A stretch of 50,746 nt of DNA, taken from Bacteroidales bacterium. GTDB taxonomy: Bacteria; Bacteroidota; Bacteroidia; Bacteroidales; Muribaculaceae. Both the position numbers and the translations under genes were made by a program. The notes under the pieces are model-generated. The model did no database searches, had not been told where the DNA came from, and was given only the letters and a program-made list of their open reading frames with translations. Position 1 is the first letter of the stretch. Each line of letters begins with the position of its first letter. Positions 1 through 50,746 of this stretch are shown in pieces. The stretch spans positions 1 to 50,746 of the forward strand of contig JAUNFY010000015.1 in the NCBI GenBank assembly GCA_030524805.1. Direction: 5' to 3'.

Positions 1-17
1 TGGGGAATCTTGGGGAT

Positions 18-59
18 AATAGCGAAGGCTGCTCCGGAGTTGGGGCAGCCTTCGCTATT
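18..59 (-). terminator. Hairpin after the RND pump gene
   Basis: A 15-bp perfect inverted repeat (18-32 with 45-59, arm AATAGCGAAGGCTGC), extended by three weaker pairs, lies just past the stop of the pump gene read on the minus strand. There is no clear U tract, so it may be a terminator, a 3' RNA stabiliser or a REP-like palindrome. The motif TTCGCTATT recurs 18 bp away (51 and 69), reaching the stop codon. Confidence 0.5.
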
Positions 60-75
60 GGATGGGCTTTCGCTA

Positions 76-3000
76 TTAGATGGCGGAGCCGGGCGATTGG
101 GGCGTCTGGGGTGATTGGGGCGGTTGCGGGGTCTGGGGCGGGGTGGCGGTGGGGGCGGGGTCTTTGAAGAGGCCGGAGAGGTAGCGCTCGTTGAAGCGCT
201 GCATGAGGTCCCAGAAGGTGGGCACAAACAGCGTGCCGATCAGCGCGTTCATCGCCATGCCGAACACTACGGCCGTGCCCAGCTCGATGCGGCTGTTGGC
301 GCCTGCGCCGGTGGCGAACATCATCGGCATCACGCCGAACACGAATGCCAGCGCCGTCATCATGATGGGGCGGAACCGTATCACCCCGGCATTGTGGGCC
401 GCCTGCATTATGGGTTGGCCGCTCTTGCGGAAATCCATCGCGTATTCCACAATCAGGATGGCGTTTTTGGCCGACATGCCTATGAGCAATATCAGGCCTA
501 TCTGCGTGTAGACGCTGATCGACTGGCTCATGAAGATGCAGCCGAGCACGGTGCCGAGTATAGCTACCGGAGTGGCGAGTATCACGGCGATAGGGTCGGT
601 CCAGCTTTCATACTGAGCGGCGAGCACGAGTATCGTCATTATGATGGCGAAGATGAACACGAACGAGATGGTGGTGCCAGACTGCGTTTCCTGATATGCG
701 ATGCCGGTCCAGGCGTAGGAGTAATTCTTGCCTAATGTCTCGCGCATCAGCTGCTCCATCCCCTCGATGGCCTCCGACGAGGAGACGCCATGCGCCGGAT
801 TGATGGTGACAGAAGCCGATTCATACATGTTGTAACGGTTCACCGTGGCCTGTCCCATCACGGGCTCCACGCTCGCGAACGAGGAGAAGGGCACCATGCT
901 CCCGTCGGTATTCCTCACCGAGAGGCGCATCACGTCGCCCACGTCGCGTCGCGATGCCGGGTCGCCCTGCAGCCGCACCTGATATACGCGGTCGAACTCC
1001 ACGAAATCGTTGACGTAGTTGCCGCCCATGTAGCCGCTGAGAGTGGTGAAGATGTCGGAAAGTTCAAGACCGAAGCTCTCCGCCTTGTCGCGGTTGATGT
1101 TGAGCTGATATTGCGGCACGACGCCCTGATACATCGTGGTGAGCGAAGAGAAACGCGGGTCGTCGGCCACAGCCTCCTTCAGGCGGTCGATGGCCTTCAG
1201 CATCTCCACGGCTCCGAGCGAATTGATGTCGAGCAGGTTCATCTCCAGGCCCGACGACATGCCGAGTCCCGGGATGGCCGGCGGATTGACGGCGAAGATC
1301 GATGCACTTTGTATCTTGCTGCCTATCTCCTCGGTGCGCGCCATGATGGCATCCACGCTCTCGCTGCGTCCGCGATCCTTCCAGGGCTCGAGCATCACCA
1401 TCACCGTGCCGCCGTTGGAAGCGGCGCCTCCTCCCATGAGCGAGAAGCCGGAGATGGTCATCACATCCTTAACGCCCGGAATCTTCCTTATCTCGCCGGC
1501 CAGCTGATCGGTCACTTTCTCGGTGCGTTCGAGCGAGGCGCCCGTGGGGAGCTGCACCGAAGTCATGAAATATCCCATGTCTTCCGAGGGGATGTAGCTC
1601 GTAGGCCACTTTATGAAGCCCCAGAAGGCGGCCGCCGCGATGGCGAGGAAGATGCAGATCGAGATGCCGGCATGGCGCAGCATCAGGCTCACGATGCGGT
1701 CGTAGAGTTTCTCGGTCTTCGCCCAGGCGTAGTTAAACCAACGGTAGATGAAGAACCGCGATTCGGTGCGCGGCTTGAGGAAGAGGGCGCAGAGGGCCGG
1801 GGTGAGGGTGAGTGCGTTGAAGCCCGAGAAGGCGGTGGAGACAGCGATGGTGAGCGCGAACTGCTTGTAGAGCTGCCCCGTGATGCCGGAGATGAAAGCC
1901 GTGGGGATAAACACCGAGAGGAGCACCAGCACTTCGCCCACCACCGGGCCCGTGAGTTCCTTCATGGCCTTCTCGGCGGCCTCATGGCGCGTGATGTCGC
2001 CCTTGTCGACAAGGCGCGAGCAGTCTTCCACCACCACGATGGCGTCGTCGACCACGATGGCTATTGCCAGCACAAGGCCGAAGAGCGAGAGGGTGTTGAG
2101 CGAGAAGCCCATTATCTTCATCACGGCGAAAGTGGCGATGAGCGATACGGGGATGGTGATCATCGGAATCACCACGGCCCGCCAGTTCTGCAGGAAGATG
2201 AGGATCACCAGCATCACGATGAGCGACGTGAGGAGGAACGTCATGAAAAGGTCGTGGACCGATTCCTTCACGTAGTCGGTGGCGTTCATGATGATGGAGA
2301 AGTGCACTCCGTCGGGCAGATATTCCGAGAGGCGGTCGAGCTCGTCGATGCACCCTTTCGCCACGTCGAGGGCGTTGGCACCCGGCAGCTGGTTGATGCC
2401 GATGGCGCATCCGGCCTGTCCGTTGATGGTGGAGCTGTTGGAATAGCTGTTCGAACCGAGGTCGATCTTCGCCACATCCTTGAGGCGGAGCATGCCGGTG
2501 CCGTCGCTGCGGATCACGATGTCGCCGAACTCCTCGGGCGACGAGAGGCGTCCGCGGCTGACGAGCGTGTATTCAAACGCCGTGTTGGTGTTGAGAGGAG
2601 GCTGACCTACCGATCCGGCGCTCACTTCGATGTTTTGCGACCGGATAGCCGCCGAGACGTCGGCCGGCGTGAGGTTGCGGATGCGCATCGCTTCCGGATC
2701 GAGCCATACGCGCATGCTGTAGTCGCCGCCGCCGAAGGCCTGCACGCCGCCCACACCCTCCACGCGGCTGAGCGGGTTGATGAGGTTGAGCTCGGCGTAA
2801 TTGGTGAGGTAAAGTGCGTCGTAGCGCTGCGGGTCGTCGGCAAGGAGGGCCACGAAGAGAATCTGGTTGCTCGCCTCTTTGTTGACGCTCACGCCCTGCT
2901 GTGCCACTTCGGAGGGAAGCGTGCTGCTGATGAGCGAGATACGGTTCTGCACGTTGACGGCTGCCTGGTCGAGGTCGGTGCCGTTTTCAAAAGTGATGGT

Positions 3001-3273
3001 GAGCGAGTAGCTGCCGTCGCTGCCCGAATTGCTGCTCATGTAGAGCATGCCTTCCACACCGTTGACCTGCTGCTCGATGGGTACGCCTACGGTCTGAGCC
3101 ACGGTGGTGGCGGAGGCTCCGGGATAGGAAGCGCTCACCATCACGGTGGGAGGCGTGATGTCGGGATATTGCGCCACCGGCAGCGAGAAATAGCACATCG
3201 TGCCCGCCAGCACCATCAGCACGGCGATGACGGTGGCGAAAATAGGGCGGTCGATAAAAAACTTGGAGAACAT
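76..3273 (-). CDS. RND multidrug efflux pump, HAE1/AcrB family, inner membrane
   Basis: Proton-driven tripartite efflux transporter (ACR_tran family, 1065 aa, close to the usual 1040-1060). The N-terminus (FIDRPIFATVIAVLM, then PVAQYPDITPPTV) is the classic first membrane helix and periplasmic porter start. The proton-relay aspartates are at D409-D410 (AIVVDDAIVVVED) and the partner lysine at K936 (GMSAKNAILIVEYA), so the pump itself looks functional. It lies 7 bp after the adaptor gene and is last in an outer membrane factor-adaptor-pump operon. The odd feature is a low-complexity Pro/Gln/Thr tail, about residues 1038-1065, encoded by G-rich DNA. Substrates cannot be read from sequence. Confidence 0.95.
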   Translation of the reverse strand: MFSKFFIDRPIFATVIAVLMVLAGTMCYFSLPVAQYPDITPPTVMVSASYPGASATTVAQTVGVPIEQQVNGVEGMLYMSSNSGSDGSYSLTITFENGTDLDQAAVNVQNRISLISSTLPSEVAQQGVSVNKEASNQILFVALLADDPQRYDALYLTNYAELNLINPLSRVEGVGGVQAFGGGDYSMRVWLDPEAMRIRNLTPADVSAAIRSQNIEVSAGSVGQPPLNTNTAFEYTLVSRGRLSSPEEFGDIVIRSDGTGMLRLKDVAKIDLGSNSYSNSSTINGQAGCAIGINQLPGANALDVAKGCIDELDRLSEYLPDGVHFSIIMNATDYVKESVHDLFMTFLLTSLIVMLVILIFLQNWRAVVIPMITIPVSLIATFAVMKIMGFSLNTLSLFGLVLAIAIVVDDAIVVVEDCSRLVDKGDITRHEAAEKAMKELTGPVVGEVLVLLSVFIPTAFISGITGQLYKQFALTIAVSTAFSGFNALTLTPALCALFLKPRTESRFFIYRWFNYAWAKTEKLYDRIVSLMLRHAGISICIFLAIAAAAFWGFIKWPTSYIPSEDMGYFMTSVQLPTGASLERTEKVTDQLAGEIRKIPGVKDVMTISGFSLMGGGAASNGGTVMVMLEPWKDRGRSESVDAIMARTEEIGSKIQSASIFAVNPPAIPGLGMSSGLEMNLLDINSLGAVEMLKAIDRLKEAVADDPRFSSLTTMYQGVVPQYQLNINRDKAESFGLELSDIFTTLSGYMGGNYVNDFVEFDRVYQVRLQGDPASRRDVGDVMRLSVRNTDGSMVPFSSFASVEPVMGQATVNRYNMYESASVTINPAHGVSSSEAIEGMEQLMRETLGKNYSYAWTGIAYQETQSGTTISFVFIFAIIMTILVLAAQYESWTDPIAVILATPVAILGTVLGCIFMSQSISVYTQIGLILLIGMSAKNAILIVEYAMDFRKSGQPIMQAAHNAGVIRFRPIMMTALAFVFGVMPMMFATGAGANSRIELGTAVVFGMAMNALIGTLFVPTFWDLMQRFNERYLSGLFKDPAPTATPPQTPQPPQSPQTPQSPGSAI

Positions 3274-3280
3274 AAAGCGG

Positions 3281-4405
3281 TTATTTTACGGTGTGGGGGG
3301 TTACTTGCATGCCGTTTCTTACGGAGAGGAGGGCTTCGGTGACGTAGCGGTCGCCGGCCGAGAGGCCTTCGGTGATGACACGCAGCGAGTCGCGGTAGAG
3401 CTCACCGGTCTTCACCGGCGTGTAGACCACCTTGTCGGAATCGTTGACCACATATACGTATTTGCCGAGCTGGTCGGTGCCGATCGAGGAGTCCTTGATG
3501 AGGATGGCCTTCGGGTTCACTCCGTAGGGGAGGCTCACCGTGGCATACATGCCGTCTTTGAGCTCGTTGTATTTGTTGTCGATCATACCCTGCAGCCGCA
3601 GTGTGCCGGTCTTGGAGTTGACCGAAGGCGACTGGTAGTAGAGGTCGGCGGTGTAGGAATGGGGCAGCGTCTCGCTGAAGGCGATGGGGATGTTGCGGTA
3701 GAGCGACTGGTCCATTCCCCCTTTCTGGCCCACCATGTTCTCATATTGCGAGTCTTCGATGTCGAAACAGGCCACCATTTCTGAGATGTCGTAGATGGTG
3801 CAGAGAGTCACGGGGGCAGCCTCGCCGCTGATGTAGTTGCCCGGGTCGAGGGTGCTGGAAGTGACGTAGCCCGCGAAAGGCGCCCTCACGGTGCAGTGCG
3901 ATAGGTTGAGGTTGGCCTGCCCCAAGGCCGCGCGTGCGTTCTTTATGGCTGCCTCGGCCTGCTCCATTGCCGACTTGGCCTGGATGACCTCTATCTGCGA
4001 CACGGCGTCGCTCTTCAGCGCCTCATTCAGCGCCTAATAGTTTTTCGAGGCATATTGATATTCGCTCTCGGCAGTGGCGAGGGCAGCCGAAGCCTGGGCT
4101 GCCGCCTCGCGGTATTTGTCAGGCTCGATGGTGAATAGCACCTGCCCTTTGCTGACGTAGGCCCCGCTTTCATAGTTTTTGGAGAGGATGGTGCCGTTGA
4201 CGCGCCCGACAACCTGGGCGGTTGTGCCGGCGCTGATGAGGCCGGGATATGTCTTGTGGAGCACGATGGAGTCCACTTCGGGCAGGGCCACGTTGATGAC
4301 CGGTGTGGCCGACGCGGCGTCTTTGCGGTCGCTCTTTTTGCAAGCGCTGAGTCCGGCCGCTATGAGGGAAGATGCGAGTATGAGATGGAGTGCGGTAGAT
4401 TTCAT
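3281..4405 (-). pseudogene. RND periplasmic adaptor (AcrA-like lipoprotein) interrupted by an in-frame amber codon
   Basis: Membrane-fusion protein joining the RND pump to the outer membrane channel. It has a lipoprotein signal with lipobox LSAC (Cys about residue 21), followed by the lipoyl/hairpin and beta-barrel regions expected of the family. Codon 124 is TAG (plus-strand positions 4034-4036), in the coiled-coil hairpin between YQYASKNY and ALNEALKSDAVSQ. The reading frame is the same on both sides (402 nt between the two start points, divisible by 3), so this is a nonsense change, not a frameshift. Without it the protein would be 374 aa, a normal length. A GTG at 4001-4003 could restart translation but would lack the signal peptide. 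Alternatives are a sequencing error, a strain polymorphism, or read-through. Confidence 0.85.
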
Positions 4406-4483
4406 AGTATAAGGAGTTTTGATTAAGGATTTTCTTTATTGAGCGATCGGACATCATGGCCGGCAGGCCTCAGGCGTGGGCGG

Positions 4484-5890
4484 TTATTCCCATCCGCCGC
4501 CGAGCGCCTGGTAGAGCGCCACCACGGCGTTGAGGGCGTTGCGGCGGGCCTCGATGCGCGAGTCCTGGTTTTCAAGATAACTGATCTGTGCGTCGACCAC
4601 ATTGCTGAAAGGGGAGAGCCCCTTCTTGTAGAGCTCCACCGAGAGGTCGAGCGATTCGCGGCTCGCCTCCACGGCGTCTTCCATCAGTTCGTAGGTGCGG
4701 ATTGAGGATTTGTAGGTAGTGGTGGCGTTGTCGACATCTATCACGGCGTTCATCACGGTGTAGTTGTAGTTGTAGACAGCAGCCTCGAGCTGTGCGCGGG
4801 CCTCGGCGGTGCGGTAGTTGCGGGCGAGTCCGTCGAAGAGGGTCCAGCTCAGCGTGGGCTGTATTTCCCAATACATGCTGTGGCGGCCGAAGAGATTGCC
4901 GGCATCGTGGGCCTGGGTGCCGATGCTGCCGTTGAGGGTGAGGGTGGGGAGGAAATCTTTCTTGGCGACACCGACCTGCGCCGCATATCCGGCAAGCTGC
5001 GCCTCGGCCTGCCTTATGTCGGGGCGACGGCGCAGGAGGTCGGCCGGCACTCCGAGGTCGGCGCCGTAGATGATGCGCATCGGGGCGATCGGGACGGAGA
5101 GCCACTGATGTATCTCGGAAGGATAGGTGGCGGTGAGTAGCCCGAGCGAATTGATGGCGCTCTCTATCATCGACTCAAGTGTCGGAATGGATGCCTTGGT
5201 CGTTGCCACCACATTTTTCGACTGCGACACTTCCAGTTTGTCGCCGATGCCGGCCTTGAAGCGTGCCTGCACTATGGCGAGCACTTTTTCCTGCTCGGCA
5301 AGGTGGCTTTTGGCTACTTCGAGCTCACGCTGATAGGTGCGCAGGGTGATGTAGGCTTTCGCAACGTTGGCGGCGAGCGATACCATCACCCCGTCGTATT
5401 CGGCGCGCGAGGCATTGTAGGCGGCCTTTCCCGCCTTTACGTTCTGGGTGATCTTGCCGAAGAGGTCGATTTCCCACTGCGCGGAGGCTCCGAGCGAGAA
5501 ATAGTCGTAGGCGGAGGAATTCACCACGGTCTTTGAAGTGGCGCCGGAGTTCTGCCCCTTCACCCATCCGGCCGAGAGGTCGATGGTGGGGAAATAGGAT
5601 GAGCGGGCGGCATCGAGCGATTTCTTCGCCATCTCGATGCGCGCCACGGCAGCGCCGACGTCGTAGTTGCCGCGCTGAGCCATGGAGATGAGCGAGTCGA
5701 GATCCGCGTCGCCGAAGGTTTTCCACCAGTCGTCGTCGGAAGGGAGTTTCTGGGTGAACTGCGACACGTATTCCCAGTGGCCGGGAATGGAGTCGAGCAG
5801 CCATCTGTCGGGCTTGTCGTCTGCGCTTGCCCGGTAGATGCAGAATATGGCGGATATGGCGGCCAAAGCCGGTCTTAAGTGTGTTTTCAT
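4484..5890 (-). CDS. Outer membrane efflux channel, TolC/OprM (NodT-like) family
   Basis: Trimeric outer membrane channel of the RND system; 468 aa, the family's usual length, with two OEP repeats. Family marks include WWKTFGDADLDSLI near the N-terminus, the central RRRPDIRQAEAQLAGYAAQVGVA block and PTLTLNGSIG after it. The N-terminus has a Sec-type signal (PALAAISAIFCIYRASA); a Cys is present but the residue before it is Phe, so it is not a good lipobox, unlike many OprM relatives. It is first in the operon, 78 bp before the adaptor. No consensus TTG-N20-TAnnTTTG promoter is obvious upstream of its start. Confidence 0.93.
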   Translation of the reverse strand: MKTHLRPALAAISAIFCIYRASADDKPDRWLLDSIPGHWEYVSQFTQKLPSDDDWWKTFGDADLDSLISMAQRGNYDVGAAVARIEMAKKSLDAARSSYFPTIDLSAGWVKGQNSGATSKTVVNSSAYDYFSLGASAQWEIDLFGKITQNVKAGKAAYNASRAEYDGVMVSLAANVAKAYITLRTYQRELEVAKSHLAEQEKVLAIVQARFKAGIGDKLEVSQSKNVVATTKASIPTLESMIESAINSLGLLTATYPSEIHQWLSVPIAPMRIIYGADLGVPADLLRRRPDIRQAEAQLAGYAAQVGVAKKDFLPTLTLNGSIGTQAHDAGNLFGRHSMYWEIQPTLSWTLFDGLARNYRTAEARAQLEAAVYNYNYTVMNAVIDVDNATTTYKSSIRTYELMEDAVEASRESLDLSVELYKKGLSPFSNVVDAQISYLENQDSRIEARRNALNAVVALYQALGGGWE

Positions 5891-6123
5891 AGCGAAATGA
5901 TGTGGTCTTTATTCATTAAGTTAACGCATGGGGTGTTTAATTGTTCAAGGGGCGTGGAGGGCGCTTTTCCGCCGGGTTGGGGCGGCCGGGAAAGGGGGAG
6001 GAAGGGAAGGATGGCAAAATGACGTGAGAACGCGAATGATATGTGAAGCCGTGTGAATTTTTATGGAAATTTGTTGCGTGGTAATTTAATTTTTGCTATC
6101 TTTGCAGATGAAATAGGGACAAC
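5891..6123. other. Divergent intergenic region between efflux operon and asparaginase
   Basis: This 233-bp gap separates divergent genes. It holds the asparaginase promoter near its right end. The left part, which should hold the efflux operon promoter, shows no good consensus; the middle is G-rich (around 5950-6010) with nothing recognised. Confidence 0.6.
6074..6104 (+). promoter_or_regulatory. Bacteroidetes-type promoter of the asparaginase gene
   Basis: A TTG -33 element (6074-6076), a spacer of exactly 20 bp and a perfect -7 element TATCTTTG (6097-6104) match the Bacteroidetes primary sigma (SigABfr) consensus. Transcription would start around 6110, giving a leader of roughly 13 nt before the ATG at 6124. 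Confidence 0.8.
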
Positions 6124-7161
6124 ATGGCATCTAAACAACAGAAAATATTATTGATTTATACGGGAGGCACTATCGGAATGATAGAAAATCCCGCCACGAA
6201 GGCGCTCGAACCTTTCGACTTCAATCATCTGCTTGACAATGTTCCAAAGATAAAGATGCTGGATTTTGAGATCGACAACTGCCAGTTTGACGTGCCGATA
6301 GATTCGGCGCAGATGGATCCGTCGCATTGGAGGCAGATAGCGAAGGTGATAGAAGACAATTATGCCGGCTATGACGGTTTTGTGATACTGCATGGCACCG
6401 ACACGATGGCCTACACCGCCTCGGCGCTCAGTTTCATGCTCAATAATCTCACCAAACCCGTGATAATCACCGGCTCGCAGTTGCCTATCGGCGAGGTGCG
6501 CACCGACGGAGAGGAAAACCTGATCACCGCCCTTCAGGTGGCGGCCGCCCGCGATGTGGATGGCGGCCCGATGGTGAGGGAGGTGGCCATATTGTTTCAG
6601 GATTCCCTTCTGCGCGGCAACCGCAGCACGAAGTTCTCGGCCGACAATTTCGATGCGTTCCAGTCGAGCAATTACCCCGTGCTGGCACATATCGGTCTGG
6701 CAATCAACTACAACAAGGAGGCGCTGCTCCGTCCCTCGCAGGGCAAGGAGTTCAAGGCCGAATATTTCATGGATACTAACGTGGCATTCCTCGATCTCTT
6801 TCCGGGCATACAGGAGAGCGTGGTGAGGGCTACGCTGAGCATCCCCGGGCTCAAGGGGGTGGTGCTGAAATCGTTTGGCGTGGGCAACGGCCCCAACAGC
6901 CCCTGGTTTTTCAACTGTATCCGTGATGCGGTGCAGAACGGGCTGCTGATAGTCAACGTGTCGCAGTGCAGCAACGGCATGGTGTCGCCGATGAAATATT
7001 CCGCCGGAGTGGGTCTCGCCAACGCGGGCATCATATCGGGCCACGACCTGACGTCGGAGGCAGCCATCACGAAGATGATGTATCTCTTCGGCATGGGCGC
7101 CACCCAGCAGCTCGCCGGCAAATACATGGAGAAAAACCTCCACGGCGAGCTTACGGAATAA
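6124..7161 (+). CDS. ansA: L-asparaginase, type I (cytosolic)
   Basis: Hydrolyses L-asparagine to aspartate and ammonia. Both catalytic signatures are present: YTGGTIGM at residues 12-19 (nucleophile Thr, probably T16) and HGTDTMAYTAS at 90-100 (T92, D93). The family Lys is in STKFSADNFDAF. At 345 aa and without a signal peptide it matches the cytosolic type I (AnsA) form rather than the periplasmic type II enzyme. It is monocistronic, with its own promoter 20 bp upstream and a strong terminator 90 bp downstream. The start is the only ATG before the first motif and fits the promoter. Confidence 0.95.
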   Translation: MASKQQKILLIYTGGTIGMIENPATKALEPFDFNHLLDNVPKIKMLDFEIDNCQFDVPIDSAQMDPSHWRQIAKVIEDNYAGYDGFVILHGTDTMAYTASALSFMLNNLTKPVIITGSQLPIGEVRTDGEENLITALQVAAARDVDGGPMVREVAILFQDSLLRGNRSTKFSADNFDAFQSSNYPVLAHIGLAINYNKEALLRPSQGKEFKAEYFMDTNVAFLDLFPGIQESVVRATLSIPGLKGVVLKSFGVGNGPNSPWFFNCIRDAVQNGLLIVNVSQCSNGMVSPMKYSAGVGLANAGIISGHDLTSEAAITKMMYLFGMGATQQLAGKYMEKNLHGELTE

Positions 7162-7216
7162 TGTCCGGGGCCGACCTTCGGCATCTCTACGCGCCTTCTT
7201 CGGCATCTACAAGCAA

Positions 7217-7247
7217 AAGCAAACTACACGCAATAAGCAAACTACAC
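7217..7247. repeat. 13-bp direct repeat
   Basis: AAGCAAACTACAC occurs at 7217-7229 and 7235-7247 (18-bp period), between the asparaginase stop and its terminator. It may be a slippage remnant; no function is evident. Confidence 0.7.
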
Positions 7248-7252
7248 AAAAG

Positions 7253-7297
7253 AATAATACCTGCATCGATATCTATCGGCGCAGGTATTATTTTTTA
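7253..7297 (+). terminator. Intrinsic terminator of the asparaginase gene
   Basis: Perfect 12-bp inverted repeat AATAATACCTGC (7253-7264) with GCAGGTATTATT (7281-7292), a 16-nt loop, running into a T-rich tract. The A-rich side could also serve the opposite strand weakly. Confidence 0.85.
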
Positions 7298-7502
7298 TTC
7301 AGAAAAGCTTAGCTATGGAGGAGAGCGCTCCATCTGCCGGCTTCGGCATACCCGCGGCCCTTGGCATCTACCCCCGGAATGCTTCCGGGGCACAGAACAG
7401 AATATCTCTGCCTTTGGGAATGCTGCCTTTGAGAATTCTTTCTTTTGGCTTCCTTTTTGGGAAGGCTTCCTTTTTGGAATTTCGGGCGACGGGGCAGGGG
7501 CT
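7298..7502. repeat. Repeat-rich spacer after the S9 peptidase gene
   Basis: No gene is supported here. A perfect hairpin CCCCGGAA-TGC-TTCCGGGG lies at 7372-7390 and a 14-bp direct repeat GGCTTCCTTTTTGG at 7447-7460 and 7464-7477. Phrases such as TTCGGCAT and TTTGGGAA/TTTTTGGAA also recur. The hairpin could end the minus-strand S9 transcript but has no U tract. Confidence 0.6.
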
Positions 7503-10358
7503 TCAGTAGCCGAACTGCTGGCCTTTGCGGGTGATGGGGATGCCGGATTTCATCCATTCGGGCATCGGGTCGCCTTTCAGGTAGTGGTCGAAGAATTGCT
7601 GAAGGCGGATGGTGATGTCCTTGCGGTTGCGGCGTTCGCGCAGGTTGTGGGCCTCACCGTTGTATTGCAGCATCCACACCGGCTTCTGCAGGCGGCGGAG
7701 CGCCATGAAGAGCTCGATGCCCTGATACCAGGGCACGGCGCCGTCGTTGTCGTTGTGCATGATGAGCAAGGGAGTCTTCACGCGGTCGGCATGAAACACG
7801 GGGGAATTGGCGATGTAGAGCTCCGGCGCTTCCCACAGGTTGCGGCCGATGCGGCTCTGTCCCTGCTCATATTGTCCCTGGCGTGAATTGCCGCTTTCCC
7901 AGCGTATGCCGCCGAAAGCCGACGTCATGTTGCTGACGGGAGCACCGCTGCCGGCACACGCGAACATGTCGGTGCGGGTGACGAGGAATGCCGTCTGATA
8001 GCCACCCCAGCTCTGGCCGTCGATGCCGATGCGCTCCTTGTCGATGAAGGGGAAGCGGCGGCACATCTCTTCGGCTCCGGAGCATACGAAATTGTAGGCG
8101 CATTCGCCCGGAATGCCGGCCTTGTAGTGGATGTCGGGCACGAAGACCACATATCCGCGGCTCACGTAGAAGGGATAGTTGACCCAGCTCCACGAAGGCT
8201 CCATGTTGTAGTGTGTGTAGAGGTCTTCCGAGCCTGTCTCATAGAAGACGCAGAGCATCGGATATTTCTTCTGCGGGTCGAGGTCTTCGGGCAGATAGAG
8301 CACTCCGTCGGAGGGGGTGCCGTCGTAGGCGTTCCAGCTCACGAGCTGCGCCGTGCCCCAGTTGTAGTCCTTCACCTGCGGATTGGAGTCGCTCACCTTG
8401 ATGGCCTTCCTGAAGTCGCCTTTCGGGGCGAGCCATACGTCGGGCATCACCGAGAAATTCGCCTCCACAAATGAGAAGGAAGGCGCATCGAGGGCCTGGC
8501 GCAGCTGGGTGAAGCTGAGGGTGTCGAGCACCACATTCTCCGGCGCCGACGCCTTGCCATATTTCATCGAGGCGAGGCCGTTGCGCTTGTCGGCATAGTT
8601 GAAGAGCGAGAGGGCCATGAGGTCGCCTGCGGCGAGCGCGCGGCGTTCCTTGCCGAGGGTGTCGACATATCGGAGCTTGACGTTGTTGGTGCGGCCATAG
8701 CTTTTGGTTAGGCATTCGGGCTCTGCCTTGCCGGCGGGGTCCACGCTCCAGATGTCGAAGCGGTCGTAGACGAGGAGGCGGTTGTCTCCCTCGCTCCATG
8801 CGGCGTAGCCATATTCCTGTCTCACGCCCGGATGGTCGTCGGTTTCGTCCCATACGGGGTAGGGGATGCCTTCGGTGACGTTGACAGTCTGTCCCGATTC
8901 GATGCCGTAGGCATACCAGTGTCCGTCTTTAAACCAGAACACGTATTTCCCCTCGGGCGAGAGATGCGACGAGTCGGCATATACGGTGGCCACCTCGCGG
9001 CGTTCGCCATCGTTGACGTTGACCACGTAGAGGTCTTCGGGTGCGTAATAGTTCCACTGGCGGCTCACTATCTCCTTGCTCGGGTCGCGCACGAGCGCCC
9101 AGTCGGCGTCCCATCTGTCGGGCACGGCGATGGAGGCGAGCGGATTGCTGTCGATGAGCTGCTGACCGCCGCTTTCAAGGTCGATCACCACGGGGAAGGT
9201 CTGCTCGCGGAGCTCGTCGAGGTTGCATTTGTCTTCCGGCGGATTGGCGGGAGCGTCCCAGCGCCATATATCGAGTTCCGGAGTCTCGAAGCTCACGAGA
9301 GTGGTGTCGTCGGGAGCCACTTCAGGAGCCACACCTATCACCAGGCGGCGACCGTTGTGGCTGAATTCAGGACGTGAATACTGGTTGATGAAGAGCTGGC
9401 TGCCGTTGGCCTTCGCCATCTTCTCCTTCCATTCGGCCAGCAGTTTTTCCTGCAGCTCGGGGTCGGCGGCGTGCGGACGCTGCAGGTTGGGGCCCTTGCG
9501 CGCGCCGGGGAGGGCGATTTCAATCTCCTCGGGCGCTACGGTGCCGGCCGTGAGGTCGGCAAGCCAGAGCTGCATGCGGCGTGTGCCGGTCTTGTTGCTG
9601 TCGTTGGTGGCGGTGTAAGCCAGGCGGGAGCCGTCGGTGGAGAAAGCGGGAGTGCCGTAATGCTTCTTCCCCTCGTCGAGGGTGAGGCGTGTGCCGGCTG
9701 CCAGATTGAGCAGGCGTATGCCGCCGGAGAATACCGAATCCTTCTCGGGCGGGCATATCCTCGCGGCGAGGCGTGTGCCGTCTTCGCTGAACACGTAGTC
9801 TTTCACGTAGGGCACCATGATGGTGTCGCCCGTCGAGAGGTTGCGGACCACGAGCGGCAGCCCGGCCTCCTTGTCGGCGAGTTTCATGAAGGGGGTAGTG
9901 GTGGTGTCGCAACTCTGGTATGCTATCCATCCGCTCCCTTTCTCAGCGGTCTTGAAGCCCTTCACGAGCGGAATCCTCACCACCTCGCGCTTGCGGAGGT
10001 CGATGAGCGCGAGTGAATCCTGCGGCATGTCGAAATCCTTCTTCTTGTCGATCTTGGCCTTGCGGGTGTCGTGGAAAAGGGGAATGACGCGGGCAATGGC
10101 CCAGCGGCTGTCGGCGGAGAACTTCACGTCGGCGCCGCGCGCTATGCTTATCTCGGCGTCGCTGCCGGTGCTGCGCAGGGTGAGCACTCCGTCGCCCTCC
10201 TGCGGGTTGATGCTGAAGGCGGCCCAGCGGCCGTCGTTGCTCAGCGAGTGGTTATATACTTTCTTCCAGTCGTCGAAACAGGTATGGTCGAGAGCCTTCT
10301 TTGCCGGGAGGGTCAGCGCCACTCCGCAGGCGAGGAATGCGAACAGGTATTTTTTCAT
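7503..10358 (-). CDS. Secreted S9 family (prolyl oligopeptidase-like) serine peptidase
   Basis: 951 aa. An N-terminal Sec signal (KKYLFAFLACGVALTLPA) is followed by a long beta-propeller-like region with repeated WD-poor blades, and a C-terminal alpha/beta-hydrolase domain. The catalytic triad is visible as Ser783 in GIDGQSWGGY, Asp872 in HNDNDGAVPW and His904 in GEAHNL. Large secreted S9 enzymes of Bacteroidetes are dipeptidyl- or oligopeptidases of the periplasm. The open frame extends upstream to 10787, but that stretch lies over ribBA and the signal peptide begins at 10358, so I start there. It follows ribBA by 32 bp and probably shares its transcript. Exact substrate specificity is unknown. 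Confidence 0.92.
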   Translation of the reverse strand: MKKYLFAFLACGVALTLPAKKALDHTCFDDWKKVYNHSLSNDGRWAAFSINPQEGDGVLTLRSTGSDAEISIARGADVKFSADSRWAIARVIPLFHDTRKAKIDKKKDFDMPQDSLALIDLRKREVVRIPLVKGFKTAEKGSGWIAYQSCDTTTTPFMKLADKEAGLPLVVRNLSTGDTIMVPYVKDYVFSEDGTRLAARICPPEKDSVFSGGIRLLNLAAGTRLTLDEGKKHYGTPAFSTDGSRLAYTATNDSNKTGTRRMQLWLADLTAGTVAPEEIEIALPGARKGPNLQRPHAADPELQEKLLAEWKEKMAKANGSQLFINQYSRPEFSHNGRRLVIGVAPEVAPDDTTLVSFETPELDIWRWDAPANPPEDKCNLDELREQTFPVVIDLESGGQQLIDSNPLASIAVPDRWDADWALVRDPSKEIVSRQWNYYAPEDLYVVNVNDGERREVATVYADSSHLSPEGKYVFWFKDGHWYAYGIESGQTVNVTEGIPYPVWDETDDHPGVRQEYGYAAWSEGDNRLLVYDRFDIWSVDPAGKAEPECLTKSYGRTNNVKLRYVDTLGKERRALAAGDLMALSLFNYADKRNGLASMKYGKASAPENVVLDTLSFTQLRQALDAPSFSFVEANFSVMPDVWLAPKGDFRKAIKVSDSNPQVKDYNWGTAQLVSWNAYDGTPSDGVLYLPEDLDPQKKYPMLCVFYETGSEDLYTHYNMEPSWSWVNYPFYVSRGYVVFVPDIHYKAGIPGECAYNFVCSGAEEMCRRFPFIDKERIGIDGQSWGGYQTAFLVTRTDMFACAGSGAPVSNMTSAFGGIRWESGNSRQGQYEQGQSRIGRNLWEAPELYIANSPVFHADRVKTPLLIMHNDNDGAVPWYQGIELFMALRRLQKPVWMLQYNGEAHNLRERRNRKDITIRLQQFFDHYLKGDPMPEWMKSGIPITRKGQQFGY

Positions 10359-10390
10359 GTCGTTCGGATTGTGGTGGGGTGATGGTTGTT

Positions 10391-11602
10391 TCAACTCAGT
10401 TTCAGGTCGTGTCCCATGCGCTCCTTCTTCGTGTGCATGTAGAACTGGTTGTATTTGTTGGGTTGCACTTCGAGGGGCATTGTCTCCACAATCTCGATGC
10501 CGAAGCCCTCGAGACCGATGCGCTTCATGGGGTTGTTGCTGAGCAGGCGCATCTTCTTCACTCCGAGAGCGTGCAGGATGGAGGCGCCCACACCGTAGCT
10601 GCGCTCGTCGGCCTTGTGGCCGAGGTGGAGGTTGGCGTCGACCGTGTCGAGTCCTTCTTCCTGAAGCTTGTAGGCTTTTATCTTGTCCATCAGGCCGATG
10701 CCGCGTCCTTCCTGATTGAGGTAGACGATGGCTCCGCGCCCTTCCTTCTCTATCATTTCCATCGCCTTGTGGAGCTGCTCGCCGCATTCGCAGCGCATCG
10801 ATCCGAAGATGTCGCCGGTGGCGCAGCTGCTGTGCACCCTCACGAGTATCGGCTCGTCGCTGTGCAGGTCGCCCTTGATGAGGGCGATGTGTTCGAGTCC
10901 GTTGTCTTTCTGCCTGAAGGGCACGAGGCGGAAATGGCCGTAGGCCGTGGGCATGTCTACTTCCTCGCCTTTCTCAAGCAGATTGTCGTTGGCGAGGCGG
11001 AAGGCGATGAGGTCGCGTATGCTTATGAGCTTGAGCCCCCATTCGTCGGCCATTTTCCTGAGCTGCGGCAGGCGGGCCATGGTGCCGTCTTCGTTCATTA
11101 TCTCCATGAGCACACCGGCCGGCTGCAGCCCTGCGAGGCGTGCGAGGTCGACGGCGGCTTCAGTGTGGCCGGCGCGTTCGAGCACACCGCGGTCCTGGGC
11201 ATAGAGCGGGTTGATGTGGCCGGGACGGCCGAAAGTGGCGGGGGTGGATTTGGGGTCAGCGAGAGCGTTGAGGGTGGCGGCGCGGTCGCAGGCGCTCACT
11301 CCGGTGGAGCATCCTTCGAGTTTGTCGACGGTGACGGTGAAGGGAGTGCCGAGCATCGAGGTGTTCTCCTCCACCTGATAGCCGAGGTCGAGCTCCTTGC
11401 AGCGTTGCATGGTGAGGGGAGCGCAGAGCACCCCGCGGGCGTTGAGGAGCATGAAGTTCACCTGCTCGGGAGTGATTTTCTCGGCTGCTATGATGAGGTC
11501 GCCTTCGTTTTCGCGGTCTTCATCGTCGACCACTATCACGAAATTGCCGTTTCTGAACTCTTCGATTGCTTCTTCAATCTTATCAAGCTGTATATTATCC
11601 AT
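10391..11602 (-). CDS. ribBA: Bifunctional 3,4-dihydroxy-2-butanone 4-phosphate synthase / GTP cyclohydrolase II
   Basis: Supplies both precursors of riboflavin. The N-terminal RibB domain (about 1-200) has the acidic [11 protein letters not shown] motif at 26-36 and the [13 protein letters not shown] segment from 146. The C-terminal RibA domain (about 205-403) has the zinc cysteines C260, C271 and C273 ([20 protein letters not shown]) and [14 protein letters not shown]. 403 aa is the usual fused length. The frame continues upstream to 11704, but conservation begins at [13 protein letters not shown], so the start is 11602, 98 bp after rsmD. No FMN riboswitch was recognised in that gap. Confidence 0.96.
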
Positions 11603-11700
11603 AGTTTTAGAAGATTTTACCTGTTTATGTCGGGAGGGAGGTGGGAGGATGTCTCGGCTTCCGGAGGTCGCTGTTTCCGTGAGGCTGTTGCTTCCGGATG

Positions 11701-12240
11701 TCACTGCTCCTTCCTGAAGAGGGAGAAATTGACCGAGCCGTAGCTGCGGTGCTGGATGAAACCGGGGAGCGAGGAAAAGTCGTGCTTGGCGTTGTGCTCC
11801 ACAATGACGAGCGCGCCGGGCGCCGCGATGGGCGAGCCGAGGATGAGCGAGGGAATCTCGGCAAAGCGAGGATGATCGTAGGGAGGGTCGGCGAAGACTA
11901 TGTCGTAGCCTTGGCGCGAGGTGGCCATGAATTTGAAAGCGTCGCCGCGGACCACGCGCAGTGCGTTGTCGGCGAGTTTCTCCTTCACGCTCCTGATGAA
12001 GTTGGCCTGGGTGGCGGCCATCTCGACCGACGTCACGGCCGCCGCCTCCCTCGAGAGGAACTCGAGGCTGATGGCTCCCGTTCCGGCGAAAAGGTCGAGC
12101 ACGCTCTTGCCTTCGATATCCTCGATGTTTTCTATCACGTTGAAGATATTCTCCTTGGCAAAGTCGGTGGTGGGACGCGCCGTGATGTTGCGTGGCACGT
12201 CGAAGCGCCGTTTGCCGTATTTACCTCTTATTATTCGCAT
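11701..12240 (-). CDS. rsmD: 16S rRNA (guanine-966 N2) methyltransferase
   Basis: Class I SAM-dependent methyltransferase that modifies G966 of 16S rRNA during 30S assembly. 179 aa, the family's usual length. It shows the N-terminal [13 protein letters not shown] and [13 protein letters not shown] signatures, SAM motif [11 protein letters not shown] (48-57) and the N6/N2 catalytic motif DPPY (118-121). Its first 20 bp overlap the end of the DUF3822 gene, which suggests translational coupling; the two genes are neighbours in many Bacteroidetes. Confidence 0.95.
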
Positions 12241-13051
12241 GGTTGTTTTTTCTATTGATGGCCAGAAACACAGCGGTGGGGATGGTCTGCCCGGCGAGGT
12301 CGTGGTTTTTCTGGTCGGCCGATTTGAAATAGGCCGAGAGCGTGTTGCCTAGGTTGCGCCTTATCTCGCGTATGCCGCTGAATACTATCTCGGTGTCGGT
12401 GTTGTCCACCCCGTAGGTCTGCAGCATGTTGAGCAAAGTGTAGGCTATGTCGTTCTCGCTCTTCCAGGGGTGGGAGGAGGCGCAGAGCAGTTCGGAGCGG
12501 TCGAGCAGGATGATGTCGGCGCTGCTTTCCCTGACGTCGACCACGCATTTGAACGACTCGTGGGGCGTCATGGCCGCTTCCTTCAGCAGGGTGAGCTGGC
12601 TCCATATCCTCGCGCCGGGAAACGACCGCTGCAGAAACGACTTGAGGCCCGGAATGAGGGAGAAGGCTATCTTCTCGTTGCCCGACTCGTTGATGAGCAC
12701 GTCGTAGGCGTGGCCGCCGAACACTTTTGTGTGAATCTCGGCGCAGTCCTCGTCGAGAGGGTAGGCCGAGGCCGGAAGCCAGAGCTGGCGCTCGCTTTCC
12801 ACTATGATGTCGGCCGAATAGTCGTCGAGGATGGTCGGGTTGTCGTAGACCACATCCTCGATGCGGCGCAGAAGCCCGTCTTCGGAGGGCTGCCACGATT
12901 CGCGCACCAGCGTCTTCGGCGTGCGTCCGAGGCTGGCGTCGGGCACCAGCCAGGCGCCTATGCCGTGGAGGGATATGTCGACCGCGAGATGCCACTGACC
13001 GTTGTCGAGGGCATCGGCTCGGTAGTCTTTTTTATTGAAATCTTCGCTCAT
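12221..13051 (-). CDS. DUF3822 family protein
   Basis: 276 aa with no signal peptide or membrane segment. Sequence character and position directly upstream of rsmD match DUF3822, a Bacteroidetes family of unknown function; the N-terminal DISLHGIGAWLV strand pattern and the later VVDVRESSADIILLD segment recall the phosphate-1 and phosphate-2 strands of actin/PilM-like ATPases, but that is inference. The start ATG lies 4 nt after a perfect promoter -7 box, implying a nearly leaderless transcript. It heads the probable operon with rsmD, ribBA and the S9 peptidase. Confidence 0.8.
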   Translation of the reverse strand: MSEDFNKKDYRADALDNGQWHLAVDISLHGIGAWLVPDASLGRTPKTLVRESWQPSEDGLLRRIEDVVYDNPTILDDYSADIIVESERQLWLPASAYPLDEDCAEIHTKVFGGHAYDVLINESGNEKIAFSLIPGLKSFLQRSFPGARIWSQLTLLKEAAMTPHESFKCVVDVRESSADIILLDRSELLCASSHPWKSENDIAYTLLNMLQTYGVDNTDTEIVFSGIREIRRNLGNTLSAYFKSADQKNHDLAGQTIPTAVFLAINRKNNHANNKR

Positions 13052-13055
13052 GATG

Positions 13056-13086
13056 CAAAATTAACAAAATTAAGAGGGAAAAACAA
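13056..13086 (-). promoter_or_regulatory. Promoter of the DUF3822-rsmD-ribBA operon
   Basis: On the minus strand TTG (13084-13086), exactly 20 bp, then TAATTTTG (13056-13063), a perfect match to TAnnTTTG. The -7 box ends 4 nt before the ATG at 13051, so the start site should fall on or next to the start codon. Confidence 0.8.
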
Positions 13087-13104
13087 CTAAAAACGGAATA
13101 ACTC

Positions 13105-13135
13105 TTGTTTGTTTCGTATTTTTTTTAGATATTTG
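13105..13135 (+). promoter_or_regulatory. Promoter of the MATE-ispE operon
   Basis: TTG (13105-13107), exactly 20 bp, then GATATTTG (13128-13135), one base off the TAnnTTTG consensus. The box ends 4 nt before the ATG at 13140, the same geometry as the divergent promoter on the other strand, so this transcript also looks leaderless. Confidence 0.65.
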
Positions 13136-13139
13136 CATC

Positions 13140-14465
13140 ATGACTCGCAGCGAAACAAAAGAAAACTTCGATATCGACCGCACCATCCTCCGGCTCACCG
13201 CGCCCACGGTGCTGAGCAACATCTCGGTGCCACTGCTCGGCCTGTGCGACACGGCCGTGGCCGGCCACATGGGCGAGGAGAAGTTTCTCGCCTCAATCGC
13301 CATAGGGTCGGTGATGATGTCGATGATGTATTGGCTTTTCGGCTTCCTGCGTGGCGGCACGTCGGGACTCACGGCCACCGCTTTCGGGGCGCGCGACCGC
13401 TCGCTGATGGGCTACAGCCTGCTGCGGGCCTCTTTCCTGGGGCTGGCCATAGGGCTGGCGCTTCTTGTGCTTCACGGGCCGATACTGTCGGGGCTGCTCG
13501 CCGTGATGGGCGCTTCGCCGCAGGTGAGCGAGCTCTCGGCCGCCTATTTCCGCATCTGCATCTGGGGCACCGTGCCGATGATGCTGCTCACCGCCGTGAC
13601 GGGATGGTTTGTGGGCATGCAGTCCACGTCGCGCGCCATGTGGCTCAATATCGGGCTCAGCCTGCTCAACGTGGTCTTCACCCTCACTTATGTCTACGTC
13701 TTCGGCCTCGGCTTCAAGGGGATAGCGCTCGGCACCCTCACCGCGCAGTGGGTTGTGGTGATTCCGGCGCTGGTGATGGCGGCGCGCCTTTGCCGCAGAT
13801 ATGATGTGGTGCTGAAGATCGACCGCGGCATATTTTCCGATGCCGCCAACTGGCGGAAGATATTCAGCGTCAACTCCAACCTCTTTTTCCGCTCGGCATG
13901 CCTGATAGCCGTCACCATGATTCTCTATGCCTGCAGCGCGCGGATGGGCGATGTGGTGACGGGGGCCAATGCGGTGATAAACCAGCTGTTTCTCTTCTTC
14001 TCATATTTCATGGATGGATTCGCCTACACGGGCGAGGCGCTCATCGGGCGCTACAACGGCGCGCGCGACCGCCGTATGCTCACGCTCTCGGTGCAGGGGC
14101 TGCTGAAGTGGGGCGCGTGGATGACGATTGCTTTCGTGCTCATTTATTCGCTCGGACTGAGAGACATAGTCGGTTGGCTGAGCGATTCGGAGGCGGTGGT
14201 GGAGAGTGTCGTGTCGTGCCGCTCGTGGGTGCTGCTCATCCCGGTGGCGGGAGTCGCGGCATTTGTCTACGATGGTTTCTACATAGGGCTGACCCACACC
14301 CGCCCCATGCTCTATTCCACCCTCGGGGGGCTGATAATATTCGTGGTGCTGCTGATGCTCGTGGGCAACACGCAGTCGATGCTGTGGATGGCCTTTACGT
14401 GCTATCTCGCCCTCCGATCGATAATTCTTATTTCCTTATTCCCAATAAAACATTTAAGATGCTGA
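13140..14465 (+). CDS. MATE family efflux transporter (DinF-like)
   Basis: 441 aa inner-membrane multidrug/toxin antiporter with two MatE halves and about 12 hydrophobic segments. Recognisable family features are LRLTAPTVLSNISVPLLGLCDTAVAGHMG in helix 1 and its loop (given here by position, residues 18-46), the second-half repeat around residue 245 and a short cytoplasmic C-terminus. The start at 13140 has no Shine-Dalgarno but fits the leaderless promoter and leaves the conserved N-terminus intact. It overlaps ispE by 7 nt. Substrate and coupling ion are not readable. Confidence 0.92.
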   Translation: MTRSETKENFDIDRTILRLTAPTVLSNISVPLLGLCDTAVAGHMGEEKFLASIAIGSVMMSMMYWLFGFLRGGTSGLTATAFGARDRSLMGYSLLRASFLGLAIGLALLVLHGPILSGLLAVMGASPQVSELSAAYFRICIWGTVPMMLLTAVTGWFVGMQSTSRAMWLNIGLSLLNVVFTLTYVYVFGLGFKGIALGTLTAQWVVVIPALVMAARLCRRYDVVLKIDRGIFSDAANWRKIFSVNSNLFFRSACLIAVTMILYACSARMGDVVTGANAVINQLFLFFSYFMDGFAYTGEALIGRYNGARDRRMLTLSVQGLLKWGAWMTIAFVLIYSLGLRDIVGWLSDSEAVVESVVSCRSWVLLIPVAGVAAFVYDGFYIGLTHTRPMLYSTLGGLIIFVVLLMLVGNTQSMLWMAFTCYLALRSIILISLFPIKHLRC

Positions 14466-15310
14466 AGTTTGTAAACGCCAAGTTGAATCTTGGCCTCGAC
14501 ATAGTGAGAAAACGTGAGGATGGATATCATGACCTTTCGACGGTGTTTTATCCCGTGGGCCTTCACAACGGTACTCCGGAGAATCCTGAGCCGTTTTGCG
14601 ACGTGATTGAGATAACGGAGGCGGCTGCCACCCGCTTCGAGTTCACGGGCCGGGCCGTGGATTGCCCGCTTGAGAAAAACCTGGTCTACAAGGCGTGGAA
14701 TGCCTTCAGGGAGGCTTATCCCTCGTTGCCGGAATATTGCATCCGCCTCGAGAAGCATCTGCCCGACGGGGCGGGGTTAGGTGGAGGAAGCGCCGACGCC
14801 ACTTTCGTGCTGCGCATGCTCAACGAGATGAACGGCCGTGTGTTTGACGACGCGCGCCTGGAGGCTATGGCGCTTCGGCTCGGTGCCGACTGCCCGTTTT
14901 TTGTGCGCAACCGTGCCTGCTTTGCCGAGGGGGTGGGCGAGAAGATGCAGGATCTGGATCTGAACCTCGCGGGATGGTGGTGCGCTCTGGTGAAGCCCGA
15001 CCTTTCCATCCCTACGCGCGATGCCTTCGCCGGCGTCACTCCCCGGGTGCCCGACATGTCGCTGAAAGAGATCGTGGCGTTGCCGATAAGGGAGTGGAGG
15101 GGATTGATGAAGAATGATTTTGAGAAGTCGCTCTTCCCGAAATATCCGCTTCTCGCGCAGATCAAGGATGCCATCTATTCGCAAGGTGCCGTCTATGCCT
15201 CCATGTCGGGGTCGGGGTCTACGGTTTTCGGTTTGTTCCCCACGCGTGAGGCTGCCCTGCAGGCGATAGCTTGCTTCCCCGATTGCTACACTACGGTGAG
15301 CTTGCTGTGA
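14459..15310 (+). CDS. ispE: 4-diphosphocytidyl-2-C-methyl-D-erythritol kinase
   Basis: GHMP kinase of the MEP isoprenoid pathway, phosphorylating CDP-methylerythritol. 283 aa, normal length. Lys8 (VNAKLNLGL) and Asp144 (RLGADCPFF) are the catalytic pair, LPDGAGLGGGSADA (101-114) is the ATP-binding loop and SGSGSTVFG is the C-terminal GHMP motif. The open frame runs far upstream inside the MATE gene in another frame, but family homology begins at MLKFVNAKLN. Its ATG lies inside the MATE 3' end (7-nt overlap), which indicates translational coupling. Confidence 0.96.
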   Translation: MLKFVNAKLNLGLDIVRKREDGYHDLSTVFYPVGLHNGTPENPEPFCDVIEITEAAATRFEFTGRAVDCPLEKNLVYKAWNAFREAYPSLPEYCIRLEKHLPDGAGLGGGSADATFVLRMLNEMNGRVFDDARLEAMALRLGADCPFFVRNRACFAEGVGEKMQDLDLNLAGWWCALVKPDLSIPTRDAFAGVTPRVPDMSLKEIVALPIREWRGLMKNDFEKSLFPKYPLLAQIKDAIYSQGAVYASMSGSGSTVFGLFPTREAALQAIACFPDCYTTVSLL

Positions 15311-15412
15311 GCCGTTGCGATTCGTGTAGCCTGTGCGGTTTATGCTGTGATGGTTTTCGTTTCGTGAAGGCTCAGAAGGGACGTTTCGTGAAGGTTTTGG
15401 CGGAGGGGATAA

Positions 15413-15449
15413 GACGAAAAAAACAGCCACTTTCACAAGCGACTGTTTT
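15413..15449 (-). terminator. Hairpin with U tract read best on the minus strand
   Basis: Arms 15420-15432 and 15437-15449 (AAAACAGCCACTT / AAGCGACTGTTTT). Read on the minus strand the stem is complete, with two G-U wobbles and a GTGA loop, followed by seven U; on the plus strand those two positions are mismatches. It can serve ispE weakly as a terminator, but its best orientation points to a minus-strand transcript arising from 15450-15594. Confidence 0.6.
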
Positions 15450-15489
15450 CTAAAAGTTTTCCATAATACTTTCGAACTAACCTAACATC

Positions 15490-15558
15490 ATGAAACGATT
15501 TTATACTATTAGAACAATCGCTATGGTAAATAGTTTACGAAAATATGAAAAATTTTAA
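15490..15558 (+). CDS. Possible 22-aa leader peptide before the LRR gene
   Basis: ATG at 15490 runs 22 codons to TAA at 15556 (MKRFYTIRTIAMVNSLRKYE, then KF). It is basic, unlike known leader peptides, and follows ACTAACCTAACATC, a typical A/C-rich Bacteroidetes initiation context. It may be a leader, a decayed gene start, or chance in AT-rich DNA. Evidence for translation is weak. Confidence 0.25.
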   Translation: MKRFYTIRTIAMVNSLRKYEKF

Positions 15559-15594
15559 TAAAAATTTTGATTTTTATATAACGATATAAATAAT

Positions 15595-16314
15595 ATGCAA
15601 AGAATCAATATATTAGCATTTATTCTGTTGGTAATATTTTTTGCTGCCGAGGGCAAACGGCTCGTGATTTCCGGTCCGATCGGGGAGGGGGCGTTCGTCG
15701 ACCGCGCCGACATTGAGGAAGTAGTGGTGGCCGAGGGATGCGGAGTGACGGAGATTCCCGACTATGCCTTTCTCGGATGCACGTCGTTGAAAAGGGTGCA
15801 TTTGTCGGCGGATATCAGGAAGATAGGCTATCAGGCCTTCGCCGAATGCGACAGTCTCGCGGAGATCAATCTGCCTGACGCTCTGGAGGATATCGGCAGC
15901 AATTCGTTTGCCTACTGCCGCAGCCTCGGCAACCTGACGTTTCCCGACGGCCTGACGCATATCGGGCACAATGCCTTCTCTTTCTGCACGTCGCTGACGC
16001 GGGTGTGGCTGCCCGACAGCCTTAAGGAAATAGAATCGTATGCTTTTTCCGACTGCGACAGCCTGCGGGAAGTGCGTCTTCCGGCCAACGACCGTCTGCT
16101 CGGTGAGTTGATGTTTAATTGCTGCCGTTTGCTCGCGGTGGTGGTGGAGCCGTCGGTGAAAGTGCCGCCCTTTGATTGCGACAGCTATATTTTCGACCCC
16201 GACGACAAGGAGGCCTACCGCAAGTGTGAGCTGCGCGTCCCGGCCGAATCCGCCGCCTCCTACCGCCATTCCCCCTCCTGGTCGCTCTTCGACACGATCC
16301 TCCCGCTGAAATAG
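15595..16314 (+). CDS. BspA-like leucine-rich repeat (LRR_5) protein, exported
   Basis: 239 aa. A hydrophobic signal segment (INILAFILLVIFFAAEG) precedes about five LRR_5 repeats of about 23 residues, each with the pattern IPxxAFxxCxSLxxVxLP, for example IPDYAFLGCTSLKRVHLSA, IGYQAFAECDSLAEINLPD, IGSNSFAYCRSLGNLTFPD and IGHNAFSFCTSLTRVWLPD. Such Treponema/BspA-type repeats occur in surface or periplasmic proteins of gut Bacteroidales, some implicated in adhesion. There is no anchor or sorting domain after the repeats, so it may be periplasmic. The AT-rich 280 bp upstream shows no clear consensus promoter. Confidence 0.85.
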   Translation: MQRINILAFILLVIFFAAEGKRLVISGPIGEGAFVDRADIEEVVVAEGCGVTEIPDYAFLGCTSLKRVHLSADIRKIGYQAFAECDSLAEINLPDALEDIGSNSFAYCRSLGNLTFPDGLTHIGHNAFSFCTSLTRVWLPDSLKEIESYAFSDCDSLREVRLPANDRLLGELMFNCCRLLAVVVEPSVKVPPFDCDSYIFDPDDKEAYRKCELRVPAESAASYRHSPSWSLFDTILPLK

Positions 16315-16399
16315 CGGAACCATGGTAATCGCCTTGGGTTGAGATCCTGTCAGATTTTTCCGGATTTTTGCTGATGATAATGTATGTTCGGTGTGGCAA

Positions 16400-16486
16400 G
16401 ATGGCCGGAGGCCATCCATTTTGTTAACCGGGGGTGCTTGCCACCCCCGGTTAATTAGCGTGAATGTGTCAACCCAGGATGGGTTG
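16400..16486. repeat. Cluster of three perfect palindromes (REP/BIME-like)
   Basis: Three hairpins in 87 bp: GATGGCC-GGA-GGCCATC (16400-16416), TTAACCGGGGGTG-CTTGC-CACCCCCGGTTAA (16424-16454, 13-bp perfect stem) and CAACCC-AGGAT-GGGTTG (16470-16486). They lie between the convergent LRR and DUF3108 genes. The middle one could end transcripts from either side, but no U tract follows. The arrangement resembles a dispersed palindromic repeat of Bacteroidales genomes; a search of the genome would decide that. Confidence 0.75.
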
Positions 16487-16524
16487 CACCCCGAAGCAGC
16501 ACTATTCATACTTAGTATAATCGG

Positions 16525-17271
16525 TCAGTTTGCGTATATCATTTCGACGTGGCCGATGGGGAGGGAGGCGCTGTAGTAGAGCGGGATGCGGTCGTATTGG
16601 CCCACGTAGGTCTTCACCGGGTAGCCGCTCATACGGCCGTTGTAGCTGTATTCAAATGTCAGTTCATACACCGGGACGCTGCGCCCTTCGTTGGCAAACT
16701 CCGTCTTGCCGTAGTAGTGCAGCACGACCCTCTCGGCTTCGCCGTTCTCGCGGGTGATGGGGATGGTCACTTCCTGACCCTCGTCGAGCTTCTCGAAGTC
16801 TATCTCATGGAAGAAATAGTATAGACCCAGCATGTCGGCGGTCACGGTGATGGCCTCCATGGTCTGCGGTGAGGCATCGAGATTGCCCTGTCCCTTTATG
16901 CTCTTGTAGTTCGACGGGTCGTCGTAGCGGAACGATCCGTCGCGGTATTGCTCCGTAGTCGGTTTGCGATACCATCCGTTTTCGTAAGTCACCCTTTCCT
17001 TGCTCGCAGGGTTGTCGGGCGTCATTTGGGCATAGAGCGTGTCGGAAACGCAGAATACGTGTCCTTCCCAGGGTATGCTCTCGCCCGAGAGGGTGGCGCG
17101 GAGGTGGTCGCCTTGCGTGTCGATGGTGGCGGTTGCCTCGGCTATCTGCACGTTGATGAGGCCGAGATGATAGTGCACCTTGTAGTTGAGTTTCTGATAG
17201 GGGATGTTGACCTGCGCATGAGCCGCGATTGCGGCTACGGCAAGAATCATGAGTAGAAATGTCTTTTTCAT
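16525..17271 (-). CDS. DUF3108 family periplasmic protein
   Basis: 248 aa from the chosen start. A Sec signal peptide (KKTFLLMILAVAAIAAHA) is followed by a lipocalin-like all-beta region typical of DUF3108 (YQKLNYKVHYHLGLINVQIAEA at the N-terminal edge, by position residues 24-45; YYFFHEIDFEKLDEGQ in the middle; VYELTFEYS near the end). Function unknown. An upstream ATG at 17298 would add nine residues that repeat the start (MKKTLLLSA before MKKTFLL); because the signal peptide is complete from 17271, I prefer the inner start. It is monocistronic and convergent with the LRR gene. Confidence 0.82.
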   Translation of the reverse strand: MKKTFLLMILAVAAIAAHAQVNIPYQKLNYKVHYHLGLINVQIAEATATIDTQGDHLRATLSGESIPWEGHVFCVSDTLYAQMTPDNPASKERVTYENGWYRKPTTEQYRDGSFRYDDPSNYKSIKGQGNLDASPQTMEAITVTADMLGLYYFFHEIDFEKLDEGQEVTIPITRENGEAERVVLHYYGKTEFANEGRSVPVYELTFEYSYNGRMSGYPVKTYVGQYDRIPLYYSASLPIGHVEMIYAN

Positions 17272-17303
17272 AGCAGAGAGTAAAAGTGTCTTTTTCATAG
17301 CAG
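17261..17303. repeat. 16-bp direct repeat at the DUF3108 start
   Basis: GTCTTTTTCATAGCAG occurs at 17261-17276 and 17288-17303, 27 bp apart (nine codons), duplicating the start codon and its upstream context. Confidence 0.85.
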
Positions 17304-17395
17304 TAAGATTTTTATACTATCTTACTAACACCTAAGATGCCAAATAGTTGCGGATTATTCCCTCACGGAAATAAATGATTATGAAAAGTTGCAGG

Positions 17396-17432
17396 AAAAA
17401 ATCAGGGTGCCTTCCCGAAGGAAAGCACCCTG
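17396..17432 (-). terminator. Strong intrinsic terminator of the nuo-atp operon
   Basis: On the minus strand a 13-bp stem (17420-17432 with 17403-17415, one G-U pair) closes an extra-stable TTCG tetraloop and is followed by six T. It lies 22 bp after the nuoN stop and marks the end of the large energy operon. Confidence 0.9.
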
Positions 17433-17454
17433 AGCGGTGTTATTTAGATTTGGG

Positions 17455-18936
17455 TTAGAGTCCGAGAAGGGCGAGCGGCTGCCAGCTTGAAAGCTCAACG
17501 GAGTTGACCAGCCATTCGTAGACGGGGCTTACGAGGCCGAAGAGCAGGATGCCGGCGATGCAGATGCCGAGACCTGTCTTGGCTACGCAGGTGCTCTTGA
17601 ACTCGCCGATGACGGGAGCTTCATTCGAAATCCACATTGCTTTCACCACGCAGAGATAATAGTAGAGGGAGATCACTGTGTTGATGAGGGCGATGAGCAC
17701 AAGCATGTAGAGGGCCATCGAGTTGGTGGCGGAAGTGACGCTTGTGAAGATGAGGATCTTGCTGAAGAAGCCTGCGAAAGGAGGAATACCTGCGAGCGAG
17801 AACATGGCAAGGGTCATTGCCACGCTGAGCCAGGGATTGGTCTTGTGGAGGCCGTTGTAGTCGTCCATGTTCAGTTTGCCGGTGTGGTCCTCGATGGTCT
17901 GGATCACTGCGAAGGCTCCGAGGTTGCTCACCACGTAGACGATGGTGTAGAACATCATCGAGGCAAGGCCGAGGGAGTTGGCGGCGATTACGCCGAGCAC
18001 GAGGTAGCCGGCCTGCGACACTGAGGAGAACGCCATGAATCGCTTCATGTTCTTCTGGCGCAGTGCGAAGAGGTTGCCGACAGTGATGGTGAGGATGATG
18101 AGTGCATAGAGCATCCATTCCCACGCACCGCTGTAGACCTGGCCGAAGCACTGGGTGAAGATGATGAAGAAAGCGAATGCGGCGCTGCCTTTCGACACTA
18201 CGGAGAGGTAGGAGGTGACGGGAGTGGGGGCGCCCTGATATACGTCGGCTGTCCAGAGGTGGAAGGGCACGAGCGAGAGCTTGAAGCCGATGCCGGCCAT
18301 GACAAACGCGAGCGCGAACATCAGGAGTCCGCTCATGGAGCCTTCGTTGATGGCCACCATGATGTCGGAGAAGTAAAGGCTGCCTACCGAGAAGGCATAG
18401 ACGAAGCTGAGGCCCATCATGAGGATGGCGGAGCTGAACACGGCTGTCAGAATATACTTGATGCCGGCCTCATGGCTTTCGTAGCGGTATTTGTCGAAGG
18501 CGATCATTGCCGCGATGGGCAGCGATGCCGATTCGATGCCGATTACGAAGAGCAGGAAGTGGCGTGCCGACACCATCAGGTACATGCCGAATAGTGTGGC
18601 GAGTAGAAGCTCGTAGTATTCGCCTTTTCTTGTTTCCATCTCGGCGTTGTCGGCCCATGCAAACGACTGCAGGATGACGAGGAACGCGCCGAGATTGAGG
18701 ATACACTTCATAGCCTTGGTGGCAGTGTCGTTGACATACATGCCTCCGAAGATTCCTTCAGGGCAGCTGGGGGCGATCCAGATCGCCACTGTGGCCAGAA
18801 GGAAGAGGATGGCAGTGGTAGGGGTCAGAATCTTCTTTACCCCATTTCCTCCGAAAGTATCCATGAAGAATACCACGAGGAAGATTCCCAATACAATCAG
18901 TTCGGGGAGCATTGCCCCAAATTGTGAATAGTCCAT
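17455..18936 (-). CDS. nuoN: NADH-quinone oxidoreductase subunit N
   Basis: Antiporter-like membrane subunit of complex I, 493 aa and strongly hydrophobic with about 14 helices. The family signature FHLWTADVYQGAPTPVTSYL sits mid-protein, followed by the lysine of helix 8 (SKGSAAF) in the proton half-channel. It is the last gene of the operon, 37 bp after nuoM, and ends 22 bp before the terminator. It belongs to the membrane arm with L and M. Confidence 0.95.
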   Translation of the reverse strand: MDYSQFGAMLPELIVLGIFLVVFFMDTFGGNGVKKILTPTTAILFLLATVAIWIAPSCPEGIFGGMYVNDTATKAMKCILNLGAFLVILQSFAWADNAEMETRKGEYYELLLATLFGMYLMVSARHFLLFVIGIESASLPIAAMIAFDKYRYESHEAGIKYILTAVFSSAILMMGLSFVYAFSVGSLYFSDIMVAINEGSMSGLLMFALAFVMAGIGFKLSLVPFHLWTADVYQGAPTPVTSYLSVVSKGSAAFAFFIIFTQCFGQVYSGAWEWMLYALIILTITVGNLFALRQKNMKRFMAFSSVSQAGYLVLGVIAANSLGLASMMFYTIVYVVSNLGAFAVIQTIEDHTGKLNMDDYNGLHKTNPWLSVAMTLAMFSLAGIPPFAGFFSKILIFTSVTSATNSMALYMLVLIALINTVISLYYYLCVVKAMWISNEAPVIGEFKSTCVAKTGLGICIAGILLFGLVSPVYEWLVNSVELSSWQPLALLGL

Positions 18937-18973
18937 TGTTTTGTGAGTTTAATTTTTTGAGGTAAAGTTCATA

Positions 18974-20488
18974 TTAGATCGCCGACTGGATTGCCGCGAT
19001 GATTGGAGTGAATGAGTGCTGGATTGTCTCGTTGATCCAGTTGGGGAAGCAGCCGATGCCTGCGATGCAGAGGATGAGGGTCACGGTGCTGAGGCGTTCA
19101 AACCATGTGGCGTCGGTGAGCTGCAGGTGATGTTCGTCCTGTACGGGGCCGAGCAGCAGCTTGCCTACCACGCGGAGGATGTAGACAGCGGTGATGACGA
19201 TGGAGCAGGTGGCAGCGATTACAAACACGCGGTGGAATGTGTCGGCCTCCTGGAACGAGCCGAAGAAGATGGTCATCTCAGCCACGAAGCCGGAGAGACC
19301 CGGCAGACCGAGCGATGCGAAACCGGCTATCATGTAGCAGACGCCGAGATAGGGCATTATCTTCATGAGGCCGCCCATCTGGCGGATGTCGCGGGTGTGG
19401 GTGCGGCCGTAGATCATACCGATGAGGGCGAAGAAGAGGGCTGTCATCAGGCCGTGGGAGAGCATCTGGAGGATAGCGCCGGTCATCGCTGTGGTGTTGA
19501 GCATGAGGATGGCGAAGAGCACCATGCCGCAGTGCGACACTGAGGAGTAGGCGTTGATGTATTTGAGGTCGGTCTGCACGCATGCCGAGAATGCACCGTA
19601 GACGATGGAGATGCCGGTGAGCACGATGAAGATCCATGCCAGCTCATTGGCAGCCTGCGGGAGCAGGAAGATGGCGATGCGGAAGCAGCCGTAGCCGCCG
19701 AGTTTCATGAGCACGCCGGCGTGGAGCATCGACACGGCGGTCGGTGCGCAGGCGTGGCCGTCGGGGCTCCAGGTGTGGAAGGGGAACATCGCGCCCAGCA
19801 CGCCGAAGCCCACGAAGGTGAGGCAGAAGAGCAGACGCTGCCAGCTCGGGTCGATGTTGGCGTTCTGCGAGATTTCGAGAATATTCCATGTGCAGCTCTG
19901 GAGGTCGGCGCCGGAGTGCCAGAAGATGCCGAGCAGGCCGAGCATCAGGAAGGCGGAGCCGCCCATGAGCATGAGGGTAAGCTTCATTGCGCTGTATTCC
20001 TTGCGTCCGGTGCCCCATACGCCGATGAGCAGATACATCGGGATGAGCGCCACCTCATAGAACATGAACATGGTGAACATGTCGATCGAGATGAAGAATC
20101 CGAACACGCCGGTGCTGAGCAGGCAGAACCAGAGGAAGAAGTTCTTGGGAAGCGGATTGATTTTCCATGAGGCGAAAGTGCCGGCAAATACAATCACGCA
20201 GCTGAGGAGGAGCATCAGGACGGAGATGCCGTCGACGCCCACTGCGAGGTGGATGTTGAGGGGGGCATACCAGAGCCAGCTGCCCAGATAGAGCATGTCG
20301 GCGTCGTTGCCGGCGGCACGCTGGCCGAGGAAGTCGACTACCAGCCAGATGCCGAGCACCATCAGGATGGTGCTTCCGATGGTCATTACCGTGCGGATGG
20401 CATTCATACTGCTGTTGCGGCAGAAGCCGAGTCCGGCCATCATGAGGACGGGGATGACCACAAACCAAATTAAGATATTTCCAAACAT
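18974..20488 (-). CDS. nuoM: NADH-quinone oxidoreductase subunit M
   Basis: Mrp/antiporter-like proton-pumping subunit, 504 aa. Key features are the conserved glutamate in helix 5 (FYEVALIPMYLLIGVWG), FPFHTWSPDGHACAPTAVSM and the helix-7 lysine in GVLMKLGGYG. It begins 29 bp after nuoL and ends 37 bp before nuoN. Length and order are those of other 11-subunit complex I operons. Confidence 0.96.
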   Translation of the reverse strand: MFGNILIWFVVIPVLMMAGLGFCRNSSMNAIRTVMTIGSTILMVLGIWLVVDFLGQRAAGNDADMLYLGSWLWYAPLNIHLAVGVDGISVLMLLLSCVIVFAGTFASWKINPLPKNFFLWFCLLSTGVFGFFISIDMFTMFMFYEVALIPMYLLIGVWGTGRKEYSAMKLTLMLMGGSAFLMLGLLGIFWHSGADLQSCTWNILEISQNANIDPSWQRLLFCLTFVGFGVLGAMFPFHTWSPDGHACAPTAVSMLHAGVLMKLGGYGCFRIAIFLLPQAANELAWIFIVLTGISIVYGAFSACVQTDLKYINAYSSVSHCGMVLFAILMLNTTAMTGAILQMLSHGLMTALFFALIGMIYGRTHTRDIRQMGGLMKIMPYLGVCYMIAGFASLGLPGLSGFVAEMTIFFGSFQEADTFHRVFVIAATCSIVITAVYILRVVGKLLLGPVQDEHHLQLTDATWFERLSTVTLILCIAGIGCFPNWINETIQHSFTPIIAAIQSAI

Positions 20489-20517
20489 TGTCTTATATTT
20501 TTAGCAATATGAATTCA

Positions 20518-22470
20518 TTATGAGAGTGCGAACCATACCACTGCTGCGAGAGCGATGGCTCCGAAGAAATACCATGCCACGTAGGCCTGGATGTGTCCGT
20601 TTTGCATTCCGCGTATCTGCCAGCTTGCCTTCTGGGTGACTTTTGCGAAGCCGTCCATGGTGGCGTCGATGACATGGCGGTCAAACCATGCGATGCTGCG
20701 GCAGATCATGCCGAAGATGATCTTGTGGGTGACGAACTGATACATCTCGTCCCAGTAGAATCTTCTGTGGGCTGCCTCCCAGAGAGTGGGGAGAGCGGCG
20801 CGCATGCGGGCAGGTTTGTCGTTCTTCTTCGCGTAGAGCCATGTGGCGAGCGCGATGGCGCATACTGCCACGATGATGCTGGGCAACCACACGCCGAGCT
20901 CAAGATGGATGTCGTAGGGCTTGCCGTCGTAGGTCACGTAGTGGCCGAAAGGTATGAAGCCGGCCACGCAGCTCACTGCCGCCAGGATGATGAGGGGCAG
21001 CGACATCTGCCAGGGTGCGTCGTGAGGCTTATGCTCCTTGTAGTGCGGGTTCTCTTCCCACCAGAAGATGAGATAGTAGAGGCGGAACATGTAGAAGGCT
21101 GTCAGGCCGGCCACCATTGTCATCCATGCGCCCCAGAAGAAGTCGTTCTGATACATGGCGGCGAGCATTTCGTCTTTCGAGAAGAAGCCTGAGAAGGGAT
21201 AGATGCCGGCGATTGCGAGGCAGCCGATGAGGAATGTCCAGTGGGTGATGGGCATGTACTTGCGCAGGCCACCCATCGAGGTGTAGTTGTTGGAGTGCAC
21301 GGTGTGGATCAGACATCCGGCGCCGAGGAAGAGGAGGGCCTTGAACATGGCGTGGGTGAAGAGATGGAACATCGAGGCCATGTAGCCGAGGCCGGGAGCA
21401 TGCCAGTGGTAGCCCTCGGGCACGTAGTCGCGGGCTACGGCGAGCGACACCATCATGAAGGCGATCTGCGAGATGGTGGAGAACGCGAGCACTCGCTTGA
21501 TGTCGATCTGGCAGCAAGCCACTACGGCTGCGTAGAAGGCTGTGATGGCGCCCACGACGCCTACGAAGTCCATCGAGGCGGGAACCTGGCAGTAGCACGG
21601 GAACATGCGGGCTACCAGATATACACCTGCCACGACCATGGTGGCGGCGTGGATGAGCGCCGAGACGGGAGTCGGGCCTTCCATTGCGTCGGGAAGCCAG
21701 ATGTGGAGAGGCATCATGGCCGATTTACCCATGCCGCCCATGAAGATGAGGATCATCGCCCATGTCATGACGGATGCGCCCATGAAGGTGGCACCGCCAC
21801 ACTGCTGCATGACGAGCTCAGGATTGCTTGTGAGGGTCTGGAAGTTGAACGTGTCGGTATAGAAAGTGAGGAGAAGGATACCGATGAGGAAGCCGAGGTC
21901 GGCGAAGCGGGTGACGATAAACGCCTTCTTCGATGCCGACACTGCCGAGGGAAGCTTATAGAAGAAGCCGATCAGCAGGTAGGAGCTTACGCCCACGAGC
22001 TCCCAGAAGATATACATCTGGAAAATGTTGGTGGCCACCACGAGTCCGAGCATCGAGAAGGAGAAGAGGTTGAGGAAAGCGTAGTAGCGCTGGAAACCTT
22101 TCTCTCCTTCCATGTAGCCCCATGAGTAGAGGTGCACCATGAATGAGATGGTGGTGATGACCACGAGCATCATGGCCGAGATCGGGTCGAGGAGGAAGCC
22201 GAGTTTCACCACGAGTTTGTCGGTGAAGGCAAGCCAGGTGTAGTCAAACACCTGGAACTGCAGGCGTTCGCCGAACTCGTTGATGAATTCAGGCGCTCCG
22301 CTGAAGAAATATGTGAATGCCACTATGTAGGCAAGCACCATTGTGGTACCCATGCCGAGGATACCCAGAATGCCGGCCATCTTTCGCGACATCACAACGC
22401 CTCCGATTCCCAAGATGAGGAACATCGCAATTGGGATCGCAAGGATTAAAATTGGAAGTGTCATGTCCAT
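20518..22470 (-). CDS. nuoL: NADH-quinone oxidoreductase subunit L
   Basis: Largest antiporter-like subunit of the complex I membrane arm, 650 aa. It shows FWELVGVSSYLLIGFFY in helix 5, LHIWLPDAMEGPTPVSALIH and the helix after it, and a long C-terminal extension (from about residue 500) that forms the lateral helix along the arm. Two near start codons (MDM) make the first residue uncertain by two. It follows nuoK by 12 bp. Confidence 0.96.
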   Translation of the reverse strand: MDMTLPILILAIPIAMFLILGIGGVVMSRKMAGILGILGMGTTMVLAYIVAFTYFFSGAPEFINEFGERLQFQVFDYTWLAFTDKLVVKLGFLLDPISAMMLVVITTISFMVHLYSWGYMEGEKGFQRYYAFLNLFSFSMLGLVVATNIFQMYIFWELVGVSSYLLIGFFYKLPSAVSASKKAFIVTRFADLGFLIGILLLTFYTDTFNFQTLTSNPELVMQQCGGATFMGASVMTWAMILIFMGGMGKSAMMPLHIWLPDAMEGPTPVSALIHAATMVVAGVYLVARMFPCYCQVPASMDFVGVVGAITAFYAAVVACCQIDIKRVLAFSTISQIAFMMVSLAVARDYVPEGYHWHAPGLGYMASMFHLFTHAMFKALLFLGAGCLIHTVHSNNYTSMGGLRKYMPITHWTFLIGCLAIAGIYPFSGFFSKDEMLAAMYQNDFFWGAWMTMVAGLTAFYMFRLYYLIFWWEENPHYKEHKPHDAPWQMSLPLIILAAVSCVAGFIPFGHYVTYDGKPYDIHLELGVWLPSIIVAVCAIALATWLYAKKNDKPARMRAALPTLWEAAHRRFYWDEMYQFVTHKIIFGMICRSIAWFDRHVIDATMDGFAKVTQKASWQIRGMQNGHIQAYVAWYFFGAIALAAVVWFALS

Positions 22471-22482
22471 ATCTTAGGAATT

Positions 22483-22794
22483 TTAGAATTTCAGTTGTTT
22501 GATGTCTGTGACGTTGGTGTTTCCTACCGCGCGGTAGATGTTGATGATGAGCGCGATGGCGATCGAGGTCTCCGCAGCCGCGATGGCTATTGCGAAGAGG
22601 GTGAACATCATTCCATCCATCGACCCGGGAAACAGGTAACGGTTGAAGATTACGAAGTTGAGATCGGCTGAGTTGAGCATGAGCTCGAGTGAAATCAGCA
22701 TTGCGATCATGTTTTTACGGGTCAGGAAGCCGTATACACCGAAAACGAACATCAGGACGCTCGGCACTAAATAGTATAGAATGCTTATATCCAT
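22483..22794 (-). CDS. nuoK: NADH-quinone oxidoreductase subunit K
   Basis: Small three-helix membrane subunit, 103 aa, the usual length. Glutamate in helix 2 (LISLELMLNSADLNF) and a second in helix 3 (AAAETSIAIALIINIYR) are the conserved charges of the central proton channel. It lies 20 bp after nuoJ. Confidence 0.95.
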   Translation of the reverse strand: MDISILYYLVPSVLMFVFGVYGFLTRKNMIAMLISLELMLNSADLNFVIFNRYLFPGSMDGMMFTLFAIAIAAAETSIAIALIINIYRAVGNTNVTDIKQLKF

Positions 22795-22814
22795 AATATA
22801 ATTCTTTCCGGGGG

Positions 22815-23345
22815 TTATTTCTTTCGGGCTATCACCACTCCGCCGATGATGCAGGCGAGCAGAAGCACGCTGACTGCCTCGAAGGGGAGAAGATACTGAT
22901 ACTTTTCGCTGCCAACGAGGGCGGTGCCAATGCGGTGCATGTCGATGGCAGGTCCGCCGGCGCTGATGGCCTCAGCCAGCGACACGTTGCCGGGGAGCGG
23001 CATGGTGAAGAGCGCTGCCAGAAGCAGGATAGCTCCGCACACGGAGGCCGACACGCCGATCAGCTGCCTGTGGGCGGCGAGAGGGGCGGCCTTGTCGTTG
23101 GGTTTGTGGGTGAGGATGATCGCAAACACAATCAGCACCATGATGCCTCCGGCATAAACTGCTATCTGGACCGCTCCGAGAAACTCGAATCCGAGTTGGA
23201 AATAGATGATGGCGGTGCTCAGAAGAGTGAACAGCAAGTATGTTGCCGCGCGGAGGATTTTGGTCGTGGTGACAGCCATCCAGGCGAATACAACCATTGA
23301 GATTGCTACCACGAAGTAGAGTATGATGTTTCCTACTGAATCCAT
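22815..23345 (-). CDS. nuoJ: NADH-quinone oxidoreductase subunit J
   Basis: Five-helix membrane subunit, 176 aa. The conserved helix-3 segment with the pi-bulge is seen as FLGAVQIAVYAGGIMVLIVF, with the family's Tyr. It starts 25 bp after nuoI and completes the quinone-proximal membrane module with H, A and K. Confidence 0.95.
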   Translation of the reverse strand: MDSVGNIILYFVVAISMVVFAWMAVTTTKILRAATYLLFTLLSTAIIYFQLGFEFLGAVQIAVYAGGIMVLIVFAIILTHKPNDKAAPLAAHRQLIGVSASVCGAILLLAALFTMPLPGNVSLAEAISAGGPAIDMHRIGTALVGSEKYQYLLPFEAVSVLLLACIIGGVVIARKK

Positions 23346-23370
23346 TTGTTATTGTTGTTGTTGAATTGTA

Positions 23371-24000
23371 TTATTTGTCAGTTGCTGTAGGCTCCGCGGC
23401 GTTGCCGTTGGCGGCGGCCTCTTTCTCAGCCTTTAGTTTGGCAGCTTTGGCAAGGGCTTCAGCCTTTATCTTGGCCAACTGTTCGGGGTCGATCGCGGGT
23501 TTCGGTTTCGGCGCGTTAGCCTTCGCGATGATCTCCTCATCCGTAGGCTCCGGACGATAGTTAAGCTGCTCCACGAGTTTGCCGCGGGTGAACACCGCCT
23601 GTTCGAAATCGTTGGAGAATTCAAGTGCGTCCTGCGGGCAGGAGGTGACACACAGCATGCAGAAGGTGCAGCTGCCAAGATCGTAGAGATACTTCTCGAG
23701 CACTTTTTTCTTCTTGCCGTCGGGAAGTTCCACCATACGGGTCTTGAGTGTGATGGTGCCGTTGGGGCAGTTCATCTGGCAGATGCCGCATGCGATGCAC
23801 TTGTGGTGTCCTTGCTCGTCATACTTCAGTGTAAGTTCCGCACGGAAGCGGTCGGCGATCTTCAGTGTGGTGTGGCGGTTTTCGGGATATTGCTCCGTGA
23901 TCTTGGGAGTCACCAACTCCTTTCCGGTCACGGCCATACCCTTCGCCAGACTGGAAATGCCTTTGCCTACCGACGAAAAATATTCCTTGATACTACTCAT
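23371..24000 (-). CDS. nuoI: NADH-quinone oxidoreductase subunit I (2x[4Fe-4S])
   Basis: Peripheral ferredoxin-like subunit carrying clusters N6a and N6b. Cluster ligands are C68, C71, C74, C78 (CIACGICQMNCP) and C111, C114, C117, C121 (CTFCMLCVTSCP). At 209 aa it is longer than the E. coli protein (180) because of an Ala/Lys/Pro-rich C-terminal tail (about 150-209). It is the first nuo gene after the embedded atp cluster, 89 bp after atpG; no promoter consensus is visible in that gap, so it probably relies on read-through. Confidence 0.95.
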   Translation of the reverse strand: MSSIKEYFSSVGKGISSLAKGMAVTGKELVTPKITEQYPENRHTTLKIADRFRAELTLKYDEQGHHKCIACGICQMNCPNGTITLKTRMVELPDGKKKKVLEKYLYDLGSCTFCMLCVTSCPQDALEFSNDFEQAVFTRGKLVEQLNYRPEPTDEEIIAKANAPKPKPAIDPEQLAKIKAEALAKAAKLKAEKEAAANGNAAEPTATDK

Positions 24001-24089
24001 ATAATGGTTTGTTTTGTTTATTTATTCCGTGTTGTTATTGTGTTCTGTATGTTTCAATCTGTCGGGTCGCTGACCTCATGCGCCGCGGC

Positions 24090-24983
24090 CTACCGCTCCA
24101 CCTGACCTCCGAGGATGTCGAGCAGCTCGGTGGTGATGCTTTCCTGGCGCAGCTTGTTGTAGTCGAGGTTGAGCTCTTCCAGCAGTTTCTTCGCGTTGTC
24201 GTTGGCGCTCTGCATGGCCATCACGCGGGCAGCCTGCTCCGAGGCGCGGTTCTGGATGGTGATCTCCTGCATGGTGCTGAGCACAAACATCGGCAACACC
24301 GCGTTGAAGATGCTGTTGGCGTCGGGCTCGAAGATGTAGAGCTTGTTGGCTTCCGAGGCGTCGAAGTCGTCGCCGCGGAGGTTTTCCATCGAGAGGGGGA
24401 AGAGCTGCTCGAAGGCCGGACGCTGGCGGCTCATGGAGAAATACTTCATGTAGCCCACCGACACGAGGTCGTAGGTGTGGTCGGAAAACTTGCGGCGGAG
24501 GCTGTGGGTGAGCTCGTTGACTTTCTCAGGGTCCATCTTGGAGTCCACTCCGTCGACGTGTACCACCTTCATGCCGGCACCCGCTGCTTTGGCCCAGGCC
24601 TTCTCCATCTTTTTGCCTACGGGATAGATATCGAAATGCACATTGGCCCCGTACTGGTCCTGAAGTTTCCTTATCTCCTCATGTATGGCCTTGAAGATAT
24701 TGATGTTGTAGGCTCCGCAAAGGCCGTCGTCGCTGCCGAAGACCACTACAGCGATATTCGCTACATCCTTGCGGGCGTCGGTCAGCGGGCTGCTGAATTC
24801 GGTGCCTGACGAAAGGATGTGGCCCATGATATACTTTATCTGCTGACGGTATGGCACGAGCTGCTTGAGCGAGGATTCGAACTTGTGTACCTTTGCCGAT
24901 GAAATCATCTTCATGGCGCCGGTGATCTTCTCACTCGAAGCTACAGAGCCGATACGTGTCTTTAGTTCCCTTAGGGTTGCCAT
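24090..24983 (-). CDS. atpG: F1 ATP synthase gamma subunit
   Basis: Central rotor stalk of F1, 297 aa. The N-terminal coiled-coil helix (LRELKTRIGSVASSEKITGAMKMISSAK region, residues 4-31) and the C-terminal helix (RASEQAARVMAMQSANDNAK, then KLLEELNLDYNKLRQ) form the rotor shaft; GSDDGLCGAYNINIF is the family's Rossmann-like middle. It is the last atp gene, 73 bp after atpA, with a conserved hairpin in that gap (25007-25036). Confidence 0.95.
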   Translation of the reverse strand: MATLRELKTRIGSVASSEKITGAMKMISSAKVHKFESSLKQLVPYRQQIKYIMGHILSSGTEFSSPLTDARKDVANIAVVVFGSDDGLCGAYNINIFKAIHEEIRKLQDQYGANVHFDIYPVGKKMEKAWAKAAGAGMKVVHVDGVDSKMDPEKVNELTHSLRRKFSDHTYDLVSVGYMKYFSMSRQRPAFEQLFPLSMENLRGDDFDASEANKLYIFEPDANSIFNAVLPMFVLSTMQEITIQNRASEQAARVMAMQSANDNAKKLLEELNLDYNKLRQESITTELLDILGGQVER

Positions 24984-25006
24984 TTCTTAATTCGTTTGTT
25001 GTTGGT

Positions 25007-25036
25007 AGCATGCGTCGGTTTCACTCGGCGCATGCT
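25007..25036 (-). promoter_or_regulatory. Intercistronic hairpin before atpG (copy B)
   Basis: Inverted repeat of 12 bp around a 6-nt loop: AGCATGCGTCGG (25007-25018), TTTCAC, TCGGCGCATGCT (25025-25036). On the mRNA the loop is GUGAAA. The same 12-6-12 design and loop occurs before atpD (31089-31118) with a different but still pairing outer stem. Possible roles are segmental mRNA stability or translation control; unproven. Confidence 0.7.
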
Positions 25037-25056
25037 TTTGAGTATGTGTAAAAGGC

Positions 25057-26634
25057 TTACTGTTTGTATCTTGAGCTGATCTCAGCCGCGCATTCGCGTA
25101 TCTTGGCCTGAACGTCGTCGGAGAGGTTGCCGTTCTTGATCTCGTCGAGCACTTCCTTGCGGTATTTTGCCTCCACAAGCTGGATGAAGAGCGTCTCAAA
25201 CTCGTGCACCTTCTCGAGGGGAACGTTTTCGAGCAGACCGTTCACTCCGCAGTAGATCACCGCCACCTGGTTTTCGACAGGCCAGGGCTTGTATTGCGGC
25301 TGGATGAGGAGCTGCTGGTTCTTGCGTCCCTTGTCGATCACTTTCGCGGTCACCGGGTCGATGTCGCCGCCAAACTTGGTGAACGATTCGAGCTCGCGAT
25401 ACTGAGCCTGGTCGATCTTGAGCGTACCGGCCACTTTCTTCATGGGCTTGATCTGCGCGTTGCCGCCTACACGCGACACGGAGATACCCACGTTGACGGC
25501 GGGCCTGATGCCCTGGTTGAAGAGGGCGGTCTCGAGGAAGATCTGGCCGTCGGTGATCGAGATCACGTTGGTCGGGATGTAGGCCGACACGTCGCCTGCC
25601 TGTGTCTCGATGATGGGAAGGGCAGTGAGCGAGCCGCCGCCTTTCACTATCGGTTTGAGCACTTCGGGGAGGTCGTTCATAGTGGCTGCCACCTGCTGGT
25701 TGTCGATGATCTTCGCAGCGCGTTCGAGAAGGCGGGAGTGGAGATAGAAGATATCGCCGGGATAAGCCTCGCGGCCCGAGGGGCGCTTGAGGATGAGCGA
25801 TATCTCACGGTATGCCACAGCCTGCTTCGAGAGGTCGTCGTAGACGATGAGCGCGTCGCGGCCGGTGTCGCGGATATATTCGCCGATGGCCACACCCGCG
25901 AAAGGAGCGTAGTAGCGCATGGCGGCGGAGTCGGATGCTGTCGCAGCCACCACCGTGGTGTATTCCATCGCGCCATACTTCTTGAGCGTGTTGACGATCG
26001 AAGCGATCGTAGACGCTTTCTGACCGATTGCCACGTAGATGCAGTATACCGGTTTTCCGTCGAGGAAATTCTGGCGCTGGTTGATGATGGTGTCGATAGC
26101 GATGGCGGTCTTGCCAATCTGGCGGTCGCCGATGATGAGCTCGCGCTGTCCGCGGCCGATAGGAATCATCGAGTCGATAGCCTTGAGGCCTGTCTGCAGA
26201 GGCTGCTTCACGGGCTGGCGGAAGATGACGCCGGGAGCTTTTCTTTCGAGTGGCATTCGAAGCAACTCACCCTCGATCGGGCCGTTGCCATCGATCGGTT
26301 CGCCAAGAATATTTATAACGCGACCGAAGAGACCTTCGCCGACAGGGATAGATGCAATCTCACCCGTGCGACGGACCGTCATGTCTTCTGAAATTGAATT
26401 GATATCGTCGAGAAGCACAACACCCACGTTGCTCTCCTCAAGATTGAGCGCTACGCCCGTTGAGCCGTTTTCAAACTCCACGAGTTCGCTGGCCTTCACG
26501 TTGTCGAGACCATAGACATGAGCCACGCCGTCGCCGACGCTGAGGACAGTGCCTACTTCCTCAAACTTGACCTGAGAACTTACGTTTTCAAGTTGCTGCT
26601 TAAGAATATCTGATATTTCGCTTGGGTTAAGCAT
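25057..26634 (-). CDS. atpA: F1 ATP synthase alpha subunit
   Basis: Non-catalytic nucleotide-binding subunit of the F1 hexamer, 525 aa. The P-loop is GDRQIGKT (169-176); the usual Thr is Ile at the fifth position, which keeps the GxxxxGKT frame. [20 protein letters not shown] and [20 protein letters not shown] are the alpha signatures, each within the middle domain. It starts 2 bp after the atpH stop, so translation is probably coupled. Confidence 0.97.
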
Positions 26635-26636
26635 TG

Positions 26637-27182
26637 TTAATTGCTTCTTAAAAGGTTTAAACGTAATTGTTCGATCTCATTGCTGATCGAAGCGTCAAGA
26701 CGCTGGCCGTCGACATCGATCACGAACCCGCCGATGAGTTCGGGATCGACCGAGCAACTGAATTCGAGCTTGAGATTGGGAAACGCGTCGGCCACCAGGC
26801 TGCGGAGTTTCGCCATCTGGTCGTCGGCGAGCTGCACTGCCGTGATGATCCTCGCTATCGCCATGTCGTTCTCCTTGCGGTAGAGCTTGCAATAGGCGAG
26901 GGCCATGAGGCGGGCATACTCGCAACGTTTCCTGTCGAGAATAAGATCTACGAACGAACGATAGTCGGCTTCCACATTGTCGCCGGCTGCCGTGATAAGC
27001 AGTTTCGCCTTGTCCTCGCGTTTCACGAACGGATTGGAGAGCACTTTCTGAAGGCCAGGATTCTCTACGAAAGATTCAGCCAGGGTCTTCATCTCTTCAT
27101 ACACAACTCCGGAGTTGTGTCGTTCCTCCGCCAGTTTGTAAAGCGCTTTGGCATAGCGCTGCGGTATCAGTCCTTCGCTCAT
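26637..27182 (-). CDS. atpH: ATP synthase delta subunit
   Basis: Peripheral stalk subunit joining b to the top of F1; 181 aa, usual length. N-terminal [12 protein letters not shown] and C-terminal [20 protein letters not shown] are the two OSCP signatures. It starts 4 bp after atpF and ends 2 bp before atpA, inside a tightly packed segment. Confidence 0.93.
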
Positions 27183-27186
27183 TGTC

Positions 27187-27681
27187 TCAGTTTTTCTCTA
27201 TTTCGTCCAACATCTTATTGACAAGTTGCTTCTGAGCGTCATCGTTCTTGAGCTGGTTGCGTACCATCTTTTCTGCGATGTCGATAGAGAACTTGCTGAC
27301 TTCATTTCTGAACTGGAGTTCTGCTTCCTTGCGCGACTGCTCGATAGATATCTTCGCAGCTTCCATCACCTTGCGGGCCTCTTCGGATGCCTCTTTTTTG
27401 GCAGCCTCGATTATCTGGCTCTTCATTTGGTCGGCCTGGCGCAATATTTCAGCCTGTTGGGCCTGAGCTTCTCCTATCACTTTCTGGGCTGACTCGCGGG
27501 CGTGGTCAAGTTGCTCCTTGGCCTCGCGGGCGTATTCCACTCCCTTGTCGATAGCATCAGCACGCCCTTCCATCTGCTTGATTATCGCAGGCCATCCCCA
27601 CTTCGCCAGGATGAGGAAGAGAAGGATGAATGCGATAAACATCCAGAATACCAGTCCAAGATCGGGCGTGAATAATTCCAT
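27187..27681 (-). CDS. atpF: ATP synthase b subunit
   Basis: Peripheral stalk, 164 aa: one N-terminal membrane helix (LGLVFWMFIAFILLFLILAKWGW, residues 8-30) followed by a long charged helix with a heptad-like pattern (residues 35-160). A single b gene is present, so the stalk would be a homodimer. It follows atpE by 31 bp. Confidence 0.94.
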   Translation of the reverse strand: MELFTPDLGLVFWMFIAFILLFLILAKWGWPAIIKQMEGRADAIDKGVEYAREAKEQLDHARESAQKVIGEAQAQQAEILRQADQMKSQIIEAAKKEASEEARKVMEAAKISIEQSRKEAELQFRNEVSKFSIDIAEKMVRNQLKNDDAQKQLVNKMLDEIEKN

Positions 27682-27712
27682 TTGCTAAGAATTTAGTTGT
27701 GACCGATGCAAA

Positions 27713-27958
27713 TCAGATGAAGAGTGCCAGAGCAGATACAATCACTGCGAAGAGTGCCACACCTTCGATAAGCGCTGCAATCACGATCATGTTGCTTCGG
27801 ATGTCGCCGGCGCTTTCCGGCTGGCGTGCGATCGCTTCCATTGCGCTTGCACCGATTTTACCGATACCGATACCTGCTCCGATTGCGGAAAGTCCTGCTC
27901 CGAGTGCTGCACCAAAAGCGCTGAGGCCTGCTGCTGCTGTCAAAATCATTGAAAACAT
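27713..27958 (-). CDS. atpE: ATP synthase c subunit (rotor ring)
   Basis: 81 aa helical hairpin of the c-ring, with the RQPE loop at 45-48 and the ion-binding carboxylate E65 in the second helix (ALIEGVALF). The residues that make a Na+ site in Ilyobacter/Propionigenium-type rings (Gln in helix 1, Ser/Thr right after the Glu) are Ile and Gly here, which argues for proton coupling. That is inference from motif comparison. Confidence 0.95.
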   Translation of the reverse strand: MFSMILTAAAGLSAFGAALGAGLSAIGAGIGIGKIGASAMEAIARQPESAGDIRSNMIVIAALIEGVALFAVIVSALALFI

Positions 27959-28022
27959 AATGTTAAATATTTTAGTGTTATAGTTTTAATTTTTATTTCT
28001 CTTTTTATATCCTGATGGCTGC

Positions 28023-29279
28023 TCATGCCACGTCTTCCTCCGCCTTGTGCTCCGCCTTGTGGTGCTCCTCAACGGCCATCGAGATGAAGATGGTAGAGAG
28101 CAGCGTGAACACGTAGGCCTGGATGAAGCTCACCAGCACGTCGAGCGCGAGCATGAAGATCGAGAAGATGAGCGACACGAAGGTCGATGCTCCTGCCGCT
28201 GCCGCGCCGAAGGCCGCGAAGATGAAGATGAGCAGGGTGAGGGTGATCACTATCATGTGGCCGCCCATCATGTTGGCGAAAAGACGCACGCAGAGTGCGG
28301 CGGGCTTGGTGAACATGCCGAAGATCTCGATCACCTGCATGATGGGAAGCGGACACTTGAGCCAGATGGGCACATCGGGCCAGAAGATTTCCTTCCAGTA
28401 GTGCTTGTTGCCGTTGACGTTGGTGATCACGAATGTCATCACTGCCATCACCAGCGTGATCGCGATGTTGCCCGTCAGGTTGGCGCCGCCGGGGAATATT
28501 ACTATCAGGCCCAGGAGGTTCATCGTGAGGATGAAGAAGAAGGCCGTCAGCAGATAGGGGGCGTAGCGCGGGGCCTTATCGCCGAGTGTGCTCTTGATCA
28601 CTCCAGAATAGATGAAATCCACACACAGCTCGAGGAATCCCATGCCCTTGCGCGGTGCCTTGAAACCCTTGCGGGTGTAGAACCTCACGAGGCTCATCAC
28701 CATCAGGGTGACGAGGGCGGCCGCTATGAAAAGCGCCAGCACGTTTTTAGTGATCGAGATGTCGAAGCATCTGTATTCGCGCCAGAACTTGCCGTCTATG
28801 TTGGTGTAGCCGTGAGCCACGTAGTGATTGAGGTCGGTGTCGGCGGCATTTTCCGCAGCTTCCGATTCAAGCTCAGCCTGCAGGGAGTCGGCGATGGGGA
28901 AAAGTTCCACCACCTTTCCTTCGTGCTCGCTGACGTGGGGAGTGTAGAAACGATAGGTCTTGCCATCTTTCTCCACTTCATATATGATGGCTTCGGCCTC
29001 TTTCTTTGTCTTGCCGTCGGCCGCGGTCACTTCCTTTACCTCCGACAGACGTGAGGAACTGAAGCAAAACCATTTGCCGTCTTCTGCCCTCACTATCACC
29101 GGAAGGGGGATGCGGTAGGTATGGCTGAAGGGTACTTCCCAGCCATATCCGTCGCCGAGGTGATGGAAGATCGTCTCCTTCACGTCGACACTCCCTTCAT
29201 CCTTGCCGGCCGCACTCATGGAGAACGGGGCGACGAGGATTGCCAGCAGCAGGAGCAATAAGGCTATTTTCTTGTTCAT
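28023..29279 (-). CDS. atpB: ATP synthase a subunit with long N-terminal periplasmic domain
   Basis: Membrane stator channel of Fo, 418 aa, far longer than the E. coli protein (271). A signal-like segment (KKIALLLLLLAILVAPFSM) and a polar domain of about 150 residues precede the first channel helix near 176-198; this extension is common in Bacteroidetes. The essential arginine is R332 (ALCVRLFANMMGGHM). An upstream ATG at 29300 would overlap atpC; I prefer 29279 because the signal peptide begins there, 8 bp after the atpC stop. Confidence 0.93.
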   Translation of the reverse strand: MNKKIALLLLLLAILVAPFSMSAAGKDEGSVDVKETIFHHLGDGYGWEVPFSHTYRIPLPVIVRAEDGKWFCFSSSRLSEVKEVTAADGKTKKEAEAIIYEVEKDGKTYRFYTPHVSEHEGKVVELFPIADSLQAELESEAAENAADTDLNHYVAHGYTNIDGKFWREYRCFDISITKNVLALFIAAALVTLMVMSLVRFYTRKGFKAPRKGMGFLELCVDFIYSGVIKSTLGDKAPRYAPYLLTAFFFILTMNLLGLIVIFPGGANLTGNIAITLVMAVMTFVITNVNGNKHYWKEIFWPDVPIWLKCPLPIMQVIEIFGMFTKPAALCVRLFANMMGGHMIVITLTLLIFIFAAFGAAAAGASTFVSLIFSIFMLALDVLVSFIQAYVFTLLSTIFISMAVEEHHKAEHKAEEDVA

Positions 29280-29287
29280 GGCAGTTG

Positions 29288-29530
29288 TCAATAAATGCAT
29301 ACCGAGATGACGTTGTTGTCTACATCCGCAATCCCGCCCTTGATGGCAAACGATTTCTCCTCGCCGGAAGGTATGCGGTATGCTATTATTCCCTCGTTGA
29401 GCACCGAGATGAGCGGAGCATGGTTTTTCAGCACGGTGAAGGAGCCGAGCTGCCCCGGCATCGTCACCGATTCCACCTCGCCCTTGAATGCGATTTCCTG
29501 AGGGGATATTATTTCTAAAGTCATTGTCAC
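29288..29530 (-). CDS. atpC: ATP synthase epsilon subunit, N-terminal domain only
   Basis: 80 aa beta-sandwich (LEIISPQEIAFKGEVESVTM, PGQLGSFTVLKNHAPLIS). The C-terminal helical hairpin found in the 130-140 aa epsilon of E. coli, which inhibits ATP hydrolysis, is absent. Short epsilon is usual for Bacteroidetes. It follows atpD by 12 bp. Confidence 0.92.
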   Translation of the reverse strand: MTMTLEIISPQEIAFKGEVESVTMPGQLGSFTVLKNHAPLISVLNEGIIAYRIPSGEEKSFAIKGGIADVDNNVISVCIY

Positions 29531-29542
29531 AGCGTGGTATTG

Positions 29543-31118
<1,576 letters not shown>

Positions 31119-31137
31119 TATGTCGGTGGGGTAGGGG

Positions 31138-32226
31138 TCAGAATGTCCAGCCGAGAGCCACGCACACTGCCATCAGCACGAGGTTGGCGAGTGCGAAAGG
31201 CATCATGTATTTCCATTCGAAGGCGAGCAGCTGGTCGATGCGGACACGCGGGAAGGTCCATTTGAACCAGATGATGATGTAGCTGATGAAGAATGCCTTC
31301 AGCAGGAACCAGATGATGCTCGGGATCCAGTCCATCACAGCGTTGAAGCCGTCCCATCCGGGGATGTGGATAGGCATCCAGCCGCCGAGGAACATCAGGG
31401 CTGCCACGCCGCTGACGATGAAGAGGTTGAGGTATTCCGAAAGGTAGAACATACCGAAGCTGATGCCCGAATACTCGGTGTGGAAGCCTGCGGTGAGCTC
31501 ATGTTCAGCCTCCGGAAGGTCGAAGGGGCCTCGGTTGGTCTCCGCTGTCGCTGCGATGATGTAGAGCAGGAAAGCGATGATGGCCGGGATATGACCCTGG
31601 AGGATAAACCAGCAGTTCTGCTGCTGAAGTACGAGTTCGTTGATGTTCATCGTTCCGGCGAGCACCACGATTGCCATGATGGCGAGACCCATCGAGATCT
31701 CGTAGCTCACCATCTGGGCGCCGCTTCGCATCGCGCCTACGAGTGAATACTTATTGTTGGAAGCCCAGCCTGCGAGCAGGATGCCGAGCACTCCAAGGCT
31801 CGAGACGGCGAGGATGAAGAAGATGCCGATGTTGTAGTTGATCATCTGCATGCCGTAGCCCCAGGGAAGGCAGGCGAACATCACCACCGATGATGCCACC
31901 ACGATGTAGGGAGCCAGCTTGAAAAGGAACTTGTCGGTGCCTTTGAGTGAGATGATCTCCTTGATGAGCATCTTGATGACGTCGGCGAAAAGCTGCAGCA
32001 AGCCCCAGGGGCCCACACGCATCGGGCCGAGACGGCACTGGAAATATGCGCAGAGTTTACGTTCGTAGAAGATATAGAACATAGCCAATACGGAGTAGGC
32101 GGCCAGCAGAACCACACCGATCACGATGCACTCCACCAGTATCGCGGCCCATTCCGGCATACATCCTGTCAGGAGGTTGTTGAACCAGTTGGTGACTACG
32201 CTGAAGTCAAACATGTTGTATTTCAT
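31138..32226 (-). CDS. nuoH: NADH-quinone oxidoreductase subunit H
   Basis: Eight-helix membrane subunit forming much of the quinone chamber, 362 aa. Signatures are RLGPMRVGPWGLLQLFADV, the charged loop ETNRGPFDLPEAEHELTAGF and FKWTFPRVRIDQLLAFEWKY near the C-terminus. It lies 19 bp after nuoCD. In most nuo operons nuoI follows directly; here the eight atp genes intervene. NuoG, usual upstream neighbour of H, is absent. Confidence 0.96.
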   Translation of the reverse strand: MKYNMFDFSVVTNWFNNLLTGCMPEWAAILVECIVIGVVLLAAYSVLAMFYIFYERKLCAYFQCRLGPMRVGPWGLLQLFADVIKMLIKEIISLKGTDKFLFKLAPYIVVASSVVMFACLPWGYGMQMINYNIGIFFILAVSSLGVLGILLAGWASNNKYSLVGAMRSGAQMVSYEISMGLAIMAIVVLAGTMNINELVLQQQNCWFILQGHIPAIIAFLLYIIAATAETNRGPFDLPEAEHELTAGFHTEYSGISFGMFYLSEYLNLFIVSGVAALMFLGGWMPIHIPGWDGFNAVMDWIPSIIWFLLKAFFISYIIIWFKWTFPRVRIDQLLAFEWKYMMPFALANLVLMAVCVALGWTF

Positions 32227-32245
32227 GTTGTATCTGTTGTTTTAG

Positions 32246-33871
32246 TTAGCGGTCTATGTCGGGAATCACGAAGTCGAGAGCGGCTCCGATAGTGATCACG
32301 TCGGCAATCATGTGTCCCTTGCAAGTGAGATCCATCACGCCAACAAGATTGAAGCAGGGGCTCTGGAAATGCACGCGGTAGGGATTCTTCGAGCCGTCGC
32401 TTTCGATGTAAACGCCGAAAGTGCCGCGCGATGCCTCCACCTGGGTGTACCAATGTCCTGCGGGCAGCTTCACCACCTTGGGCACCTGTGCGCGGATGTC
32501 GCCTTCCGGAATGTTGTCGATGAGCTGGGCTATGATCTTGCAGCTCTGCTCTATCTCGCGCATCCTCACCATGTAGCGTGCGTAGGAGTCGCAGCCTTCT
32601 TCGAGCACTTCCTCGAATTCCACGCGGTCGTAGGCAGCGTAGGGGTGCTTCTTGCGGCAGTCGTTGCTCCAGCCCGATCCGCGGCCCGAGGGGCCTGTGA
32701 TGGCGTAGTTGATGGCTTCTTCCTTGGTCATCTTGCCAACGTGCAGACGGTTTTTGGCGATGATGTTGCCCGAGAAGACGGTGTGGTATTCCTTCAGCGC
32801 CTTAGGCATCACCTCGAGGAATTCCTTCACGTCTTTCACGAAGTCGGGGTGGAGATCGGCGATGACACCGCCTATCACGTTATAGTTCATCGACATACGC
32901 GCGCCGCAGGTCTTCTCGAAGATGTTGAGCACCATCTCGCGCTCGCGGAATCCATAGAAGAAGGCTGTTGTGGCGCCAAGGTCCATGGCCGTACATCCGA
33001 ATGCGAGCAGATGGCTCGAGATGCGCATGAGCTCGTCCATGATGGTGCGGATCACTACTGCGCGGTCGGGCACCTGAAGGCCGAGCGCTTTCTCGATGCA
33101 GGCGCAGAGGCAGTGGCGGTTCTGGTGGGCGCTCATGTAGTCCATGCGGTCGGTGAAGTGCAGCAGCTGCGGGTATCCGAGTCCTTCGCAAAGCTTCTCG
33201 ATGCCGCGGTGGATATAGCCCGACACGACGTCGATCTTCTTCACTTCCTCGCCGTTGAGGGCAACGCGGAAACGCATCACGCCGTGGGTCGACGGGTGCT
33301 GCGGGCCGATGTTCATCACATAGTCGTGCTCTTCAAACACCTTCGAGGGGATAGCCTTGATCAGGCCCTCGGCGTCTTCCACATACGACATTGTGTTGTC
33401 TTCATTCTTCTCGTCGCTCTCGGGGATGGGATTGAGTTTCGGGTCAGCATCATAGTCCTTGCGCAGGGGGAAGCCCTTCCAGTCGTTGCGGAGGAAGAAG
33501 CGGCGCATGTCGGGGTGGCCGATAAACTTGATGCCGAAGAAGTCGTAGACCTCGCGTTCCTGGAAGTTAGCTACCTTCCAGAGGTCGGAAACTGTATGGA
33601 TATAAGGATTCTCGCGGTCGGCCACTGCTACTTTTACAGTGAGCATCTCCCAGTTGCGGGAAGTGCAGGTGAAGTAGTAAACCACCCCGAGCGAATCTTT
33701 CCAGTCCATTCCGACCACTGCCGAGAGCACGTCGTAGTTCAGGTCGGGATTGCTCTTGAGTGCTTCCGCGAGACGTCGCCAGTCGCCGGCGGGCACATTA
33801 GCCAGAAGGATTTCTCCCTCCTCGAATGTGGCAGACGGGCATATCTTGCTGATAATGTCTTTAACGCTCAT
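32246..33871 (-). CDS. nuoCD: NADH-quinone oxidoreductase fused subunits C/D
   Basis: 541 aa fusion. The N-terminal C part (about 1-150) ends in the 30-kDa signature ANFQEREVYDFFGIKFIGHP and RNDWKGFPLRKDYD. The D part (about 180-541) has GPQHPSTHGVMRFRVAL, SGYIHRGIEKLCE and DRMDYMSAHQN, the quinone-site His and Tyr region. The fusion is also found in E. coli and is common in Bacteroidetes. It follows nuoB by 32 bp. Subunits E, F and G, which would carry the NADH site, are not encoded here. Confidence 0.96.
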   Translation of the reverse strand: MSVKDIISKICPSATFEEGEILLANVPAGDWRRLAEALKSNPDLNYDVLSAVVGMDWKDSLGVVYYFTCTSRNWEMLTVKVAVADRENPYIHTVSDLWKVANFQEREVYDFFGIKFIGHPDMRRFFLRNDWKGFPLRKDYDADPKLNPIPESDEKNEDNTMSYVEDAEGLIKAIPSKVFEEHDYVMNIGPQHPSTHGVMRFRVALNGEEVKKIDVVSGYIHRGIEKLCEGLGYPQLLHFTDRMDYMSAHQNRHCLCACIEKALGLQVPDRAVVIRTIMDELMRISSHLLAFGCTAMDLGATTAFFYGFREREMVLNIFEKTCGARMSMNYNVIGGVIADLHPDFVKDVKEFLEVMPKALKEYHTVFSGNIIAKNRLHVGKMTKEEAINYAITGPSGRGSGWSNDCRKKHPYAAYDRVEFEEVLEEGCDSYARYMVRMREIEQSCKIIAQLIDNIPEGDIRAQVPKVVKLPAGHWYTQVEASRGTFGVYIESDGSKNPYRVHFQSPCFNLVGVMDLTCKGHMIADVITIGAALDFVIPDIDR

Positions 33872-33903
33872 TATATTTGTTGTGTATTGTTGACAAATAT
33901 TGA

Positions 33904-34512
33904 TTAATACTCGCCTGCATCTTCGGGATGCTTGCGGAAGAAATCTTTGATCTTTTCATGACGGTTGACGCCGCCGAAGAATTTCTGCACCTTGATCTTG
34001 CGCTGCAGCTGCATGAGGCCGTAGAACATCGCCTCGGGACGCGGGGGGCATCCGGGGATGAACACGTCGACGGGGATGATCTTGTCCACGCCGTCGACCA
34101 CGCAGTATGAGTTCTTGAACGGGCCACCGCTGACGGCGCAACCGCCGCACGCGATCACGTATTTGGGCTCGGCAAGCTGCTCATAGAGGCGCACGAGGGC
34201 CGGCGCCATCTTATGCACGATAGTGCCCTGCACCATGATGTAGTCGGCCTGACGGGGCGAGTTGCGGGCAACCTCGAATCCGAAGCGTGCCATGTCGTAG
34301 CGCGCTGCTCCGAGACACATGAATTCGATGGCGCAGCAGCTGGTGCCGAAGCAGAGAGGCCACAGAGAGTTGGATATACCCCAGTTGATGAGCTGGTCGA
34401 GTTTGCCGACGGCGACATTGGCGCCCGTGGCGTTGAGTTCTTCTACGAGTTGGTCGATGTATTCGTTGTCCTTGAAGTCCTCGGTCTTCATCGACTTGAT
34501 TTTCACTGCCAT
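33904..34512 (-). CDS. nuoB: NADH-quinone oxidoreductase subunit B
   Basis: Carries cluster N2, the last cluster before quinone; 202 aa. Ligands are the tandem C59-C60 (FGTSCCAIEF), C125 (IACGGCAVSGG) and C155 (FIPGCPPRPEA). The frame is open to 34533, but I start at 34512, where ATGGCAGTGA overlaps the nuoA stop by 10 nt, a typical coupling arrangement; the seven extra residues of the longer form look unconserved. Confidence 0.94.
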   Translation of the reverse strand: MAVKIKSMKTEDFKDNEYIDQLVEELNATGANVAVGKLDQLINWGISNSLWPLCFGTSCCAIEFMCLGAARYDMARFGFEVARNSPRQADYIMVQGTIVHKMAPALVRLYEQLAEPKYVIACGGCAVSGGPFKNSYCVVDGVDKIIPVDVFIPGCPPRPEAMFYGLMQLQRKIKVQKFFGGVNRHEKIKDFFRKHPEDAGEY

Positions 34513-34874
34513 TTGAGAGCTCCTTTCCGCCAAGCGTAAGCAAGGCCTAAAATTAGAATAAACATGAAGATGGCGATGCAGAGAAGGCCGTCAGGTCCCA
34601 GGCTGCGCATGATGGTGGCCCAGGGGTAGAGGAAGATGGTCTCGACATCGAAAATCAGAAACAGGATGGCGAAGATGTAGTAGCCGGTTTTGAACTGAAT
34701 CATTGATTCGCCACGGGTCGGGATACCGCATTCGTAGGTTTCGCCTTTCTTTACCGAGTAGGATTTAGGGCCGATCAGTCGCGCGATCCAATAGGCGGCA
34801 AACACCAGGGCCATGCCGGTGAGAGCCGCTGTTATCGCGAGATCTCCGTTGCTTATTTCCAACAGTAAATTCAT
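34503..34874 (-). CDS. nuoA: NADH-quinone oxidoreductase subunit A
   Basis: Small three-helix membrane subunit, 123 aa, with the conserved loop YECGIPTRGESMIQFKTGYY between helices 1 and 2 and FLIFDVETIFLYPW in helix 2. It heads the 18-gene operon, about 70 nt after a consensus promoter, and overlaps nuoB by 10 nt. Confidence 0.95.
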   Translation of the reverse strand: MNLLLEISNGDLAITAALTGMALVFAAYWIARLIGPKSYSVKKGETYECGIPTRGESMIQFKTGYYIFAILFLIFDVETIFLYPWATIMRSLGPDGLLCIAIFMFILILGLAYAWRKGALKWQ

Positions 34875-34948
34875 ATATTCTTTTAAGTTTTAGTTGTTTA
34901 TTCAGATGTTAAGGTCGCATCGCGGGCATCATACACACAATGCGACTG

Positions 34949-34979
34949 CAAAAATACAAAAAAAAACTTAAACGAGCAA
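34949..34979 (-). promoter_or_regulatory. Promoter of the nuo-atp operon
   Basis: On the minus strand TTG (34977-34979), exactly 20 bp, then TATTTTTG (34949-34956), a perfect TAnnTTTG. The -33 region sits in an inverted repeat, AACGAG at 34971-34976 with CTCGTT at 34986-34991. The transcript leader would be about 70 nt. Confidence 0.85.
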
Positions 34980-35069
34980 TTTTTTCTCGTTCAATTTATT
35001 AAAAAATCTTAAAACGCCTTATCGCCCGCATTCTCCCTCCGGCCTGCGTCGCCGCAGCCGCCTCCCCGC

Positions 35070-36245
35070 TCAATAATTGAGCCCGAACTGCCAGAGCGGC
35101 ACGAAGCGGTCGTGGCCGTATTCGATATCGTCCCTCACCACGATGCCATTCGGATCGCCCTCAAGCTGGCTTATCCCTTTCTTGTGGCCGCCCACCTCGA
35201 ATATCCTTCCGCCGATCTTGAAATCCGTGGTTTTTGAAGCTATAACGTCGTTGCTGACTCTTGTCTGATTGTAGAAGAAGGTCTCCCTCACGTTTCCGAT
35301 GTTGGAGTGCTCGCCACCAAGGGCATATATGAGATTGGGATTGTCGAGATAGATCTTTTCCACCTTTCCCAAGCCTCTTATGCCGCCGGTGTCGTCGCGC
35401 AGCTGGCCTATCATTCCGGCCTGTTCCAGATAAACAAGGTAGTCGGGAAGATCGTTGCGGCTTACATTCAGTTCGGTGCTCAGGCTGGATATGTTCGGTT
35501 TGAACGGCACCATAGTGGATATCAGCGAAAGCAGACGTTTGAATTTCCGTGCGGTGGCTACATTCATGCCGGCATACTGGGGGATGTCGACTTCGAGAGT
35601 CTGGTTTATCACCTGCTGCAGTCGTATCTCGTAGGCCGGCAGCGAGCAGAACGGGAAGTAGCCTTTCTGCAGATATTCTTTCATCAGCGGCAGCGGATGA
35701 AAATCGGCGGGAATCTCTACCTGATGGTTCACTATCTCGTCGATCGAATACACATCGAAGTTTATATTCTCAAACATCGCGAGATATTCCCTGAACGACA
35801 ATCCTTGCATCGAGAACATGAGGGCTCTCCGGCTCAGGTCGGCCGCTCCTTTGTGGATGTCGAGCACACTGCTTCCGGTGAATATCACGTTGAGGCGTGG
35901 ATGCCCGTCGTAGATTTGTTTCAATTCCTGCGACCACCCGGGATAGCGGTGTATCTCGTCGATGATAAGGTATCTGCCTCCCTGTTTCAGCCATTCGTCG
36001 GCGAGGTCGGTCAGGGTGTGGTCGGAAAACCATACGTGATCGGCCGATACATACAGCCAGTCGGAATGGTCGTCGTGGCTGAGCAACCGTTGCTTCACGA
36101 GTGTGGATTTGCCGACACCTCGCGGTCCGACCAAGCCGATCATCCTGTCTTCCCAAGGTATTTTGTCGTATATGTATCTGCGGAAAGCAACCGGAGTCCG
36201 CTCCAGTTCCTCGCGCATGAATTCCTTAAGTTTATAATCAATCAT
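35070..36245 (-). CDS. AAA-family ATPase with DUF4143 domain
   Basis: 391 aa. The AAA_14-type N-terminal domain has Walker A GPRGVGKST (40-48), Walker B YLIIDEIH (92-99, D96-E97) and the sensor-like VIFTGSSVLDI. A winged-helix-like middle (SSLSTELNVSRNDLPDYLVYLE) and a C-terminal DUF4143 nuclease-like fold with IFEVGGHKKG follow. This family is abundant and often multi-copy in Bacteroidales; its role is unknown, with suggestions of toxin-like or regulatory action. It is monocistronic, with its own promoter and an exceptionally long leader. Confidence 0.88.
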   Translation of the reverse strand: MIDYKLKEFMREELERTPVAFRRYIYDKIPWEDRMIGLVGPRGVGKSTLVKQRLLSHDDHSDWLYVSADHVWFSDHTLTDLADEWLKQGGRYLIIDEIHRYPGWSQELKQIYDGHPRLNVIFTGSSVLDIHKGAADLSRRALMFSMQGLSFREYLAMFENINFDVYSIDEIVNHQVEIPADFHPLPLMKEYLQKGYFPFCSLPAYEIRLQQVINQTLEVDIPQYAGMNVATARKFKRLLSLISTMVPFKPNISSLSTELNVSRNDLPDYLVYLEQAGMIGQLRDDTGGIRGLGKVEKIYLDNPNLIYALGGEHSNIGNVRETFFYNQTRVSNDVIASKTTDFKIGGRIFEVGGHKKGISQLEGDPNGIVVRDDIEYGHDRFVPLWQFGLNY

Positions 36246-36443
36246 GAATTAAGTGTCTCAAATAAATGATTTAATATATTCAGTGGCTTTCGAAGTCAAT
36301 GTTTCTTTCGGCGGCTTTTGCGCGTCTTCCGCCAAGTCTCATCGGTCACAACGCCCGCGTTGCTCCCTCTTCAACTTGCGGAATCCATCGCAAAATCCAC
36401 TCGAAATAAACATTAACTCATTTATTCGAGCCACTTATATTTT
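36246..36443 (-). other. Structured leader of the AAA ATPase mRNA
   Basis: About 200 nt between the predicted start site and the ATPase ATG, without a gene. It contains GGCGG/CCGCC (36310-36314 with 36329-36333), CAACGC-CC-GCGTTG (36349-36362), TTGCG/CGCAA (36376-36380 with 36389-36393) and a near-perfect TCGAAATAAA/TTTATTCGA pair at its upstream end. The composition differs from the AT-rich flanks. It may be a structured regulatory RNA or a copy of a dispersed repeat. Confidence 0.5.
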
Positions 36444-36448
36444 TTTTG

Positions 36449-36479
36449 CAAATATACGAATTTCACCTCAAAGGAGCAA
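36449..36479 (-). promoter_or_regulatory. Promoter of the AAA ATPase gene
   Basis: Minus strand TTG (36477-36479), exactly 20 bp, TATATTTG (36449-36456), perfect consensus. The -33 TTG is the first part of TTGCTCC, which ends each 33-bp repeat immediately upstream. Confidence 0.85.
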
Positions 36480-36538
36480 ATTTTCCTCAAAATTGTATGC
36501 TTGAAGGAGCAATTTTTCTACAAAAGTGTATGCTCGAG
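36473..36538. repeat. Two tandem 33-bp repeats over the ATPase promoter
   Basis: Units 36473-36505 and 36506-36538 share GGAGCAA, a TTTTC block, AAAA, TGTATGCT and GA; a third start (GGTGCGA) follows. The inner unit supplies the -33 element. The arrangement resembles operator or iteron repeats, so an activator or the ATPase itself may bind here. Confidence 0.75.
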
Positions 36539-36552
36539 GGTGCGATATGGTA

Positions 36553-36588
36553 GGAAAAGTGCGCCAAGATTCAGTCTTTGGCGCACTT
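36553..36588 (-). terminator. Terminator of the sigma/OMP operon
   Basis: 11-bp perfect stem AAGTGCGCCAA (36557-36567) with TTGGCGCACTT (36578-36588), followed on the minus strand by a short T run. It lies about 80 bp after the barrel gene stop. Confidence 0.75.
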
Positions 36589-36666
36589 CATTCAAACTAA
36601 ACTAAACTAAAATCAAATTAAATTCGGACCTAAAACAATCAATTAAATTATCTGCGAATGGAGAAA

Positions 36667-39630
36667 TCAGCGTTTCTTCGGCTGGCGCATGAAGCGGTAT
36701 TGCAGCGAGAGCATGAAATAGCGGGGGAGCGCGTTGCTGTAGCTCACCATGCGTCCGGAAGCAGTCACCGAATAGTTCACGTTGGAAAGCTGATGCAGCA
36801 TGTCGAAACCATCTATCATCACAGTCCATTGCTTCGCCATCGGTGGAGTCCACGACAGGCGTACATTCCAGATGGCATCCGATGTGTCGAGTTCCTTCAC
36901 TCCGTAGCCTCTCCTCGTGTAGACGTTGAAATCGGTGTTGATGCCAATGTTGAAGGGCAACTTGAAGTTGGCGATGATTCCGTAGGAGAAATGGTTGGCG
37001 TCGATGGTCTGGAAACCGGGTCGCGAGGAAGTGCTGTGGCGGTTGAGGAAATTGCCGTTGAGGCTTATCGATTGCTTCCCTATCTGCCAACTGAAAGTGA
37101 TTTTCTCCGACAGGCTGCGGGTGTCGACATTCGACAACTCGGGCGTCTCGATGTCGGTGCCGATCATGTCGGCATATCTTCCCAGCGAGAAATAGGTGTC
37201 GGATGAGAGCGCGAACTGGTTTTTCGGTCCGAACTGCAGGTTGAAGTTATTGTAGGCCGATACGCTCCGGTTGCCGTCTACGTTATACATCTTGCTGGTC
37301 CTCACGCCTGTCGACGTGTGGTAGGTATAACCTCGCGTCAGGGCGTCCTTCACGTAGTTGCCCTCTATGCGGAAGCGGTTGTTGAGCGGATGGGAGTTCG
37401 CTCCGTTGAAGTCGTAGCGCAGCGAAGGAGAGAAGGAGTATTCCACTTTCAGGTCGTGATTGCCGACATAGATGTTGAGCGGGTTGGAATCATCCGTGAT
37501 TTCAGCCATGTCGAACAGATCAGGCGCCTTGGGAGTCATTTTCAGATCAAAGGTGACAAGATGCTTATAGTGCATGCGTCCGCGGTCGTCGAGCTTGGTG
37601 TCGAGATAGGCACTTACGCGCGCGCTCCAGTTTCCGAGCGAGGGGAGGAAAAAGCTTTTGCGGATTGGATACTTCCGGAAGTCGCGTTCATAGTCGAGGT
37701 GAGAGTGCTTCAGCTCGAAACTTGGCCGGAAGACAAAGTCGATCATATACTTGCGATCCGAGTTGAACCCTGAGTAGTACGACACTTTGGGAGTGATGGT
37801 GTGGGTGTTGGTCATCAACCTCGAGGTGTAGGAGTTTGCGGGGTCGAGGGTAGAGGCCCAGCCGGCGGGAAGCACTCCGAAAATACCCTCATCCTCGAGG
37901 CGGTCGAGCGCATACTGGTATGAATCCTTTATCTCGTTGGTGAACATGTATTCATAGTTGACCGACATGTAAAGATTCCTGAGATTCACATCGTAGGTCA
38001 GGTTGTTCTGTATGCCGAGATATGAGTGCGGCGTGTTGTCGATATATTGCCTGCGTATGTCGGCGGGCATGGGGTCGGTGCCGTAGTTGATGGTGTAGTC
38101 TTTCCATATATCCTCCTTAGTGGTGCGGTAGCGTATGCCGAATTCATTGCTCAGTGCATCGTCGGTTTTGGGGATGAAGTAACGCAGAGAGGGGAAAAAC
38201 TGAATCTCGCTCGTCTTTGTTCGGCCGTCAGATCTGGTCGACGCGCGGTTGAGGATCGATTTGAGGGCCTCGGAGTCGCCCTCGTTGTAGATTGCCTTCA
38301 GCGCATCGTAAGTCATTTCCTTCTGCTCTTCATTGAAAGTGCCCGACAGCGATTCGGCTTCGTTGTCCTTGTCCTGATAGATGGCTTTCACCACGTAGCC
38401 CGGCATCCAGCGCTTGTTGATGCGGAACGAACCGTAATGGTAGGAGCTCAGGCGGAGATTGCTGTTGTAGGAATTTGAGAATGAATTGTCGAAGGTGTAG
38501 CCTGCCGGCAGGAAGTTGGTGGTGGCGGTGGTGGTCCGGTTGTCGGTGTAGTTGCGGGTGAAGGTCACGTCGCCGAGCACCCTGTTTTTCTCCTCCACGT
38601 CCATGTAGTTGTAGTCGAAGGCTGCCATCTGGTATTTGCGCGTGCCCGAAGGCATCATCTCCGGCGTCCAGCTGTCTTTCTGTCCCGGTTTGCGGGTGTC
38701 GTTGAGGTTGTTGAAGTTTGCGACGGCGGTTAGTCGGGTCGTGTTGTTGTACCAGAGGCCGAAGAGCCGTGCCATATATCGGTCGGAAGTGCCGTAGCCC
38801 ACCTGTGCGTTTGCCGTGAGCCCGGTGTTGAATTCCTTCTTGAGCTTCACATCCATCGTGAGATGTTTCTGTCCGTGGGTCTGTTTCTTCCATTTCTCAT
38901 CGGTGGTGTATCCTTTATACACCTCCACGTTCTTCACCGTGTAGGCACCGATGTTTTCAAGCATCAGCTCATTGTTGTTGTCGAAAAACTCCTTTCCGTT
39001 GAGGAGAAGCGATTCCACCTGCTCGCCGTTGACCAATATCTGTCCCCCTTCCTTCAGTTCCACACCCGGCAGCTGGGCTATGAGGGCGTCGAGCATCGAG
39101 CCCTCGGCGAGTTCGAAGGCATCGGCGTTGTAGACCACGGTGTCGCCCCGGTTGTAGAATTTTATCTTGGTGGCCGTCACTGTCAGTTCGTCGAGTTCGC
39201 GCGGAGCCTTGTCGAGATAGACCATAGGCATCTTAACGTAAGATTCCCTTTTGCCGATATTCTCCACCCGGAAGGTGAATGTCTTCGGGGTGTAGCGGTC
39301 GCATCCCACCTGTATGGTATAGGTGGAGTCATTGCGCGGCACCAAAAAACCGAACACCGATCTCGTCACTATCTCTCCATTTATGAATGCCGTTCCCCGG
39401 TTTGTCTTCACGGTGTCGGAAGAGGCATTGCCCTCCTTGTCGAGCATCACGGCCCACCCGTCGAGCAGGTCGGTTTTGCCGAGCGATTCTTTCAGCCTTC
39501 CGCTCATATATATGGAGTCGGCCTCTGTGGCCGCTTCCATATATAAGGTGGAGGCAAGCAGGGCCGTTAAGGCCATAAGGATGCGGAGAGTGAAATTCAT
39601 GCGTAGATTCATCATGCTTGGAATCTTCAT
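36667..39630 (-). CDS. TonB-receptor-like outer membrane beta-barrel protein
   Basis: 987 aa. A signal peptide (LRILMALTALLASTLYMEA) is followed by a carboxypeptidase-regulatory-like beta domain (about 40-130), a plug-like domain (DTVVYNADAFELAEGSMLDA, then LPGVELKEGG and LLLNGKEFFDNNNELMLEN) and a C-terminal barrel ending in FMLSLQYRFMRQPKKR, as in OMP_b-brl_3 proteins. Several in-frame ATGs lie near the start (39630, 39612, 39600); the signal peptide fits any. No TonB box was recognised. It is last in the operon behind the sigma factor and thioredoxin-like genes; its cargo is unknown. Confidence 0.87.
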   Translation of the reverse strand: MKIPSMMNLRMNFTLRILMALTALLASTLYMEAATEADSIYMSGRLKESLGKTDLLDGWAVMLDKEGNASSDTVKTNRGTAFINGEIVTRSVFGFLVPRNDSTYTIQVGCDRYTPKTFTFRVENIGKRESYVKMPMVYLDKAPRELDELTVTATKIKFYNRGDTVVYNADAFELAEGSMLDALIAQLPGVELKEGGQILVNGEQVESLLLNGKEFFDNNNELMLENIGAYTVKNVEVYKGYTTDEKWKKQTHGQKHLTMDVKLKKEFNTGLTANAQVGYGTSDRYMARLFGLWYNNTTRLTAVANFNNLNDTRKPGQKDSWTPEMMPSGTRKYQMAAFDYNYMDVEEKNRVLGDVTFTRNYTDNRTTTATTNFLPAGYTFDNSFSNSYNSNLRLSSYHYGSFRINKRWMPGYVVKAIYQDKDNEAESLSGTFNEEQKEMTYDALKAIYNEGDSEALKSILNRASTRSDGRTKTSEIQFFPSLRYFIPKTDDALSNEFGIRYRTTKEDIWKDYTINYGTDPMPADIRRQYIDNTPHSYLGIQNNLTYDVNLRNLYMSVNYEYMFTNEIKDSYQYALDRLEDEGIFGVLPAGWASTLDPANSYTSRLMTNTHTITPKVSYYSGFNSDRKYMIDFVFRPSFELKHSHLDYERDFRKYPIRKSFFLPSLGNWSARVSAYLDTKLDDRGRMHYKHLVTFDLKMTPKAPDLFDMAEITDDSNPLNIYVGNHDLKVEYSFSPSLRYDFNGANSHPLNNRFRIEGNYVKDALTRGYTYHTSTGVRTSKMYNVDGNRSVSAYNNFNLQFGPKNQFALSSDTYFSLGRYADMIGTDIETPELSNVDTRSLSEKITFSWQIGKQSISLNGNFLNRHSTSSRPGFQTIDANHFSYGIIANFKLPFNIGINTDFNVYTRRGYGVKELDTSDAIWNVRLSWTPPMAKQWTVMIDGFDMLHQLSNVNYSVTASGRMVSYSNALPRYFMLSLQYRFMRQPKKR

Positions 39631-39682
39631 GTAGTGAAGTTGGTTTTGTAAATTAGAGCGGTAGGTTTGTCATATTGGATTG

Positions 39683-41800
39683 TTATTGCTCATCGCTGAG
39701 GTGGCGTTCTATTTCCTTGACGCCGTAGCTGTCGTCGAGGTAGAAATGGGTTTTGAGCAGTTCTCCGTTTTTCCCTATCAGCACTCCGAAGGGGATGCCG
39801 GTGAAGTTGAAATATGCACTGAGGCGGTTCCAGTTGTCGGTGCTGACATAGATGTGTTCCCCTTTGATGCCTTCCTTGTCGAGGAATCTGTTGCATCCCT
39901 CCACATTCGAGTCGTCGGCCACATAGAGCACCTTGAAGGGCTCGCCGGCGAATTTCTCGAGGATATGCTTCTGGTTGATCATACCCGTGCGGCAGGGACC
40001 GCAACCGAGGCCCCAGAAGTCGATGAATATCAGATTGCCGAGATAGGGCTTGATGAGTTCGGCGAGCACATCGGCATTCTTGTCGGCGTTGACCATGCAG
40101 AAGTCGGATTTCGGGGTGGCTTCTGTTTCCGACAATGCCACTTCCTCTGCCAGCGCGGCGTAAGTGTCGTAGAGCGCTTTGTTGAGCGAGGGGTAATCCA
40201 CGAGGCTTGAAAGAATGCTTGTCTGCCGGCCGATCTTCTGCAGCGATTCCCTTGTGGGAGTGAAGAAGACACCTTTGTCGGCCACGAGCGAGTGAACGCG
40301 TGAAAGCTGCGCCGCGAAGCAGTTGCCCACACCGGTCTGCCTCTCGTTGTCTGCATCTATAAGTTTCAGGAGCCGCAACCAATCGAAGTCCTGCATGCCG
40401 GCCAAGGATTTCAGCTCATCGTCAGACATCAACTCATCTATCTTTTTCATGAGGTGAGGATTGAGAGTGCCATCCGCAGCGCCGGTGGAGGCAAAAAACA
40501 GATCGTTGTATTGCCATCTGTTCTGGAGCGTATTGTTGGCGCAGAGCATGATGGGATTGCTGTAGATGATGCGGTTGTGTTGCTTCCGGGGCTCAAACAG
40601 GCGTTTTAGGTCAAGGGTCCGGAATTCATCGACGCTGATGTTGCCGGTGCTGTCTACGTGCATTCTCGGTTGGTTCTTATGCCGGAAATACATCTCGTTG
40701 GTTTCCTCAAGGTCGGCTATCAGTCCGATGGTGTGGGCGGCGAGCATATCCTTGGCGAAAGTGCTTGCCTCGATGTCGCCAAGCAATTCCGGTAGCCTCG
40801 CGATGGTAGTGTCGAGCACCCGGCTCAGTTTCTCGTTGTTGGCATATATGGCATCCTCGATCGAGTCAGCCCGCCCCGCGAAGTAATCTTTGAAAATGTT
40901 GTCGAGACCACATTCCGACTTGATGACGTCCGACAGCGTGTTGACAATGGTGGCATCGTCAATCTCACCCGTGAATCCGAAATATTTCAGGTATCCGTTG
41001 CCCGTGTTGGTGTAATCGGTCAGGGTGGTGGTCACGATGTCGAGGGTGTCGCCGGGCATCAGAAACACCTCTTTTCCCGAGTTGCCCATTATCAGGTATG
41101 AAAATTGGGGATAGTCGGTCTTTACGTCGAAAGCGAAAGTGCCGTCAGGATTTATCTCACCTAAATTGACGTCTTTCCTGCCGGTGATGTTGTTGTCAGT
41201 GCTTATTTTCAGCGTAGAGAAATCGCATAAGGGGGAATAATTGTTGATTTTTCCGCGGATATGCGTGGAGCCCCCGTCCGTAAGGAAAGGAATGTCGGGG
41301 TAGCGGTCCGGGTCAAGTCCGGTCCATCTTTCGGCCGATTTGGTATTGAGGAGGGTCTTGGGGTCGATCATCGCGGGATATTCCGGCTCTTCCTCATCGA
41401 GGTGGATTCCGTAGAAATTATCGGTCGGTTTGTTTTCTTCAGCCTCATAGTCGAGGACCTTTGTTCCCTCGGGAATTTTTTCAAAAATCAATACCCCCTC
41501 ATGCCGGCCCGATTCTTGCATATAGATATGCTTTTCGAATTCAAGGTTCTCGGCGCCGATGGCCCTGTATTTTTTAGTGGTGTCGCCGTCGGCGATGAGA
41601 TAAATCTTTTCCAAAGCGTCGAGCTGCACCCAATAATTTGGCAGATGCTTGAGCGCGATGGTAACTCTTGTGCATGTGTCGCACGTCTCCACATCCATCA
41701 CTTCAAGAAAGGATGGCTGGTAGTCTGTTTTAGGTTTGAAAGCAAGTATGGTCGATATCGATGCCGCCGTCAGGGCAAGCGCGAGAATGGTTCTTTTCAT
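39683..41800 (-). CDS. Large periplasmic TlpA-like thioredoxin-family protein
   Basis: 705 aa with a Sec signal (KRTILALALTAASISTILA). The N-terminal region resembles those of Bacteroidetes thioredoxin-like proteins and contains an extra C40-D-T-C43. The C-terminal TlpA/AhpC-TSA domain has the redox pair C600-G-P-C603; the usual WCGPC tryptophan is replaced (GLGCGPCRTGM). Its cis-Pro segment is FTGIPFGVLIG. Likely role: thiol reduction or folding for the barrel protein encoded 52 bp downstream, by inference from context. It begins 118 bp after the DUF4252-like gene, just past a 23-bp repeat array. Confidence 0.87.
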   Translation of the reverse strand: MKRTILALALTAASISTILAFKPKTDYQPSFLEVMDVETCDTCTRVTIALKHLPNYWVQLDALEKIYLIADGDTTKKYRAIGAENLEFEKHIYMQESGRHEGVLIFEKIPEGTKVLDYEAEENKPTDNFYGIHLDEEEPEYPAMIDPKTLLNTKSAERWTGLDPDRYPDIPFLTDGGSTHIRGKINNYSPLCDFSTLKISTDNNITGRKDVNLGEINPDGTFAFDVKTDYPQFSYLIMGNSGKEVFLMPGDTLDIVTTTLTDYTNTGNGYLKYFGFTGEIDDATIVNTLSDVIKSECGLDNIFKDYFAGRADSIEDAIYANNEKLSRVLDTTIARLPELLGDIEASTFAKDMLAAHTIGLIADLEETNEMYFRHKNQPRMHVDSTGNISVDEFRTLDLKRLFEPRKQHNRIIYSNPIMLCANNTLQNRWQYNDLFFASTGAADGTLNPHLMKKIDELMSDDELKSLAGMQDFDWLRLLKLIDADNERQTGVGNCFAAQLSRVHSLVADKGVFFTPTRESLQKIGRQTSILSSLVDYPSLNKALYDTYAALAEEVALSETEATPKSDFCMVNADKNADVLAELIKPYLGNLIFIDFWGLGCGPCRTGMINQKHILEKFAGEPFKVLYVADDSNVEGCNRFLDKEGIKGEHIYVSTDNWNRLSAYFNFTGIPFGVLIGKNGELLKTHFYLDDSYGVKEIERHLSDEQ

Positions 41801-41841
41801 GTCGTTATTGTCGTTTCTACTGTTTTATTTGCTTGGTTCCG

Positions 41842-41933
41842 TAGTTGTCTGGGAAGTGATTATATAGTTGTATTGTAGATGGTTATATTGTTGTTTTGCA
41901 AGCGGTTATGTAGTTGTCTTAGAAGTGAAAAAG
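41842..41933. repeat. Four degenerate 23-bp tandem repeats
   Basis: Units 41842-41864, 41865-41887, 41888-41910 and 41911-41933 each begin with TAGTTGT (or TTGTTGT) and most end in GGTTATA-like sequence. There are no spacers, so it is not CRISPR. The last unit contains the stop codon of the DUF4252-like gene, and the array fills most of the gap before the TlpA-like gene. Confidence 0.8.
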
Positions 41934-42422
41934 GCTGCTTACGTCGTCGCGGGTGAAGTTACCCACGATATATACCGCCGTATGCTGGCTGCCGTAATAT
42001 GCCCATTGTATCATCAGTATCCTGCGTATTTCCTCCTCGTCGCCCTCGGGAGAGTCGGCTTTCTTTTTAGAATCCACGCATATTTTCACCCCTTTGTCGC
42101 CGTCGCGGTTGTAGCCCACGAGCTTGAAGCCCGGCTCGTCGGAGAGTTTGTTGACGATATGGCTGAAAGCGGAGTTCATTCCCTGGCTCTGGGTTTTCAG
42201 TATTTCGATATGTTTGAGTTTGTCGAGAGGGATGTCGGCAAACTCCATTAGATCTTTCTGCTTCATCGACTTCAGCATCCATGGCGAGATGTAGGTGTAG
42301 TCCACCTCGCGGAGCCTGCTTCCATCGCGCAGCTTGAGTTCGGAGTCGGAACTGTTCTGGGCCATGATTGCGGTGCTTCCGCACATCAACAGCAGCATTA
42401 TATACGCTATTATCCTTTTCAT
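41919..42422 (-). CDS. DUF4252-like exported protein
   Basis: 167 aa with a signal peptide (AYIMLLLMCGSTAIMA). The body has YISPWMLKSM, a LDKLKHIEIL segment and a C-terminal VYIVGNFTRDDVSSL, a pattern seen in DUF4252 (possibly DUF6108) proteins that accompany ECF sigma factors in Bacteroidales. Function unknown; it may be a periplasmic sensor or partner of the anti-sigma factor. Gene start lies 12 bp after the preceding gene. The C-terminus is encoded within the 23-bp repeat array, so its last residues may vary between strains. Confidence 0.7.
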   Translation of the reverse strand: MKRIIAYIMLLLMCGSTAIMAQNSSDSELKLRDGSRLREVDYTYISPWMLKSMKQKDLMEFADIPLDKLKHIEILKTQSQGMNSAFSHIVNKLSDEPGFKLVGYNRDGDKGVKICVDSKKKADSPEGDEEEIRRILMIQWAYYGSQHTAVYIVGNFTRDDVSSLFHF

Positions 42423-42434
42423 ATTCGTGAATCG

Positions 42435-43208
42435 CTAATTGGTTTCGAAATTCAGGTTGATATTGAGTCGTTTCATCTCGTGGAGAGTGGTGATGAGGTT
42501 GGTTTCCAGTGTGTTCGCCGCCTTACCTGCTTCGCCGGTGCTGACAGACTCATTTTCGGAAAAAATCTTTTTGGGGATGATCTCCGCTTCTGCCAGACTG
42601 ATGTCTTCAAAAGTAGTGCCGAAGAGATTTGAAAGACTGAAGTCGATTCCGGCAATGGCTGCGGCTATTTCTTTCTCAGCCGGGGTTGCTTCGGCGAGAT
42701 ATTCGTCATTTCCGTTGCTGCCTGAGTCTTTTGCCGGCATCGCGAGCGTGGTGCTCCGTTGCGGCTTCTTCGCGGCAGAGGCCTTTGCGATGGATTCGGC
42801 TTCCGGCGTTTCGGCCGTCGCTATTTCCGGAGCAGGTGCCGGTTGTGCCGTTTCGGTCCGCACTGCCATCAGCGATGTGTCAGGCACAGAGGTTTCGGTC
42901 ACGGATATATTTTCCCGCAACAGGAATGCCGCGGCTGAAACGAGCAACGCAAGGGATGCGGCCGACGAGATGACTGCCACTTTGATGCGGCGGTTTCTCG
43001 CGGCGCGTTCTTCGAGTGCAAGCCGATGAATGTGCGCCTCCAGTATCTCCTCGATACCGGTGTCGGTCTGTCCGATATCTGTGTCCTCTTCCGCGAAGCC
43101 GATCAACCTGTCGGTCAGGTCCCGGTCTTCTTCTGCAGAGAGAAGATTGTCGGTCCAGTCTTTCAGCATGTTGTCGAGGTCGCTGTAGTCAGAATCCTTT
43201 TCCATCAT
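42435..43208 (-). CDS. Probable anti-sigma factor, single-pass membrane protein
   Basis: 257 aa, no close family recognised. An acidic cytoplasmic N-terminal part (1-70), one membrane helix (about 75-97, KVAVISSAASLALLVSAAAF) and a low-complexity Ala/Glu/Thr-rich periplasmic part fit an anti-sigma factor. The start overlaps the sigma factor stop by 4 nt (ATGA), which ties translation of the two, the usual arrangement for such pairs. There is no zinc HxxxCxxC motif, so it is not a ZAS-type anti-sigma. Confidence 0.72.
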   Translation of the reverse strand: MMEKDSDYSDLDNMLKDWTDNLLSAEEDRDLTDRLIGFAEEDTDIGQTDTGIEEILEAHIHRLALEERAARNRRIKVAVISSAASLALLVSAAAFLLRENISVTETSVPDTSLMAVRTETAQPAPAPEIATAETPEAESIAKASAAKKPQRSTTLAMPAKDSGSNGNDEYLAEATPAEKEIAAAIAGIDFSLSNLFGTTFEDISLAEAEIIPKKIFSENESVSTGEAGKAANTLETNLITTLHEMKRLNINLNFETN

Positions 43209-43699
43209 AATCCATTGTGTTTGTCGATATATTCTTTGAGTCGTTGTCGCGCGCGGTGCAGAAGCACCCTCACATTTGAATGCGATAGCCCGGTTGCGGC
43301 CGCGATTTCCTCTCCGGTCATTTCCTTTATCACCCTCATCACCACTATCTTCCGCTCGTTGTCGGGCAGCTGCATGATGGCTTTCTTCAGAAGAGCGGCT
43401 CTCTCCGATCTTTCGAGGGCGGCGTCGGGTGGTTCTTCCTCCGAGGCTGCGGCAGGCGGACCGGAGGGGTCGCCGGCCTGACGGCGGAGCATCTCGAGAG
43501 CTTTGTTGGCTACGGTCCGGAGGCAGTAGGCGCGGATGTTTTCAACCTCGTGCAGCGATTTTCTGGTTTTCCAGAGTGCGGTTACGGCATCCTGCAGGCA
43601 GTCGAGGGCATCGTCGCGGTTGCGGAGCAGGCGCAAGGCCTCCGCCAGCATCATCTGATGATGCGGCATCACCGTTTGCTTGAATTCCTCTTCCGTCAT
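43205..43699 (-). CDS. ECF sigma-70 factor
   Basis: 164 aa RNA polymerase sigma factor with regions 2 (EALRLLRNRDDALDCLQDAV, then NIRAYCLRTVANKALEMLRR) and 4 (LPDNERKIVVMRVIKEMTGE and the helix-turn-helix ATGLSHSNVRVLLHRARQRL). It leads a five-gene operon. The linker between regions 2 and 4 is Pro/Glu/Ala-rich. No consensus housekeeping promoter is clear upstream, which is compatible with autoregulation from its own promoter type. Confidence 0.93.
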   Translation of the reverse strand: MTEEEFKQTVMPHHQMMLAEALRLLRNRDDALDCLQDAVTALWKTRKSLHEVENIRAYCLRTVANKALEMLRRQAGDPSGPPAAASEEEPPDAALERSERAALLKKAIMQLPDNERKIVVMRVIKEMTGEEIAAATGLSHSNVRVLLHRARQRLKEYIDKHNGL

Positions 43700-43815
43700 G
43701 CCCGGGTAGTGATTAGGATATGGTTTTAAAGATTAGTTATTTTATAGACAAGATGCACATTTCGCCGCAATGTTACAAAAAATCCTAAATTTTTCTTGAA
43801 ACATCGAAAGAATCC
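43700..43815. other. Gap upstream of the sigma factor
   Basis: 116 bp, AT-rich; it should contain the promoter of the sigma operon. A weak TAACATTG on the minus strand is the closest -7-like match but has no TTG at the right distance. No repeats seen. Confidence 0.5.
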
Positions 43816-44784
43816 TCAATTTCTCCCTGCGATTCCCAAAGCCAAACCATTCATGTCAAGACATTGGCTGCGGCCGGGATGTTCGGTTTTCGGCAGCGAC
43901 AGATATTCAGTGGGGGAGATCATCAGAAGCCTCCCCTCGCAACATAGGTCGAAGTCATGTCGGGCCGGTTTTTCCTTTTCTTCCAAAGGCCTGTCGTGGA
44001 CTAAGATTATTCTGCCCCCGGCCTTCTCCACTTCCTTTCTTATCTCCTTTTCCCTTTTTGATATGAAAGCCGATACAATCACTCCTCCCTCAGCCGCAAG
44101 AAAGAGGCATTTTTCAAGTTTTTCGAGAAAGGTCGCATCATCGTCGGCACGGTGGATCACGAGAGCATACTTGAATGGATTTCTCAGGAGAAAAAGATTT
44201 CCGTATGCCTGTATCTCCCTTTTGCCGATCAGGATGTTCCTCCTTTTCCGGAAAAAGTCGGGCCTTTCCTTTCTGACTGCGAGCCTGTAGGGGTTTAGCC
44301 TGATATATCGGTACACGTCGTCGAGGCTTCTGTGCGAGAATATGATTTTGTCGTTGAAGCCGGGGGTGAACACTTCTGAATCCTTGCTTTGCGGCGCGAT
44401 GCGATGCCATTCCAAAGTGATGTATGATTTCAAAAGGCCAATCAGCTTACCCAAGGGCCTGTCGAGCCGTTGCTTTTCGTTGATGAGGAAATGGACATGA
44501 TCGGGCATCACGATATATTGGTATAATGCCACTCTCGGTTCAATCCGGGGTATGTCGCGGATATATCTTGCAATCAGGATTCCAAGAGCATTCTTTTCGA
44601 TGTTTATCGATTCGGGGTCTTCAAGATTGATTCTTTTGGGAAGGTTTCCGAAGAGGGGAGCATGAGGTGCTTTTGTCAAAGTAATGTGATATTTGCATTC
44701 GGAGCGGTAGTCATGATTCTTTTTGCGGCGGTGTTGATGATGGGTGAAATCTTCTTTGCTCCAGGGGGAGTCGGCTTCTTTCAT
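43816..44784 (-). CDS. REP-associated tyrosine transposase-like protein (Y1/HUH) with C-terminal Rossmann-like domain
   Basis: 322 aa. The N-terminal half (about 28-170) is a Y1_Tnp/IS200-like HUH nuclease: His pair H96-V-H98 in MPDHVHFLI and the catalytic Tyr near 158-160 in VYRYIRLNPYR. IS200-type enzymes are about 150 aa and typical RAYTs about 165-220 aa; here a further 120 residues (about 205-322) include GGVIVSAFISKREKEIRKEV, AGGRIILVHD and HDFDLCCEGRLLMISP, which resembles the DprA/LOG Rossmann family. No terminal repeats of an IS were found, which favours a domesticated RAYT. It faces the palindrome at 44816-44960. Confidence 0.8.
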   Translation of the reverse strand: MKEADSPWSKEDFTHHQHRRKKNHDYRSECKYHITLTKAPHAPLFGNLPKRINLEDPESINIEKNALGILIARYIRDIPRIEPRVALYQYIVMPDHVHFLINEKQRLDRPLGKLIGLLKSYITLEWHRIAPQSKDSEVFTPGFNDKIIFSHRSLDDVYRYIRLNPYRLAVRKERPDFFRKRRNILIGKREIQAYGNLFLLRNPFKYALVIHRADDDATFLEKLEKCLFLAAEGGVIVSAFISKREKEIRKEVEKAGGRIILVHDRPLEEKEKPARHDFDLCCEGRLLMISPTEYLSLPKTEHPGRSQCLDMNGLALGIAGRN

Positions 44785-44815
44785 GGCTTTTTTATTTTGG
44801 GCTTTTGATTTTTTT

Positions 44816-44960
44816 CAGGCCTTACGGCCCTCACACTCTTCCAAAGCAGCCTTTTGAAAGCAGCTTTTTGAAGGCAGCCTTATGGAGGCTGCTTCTTCTT
44901 TAAGCAGCAGTCTCTTTTAAGTGGGGCTGCTTTGGGAGGGTGTGAGGGCCGTAAGGCCTG
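44816..44960. mobile_element. Long palindromic element beside the RAYT gene
   Basis: Arms 44816-44851 and 44925-44960, 36 bp each, pair at 34 positions; the two differences are T opposite G, so a plus-strand RNA would pair fully. The stem extends a few more pairs outward. The 73-nt interior holds the smaller hairpin GCAGCC/GGCTGC and repeated AAGCAGC/GCTGCTT motifs. It lies between the A2M-like stop and the transposase start and has no U tract in either direction. It may be a REP-doublet or MITE mobilised by the neighbouring transposase. Confidence 0.75.
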
Positions 44961-44967
44961 AAGAGGG

Positions 44968-47900
44968 TTATTGCACTTGGAGGATGGCGCCGGCAGAGTG
45001 GCTGACGAGGGCGGGGGCGTATTGGCTCTGCAGGGTGGCGATGCCGCACGAGAATTCTCCCTGCTGACTGATGGTGCAGTCGTAGGAAATCACGTGGTGC
45101 CCTTTCGGAAGGAAGTCGAAGAAGAGGTTGGTGCTCTCGTTGCGCACTTCCTTATAGTACCATACTCCGTCGGTGGCGGTGTAGTGCGAGATCTGGTCGG
45201 TAGGTTCAAGGCAGGCGCTTCTCTCATCGGTGAGGGCAACGTAGTCCATGTCGCGGTCGGTGGAGATGGTAAGCGTGACTCTCACTTTCATTCCGGTCTT
45301 CAAAGTAATTCCGGCTTTCGGCACAAGATTTCCGTTGCCTTCATCTACCAATGCCACAATCTGCTTGTTTATCGACATCTCGGGGAGCGCGGAGGGTTTT
45401 ACCTCCATGATGGGCGCTTCATATTGAGCGATCACTCCGCCCCATGCCGGAGAAGCGCCGCTGCGCGCTATCTTCAGTTTCTTGCCCGAAGCCTGTTTCG
45501 CATCAAGATTCATTGTGAACGCACCGGTGAGCGCAGCCGTCTCGGGCAGTGTCAGCCGCTGCGACTGCAGGTGGAATTCCGGCATCTTAGCCTCGGTGTC
45601 GGCTGTCCAGTCGGAGCCTGAGGTCAGGATGGCGTTGATGGTCTCTGCCGTCACTATGTTTTGTCCCCAGTCTTCGGTCTGCCGGCTCAGTATCAGCCAC
45701 TGGCGGAGTCCGTCGACAATATTGCCGGCAGGCTCAATCTCGGCAAAAGCCTTCAGCACCATAGTGGTGGTGGCAAGCGCGCTGCTGCCGTGGAATCCCG
45801 AACTCAGATTGTCGAACCATACACCTTTCTGAGGCGTCTCGCTTGCATACTGCCTGAGCGATTCAAGTATCTCGCGGGCAGTCTTTCTATCTCCGTTCCG
45901 CCACATTACGATCGCCGACCGCGCTTTCTCTCTGATTGCATAGTCTTTCCATTCAGATGCTATGTCTTTCAGGGCCTTACCAGCGAGAGAGGCCATCTCT
46001 GAAGAATACTTGCCGGATGGAAGGGCGTCTTTGGTGATGCTGCTTCTCGTAAACATCCAGTTGAGCAGATAGCTAAGCGATCCGTCTTTAGTGTGATATT
46101 TATGGTATTCATCCACAATCTGCTTGTCGACAAATCCTACCGCCGATCTGATCATACCGGTGGCGTCGCCGAACCGGTCTAAGGCGCCGGCCTTCTGCAT
46201 CATGGCGAGGTTGTAGACCACTGTGCTTGTGATAAATACCGACGGCTTCATATCCGGGCACCAGCTCCAGCCTCCGTCGGCTGTCTGGAGTTTCTTCAAC
46301 GCATCGATTTGCTCTGCAATCACGCTTTCGGCTTTCACGCTGTCGAGCAAAGATGAAAGACGGCCCATGCGCAAAGTCTCCGACTCTGCATTGTTGACCC
46401 ATGGCGTGTTGTTGAGGTCGGCTATCTTCAGGTTGCCGTCTTTTTCAAGATTGCTCTTGAGGGCGGCGAATTGGGAGTTGCTGTCGGCAAGGAGAGCCTC
46501 GAGCCCCTTCTTGAGCGAAGGACGTGAGGAGATGAGATTGTAGGCCATGGCATTTCCGTAGAGGGTGAATGCCTTGGTGAGGATGCTCTTGGAGTCGGTC
46601 TGCATTATGTCGGGCAGGGCTGTGAGGCAATACCATGCGGGATTGTCGCAATACTGGAGCGTCACCCTGGCGTCGCTGTCAAATTTCGGCAGTTTTATTT
46701 CAAAGTCAGTCTGCGCCGGCGCAAGCCAGAAGGGGGTGGATTCCACTACGGGCGATGAGGCGGGAAGCACCGGCAGAAGGGTCTGCTCGCCATCGCGGTG
46801 TCCCCGGGCCTCGGCGTAGGCACGGAAGGCTACGGAGGAAACACCGGAAGGTACGGTCCACGAGGCGGATATGATGCGGTTGCCGGAGGCAGCCACGCTC
46901 TCGGCGTCGAACGACTGCGACAGCAACACGTTGCCGGTGAGCAAGTCGACAAGTTCGATGCGTCCTCCCACTCCGCATTCTTCGCCGGTGTTGTTGAAGA
47001 GTGTCGCCGTGAGTTCGATCACGTCGCCGGTGCGCACGAAGCGCGGGCAATGTCCCGACACCATGACAGGTTTCGAAGCCACAGTGTTCATCTGCGCATA
47101 GCAGGTCCTCATCGACTCATTGTAGCCGAGCAGTTGCAGTTGCCAGGTGGTGTTGAAGTTGGGCACCGTGAAGTCGATATCCAGCATACCCTCGTCGTCG
47201 GTGGTGAGACAGGGGCTGAAGAAAGCCACAGGATATTCCGACACCCTCAGCTCCGCAGCATCGGCAGCCGAACCGTTTTCTGTCGCTCCGGCACTGACTC
47301 CGGCCGCGATTGACTCTATTCCTTTTACAAGAGCCTCATCGGCCTCGTCTTCATAGTCGGCCGATTCTTCCTTGACAACCACCGCCTCGGCAGCCGCCAT
47401 CTTATACGCCCGCGATGTGACCGCGGCGTTAGGCATGGCACCGTCAGAAGCCCCCACCCCCATGGCGTAGAACACCTGGTTTCTCACCATGTATCCGAGT
47501 CCCCAGTTCTGACCGTAGTCGTTGATGCTCGGGAAGACAAAACGCTTGGTGGGCAGACGCTTGATTTCCTTCAGGTTGAAACTTATATCGGGATAGCGGT
47601 TATAGAAGGTGTTGAAATAAACGTAGGAATGATAATAGTCAGACGACGGATTGAAAGTCCACCTGAAAGGTGCGAGTTGATTGAGGGCGGCGTCGGTCAT
47701 CACAGCCATGACGGGTATTCTGCCCGTAGGGCCGTATGTGCGCGAAATCCTGAATCTCCAGTGCTCGGCATCGCCTGCCGATATTTTGTCGCGGAATGTC
47801 TCGGTGGTGATCTCCATCTTGTCGGAATACTCCGCCGGGTAGAATGTGATGCTCTCGTTTGTCGTTGAAAGATCCGATATGTAGCAGATGTTTAGCTTCT

Positions 47901-50742
47901 TCGGTACCCTTCCTGTCGGGTAGTCGACTGGGATGTTGAGATTATTGTCTTTCACATGGAGCCATCTGATGTCGGATATCGAATCGTAGCCGGAGATGAC
48001 AGCCGGAATCCATCGGTCGGGCACGCCGCTGCCGATTGTCACGTTGGCAGTGGTCTGGCCGGGAGTAGCGTAAAACTCGGTCACGGGCAACCACAGGTCC
48101 ACACCGGCCGGAGCCTTCGTGTCGGTGTCTCTCCACATCACGAATGTCACCGATTCTTCCGAATCCGGAATGTCGGGGAAAGAAACTTCAAGGTCGTATT
48201 CCGCCGACGCGTAATCCAGCGCGGGGAGAATGAGCGAGGGCGACATGAACGTGCCTTCGGCCACGATTTTGTCCGATTCCGATTCGGTGAGCACATAGTT
48301 AAGCTTCCTTGCCACAGGCCTGTCAAGCATATCGGTGACTTTGAACTGCAGTGCCGGTATGGAGTCGGTGATGTTGATGGCATCGTTGGGGAAAGACGGG
48401 TGGGAGATGTGGTAATCCTGACCTATCGCAAAGCGTTGCTGCTGTCCGGTCTGAGTCTCGCCGGCCTGCGAAGTGGCGGAGATCTCCACATTGAAGACAC
48501 CTTTCTCGAAGGGAGTGCCATTGAGGTTGGCGGTGGGGAGGCTGATGGTGTATTTACCTTCCGCATCGGTCGCTACCGACGAACTGTAGCTTCCGGAACA
48601 AGACACGTTCCATCTCCATGGCGGCATGTAGGTCACGGTATAGTTCACCTTGGCGTCGGCGAGAGGCATGCCGGAGTAGGTGAGCACCTCACCCTTGAGG
48701 TTCACCACGTCGCCTGCCGTCACTTCATCCTGTTTGTTGGAGGCGGTGACGAAGAAAGTGGGCGCTACATAGTCGGCCACTTGAAACGAGGCGCTGCCGA
48801 CATACCTGCCTTTGCTGTTTTTGGCCGAGAGCGACCAACGGCCCAGAAGACCGCTTGCGGGGATGCTGAAACTTGCCGATGCGCGTCCGTAGCTGTCTGT
48901 GGTCAGTTCCTGCGATGCCACTTCCTTGCGGTTGGCGTCGAGCAGACATACGGTGTAGGTAGCGTCGGGTTCCATCGCAAGCTTCCCGATGCCGGAGCTG
49001 TATGTGATGACTGCAAAGCTGATGCTGTCGCCGGGGTGATAGATGCTGCGGTCGGTGAGGATGGAGACATCGTGGCTCACCGTAGTGTCGCGGCTCGATG
49101 TGGAGTTGTATGAAATGCTATTGTCGGTCCACACCGAACCGTTGTAGCGCGCTTCCATACTGAATCTCCGGTCGGTCACCGTCACGCATCCGAGGCTGTC
49201 GGTGGTCAGTGTCGCGGTCAGTTTCTTGGTGGAGGAGTTGTCCGGATAGGTATACACCATCACTTTAGCCCCTTCGATGGGGTGGCCGTCCTTTCCGTCT
49301 ACGACGATGACCTTCGTAGAGGCATCGGGATATCTCATCGAAAGCACGCTGATGTCGCTCACGCTGAAGGGATTGCGCCAGCGGTTGCCGGCTATAGAGG
49401 GGTAGATTCCTTTTGCATCGGGCGTTGAGCTGGGCAGGACGATATAGTTGCCGACCGGAAGCTGTCCGATCGAGGCCTTGGTATTATACCTGCTCCCTTT
49501 CTCCACCTTCACTGCCTTGACGAGGTGGCTGCGTGCGGCCACGCTCTTGTTGGTGGGTGATTCACCTTTCTCATTCTTGGCGTCGTAGGTATACACGAGA
49601 ATCCATGTGCGGTCGCAGTTGGTGAAGGTCACATTCATCGAGATGTCTGAAGAGGTGTGGTATTGACTGCGGTAGCTGATGTTTGCGGAAGGCCGGGTCA
49701 TCGAGGCCAGGATGTTCTTCAGCGAGTTGACGTAGAAACCGCCGGGAAACCGTGCTATCGATTCCTTGAGCATTTCCATATATCTGCCGCGTTTTATCAC
49801 GGATGGGTTGGAGTCGTCTTCGTAGTCAGGAACCACGTTCGATTCAAGTTGAATCAATATCAGCTGTTCGCCTTCAGTGCCCTTCACTTTTTCAAGAGCC
49901 TCGATCAGCATCGGGGCGCGGAGTGAGTATGGACTGCAGTCTGCTTTCTCGGTCAATACCCAGGCCAGCATCAGGCTTTGGCCTCGTGCCGATGTGCGGT
50001 CGATGAGGGAGTTGATGGCCTCGTCGCGCAGCGATCGGCATCTCGAGCCGGGAGTGGAAGGCGCGGAGTCGTTGCTGAAGAAGGGGATGACGTCTTCCGA
50101 CTCGTCGGCATATTGGTTTAGGAGCTGGAAGCATTTGTAGTCGATGAATTCATCGACCGTCATTCCATATTTCGCAGCCGTCTCGAAGTCGGAGAGGAAG
50201 CCCTTCCATTGCTTGATGGGGCGCCCTGTGTTCGCTTTGCTGTCGAGGGCCGACGAGCACAGCGAGTGGATTTTGTTAGCAAATATGTCGCGGCTCCATT
50301 CGTAAGGATTGGCAGCGACGGAATCGGCCGGGAGTTGTCGCCGGTCGGCTTGCCATCCTATCTGGCTGTAGATGGCATTGTAAATGTCGGCCTCGATGAG
50401 CCGGAAAGCCGGTTGCCACTCCGCCGGGGCGAGCGAGGCGATGCTGTCGATCCGGCGCAGCTGCATGGCTACGCTGTCGTTGCTCACAAGGTTTGATGCG
50501 GTGGTCTGTTGGATGATAGCCTCCACCGCCTTGTCCCATTTGCCTTCGGCCATGGCCGCCGACAGTTGTTTGCTTGAGTTTTCCACCACTGTCTTCGGAT
50601 AAGCGAAGTCGGGCACCATGTTTCCGCTCTTTTTGGCGGAGGCGGAAGCGGAAGGGGTAAGGGAAATCAGTACCCCCGAAAAAAACAGCGCAGCTGCCCT
50701 CCGGGCAACTGCTCCAAGTTTATATGTGAATGCTTTGTTCAT
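44968..50742 (-). CDS. Alpha-2-macroglobulin-like exported protein (MG2 family), thioester motif absent
   Basis: 1924 aa, complete: the start ATG lies 4 bp inside the window edge. A signal sequence (AALFFSGVLISLTPSASASA) is followed by an unusually long helical N-terminal region, MG domains including MG2 (about 510-620), an A2M domain (SEYPVAFFSPCLTTDDEGML), and the alpha-helical thioester-domain region (LQTADGGWSWCPDMKPSVFI). At the place of the CxEQ thioester (after NPAWYCLTALPDIM, about residues 1375-1392) the sequence reads TDSKSILTKAFTLYGN, with no CxEQ. Bacterial A2Ms trap or brace against proteases in the periplasm; lacking the covalent trap, this one is probably structural or a binding protein. 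Confidence 0.87.
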   Translation of the reverse strand: MNKAFTYKLGAVARRAAALFFSGVLISLTPSASASAKKSGNMVPDFAYPKTVVENSSKQLSAAMAEGKWDKAVEAIIQQTTASNLVSNDSVAMQLRRIDSIASLAPAEWQPAFRLIEADIYNAIYSQIGWQADRRQLPADSVAANPYEWSRDIFANKIHSLCSSALDSKANTGRPIKQWKGFLSDFETAAKYGMTVDEFIDYKCFQLLNQYADESEDVIPFFSNDSAPSTPGSRCRSLRDEAINSLIDRTSARGQSLMLAWVLTEKADCSPYSLRAPMLIEALEKVKGTEGEQLILIQLESNVVPDYEDDSNPSVIKRGRYMEMLKESIARFPGGFYVNSLKNILASMTRPSANISYRSQYHTSSDISMNVTFTNCDRTWILVYTYDAKNEKGESPTNKSVAARSHLVKAVKVEKGSRYNTKASIGQLPVGNYIVLPSSTPDAKGIYPSIAGNRWRNPFSVSDISVLSMRYPDASTKVIVVDGKDGHPIEGAKVMVYTYPDNSSTKKLTATLTTDSLGCVTVTDRRFSMEARYNGSVWTDNSISYNSTSSRDTTVSHDVSILTDRSIYHPGDSISFAVITYSSGIGKLAMEPDATYTVCLLDANRKEVASQELTTDSYGRASASFSIPASGLLGRWSLSAKNSKGRYVGSASFQVADYVAPTFFVTASNKQDEVTAGDVVNLKGEVLTYSGMPLADAKVNYTVTYMPPWRWNVSCSGSYSSSVATDAEGKYTISLPTANLNGTPFEKGVFNVEISATSQAGETQTGQQQRFAIGQDYHISHPSFPNDAINITDSIPALQFKVTDMLDRPVARKLNYVLTESESDKIVAEGTFMSPSLILPALDYASAEYDLEVSFPDIPDSEESVTFVMWRDTDTKAPAGVDLWLPVTEFYATPGQTTANVTIGSGVPDRWIPAVISGYDSISDIRWLHVKDNNLNIPVDYPTGRVPKKLNICYISDLSTTNESITFYPAEYSDKMEITTETFRDKISAGDAEHWRFRISRTYGPTGRIPVMAVMTDAALNQLAPFRWTFNPSSDYYHSYVYFNTFYNRYPDISFNLKEIKRLPTKRFVFPSINDYGQNWGLGYMVRNQVFYAMGVGASDGAMPNAAVTSRAYKMAAAEAVVVKEESADYEDEADEALVKGIESIAAGVSAGATENGSAADAAELRVSEYPVAFFSPCLTTDDEGMLDIDFTVPNFNTTWQLQLLGYNESMRTCYAQMNTVASKPVMVSGHCPRFVRTGDVIELTATLFNNTGEECGVGGRIELVDLLTGNVLLSQSFDAESVAASGNRIISASWTVPSGVSSVAFRAYAEARGHRDGEQTLLPVLPASSPVVESTPFWLAPAQTDFEIKLPKFDSDARVTLQYCDNPAWYCLTALPDIMQTDSKSILTKAFTLYGNAMAYNLISSRPSLKKGLEALLADSNSQFAALKSNLEKDGNLKIADLNNTPWVNNAESETLRMGRLSSLLDSVKAESVIAEQIDALKKLQTADGGWSWCPDMKPSVFITSTVVYNLAMMQKAGALDRFGDATGMIRSAVGFVDKQIVDEYHKYHTKDGSLSYLLNWMFTRSSITKDALPSGKYSSEMASLAGKALKDIASEWKDYAIREKARSAIVMWRNGDRKTAREILESLRQYASETPQKGVWFDNLSSGFHGSSALATTTMVLKAFAEIEPAGNIVDGLRQWLILSRQTEDWGQNIVTAETINAILTSGSDWTADTEAKMPEFHLQSQRLTLPETAALTGAFTMNLDAKQASGKKLKIARSGASPAWGGVIAQYEAPIMEVKPSALPEMSINKQIVALVDEGNGNLVPKAGITLKTGMKVRVTLTISTDRDMDYVALTDERSACLEPTDQISHYTATDGVWYYKEVRNESTNLFFDFLPKGHHVISYDCTISQQGEFSCGIATLQSQYAPALVSHSAGAILQVQ

Positions 50743-50746
50743 GTCA

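Follow-up and report, generated by a model that had tools for sequence, protein, structure and literature searches.

Complex I and ATP synthase are usually under separate regulation. Of the bacteria compared below, the family first known as S24-7 or 'Ca. Homeothermaceae' has been renamed Muribaculaceae, and Desulfitobacterium belongs to a different phylum. In S24-7, an F-type ATP synthase is integrated in the complex I locus, 11 of the 14 Nuo subunits are present with NuoE, NuoF and NuoG missing, and NQR occurs in 27 of 30 genomes (Ormerod et al. 2016, PMC4936053). Bacteroides fragilis has an 11-subunit Nuo without NuoEFG as well, which contributes nothing to NADH:quinone activity and is poorly expressed from its nuo genes in rich medium (PMC7002350), and Desulfitobacterium hafniense possesses an 11-subunit complex I-like enzyme with ferredoxin as the proposed donor (PMC11238625). 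At the level of RNA, intercistronic hairpins, such as those of papBA, are known to give segments within one mRNA unequal stability (PMC5927463). Within the open-access literature searched, PMC4936053 alone was found to describe the nesting of the atp genes in a nuo locus.

The stretch of DNA analysed in this study, referred to as the window (50,746 nt of contig JAUNFY010000015.1, from a Bacteroidales draft genome with the GTDB lineage Muribaculaceae, of 2.91 Mb in 128 contigs and 95.5% complete), carries a single 18-gene block in the order nuoABCDH-atpDCBEFHAG-nuoIJKLMN on the minus strand (17455-34874). Its eight atp genes and ten nuo genes, the latter including a nuoCD fusion, are all open frames, and in a profile search each matched its NCBIfam subunit model, nuoA, nuoI and nuoJ with scores under the curated cut-offs. 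The block begins with nuoA (34503-34874), which overlaps nuoB (33904-34533) by 31 nt, followed by the nuoCD fusion (32246-33871) and nuoH (31138-32226). A spacer of 95 nt separates the end of nuoH at 31138 from the start of atpD at 31042, from where the atp genes run through atpD (F1 beta, 29543-31042), atpC (short epsilon, 29288-29530), atpB (subunit a, 28023-29300), atpE (subunit c, 27713-27958), atpF (subunit b, 27187-27681), atpH (delta, 26637-27182) and atpA (alpha, 25057-26634) to atpG (gamma, 24090-24983). After 89 nt, between the end of atpG at 24090 and the start of nuoI at 24000, the nuo genes resume with nuoI (23371-24000), nuoJ (22815-23345), nuoK (22483-22794), nuoL (20518-22470), nuoM (18974-20488) and nuoN (17455-18936). 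A first-pass annotation of this DNA had placed all eight atp genes between nuoH and nuoI on the same strand, and both this arrangement and the junction positions it gave are borne out by the open frames and the NCBIfam matches. It had also named an earlier description of the layout as general for the family among the findings that would count against it. Such a description exists: Ormerod et al. (PMC4936053) already report the layout for the family, so that the nesting as such is not new, and it extends to six more families. Directly upstream of the block, on the same strand, lies a gene for an AAA_14/DUF4143 ATPase (35070-36245), with the nuoA promoter in between.

The epsilon subunit encoded in the block is short. 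AtpC of the window has 80 residues (77-82 across the 83 nested loci containing atpC, and 77-90 in seven stand-alone atp operons) and matches the beta-sandwich domain alone, so that the C-terminal inhibitory helices are probably absent. The spacer between atpC and atpB has a median of 11 nt in nested operons. Five of the seven stand-alone operons (L135, L137, L139, L141 and L142) possess an open frame of 90-136 residues at this position, which fills a gap of about 440 nt and appears hydrophobic by eye; the one from L135, the only one scanned, yielded nothing over cut-off in Pfam.

A NuoH search of named genomes retained 80 of 99 relatives. In 43 of these 80 loci atpD comes after nuoH, in 36 nuoI follows directly, and one (L053) has neither gene there. 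NuoH of the nested loci is 66-90% identical to that of the window, compared to 58-66% for the non-nested loci, among whose record titles are Bacteroides, Tannerella, Alistipes, Odoribacter, Dysgonamonadaceae and Hoylesella. Of the NuoH loci nearest to the window, two, at 89-90% identity, are titled Muribaculaceae and Muribaculum; others carry other names. Within the window's own family (f1), a combined NuoH and AtpD query matched 193 of 197 genomes, at least 40 of the matched ones with a single match spanning nuoH into atpD. The other four (G054, G134, G193 and G203) yielded no NuoH, no AtpD and no V-type A subunit, reflecting either en-bloc loss or a contig absent from the assembly; en-bloc loss has been reported for genome H5 in PMC4936053. 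Reading the DNA of one genome from each of 29 other f1 genera, we found atpD after nuoH in all 29 and nuoI after atpG in 28, the remaining stretch (L097) stopping earlier. Both junctions were also present in all 12 genomes of six further families (f18, f24, f54, f61, f80 and f99), so that nuoH-atpD occurs in 41 of 41 stretches from genomes picked as likely nested. In other, non-nested families, nuoH adjoins nuoI in nine of nine nuo loci, and AtpD is encoded on a different contig or far off in at least 30 of 31 non-nested genomes with NuoH. The synteny comparison over Bacteroidales that the first-pass annotation had called for reveals an arrangement that is wider than one family, and older, spanning seven families of Bacteroidales that form a single clade.

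Altogether, 85 nested loci, 84 of them distinct, share the nuoH-atpD junction; 78 have both junctions, 38 display the full 18-gene order, and none deviates from it. The median spacers are 47 nt for nuoH-atpD and 64 nt for atpG-nuoI, and junction DNA gave no match to phage records. The loci that are incomplete run into the end of a contig or stretch, except for L101, where nuoI is followed by 100 N of scaffold gap and the remaining stretch yielded no nuoJ-N. This gap, right behind the nuoI match, and the draft state of the window's own genome (128 contigs) could be taken as signs that an assembly or binning error fused two operons. Yet a match running from nuoH into atpD is also present in the one-contig genome G168, and the same junction in 84 distinct sequences argues against such an error, the probability of which we regard as negligible; a junction common to 85 loci is due neither to chance nor to misassembly.

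FastTree trees were built from NuoB+NuoCD+NuoH (67 tips) and from AtpD (51 tips). In both, all 42 nested genomes fall into one clade, with support values of 0.989 and 0.93, respectively, and no non-nested genome intrudes. Because their outgroup topology is partly odd, we used the trees solely for this point. The recovery of one clade in both points to a single old relocation followed by vertical inheritance. We also considered, and rejected, the possibility that a foreign atp operon had come in as a second one: the atpD of the block is the sole hit that the window's genome gives above the AtpD cut-off, and both trees place the nested genomes in one clade.

Promoters of Bacteroidota have the consensus TTG, about 20 nt, TANNTTTG. 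Measured against this consensus, the window contains one promoter ahead of the block (34949-34979, minus strand), with TTG at 34979-34977, a spacer of 20 nt and TATTTTTG at 34956-34949, 82 nt upstream of the nuoA ATG. Across the nested loci, TANNTTTG lies within 300 nt upstream of nuoA in 64 of 79 cases (16.7 in shuffled sequences) and upstream of stand-alone atpD in eight of nine (shuffled, 2.2), but in the shorter stretches of about 135-156 nt scanned at the internal junctions it occurs at background, in 5 of 85 at nuoH-atpD (shuffled, 5.0) and 4 of 78 at atpG-nuoI (shuffled, 3.6). Non-nested nuoA, a weaker control, has it in 18 of 42 loci (shuffled, 7.4). With lengths adjusted, the motif is found in 7 of 84 distinct loci when 300 nt before nested atpD are considered, and in 41 of 78 when the stretch before nuoA is restricted to 135 nt. 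We also derived a weight matrix from 55 nuoA sites; with a threshold of 8 bits and leave-one-out scoring of the nuoA regions, it gave a comparable picture, with hits for nuoA in 40 of 79, for stand-alone atpD in 3 of 9, for nested atpD in 3 of 85 and for nested nuoI in 1 of 78. A scan for sigma-70 promoters of the E. coli type was uninformative (15 sites, 10.0 in shuffled sequences) and was superseded by the Bacteroidota consensus, the single promoter class covered here.

The three exceptions at nested atpD are L114, from one f99 genome, and L122 and L123 from family f80. In both f80 genomes a promoter-like TANNTTTG lies 51 nt upstream of atpD, judging by sequence possibly an internal promoter that was kept or regained. 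Together with the seven loci that have the motif within 300 nt of atpD, and with promoter classes beyond the scanned one that may act there, these candidates could be invoked for a different scenario, in which the atp genes are still served by their own promoter, located inside nuoH or in the spacer and belonging to a class missed by the scan, and their nesting is a matter of position only. However, stand-alone atpD of the same order uses the scanned class (8 of 9), whereas nested loci are at background, and we therefore consider such a hidden promoter unlikely. By the same evidence, the ancestral promoter of atpD has probably been lost, and it appears to be gone from the nested sequences.

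At the other end of the block, an intrinsic terminator-like hairpin with a stem and T-run follows nuoN on the minus strand (17402-17433); its stem is the longest in a scan that was overall at chance (15 sites, 14.7 in shuffles). Among the relatives, terminator-like sites were detected in none of 85 nuoH-atpD spacers, in 3 of 78 atpG-nuoI spacers and within 120 nt after nuoN in 21 of 34 loci; none was seen after atpG in six stand-alone operons, indicating that the test misses some. The three sites between atpG and nuoI (in L023, L114 and L124) combine a hairpin with a T-run and could attenuate nuoI-N. Strong hairpins in this spacer (two shuffle runs put 18 and 17 of 73 at z below -2) could also reduce nuoI-N levels.

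By sequence consensus, the block in the window has a promoter at its 5' end, a terminator-like site at its 3' end and neither inside, in line with the first-pass annotation, which had bounded the block by these two elements and had seen no consensus promoter at the two junctions. Since the motif is common upstream of nuoA and of stand-alone atpD and does not exceed background at the internal junctions, the block is best read as one transcription unit. The further proposal that expression of nuo and atp is tied holds in part. A shared promoter is supported by the sequences, which makes tied expression plausible at the promoter level; equal levels are not implied, since with spacer hairpins, terminator-like sites in 3 of 78 and promoter-like sites in 3 of 85 loci, nuo and atp levels may differ and are probably adjusted along the mRNA.

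The complex I encoded here comprises NuoA-D and NuoH-N, that is, 11 of the 14 Nuo subunits. NuoE and NuoG are absent from the block, and NuoF is absent from both the block and the genome, with no match to its domain PF01512 in the 95.5% complete draft, which agrees with the first reading of the sequence, where NuoEFG had been noted as missing. Elsewhere PF01512, also the domain of RnfC, was detected in 11 of 31 f1 genomes tested; the remaining nested families have it in 10 of 12 genomes, and the non-nested ones in 15 of 18. Lack of NuoEFG is ordinary in this context, as it is reported for S24-7 (PMC4936053) and B. fragilis (PMC7002350). NqrA and PFOR were found in the window's genome, and PFOR in 41 of 42 nested genomes, and by analogy the donor is likely to be ferredoxin reduced by pyruvate:ferredoxin oxidoreductase, as we infer. 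Many nested-clade genomes have further ion pumps in the form of NQR and RnfC-like genes, NQR being found in most. A V-type A subunit was detected at E 1e-100 in none of 46 nested-clade genomes, a set that includes the window's own genome and the four f1 genomes without detected NuoH or AtpD, compared to 14 of 40 non-nested genomes; because nesting arose once, this absence represents one coincidence, not a correlation. The most economical reading, which draws on analogy with the enzyme of D. hafniense (PMC11238625), is a ferredoxin-fed complex I beside the only rotary ATPase found.

The single origin also means that the conservation of the layout counts as one event and not as repeated selection. 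Combined with the occurrence of NQR in most genomes of the clade, this leaves some room for a neutral rearrangement, without any regulatory effect that mattered, which was kept by inertia. Such a history would have to accommodate a gene order without a single deviation among the 85 nested loci, which come from seven families, and a sole detected rotary ATPase that now sits downstream of the nuo promoter. Both are weak points against it, and we judge neutrality rather improbable, though somewhat less so than a hidden atp promoter.

A typical nested nuoH-atpD spacer has no hairpin (median z 0.20). That of the window folds as a strong one (H1, 31082-31119, minus strand; z -5.7), with UGA in the loop and GGACCAA as its 3' flank. 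In nine distinct H1 sequences, including the window, 8 of 11 pairs are changed on both sides with 92.9% of cells paired, and the covariation score was reached by none of 500 shuffles. A model derived from H1 led to a second copy of the same architecture, H2, between atpA and atpG (25000-25037, minus strand), the most hairpin-rich spacer of nested loci (z below -2.5 in 19 of 38 spacers of at least 30 nt). H2 is present in all five H1-bearing loci whose atpA-atpG spacer was examined (the window, L002, L004, L005 and L081). When H1 and H2 are combined into 14 sequences, cut by hand in register and also the source of the hairpin models, 10 of 11 pairs are changed on both sides, a value reached by 11 of 500 shuffles, and the covariation score is again reached by none of 500. 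The UGA is invariant over all 14, and one near-loop pair is mismatched in 10 of them.

Rfam 15 at gathering thresholds gave no match for H1 or H2 in the window. A search of 565,399 bases of the genome (the window and a sample of 514,653 bases from 40 contigs, the sample amounting to about 18% of the genome) yielded no further copy below E 0.02, and a dispersed repeat was rejected on this ground; a weak third match (L199, E 0.021) falls within a reading frame and has no UGA in its loop. H1 as an intrinsic terminator was rejected too, as the T-run is absent downstream. Nor is H1 genus-wide: among 23 additional junctions of the same genus, it is carried by L147, L163 and L164 alone, the latter two being identical in sequence to L081 and L005. 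Within the genus, the hairpins are restricted to the window's closest relatives, and among the other loci searched no match to H1 or H2 was obtained in other genera up to E 1.

Considering these sequences and analogous systems, the hairpins are likely to give segments of the mRNA unequal stability or translation. Our tentative suggestion, which we put somewhat short of even, is that H1 and H2 constitute a new operon-specific cis-acting RNA element that brackets atpDCBEFHA and provides processing, stability or protein-binding sites, so that a single transcript yields complex I, most of ATP synthase and the gamma subunit in different amounts. If this is true, the pair would be this lineage's own solution to a stoichiometry problem that arose when two operons were fused. 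In any case it is a new lead, and a compact case in which to study how subunits are made in unequal numbers from one mRNA.

The nesting is real, conserved and of single origin, and co-expression is supported by sequence. With good confidence, we favour a single, very long energy-conversion operon that arose by one insertion of the atp genes into the nuoH-nuoI joint, with the nuoA promoter setting both complexes and hairpins tuning the balance in the window's relatives. A promoterless eight-gene atp operon would have entered the joint of an 11-subunit nuo operon once, in an ancestor of the seven Bacteroidales families, and the nested block would have been inherited vertically ever since. Its transcript, as the sequence evidence suggests, would run from upstream of nuoA to past nuoN, and with transcription starting and ending at these points, one promoter would set the expression of both complex I and ATP synthase. 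The 11-subunit complex I without the NADH module would pump H+ and feed menaquinone, and F1Fo ATP synthase would use the H+ gradient of complex I. In the window's close relatives, two related hairpins would probably tune the balance between segments post-transcriptionally. A large clade of gut bacteria would thereby hold complex I and its only rotary ATPase found apparently behind one promoter, and co-transcription of ATP synthase with a complex I that lacks the NADH module offers a simple test of this enzyme's purpose.

Compared to known systems, the window's complex I resembles the Nuo of B. fragilis in its subunit set and the absence of NuoEFG (PMC7002350), but the Bacteroides loci that we examined, such as L063 of B. 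ihuae, have nuoH adjoining nuoI, and unlike the nuo genes of B. fragilis, which are reported to be weakly expressed in rich medium, those in the window would be on whenever ATP synthase is. It is also like the D. hafniense enzyme in lacking the NADH module (PMC11238625), although the relevant portion of that paper is silent on atp genes in its operon. Segmental decay as in papBA was studied in E. coli transcripts (PMC5927463), whereas H1 and H2 are known from sequence and covariation only. The closest match is the S24-7 locus, with which the window shares the atp genes within the nuo locus, the 11 Nuo subunits and the lack of NuoEFG (PMC4936053). Beyond that description, as far as the part of it considered here extends, we provide the junction positions, the promoter analysis, six further families and the hairpins; the extension to seven families is, as far as we found, an addition to the open-access literature.
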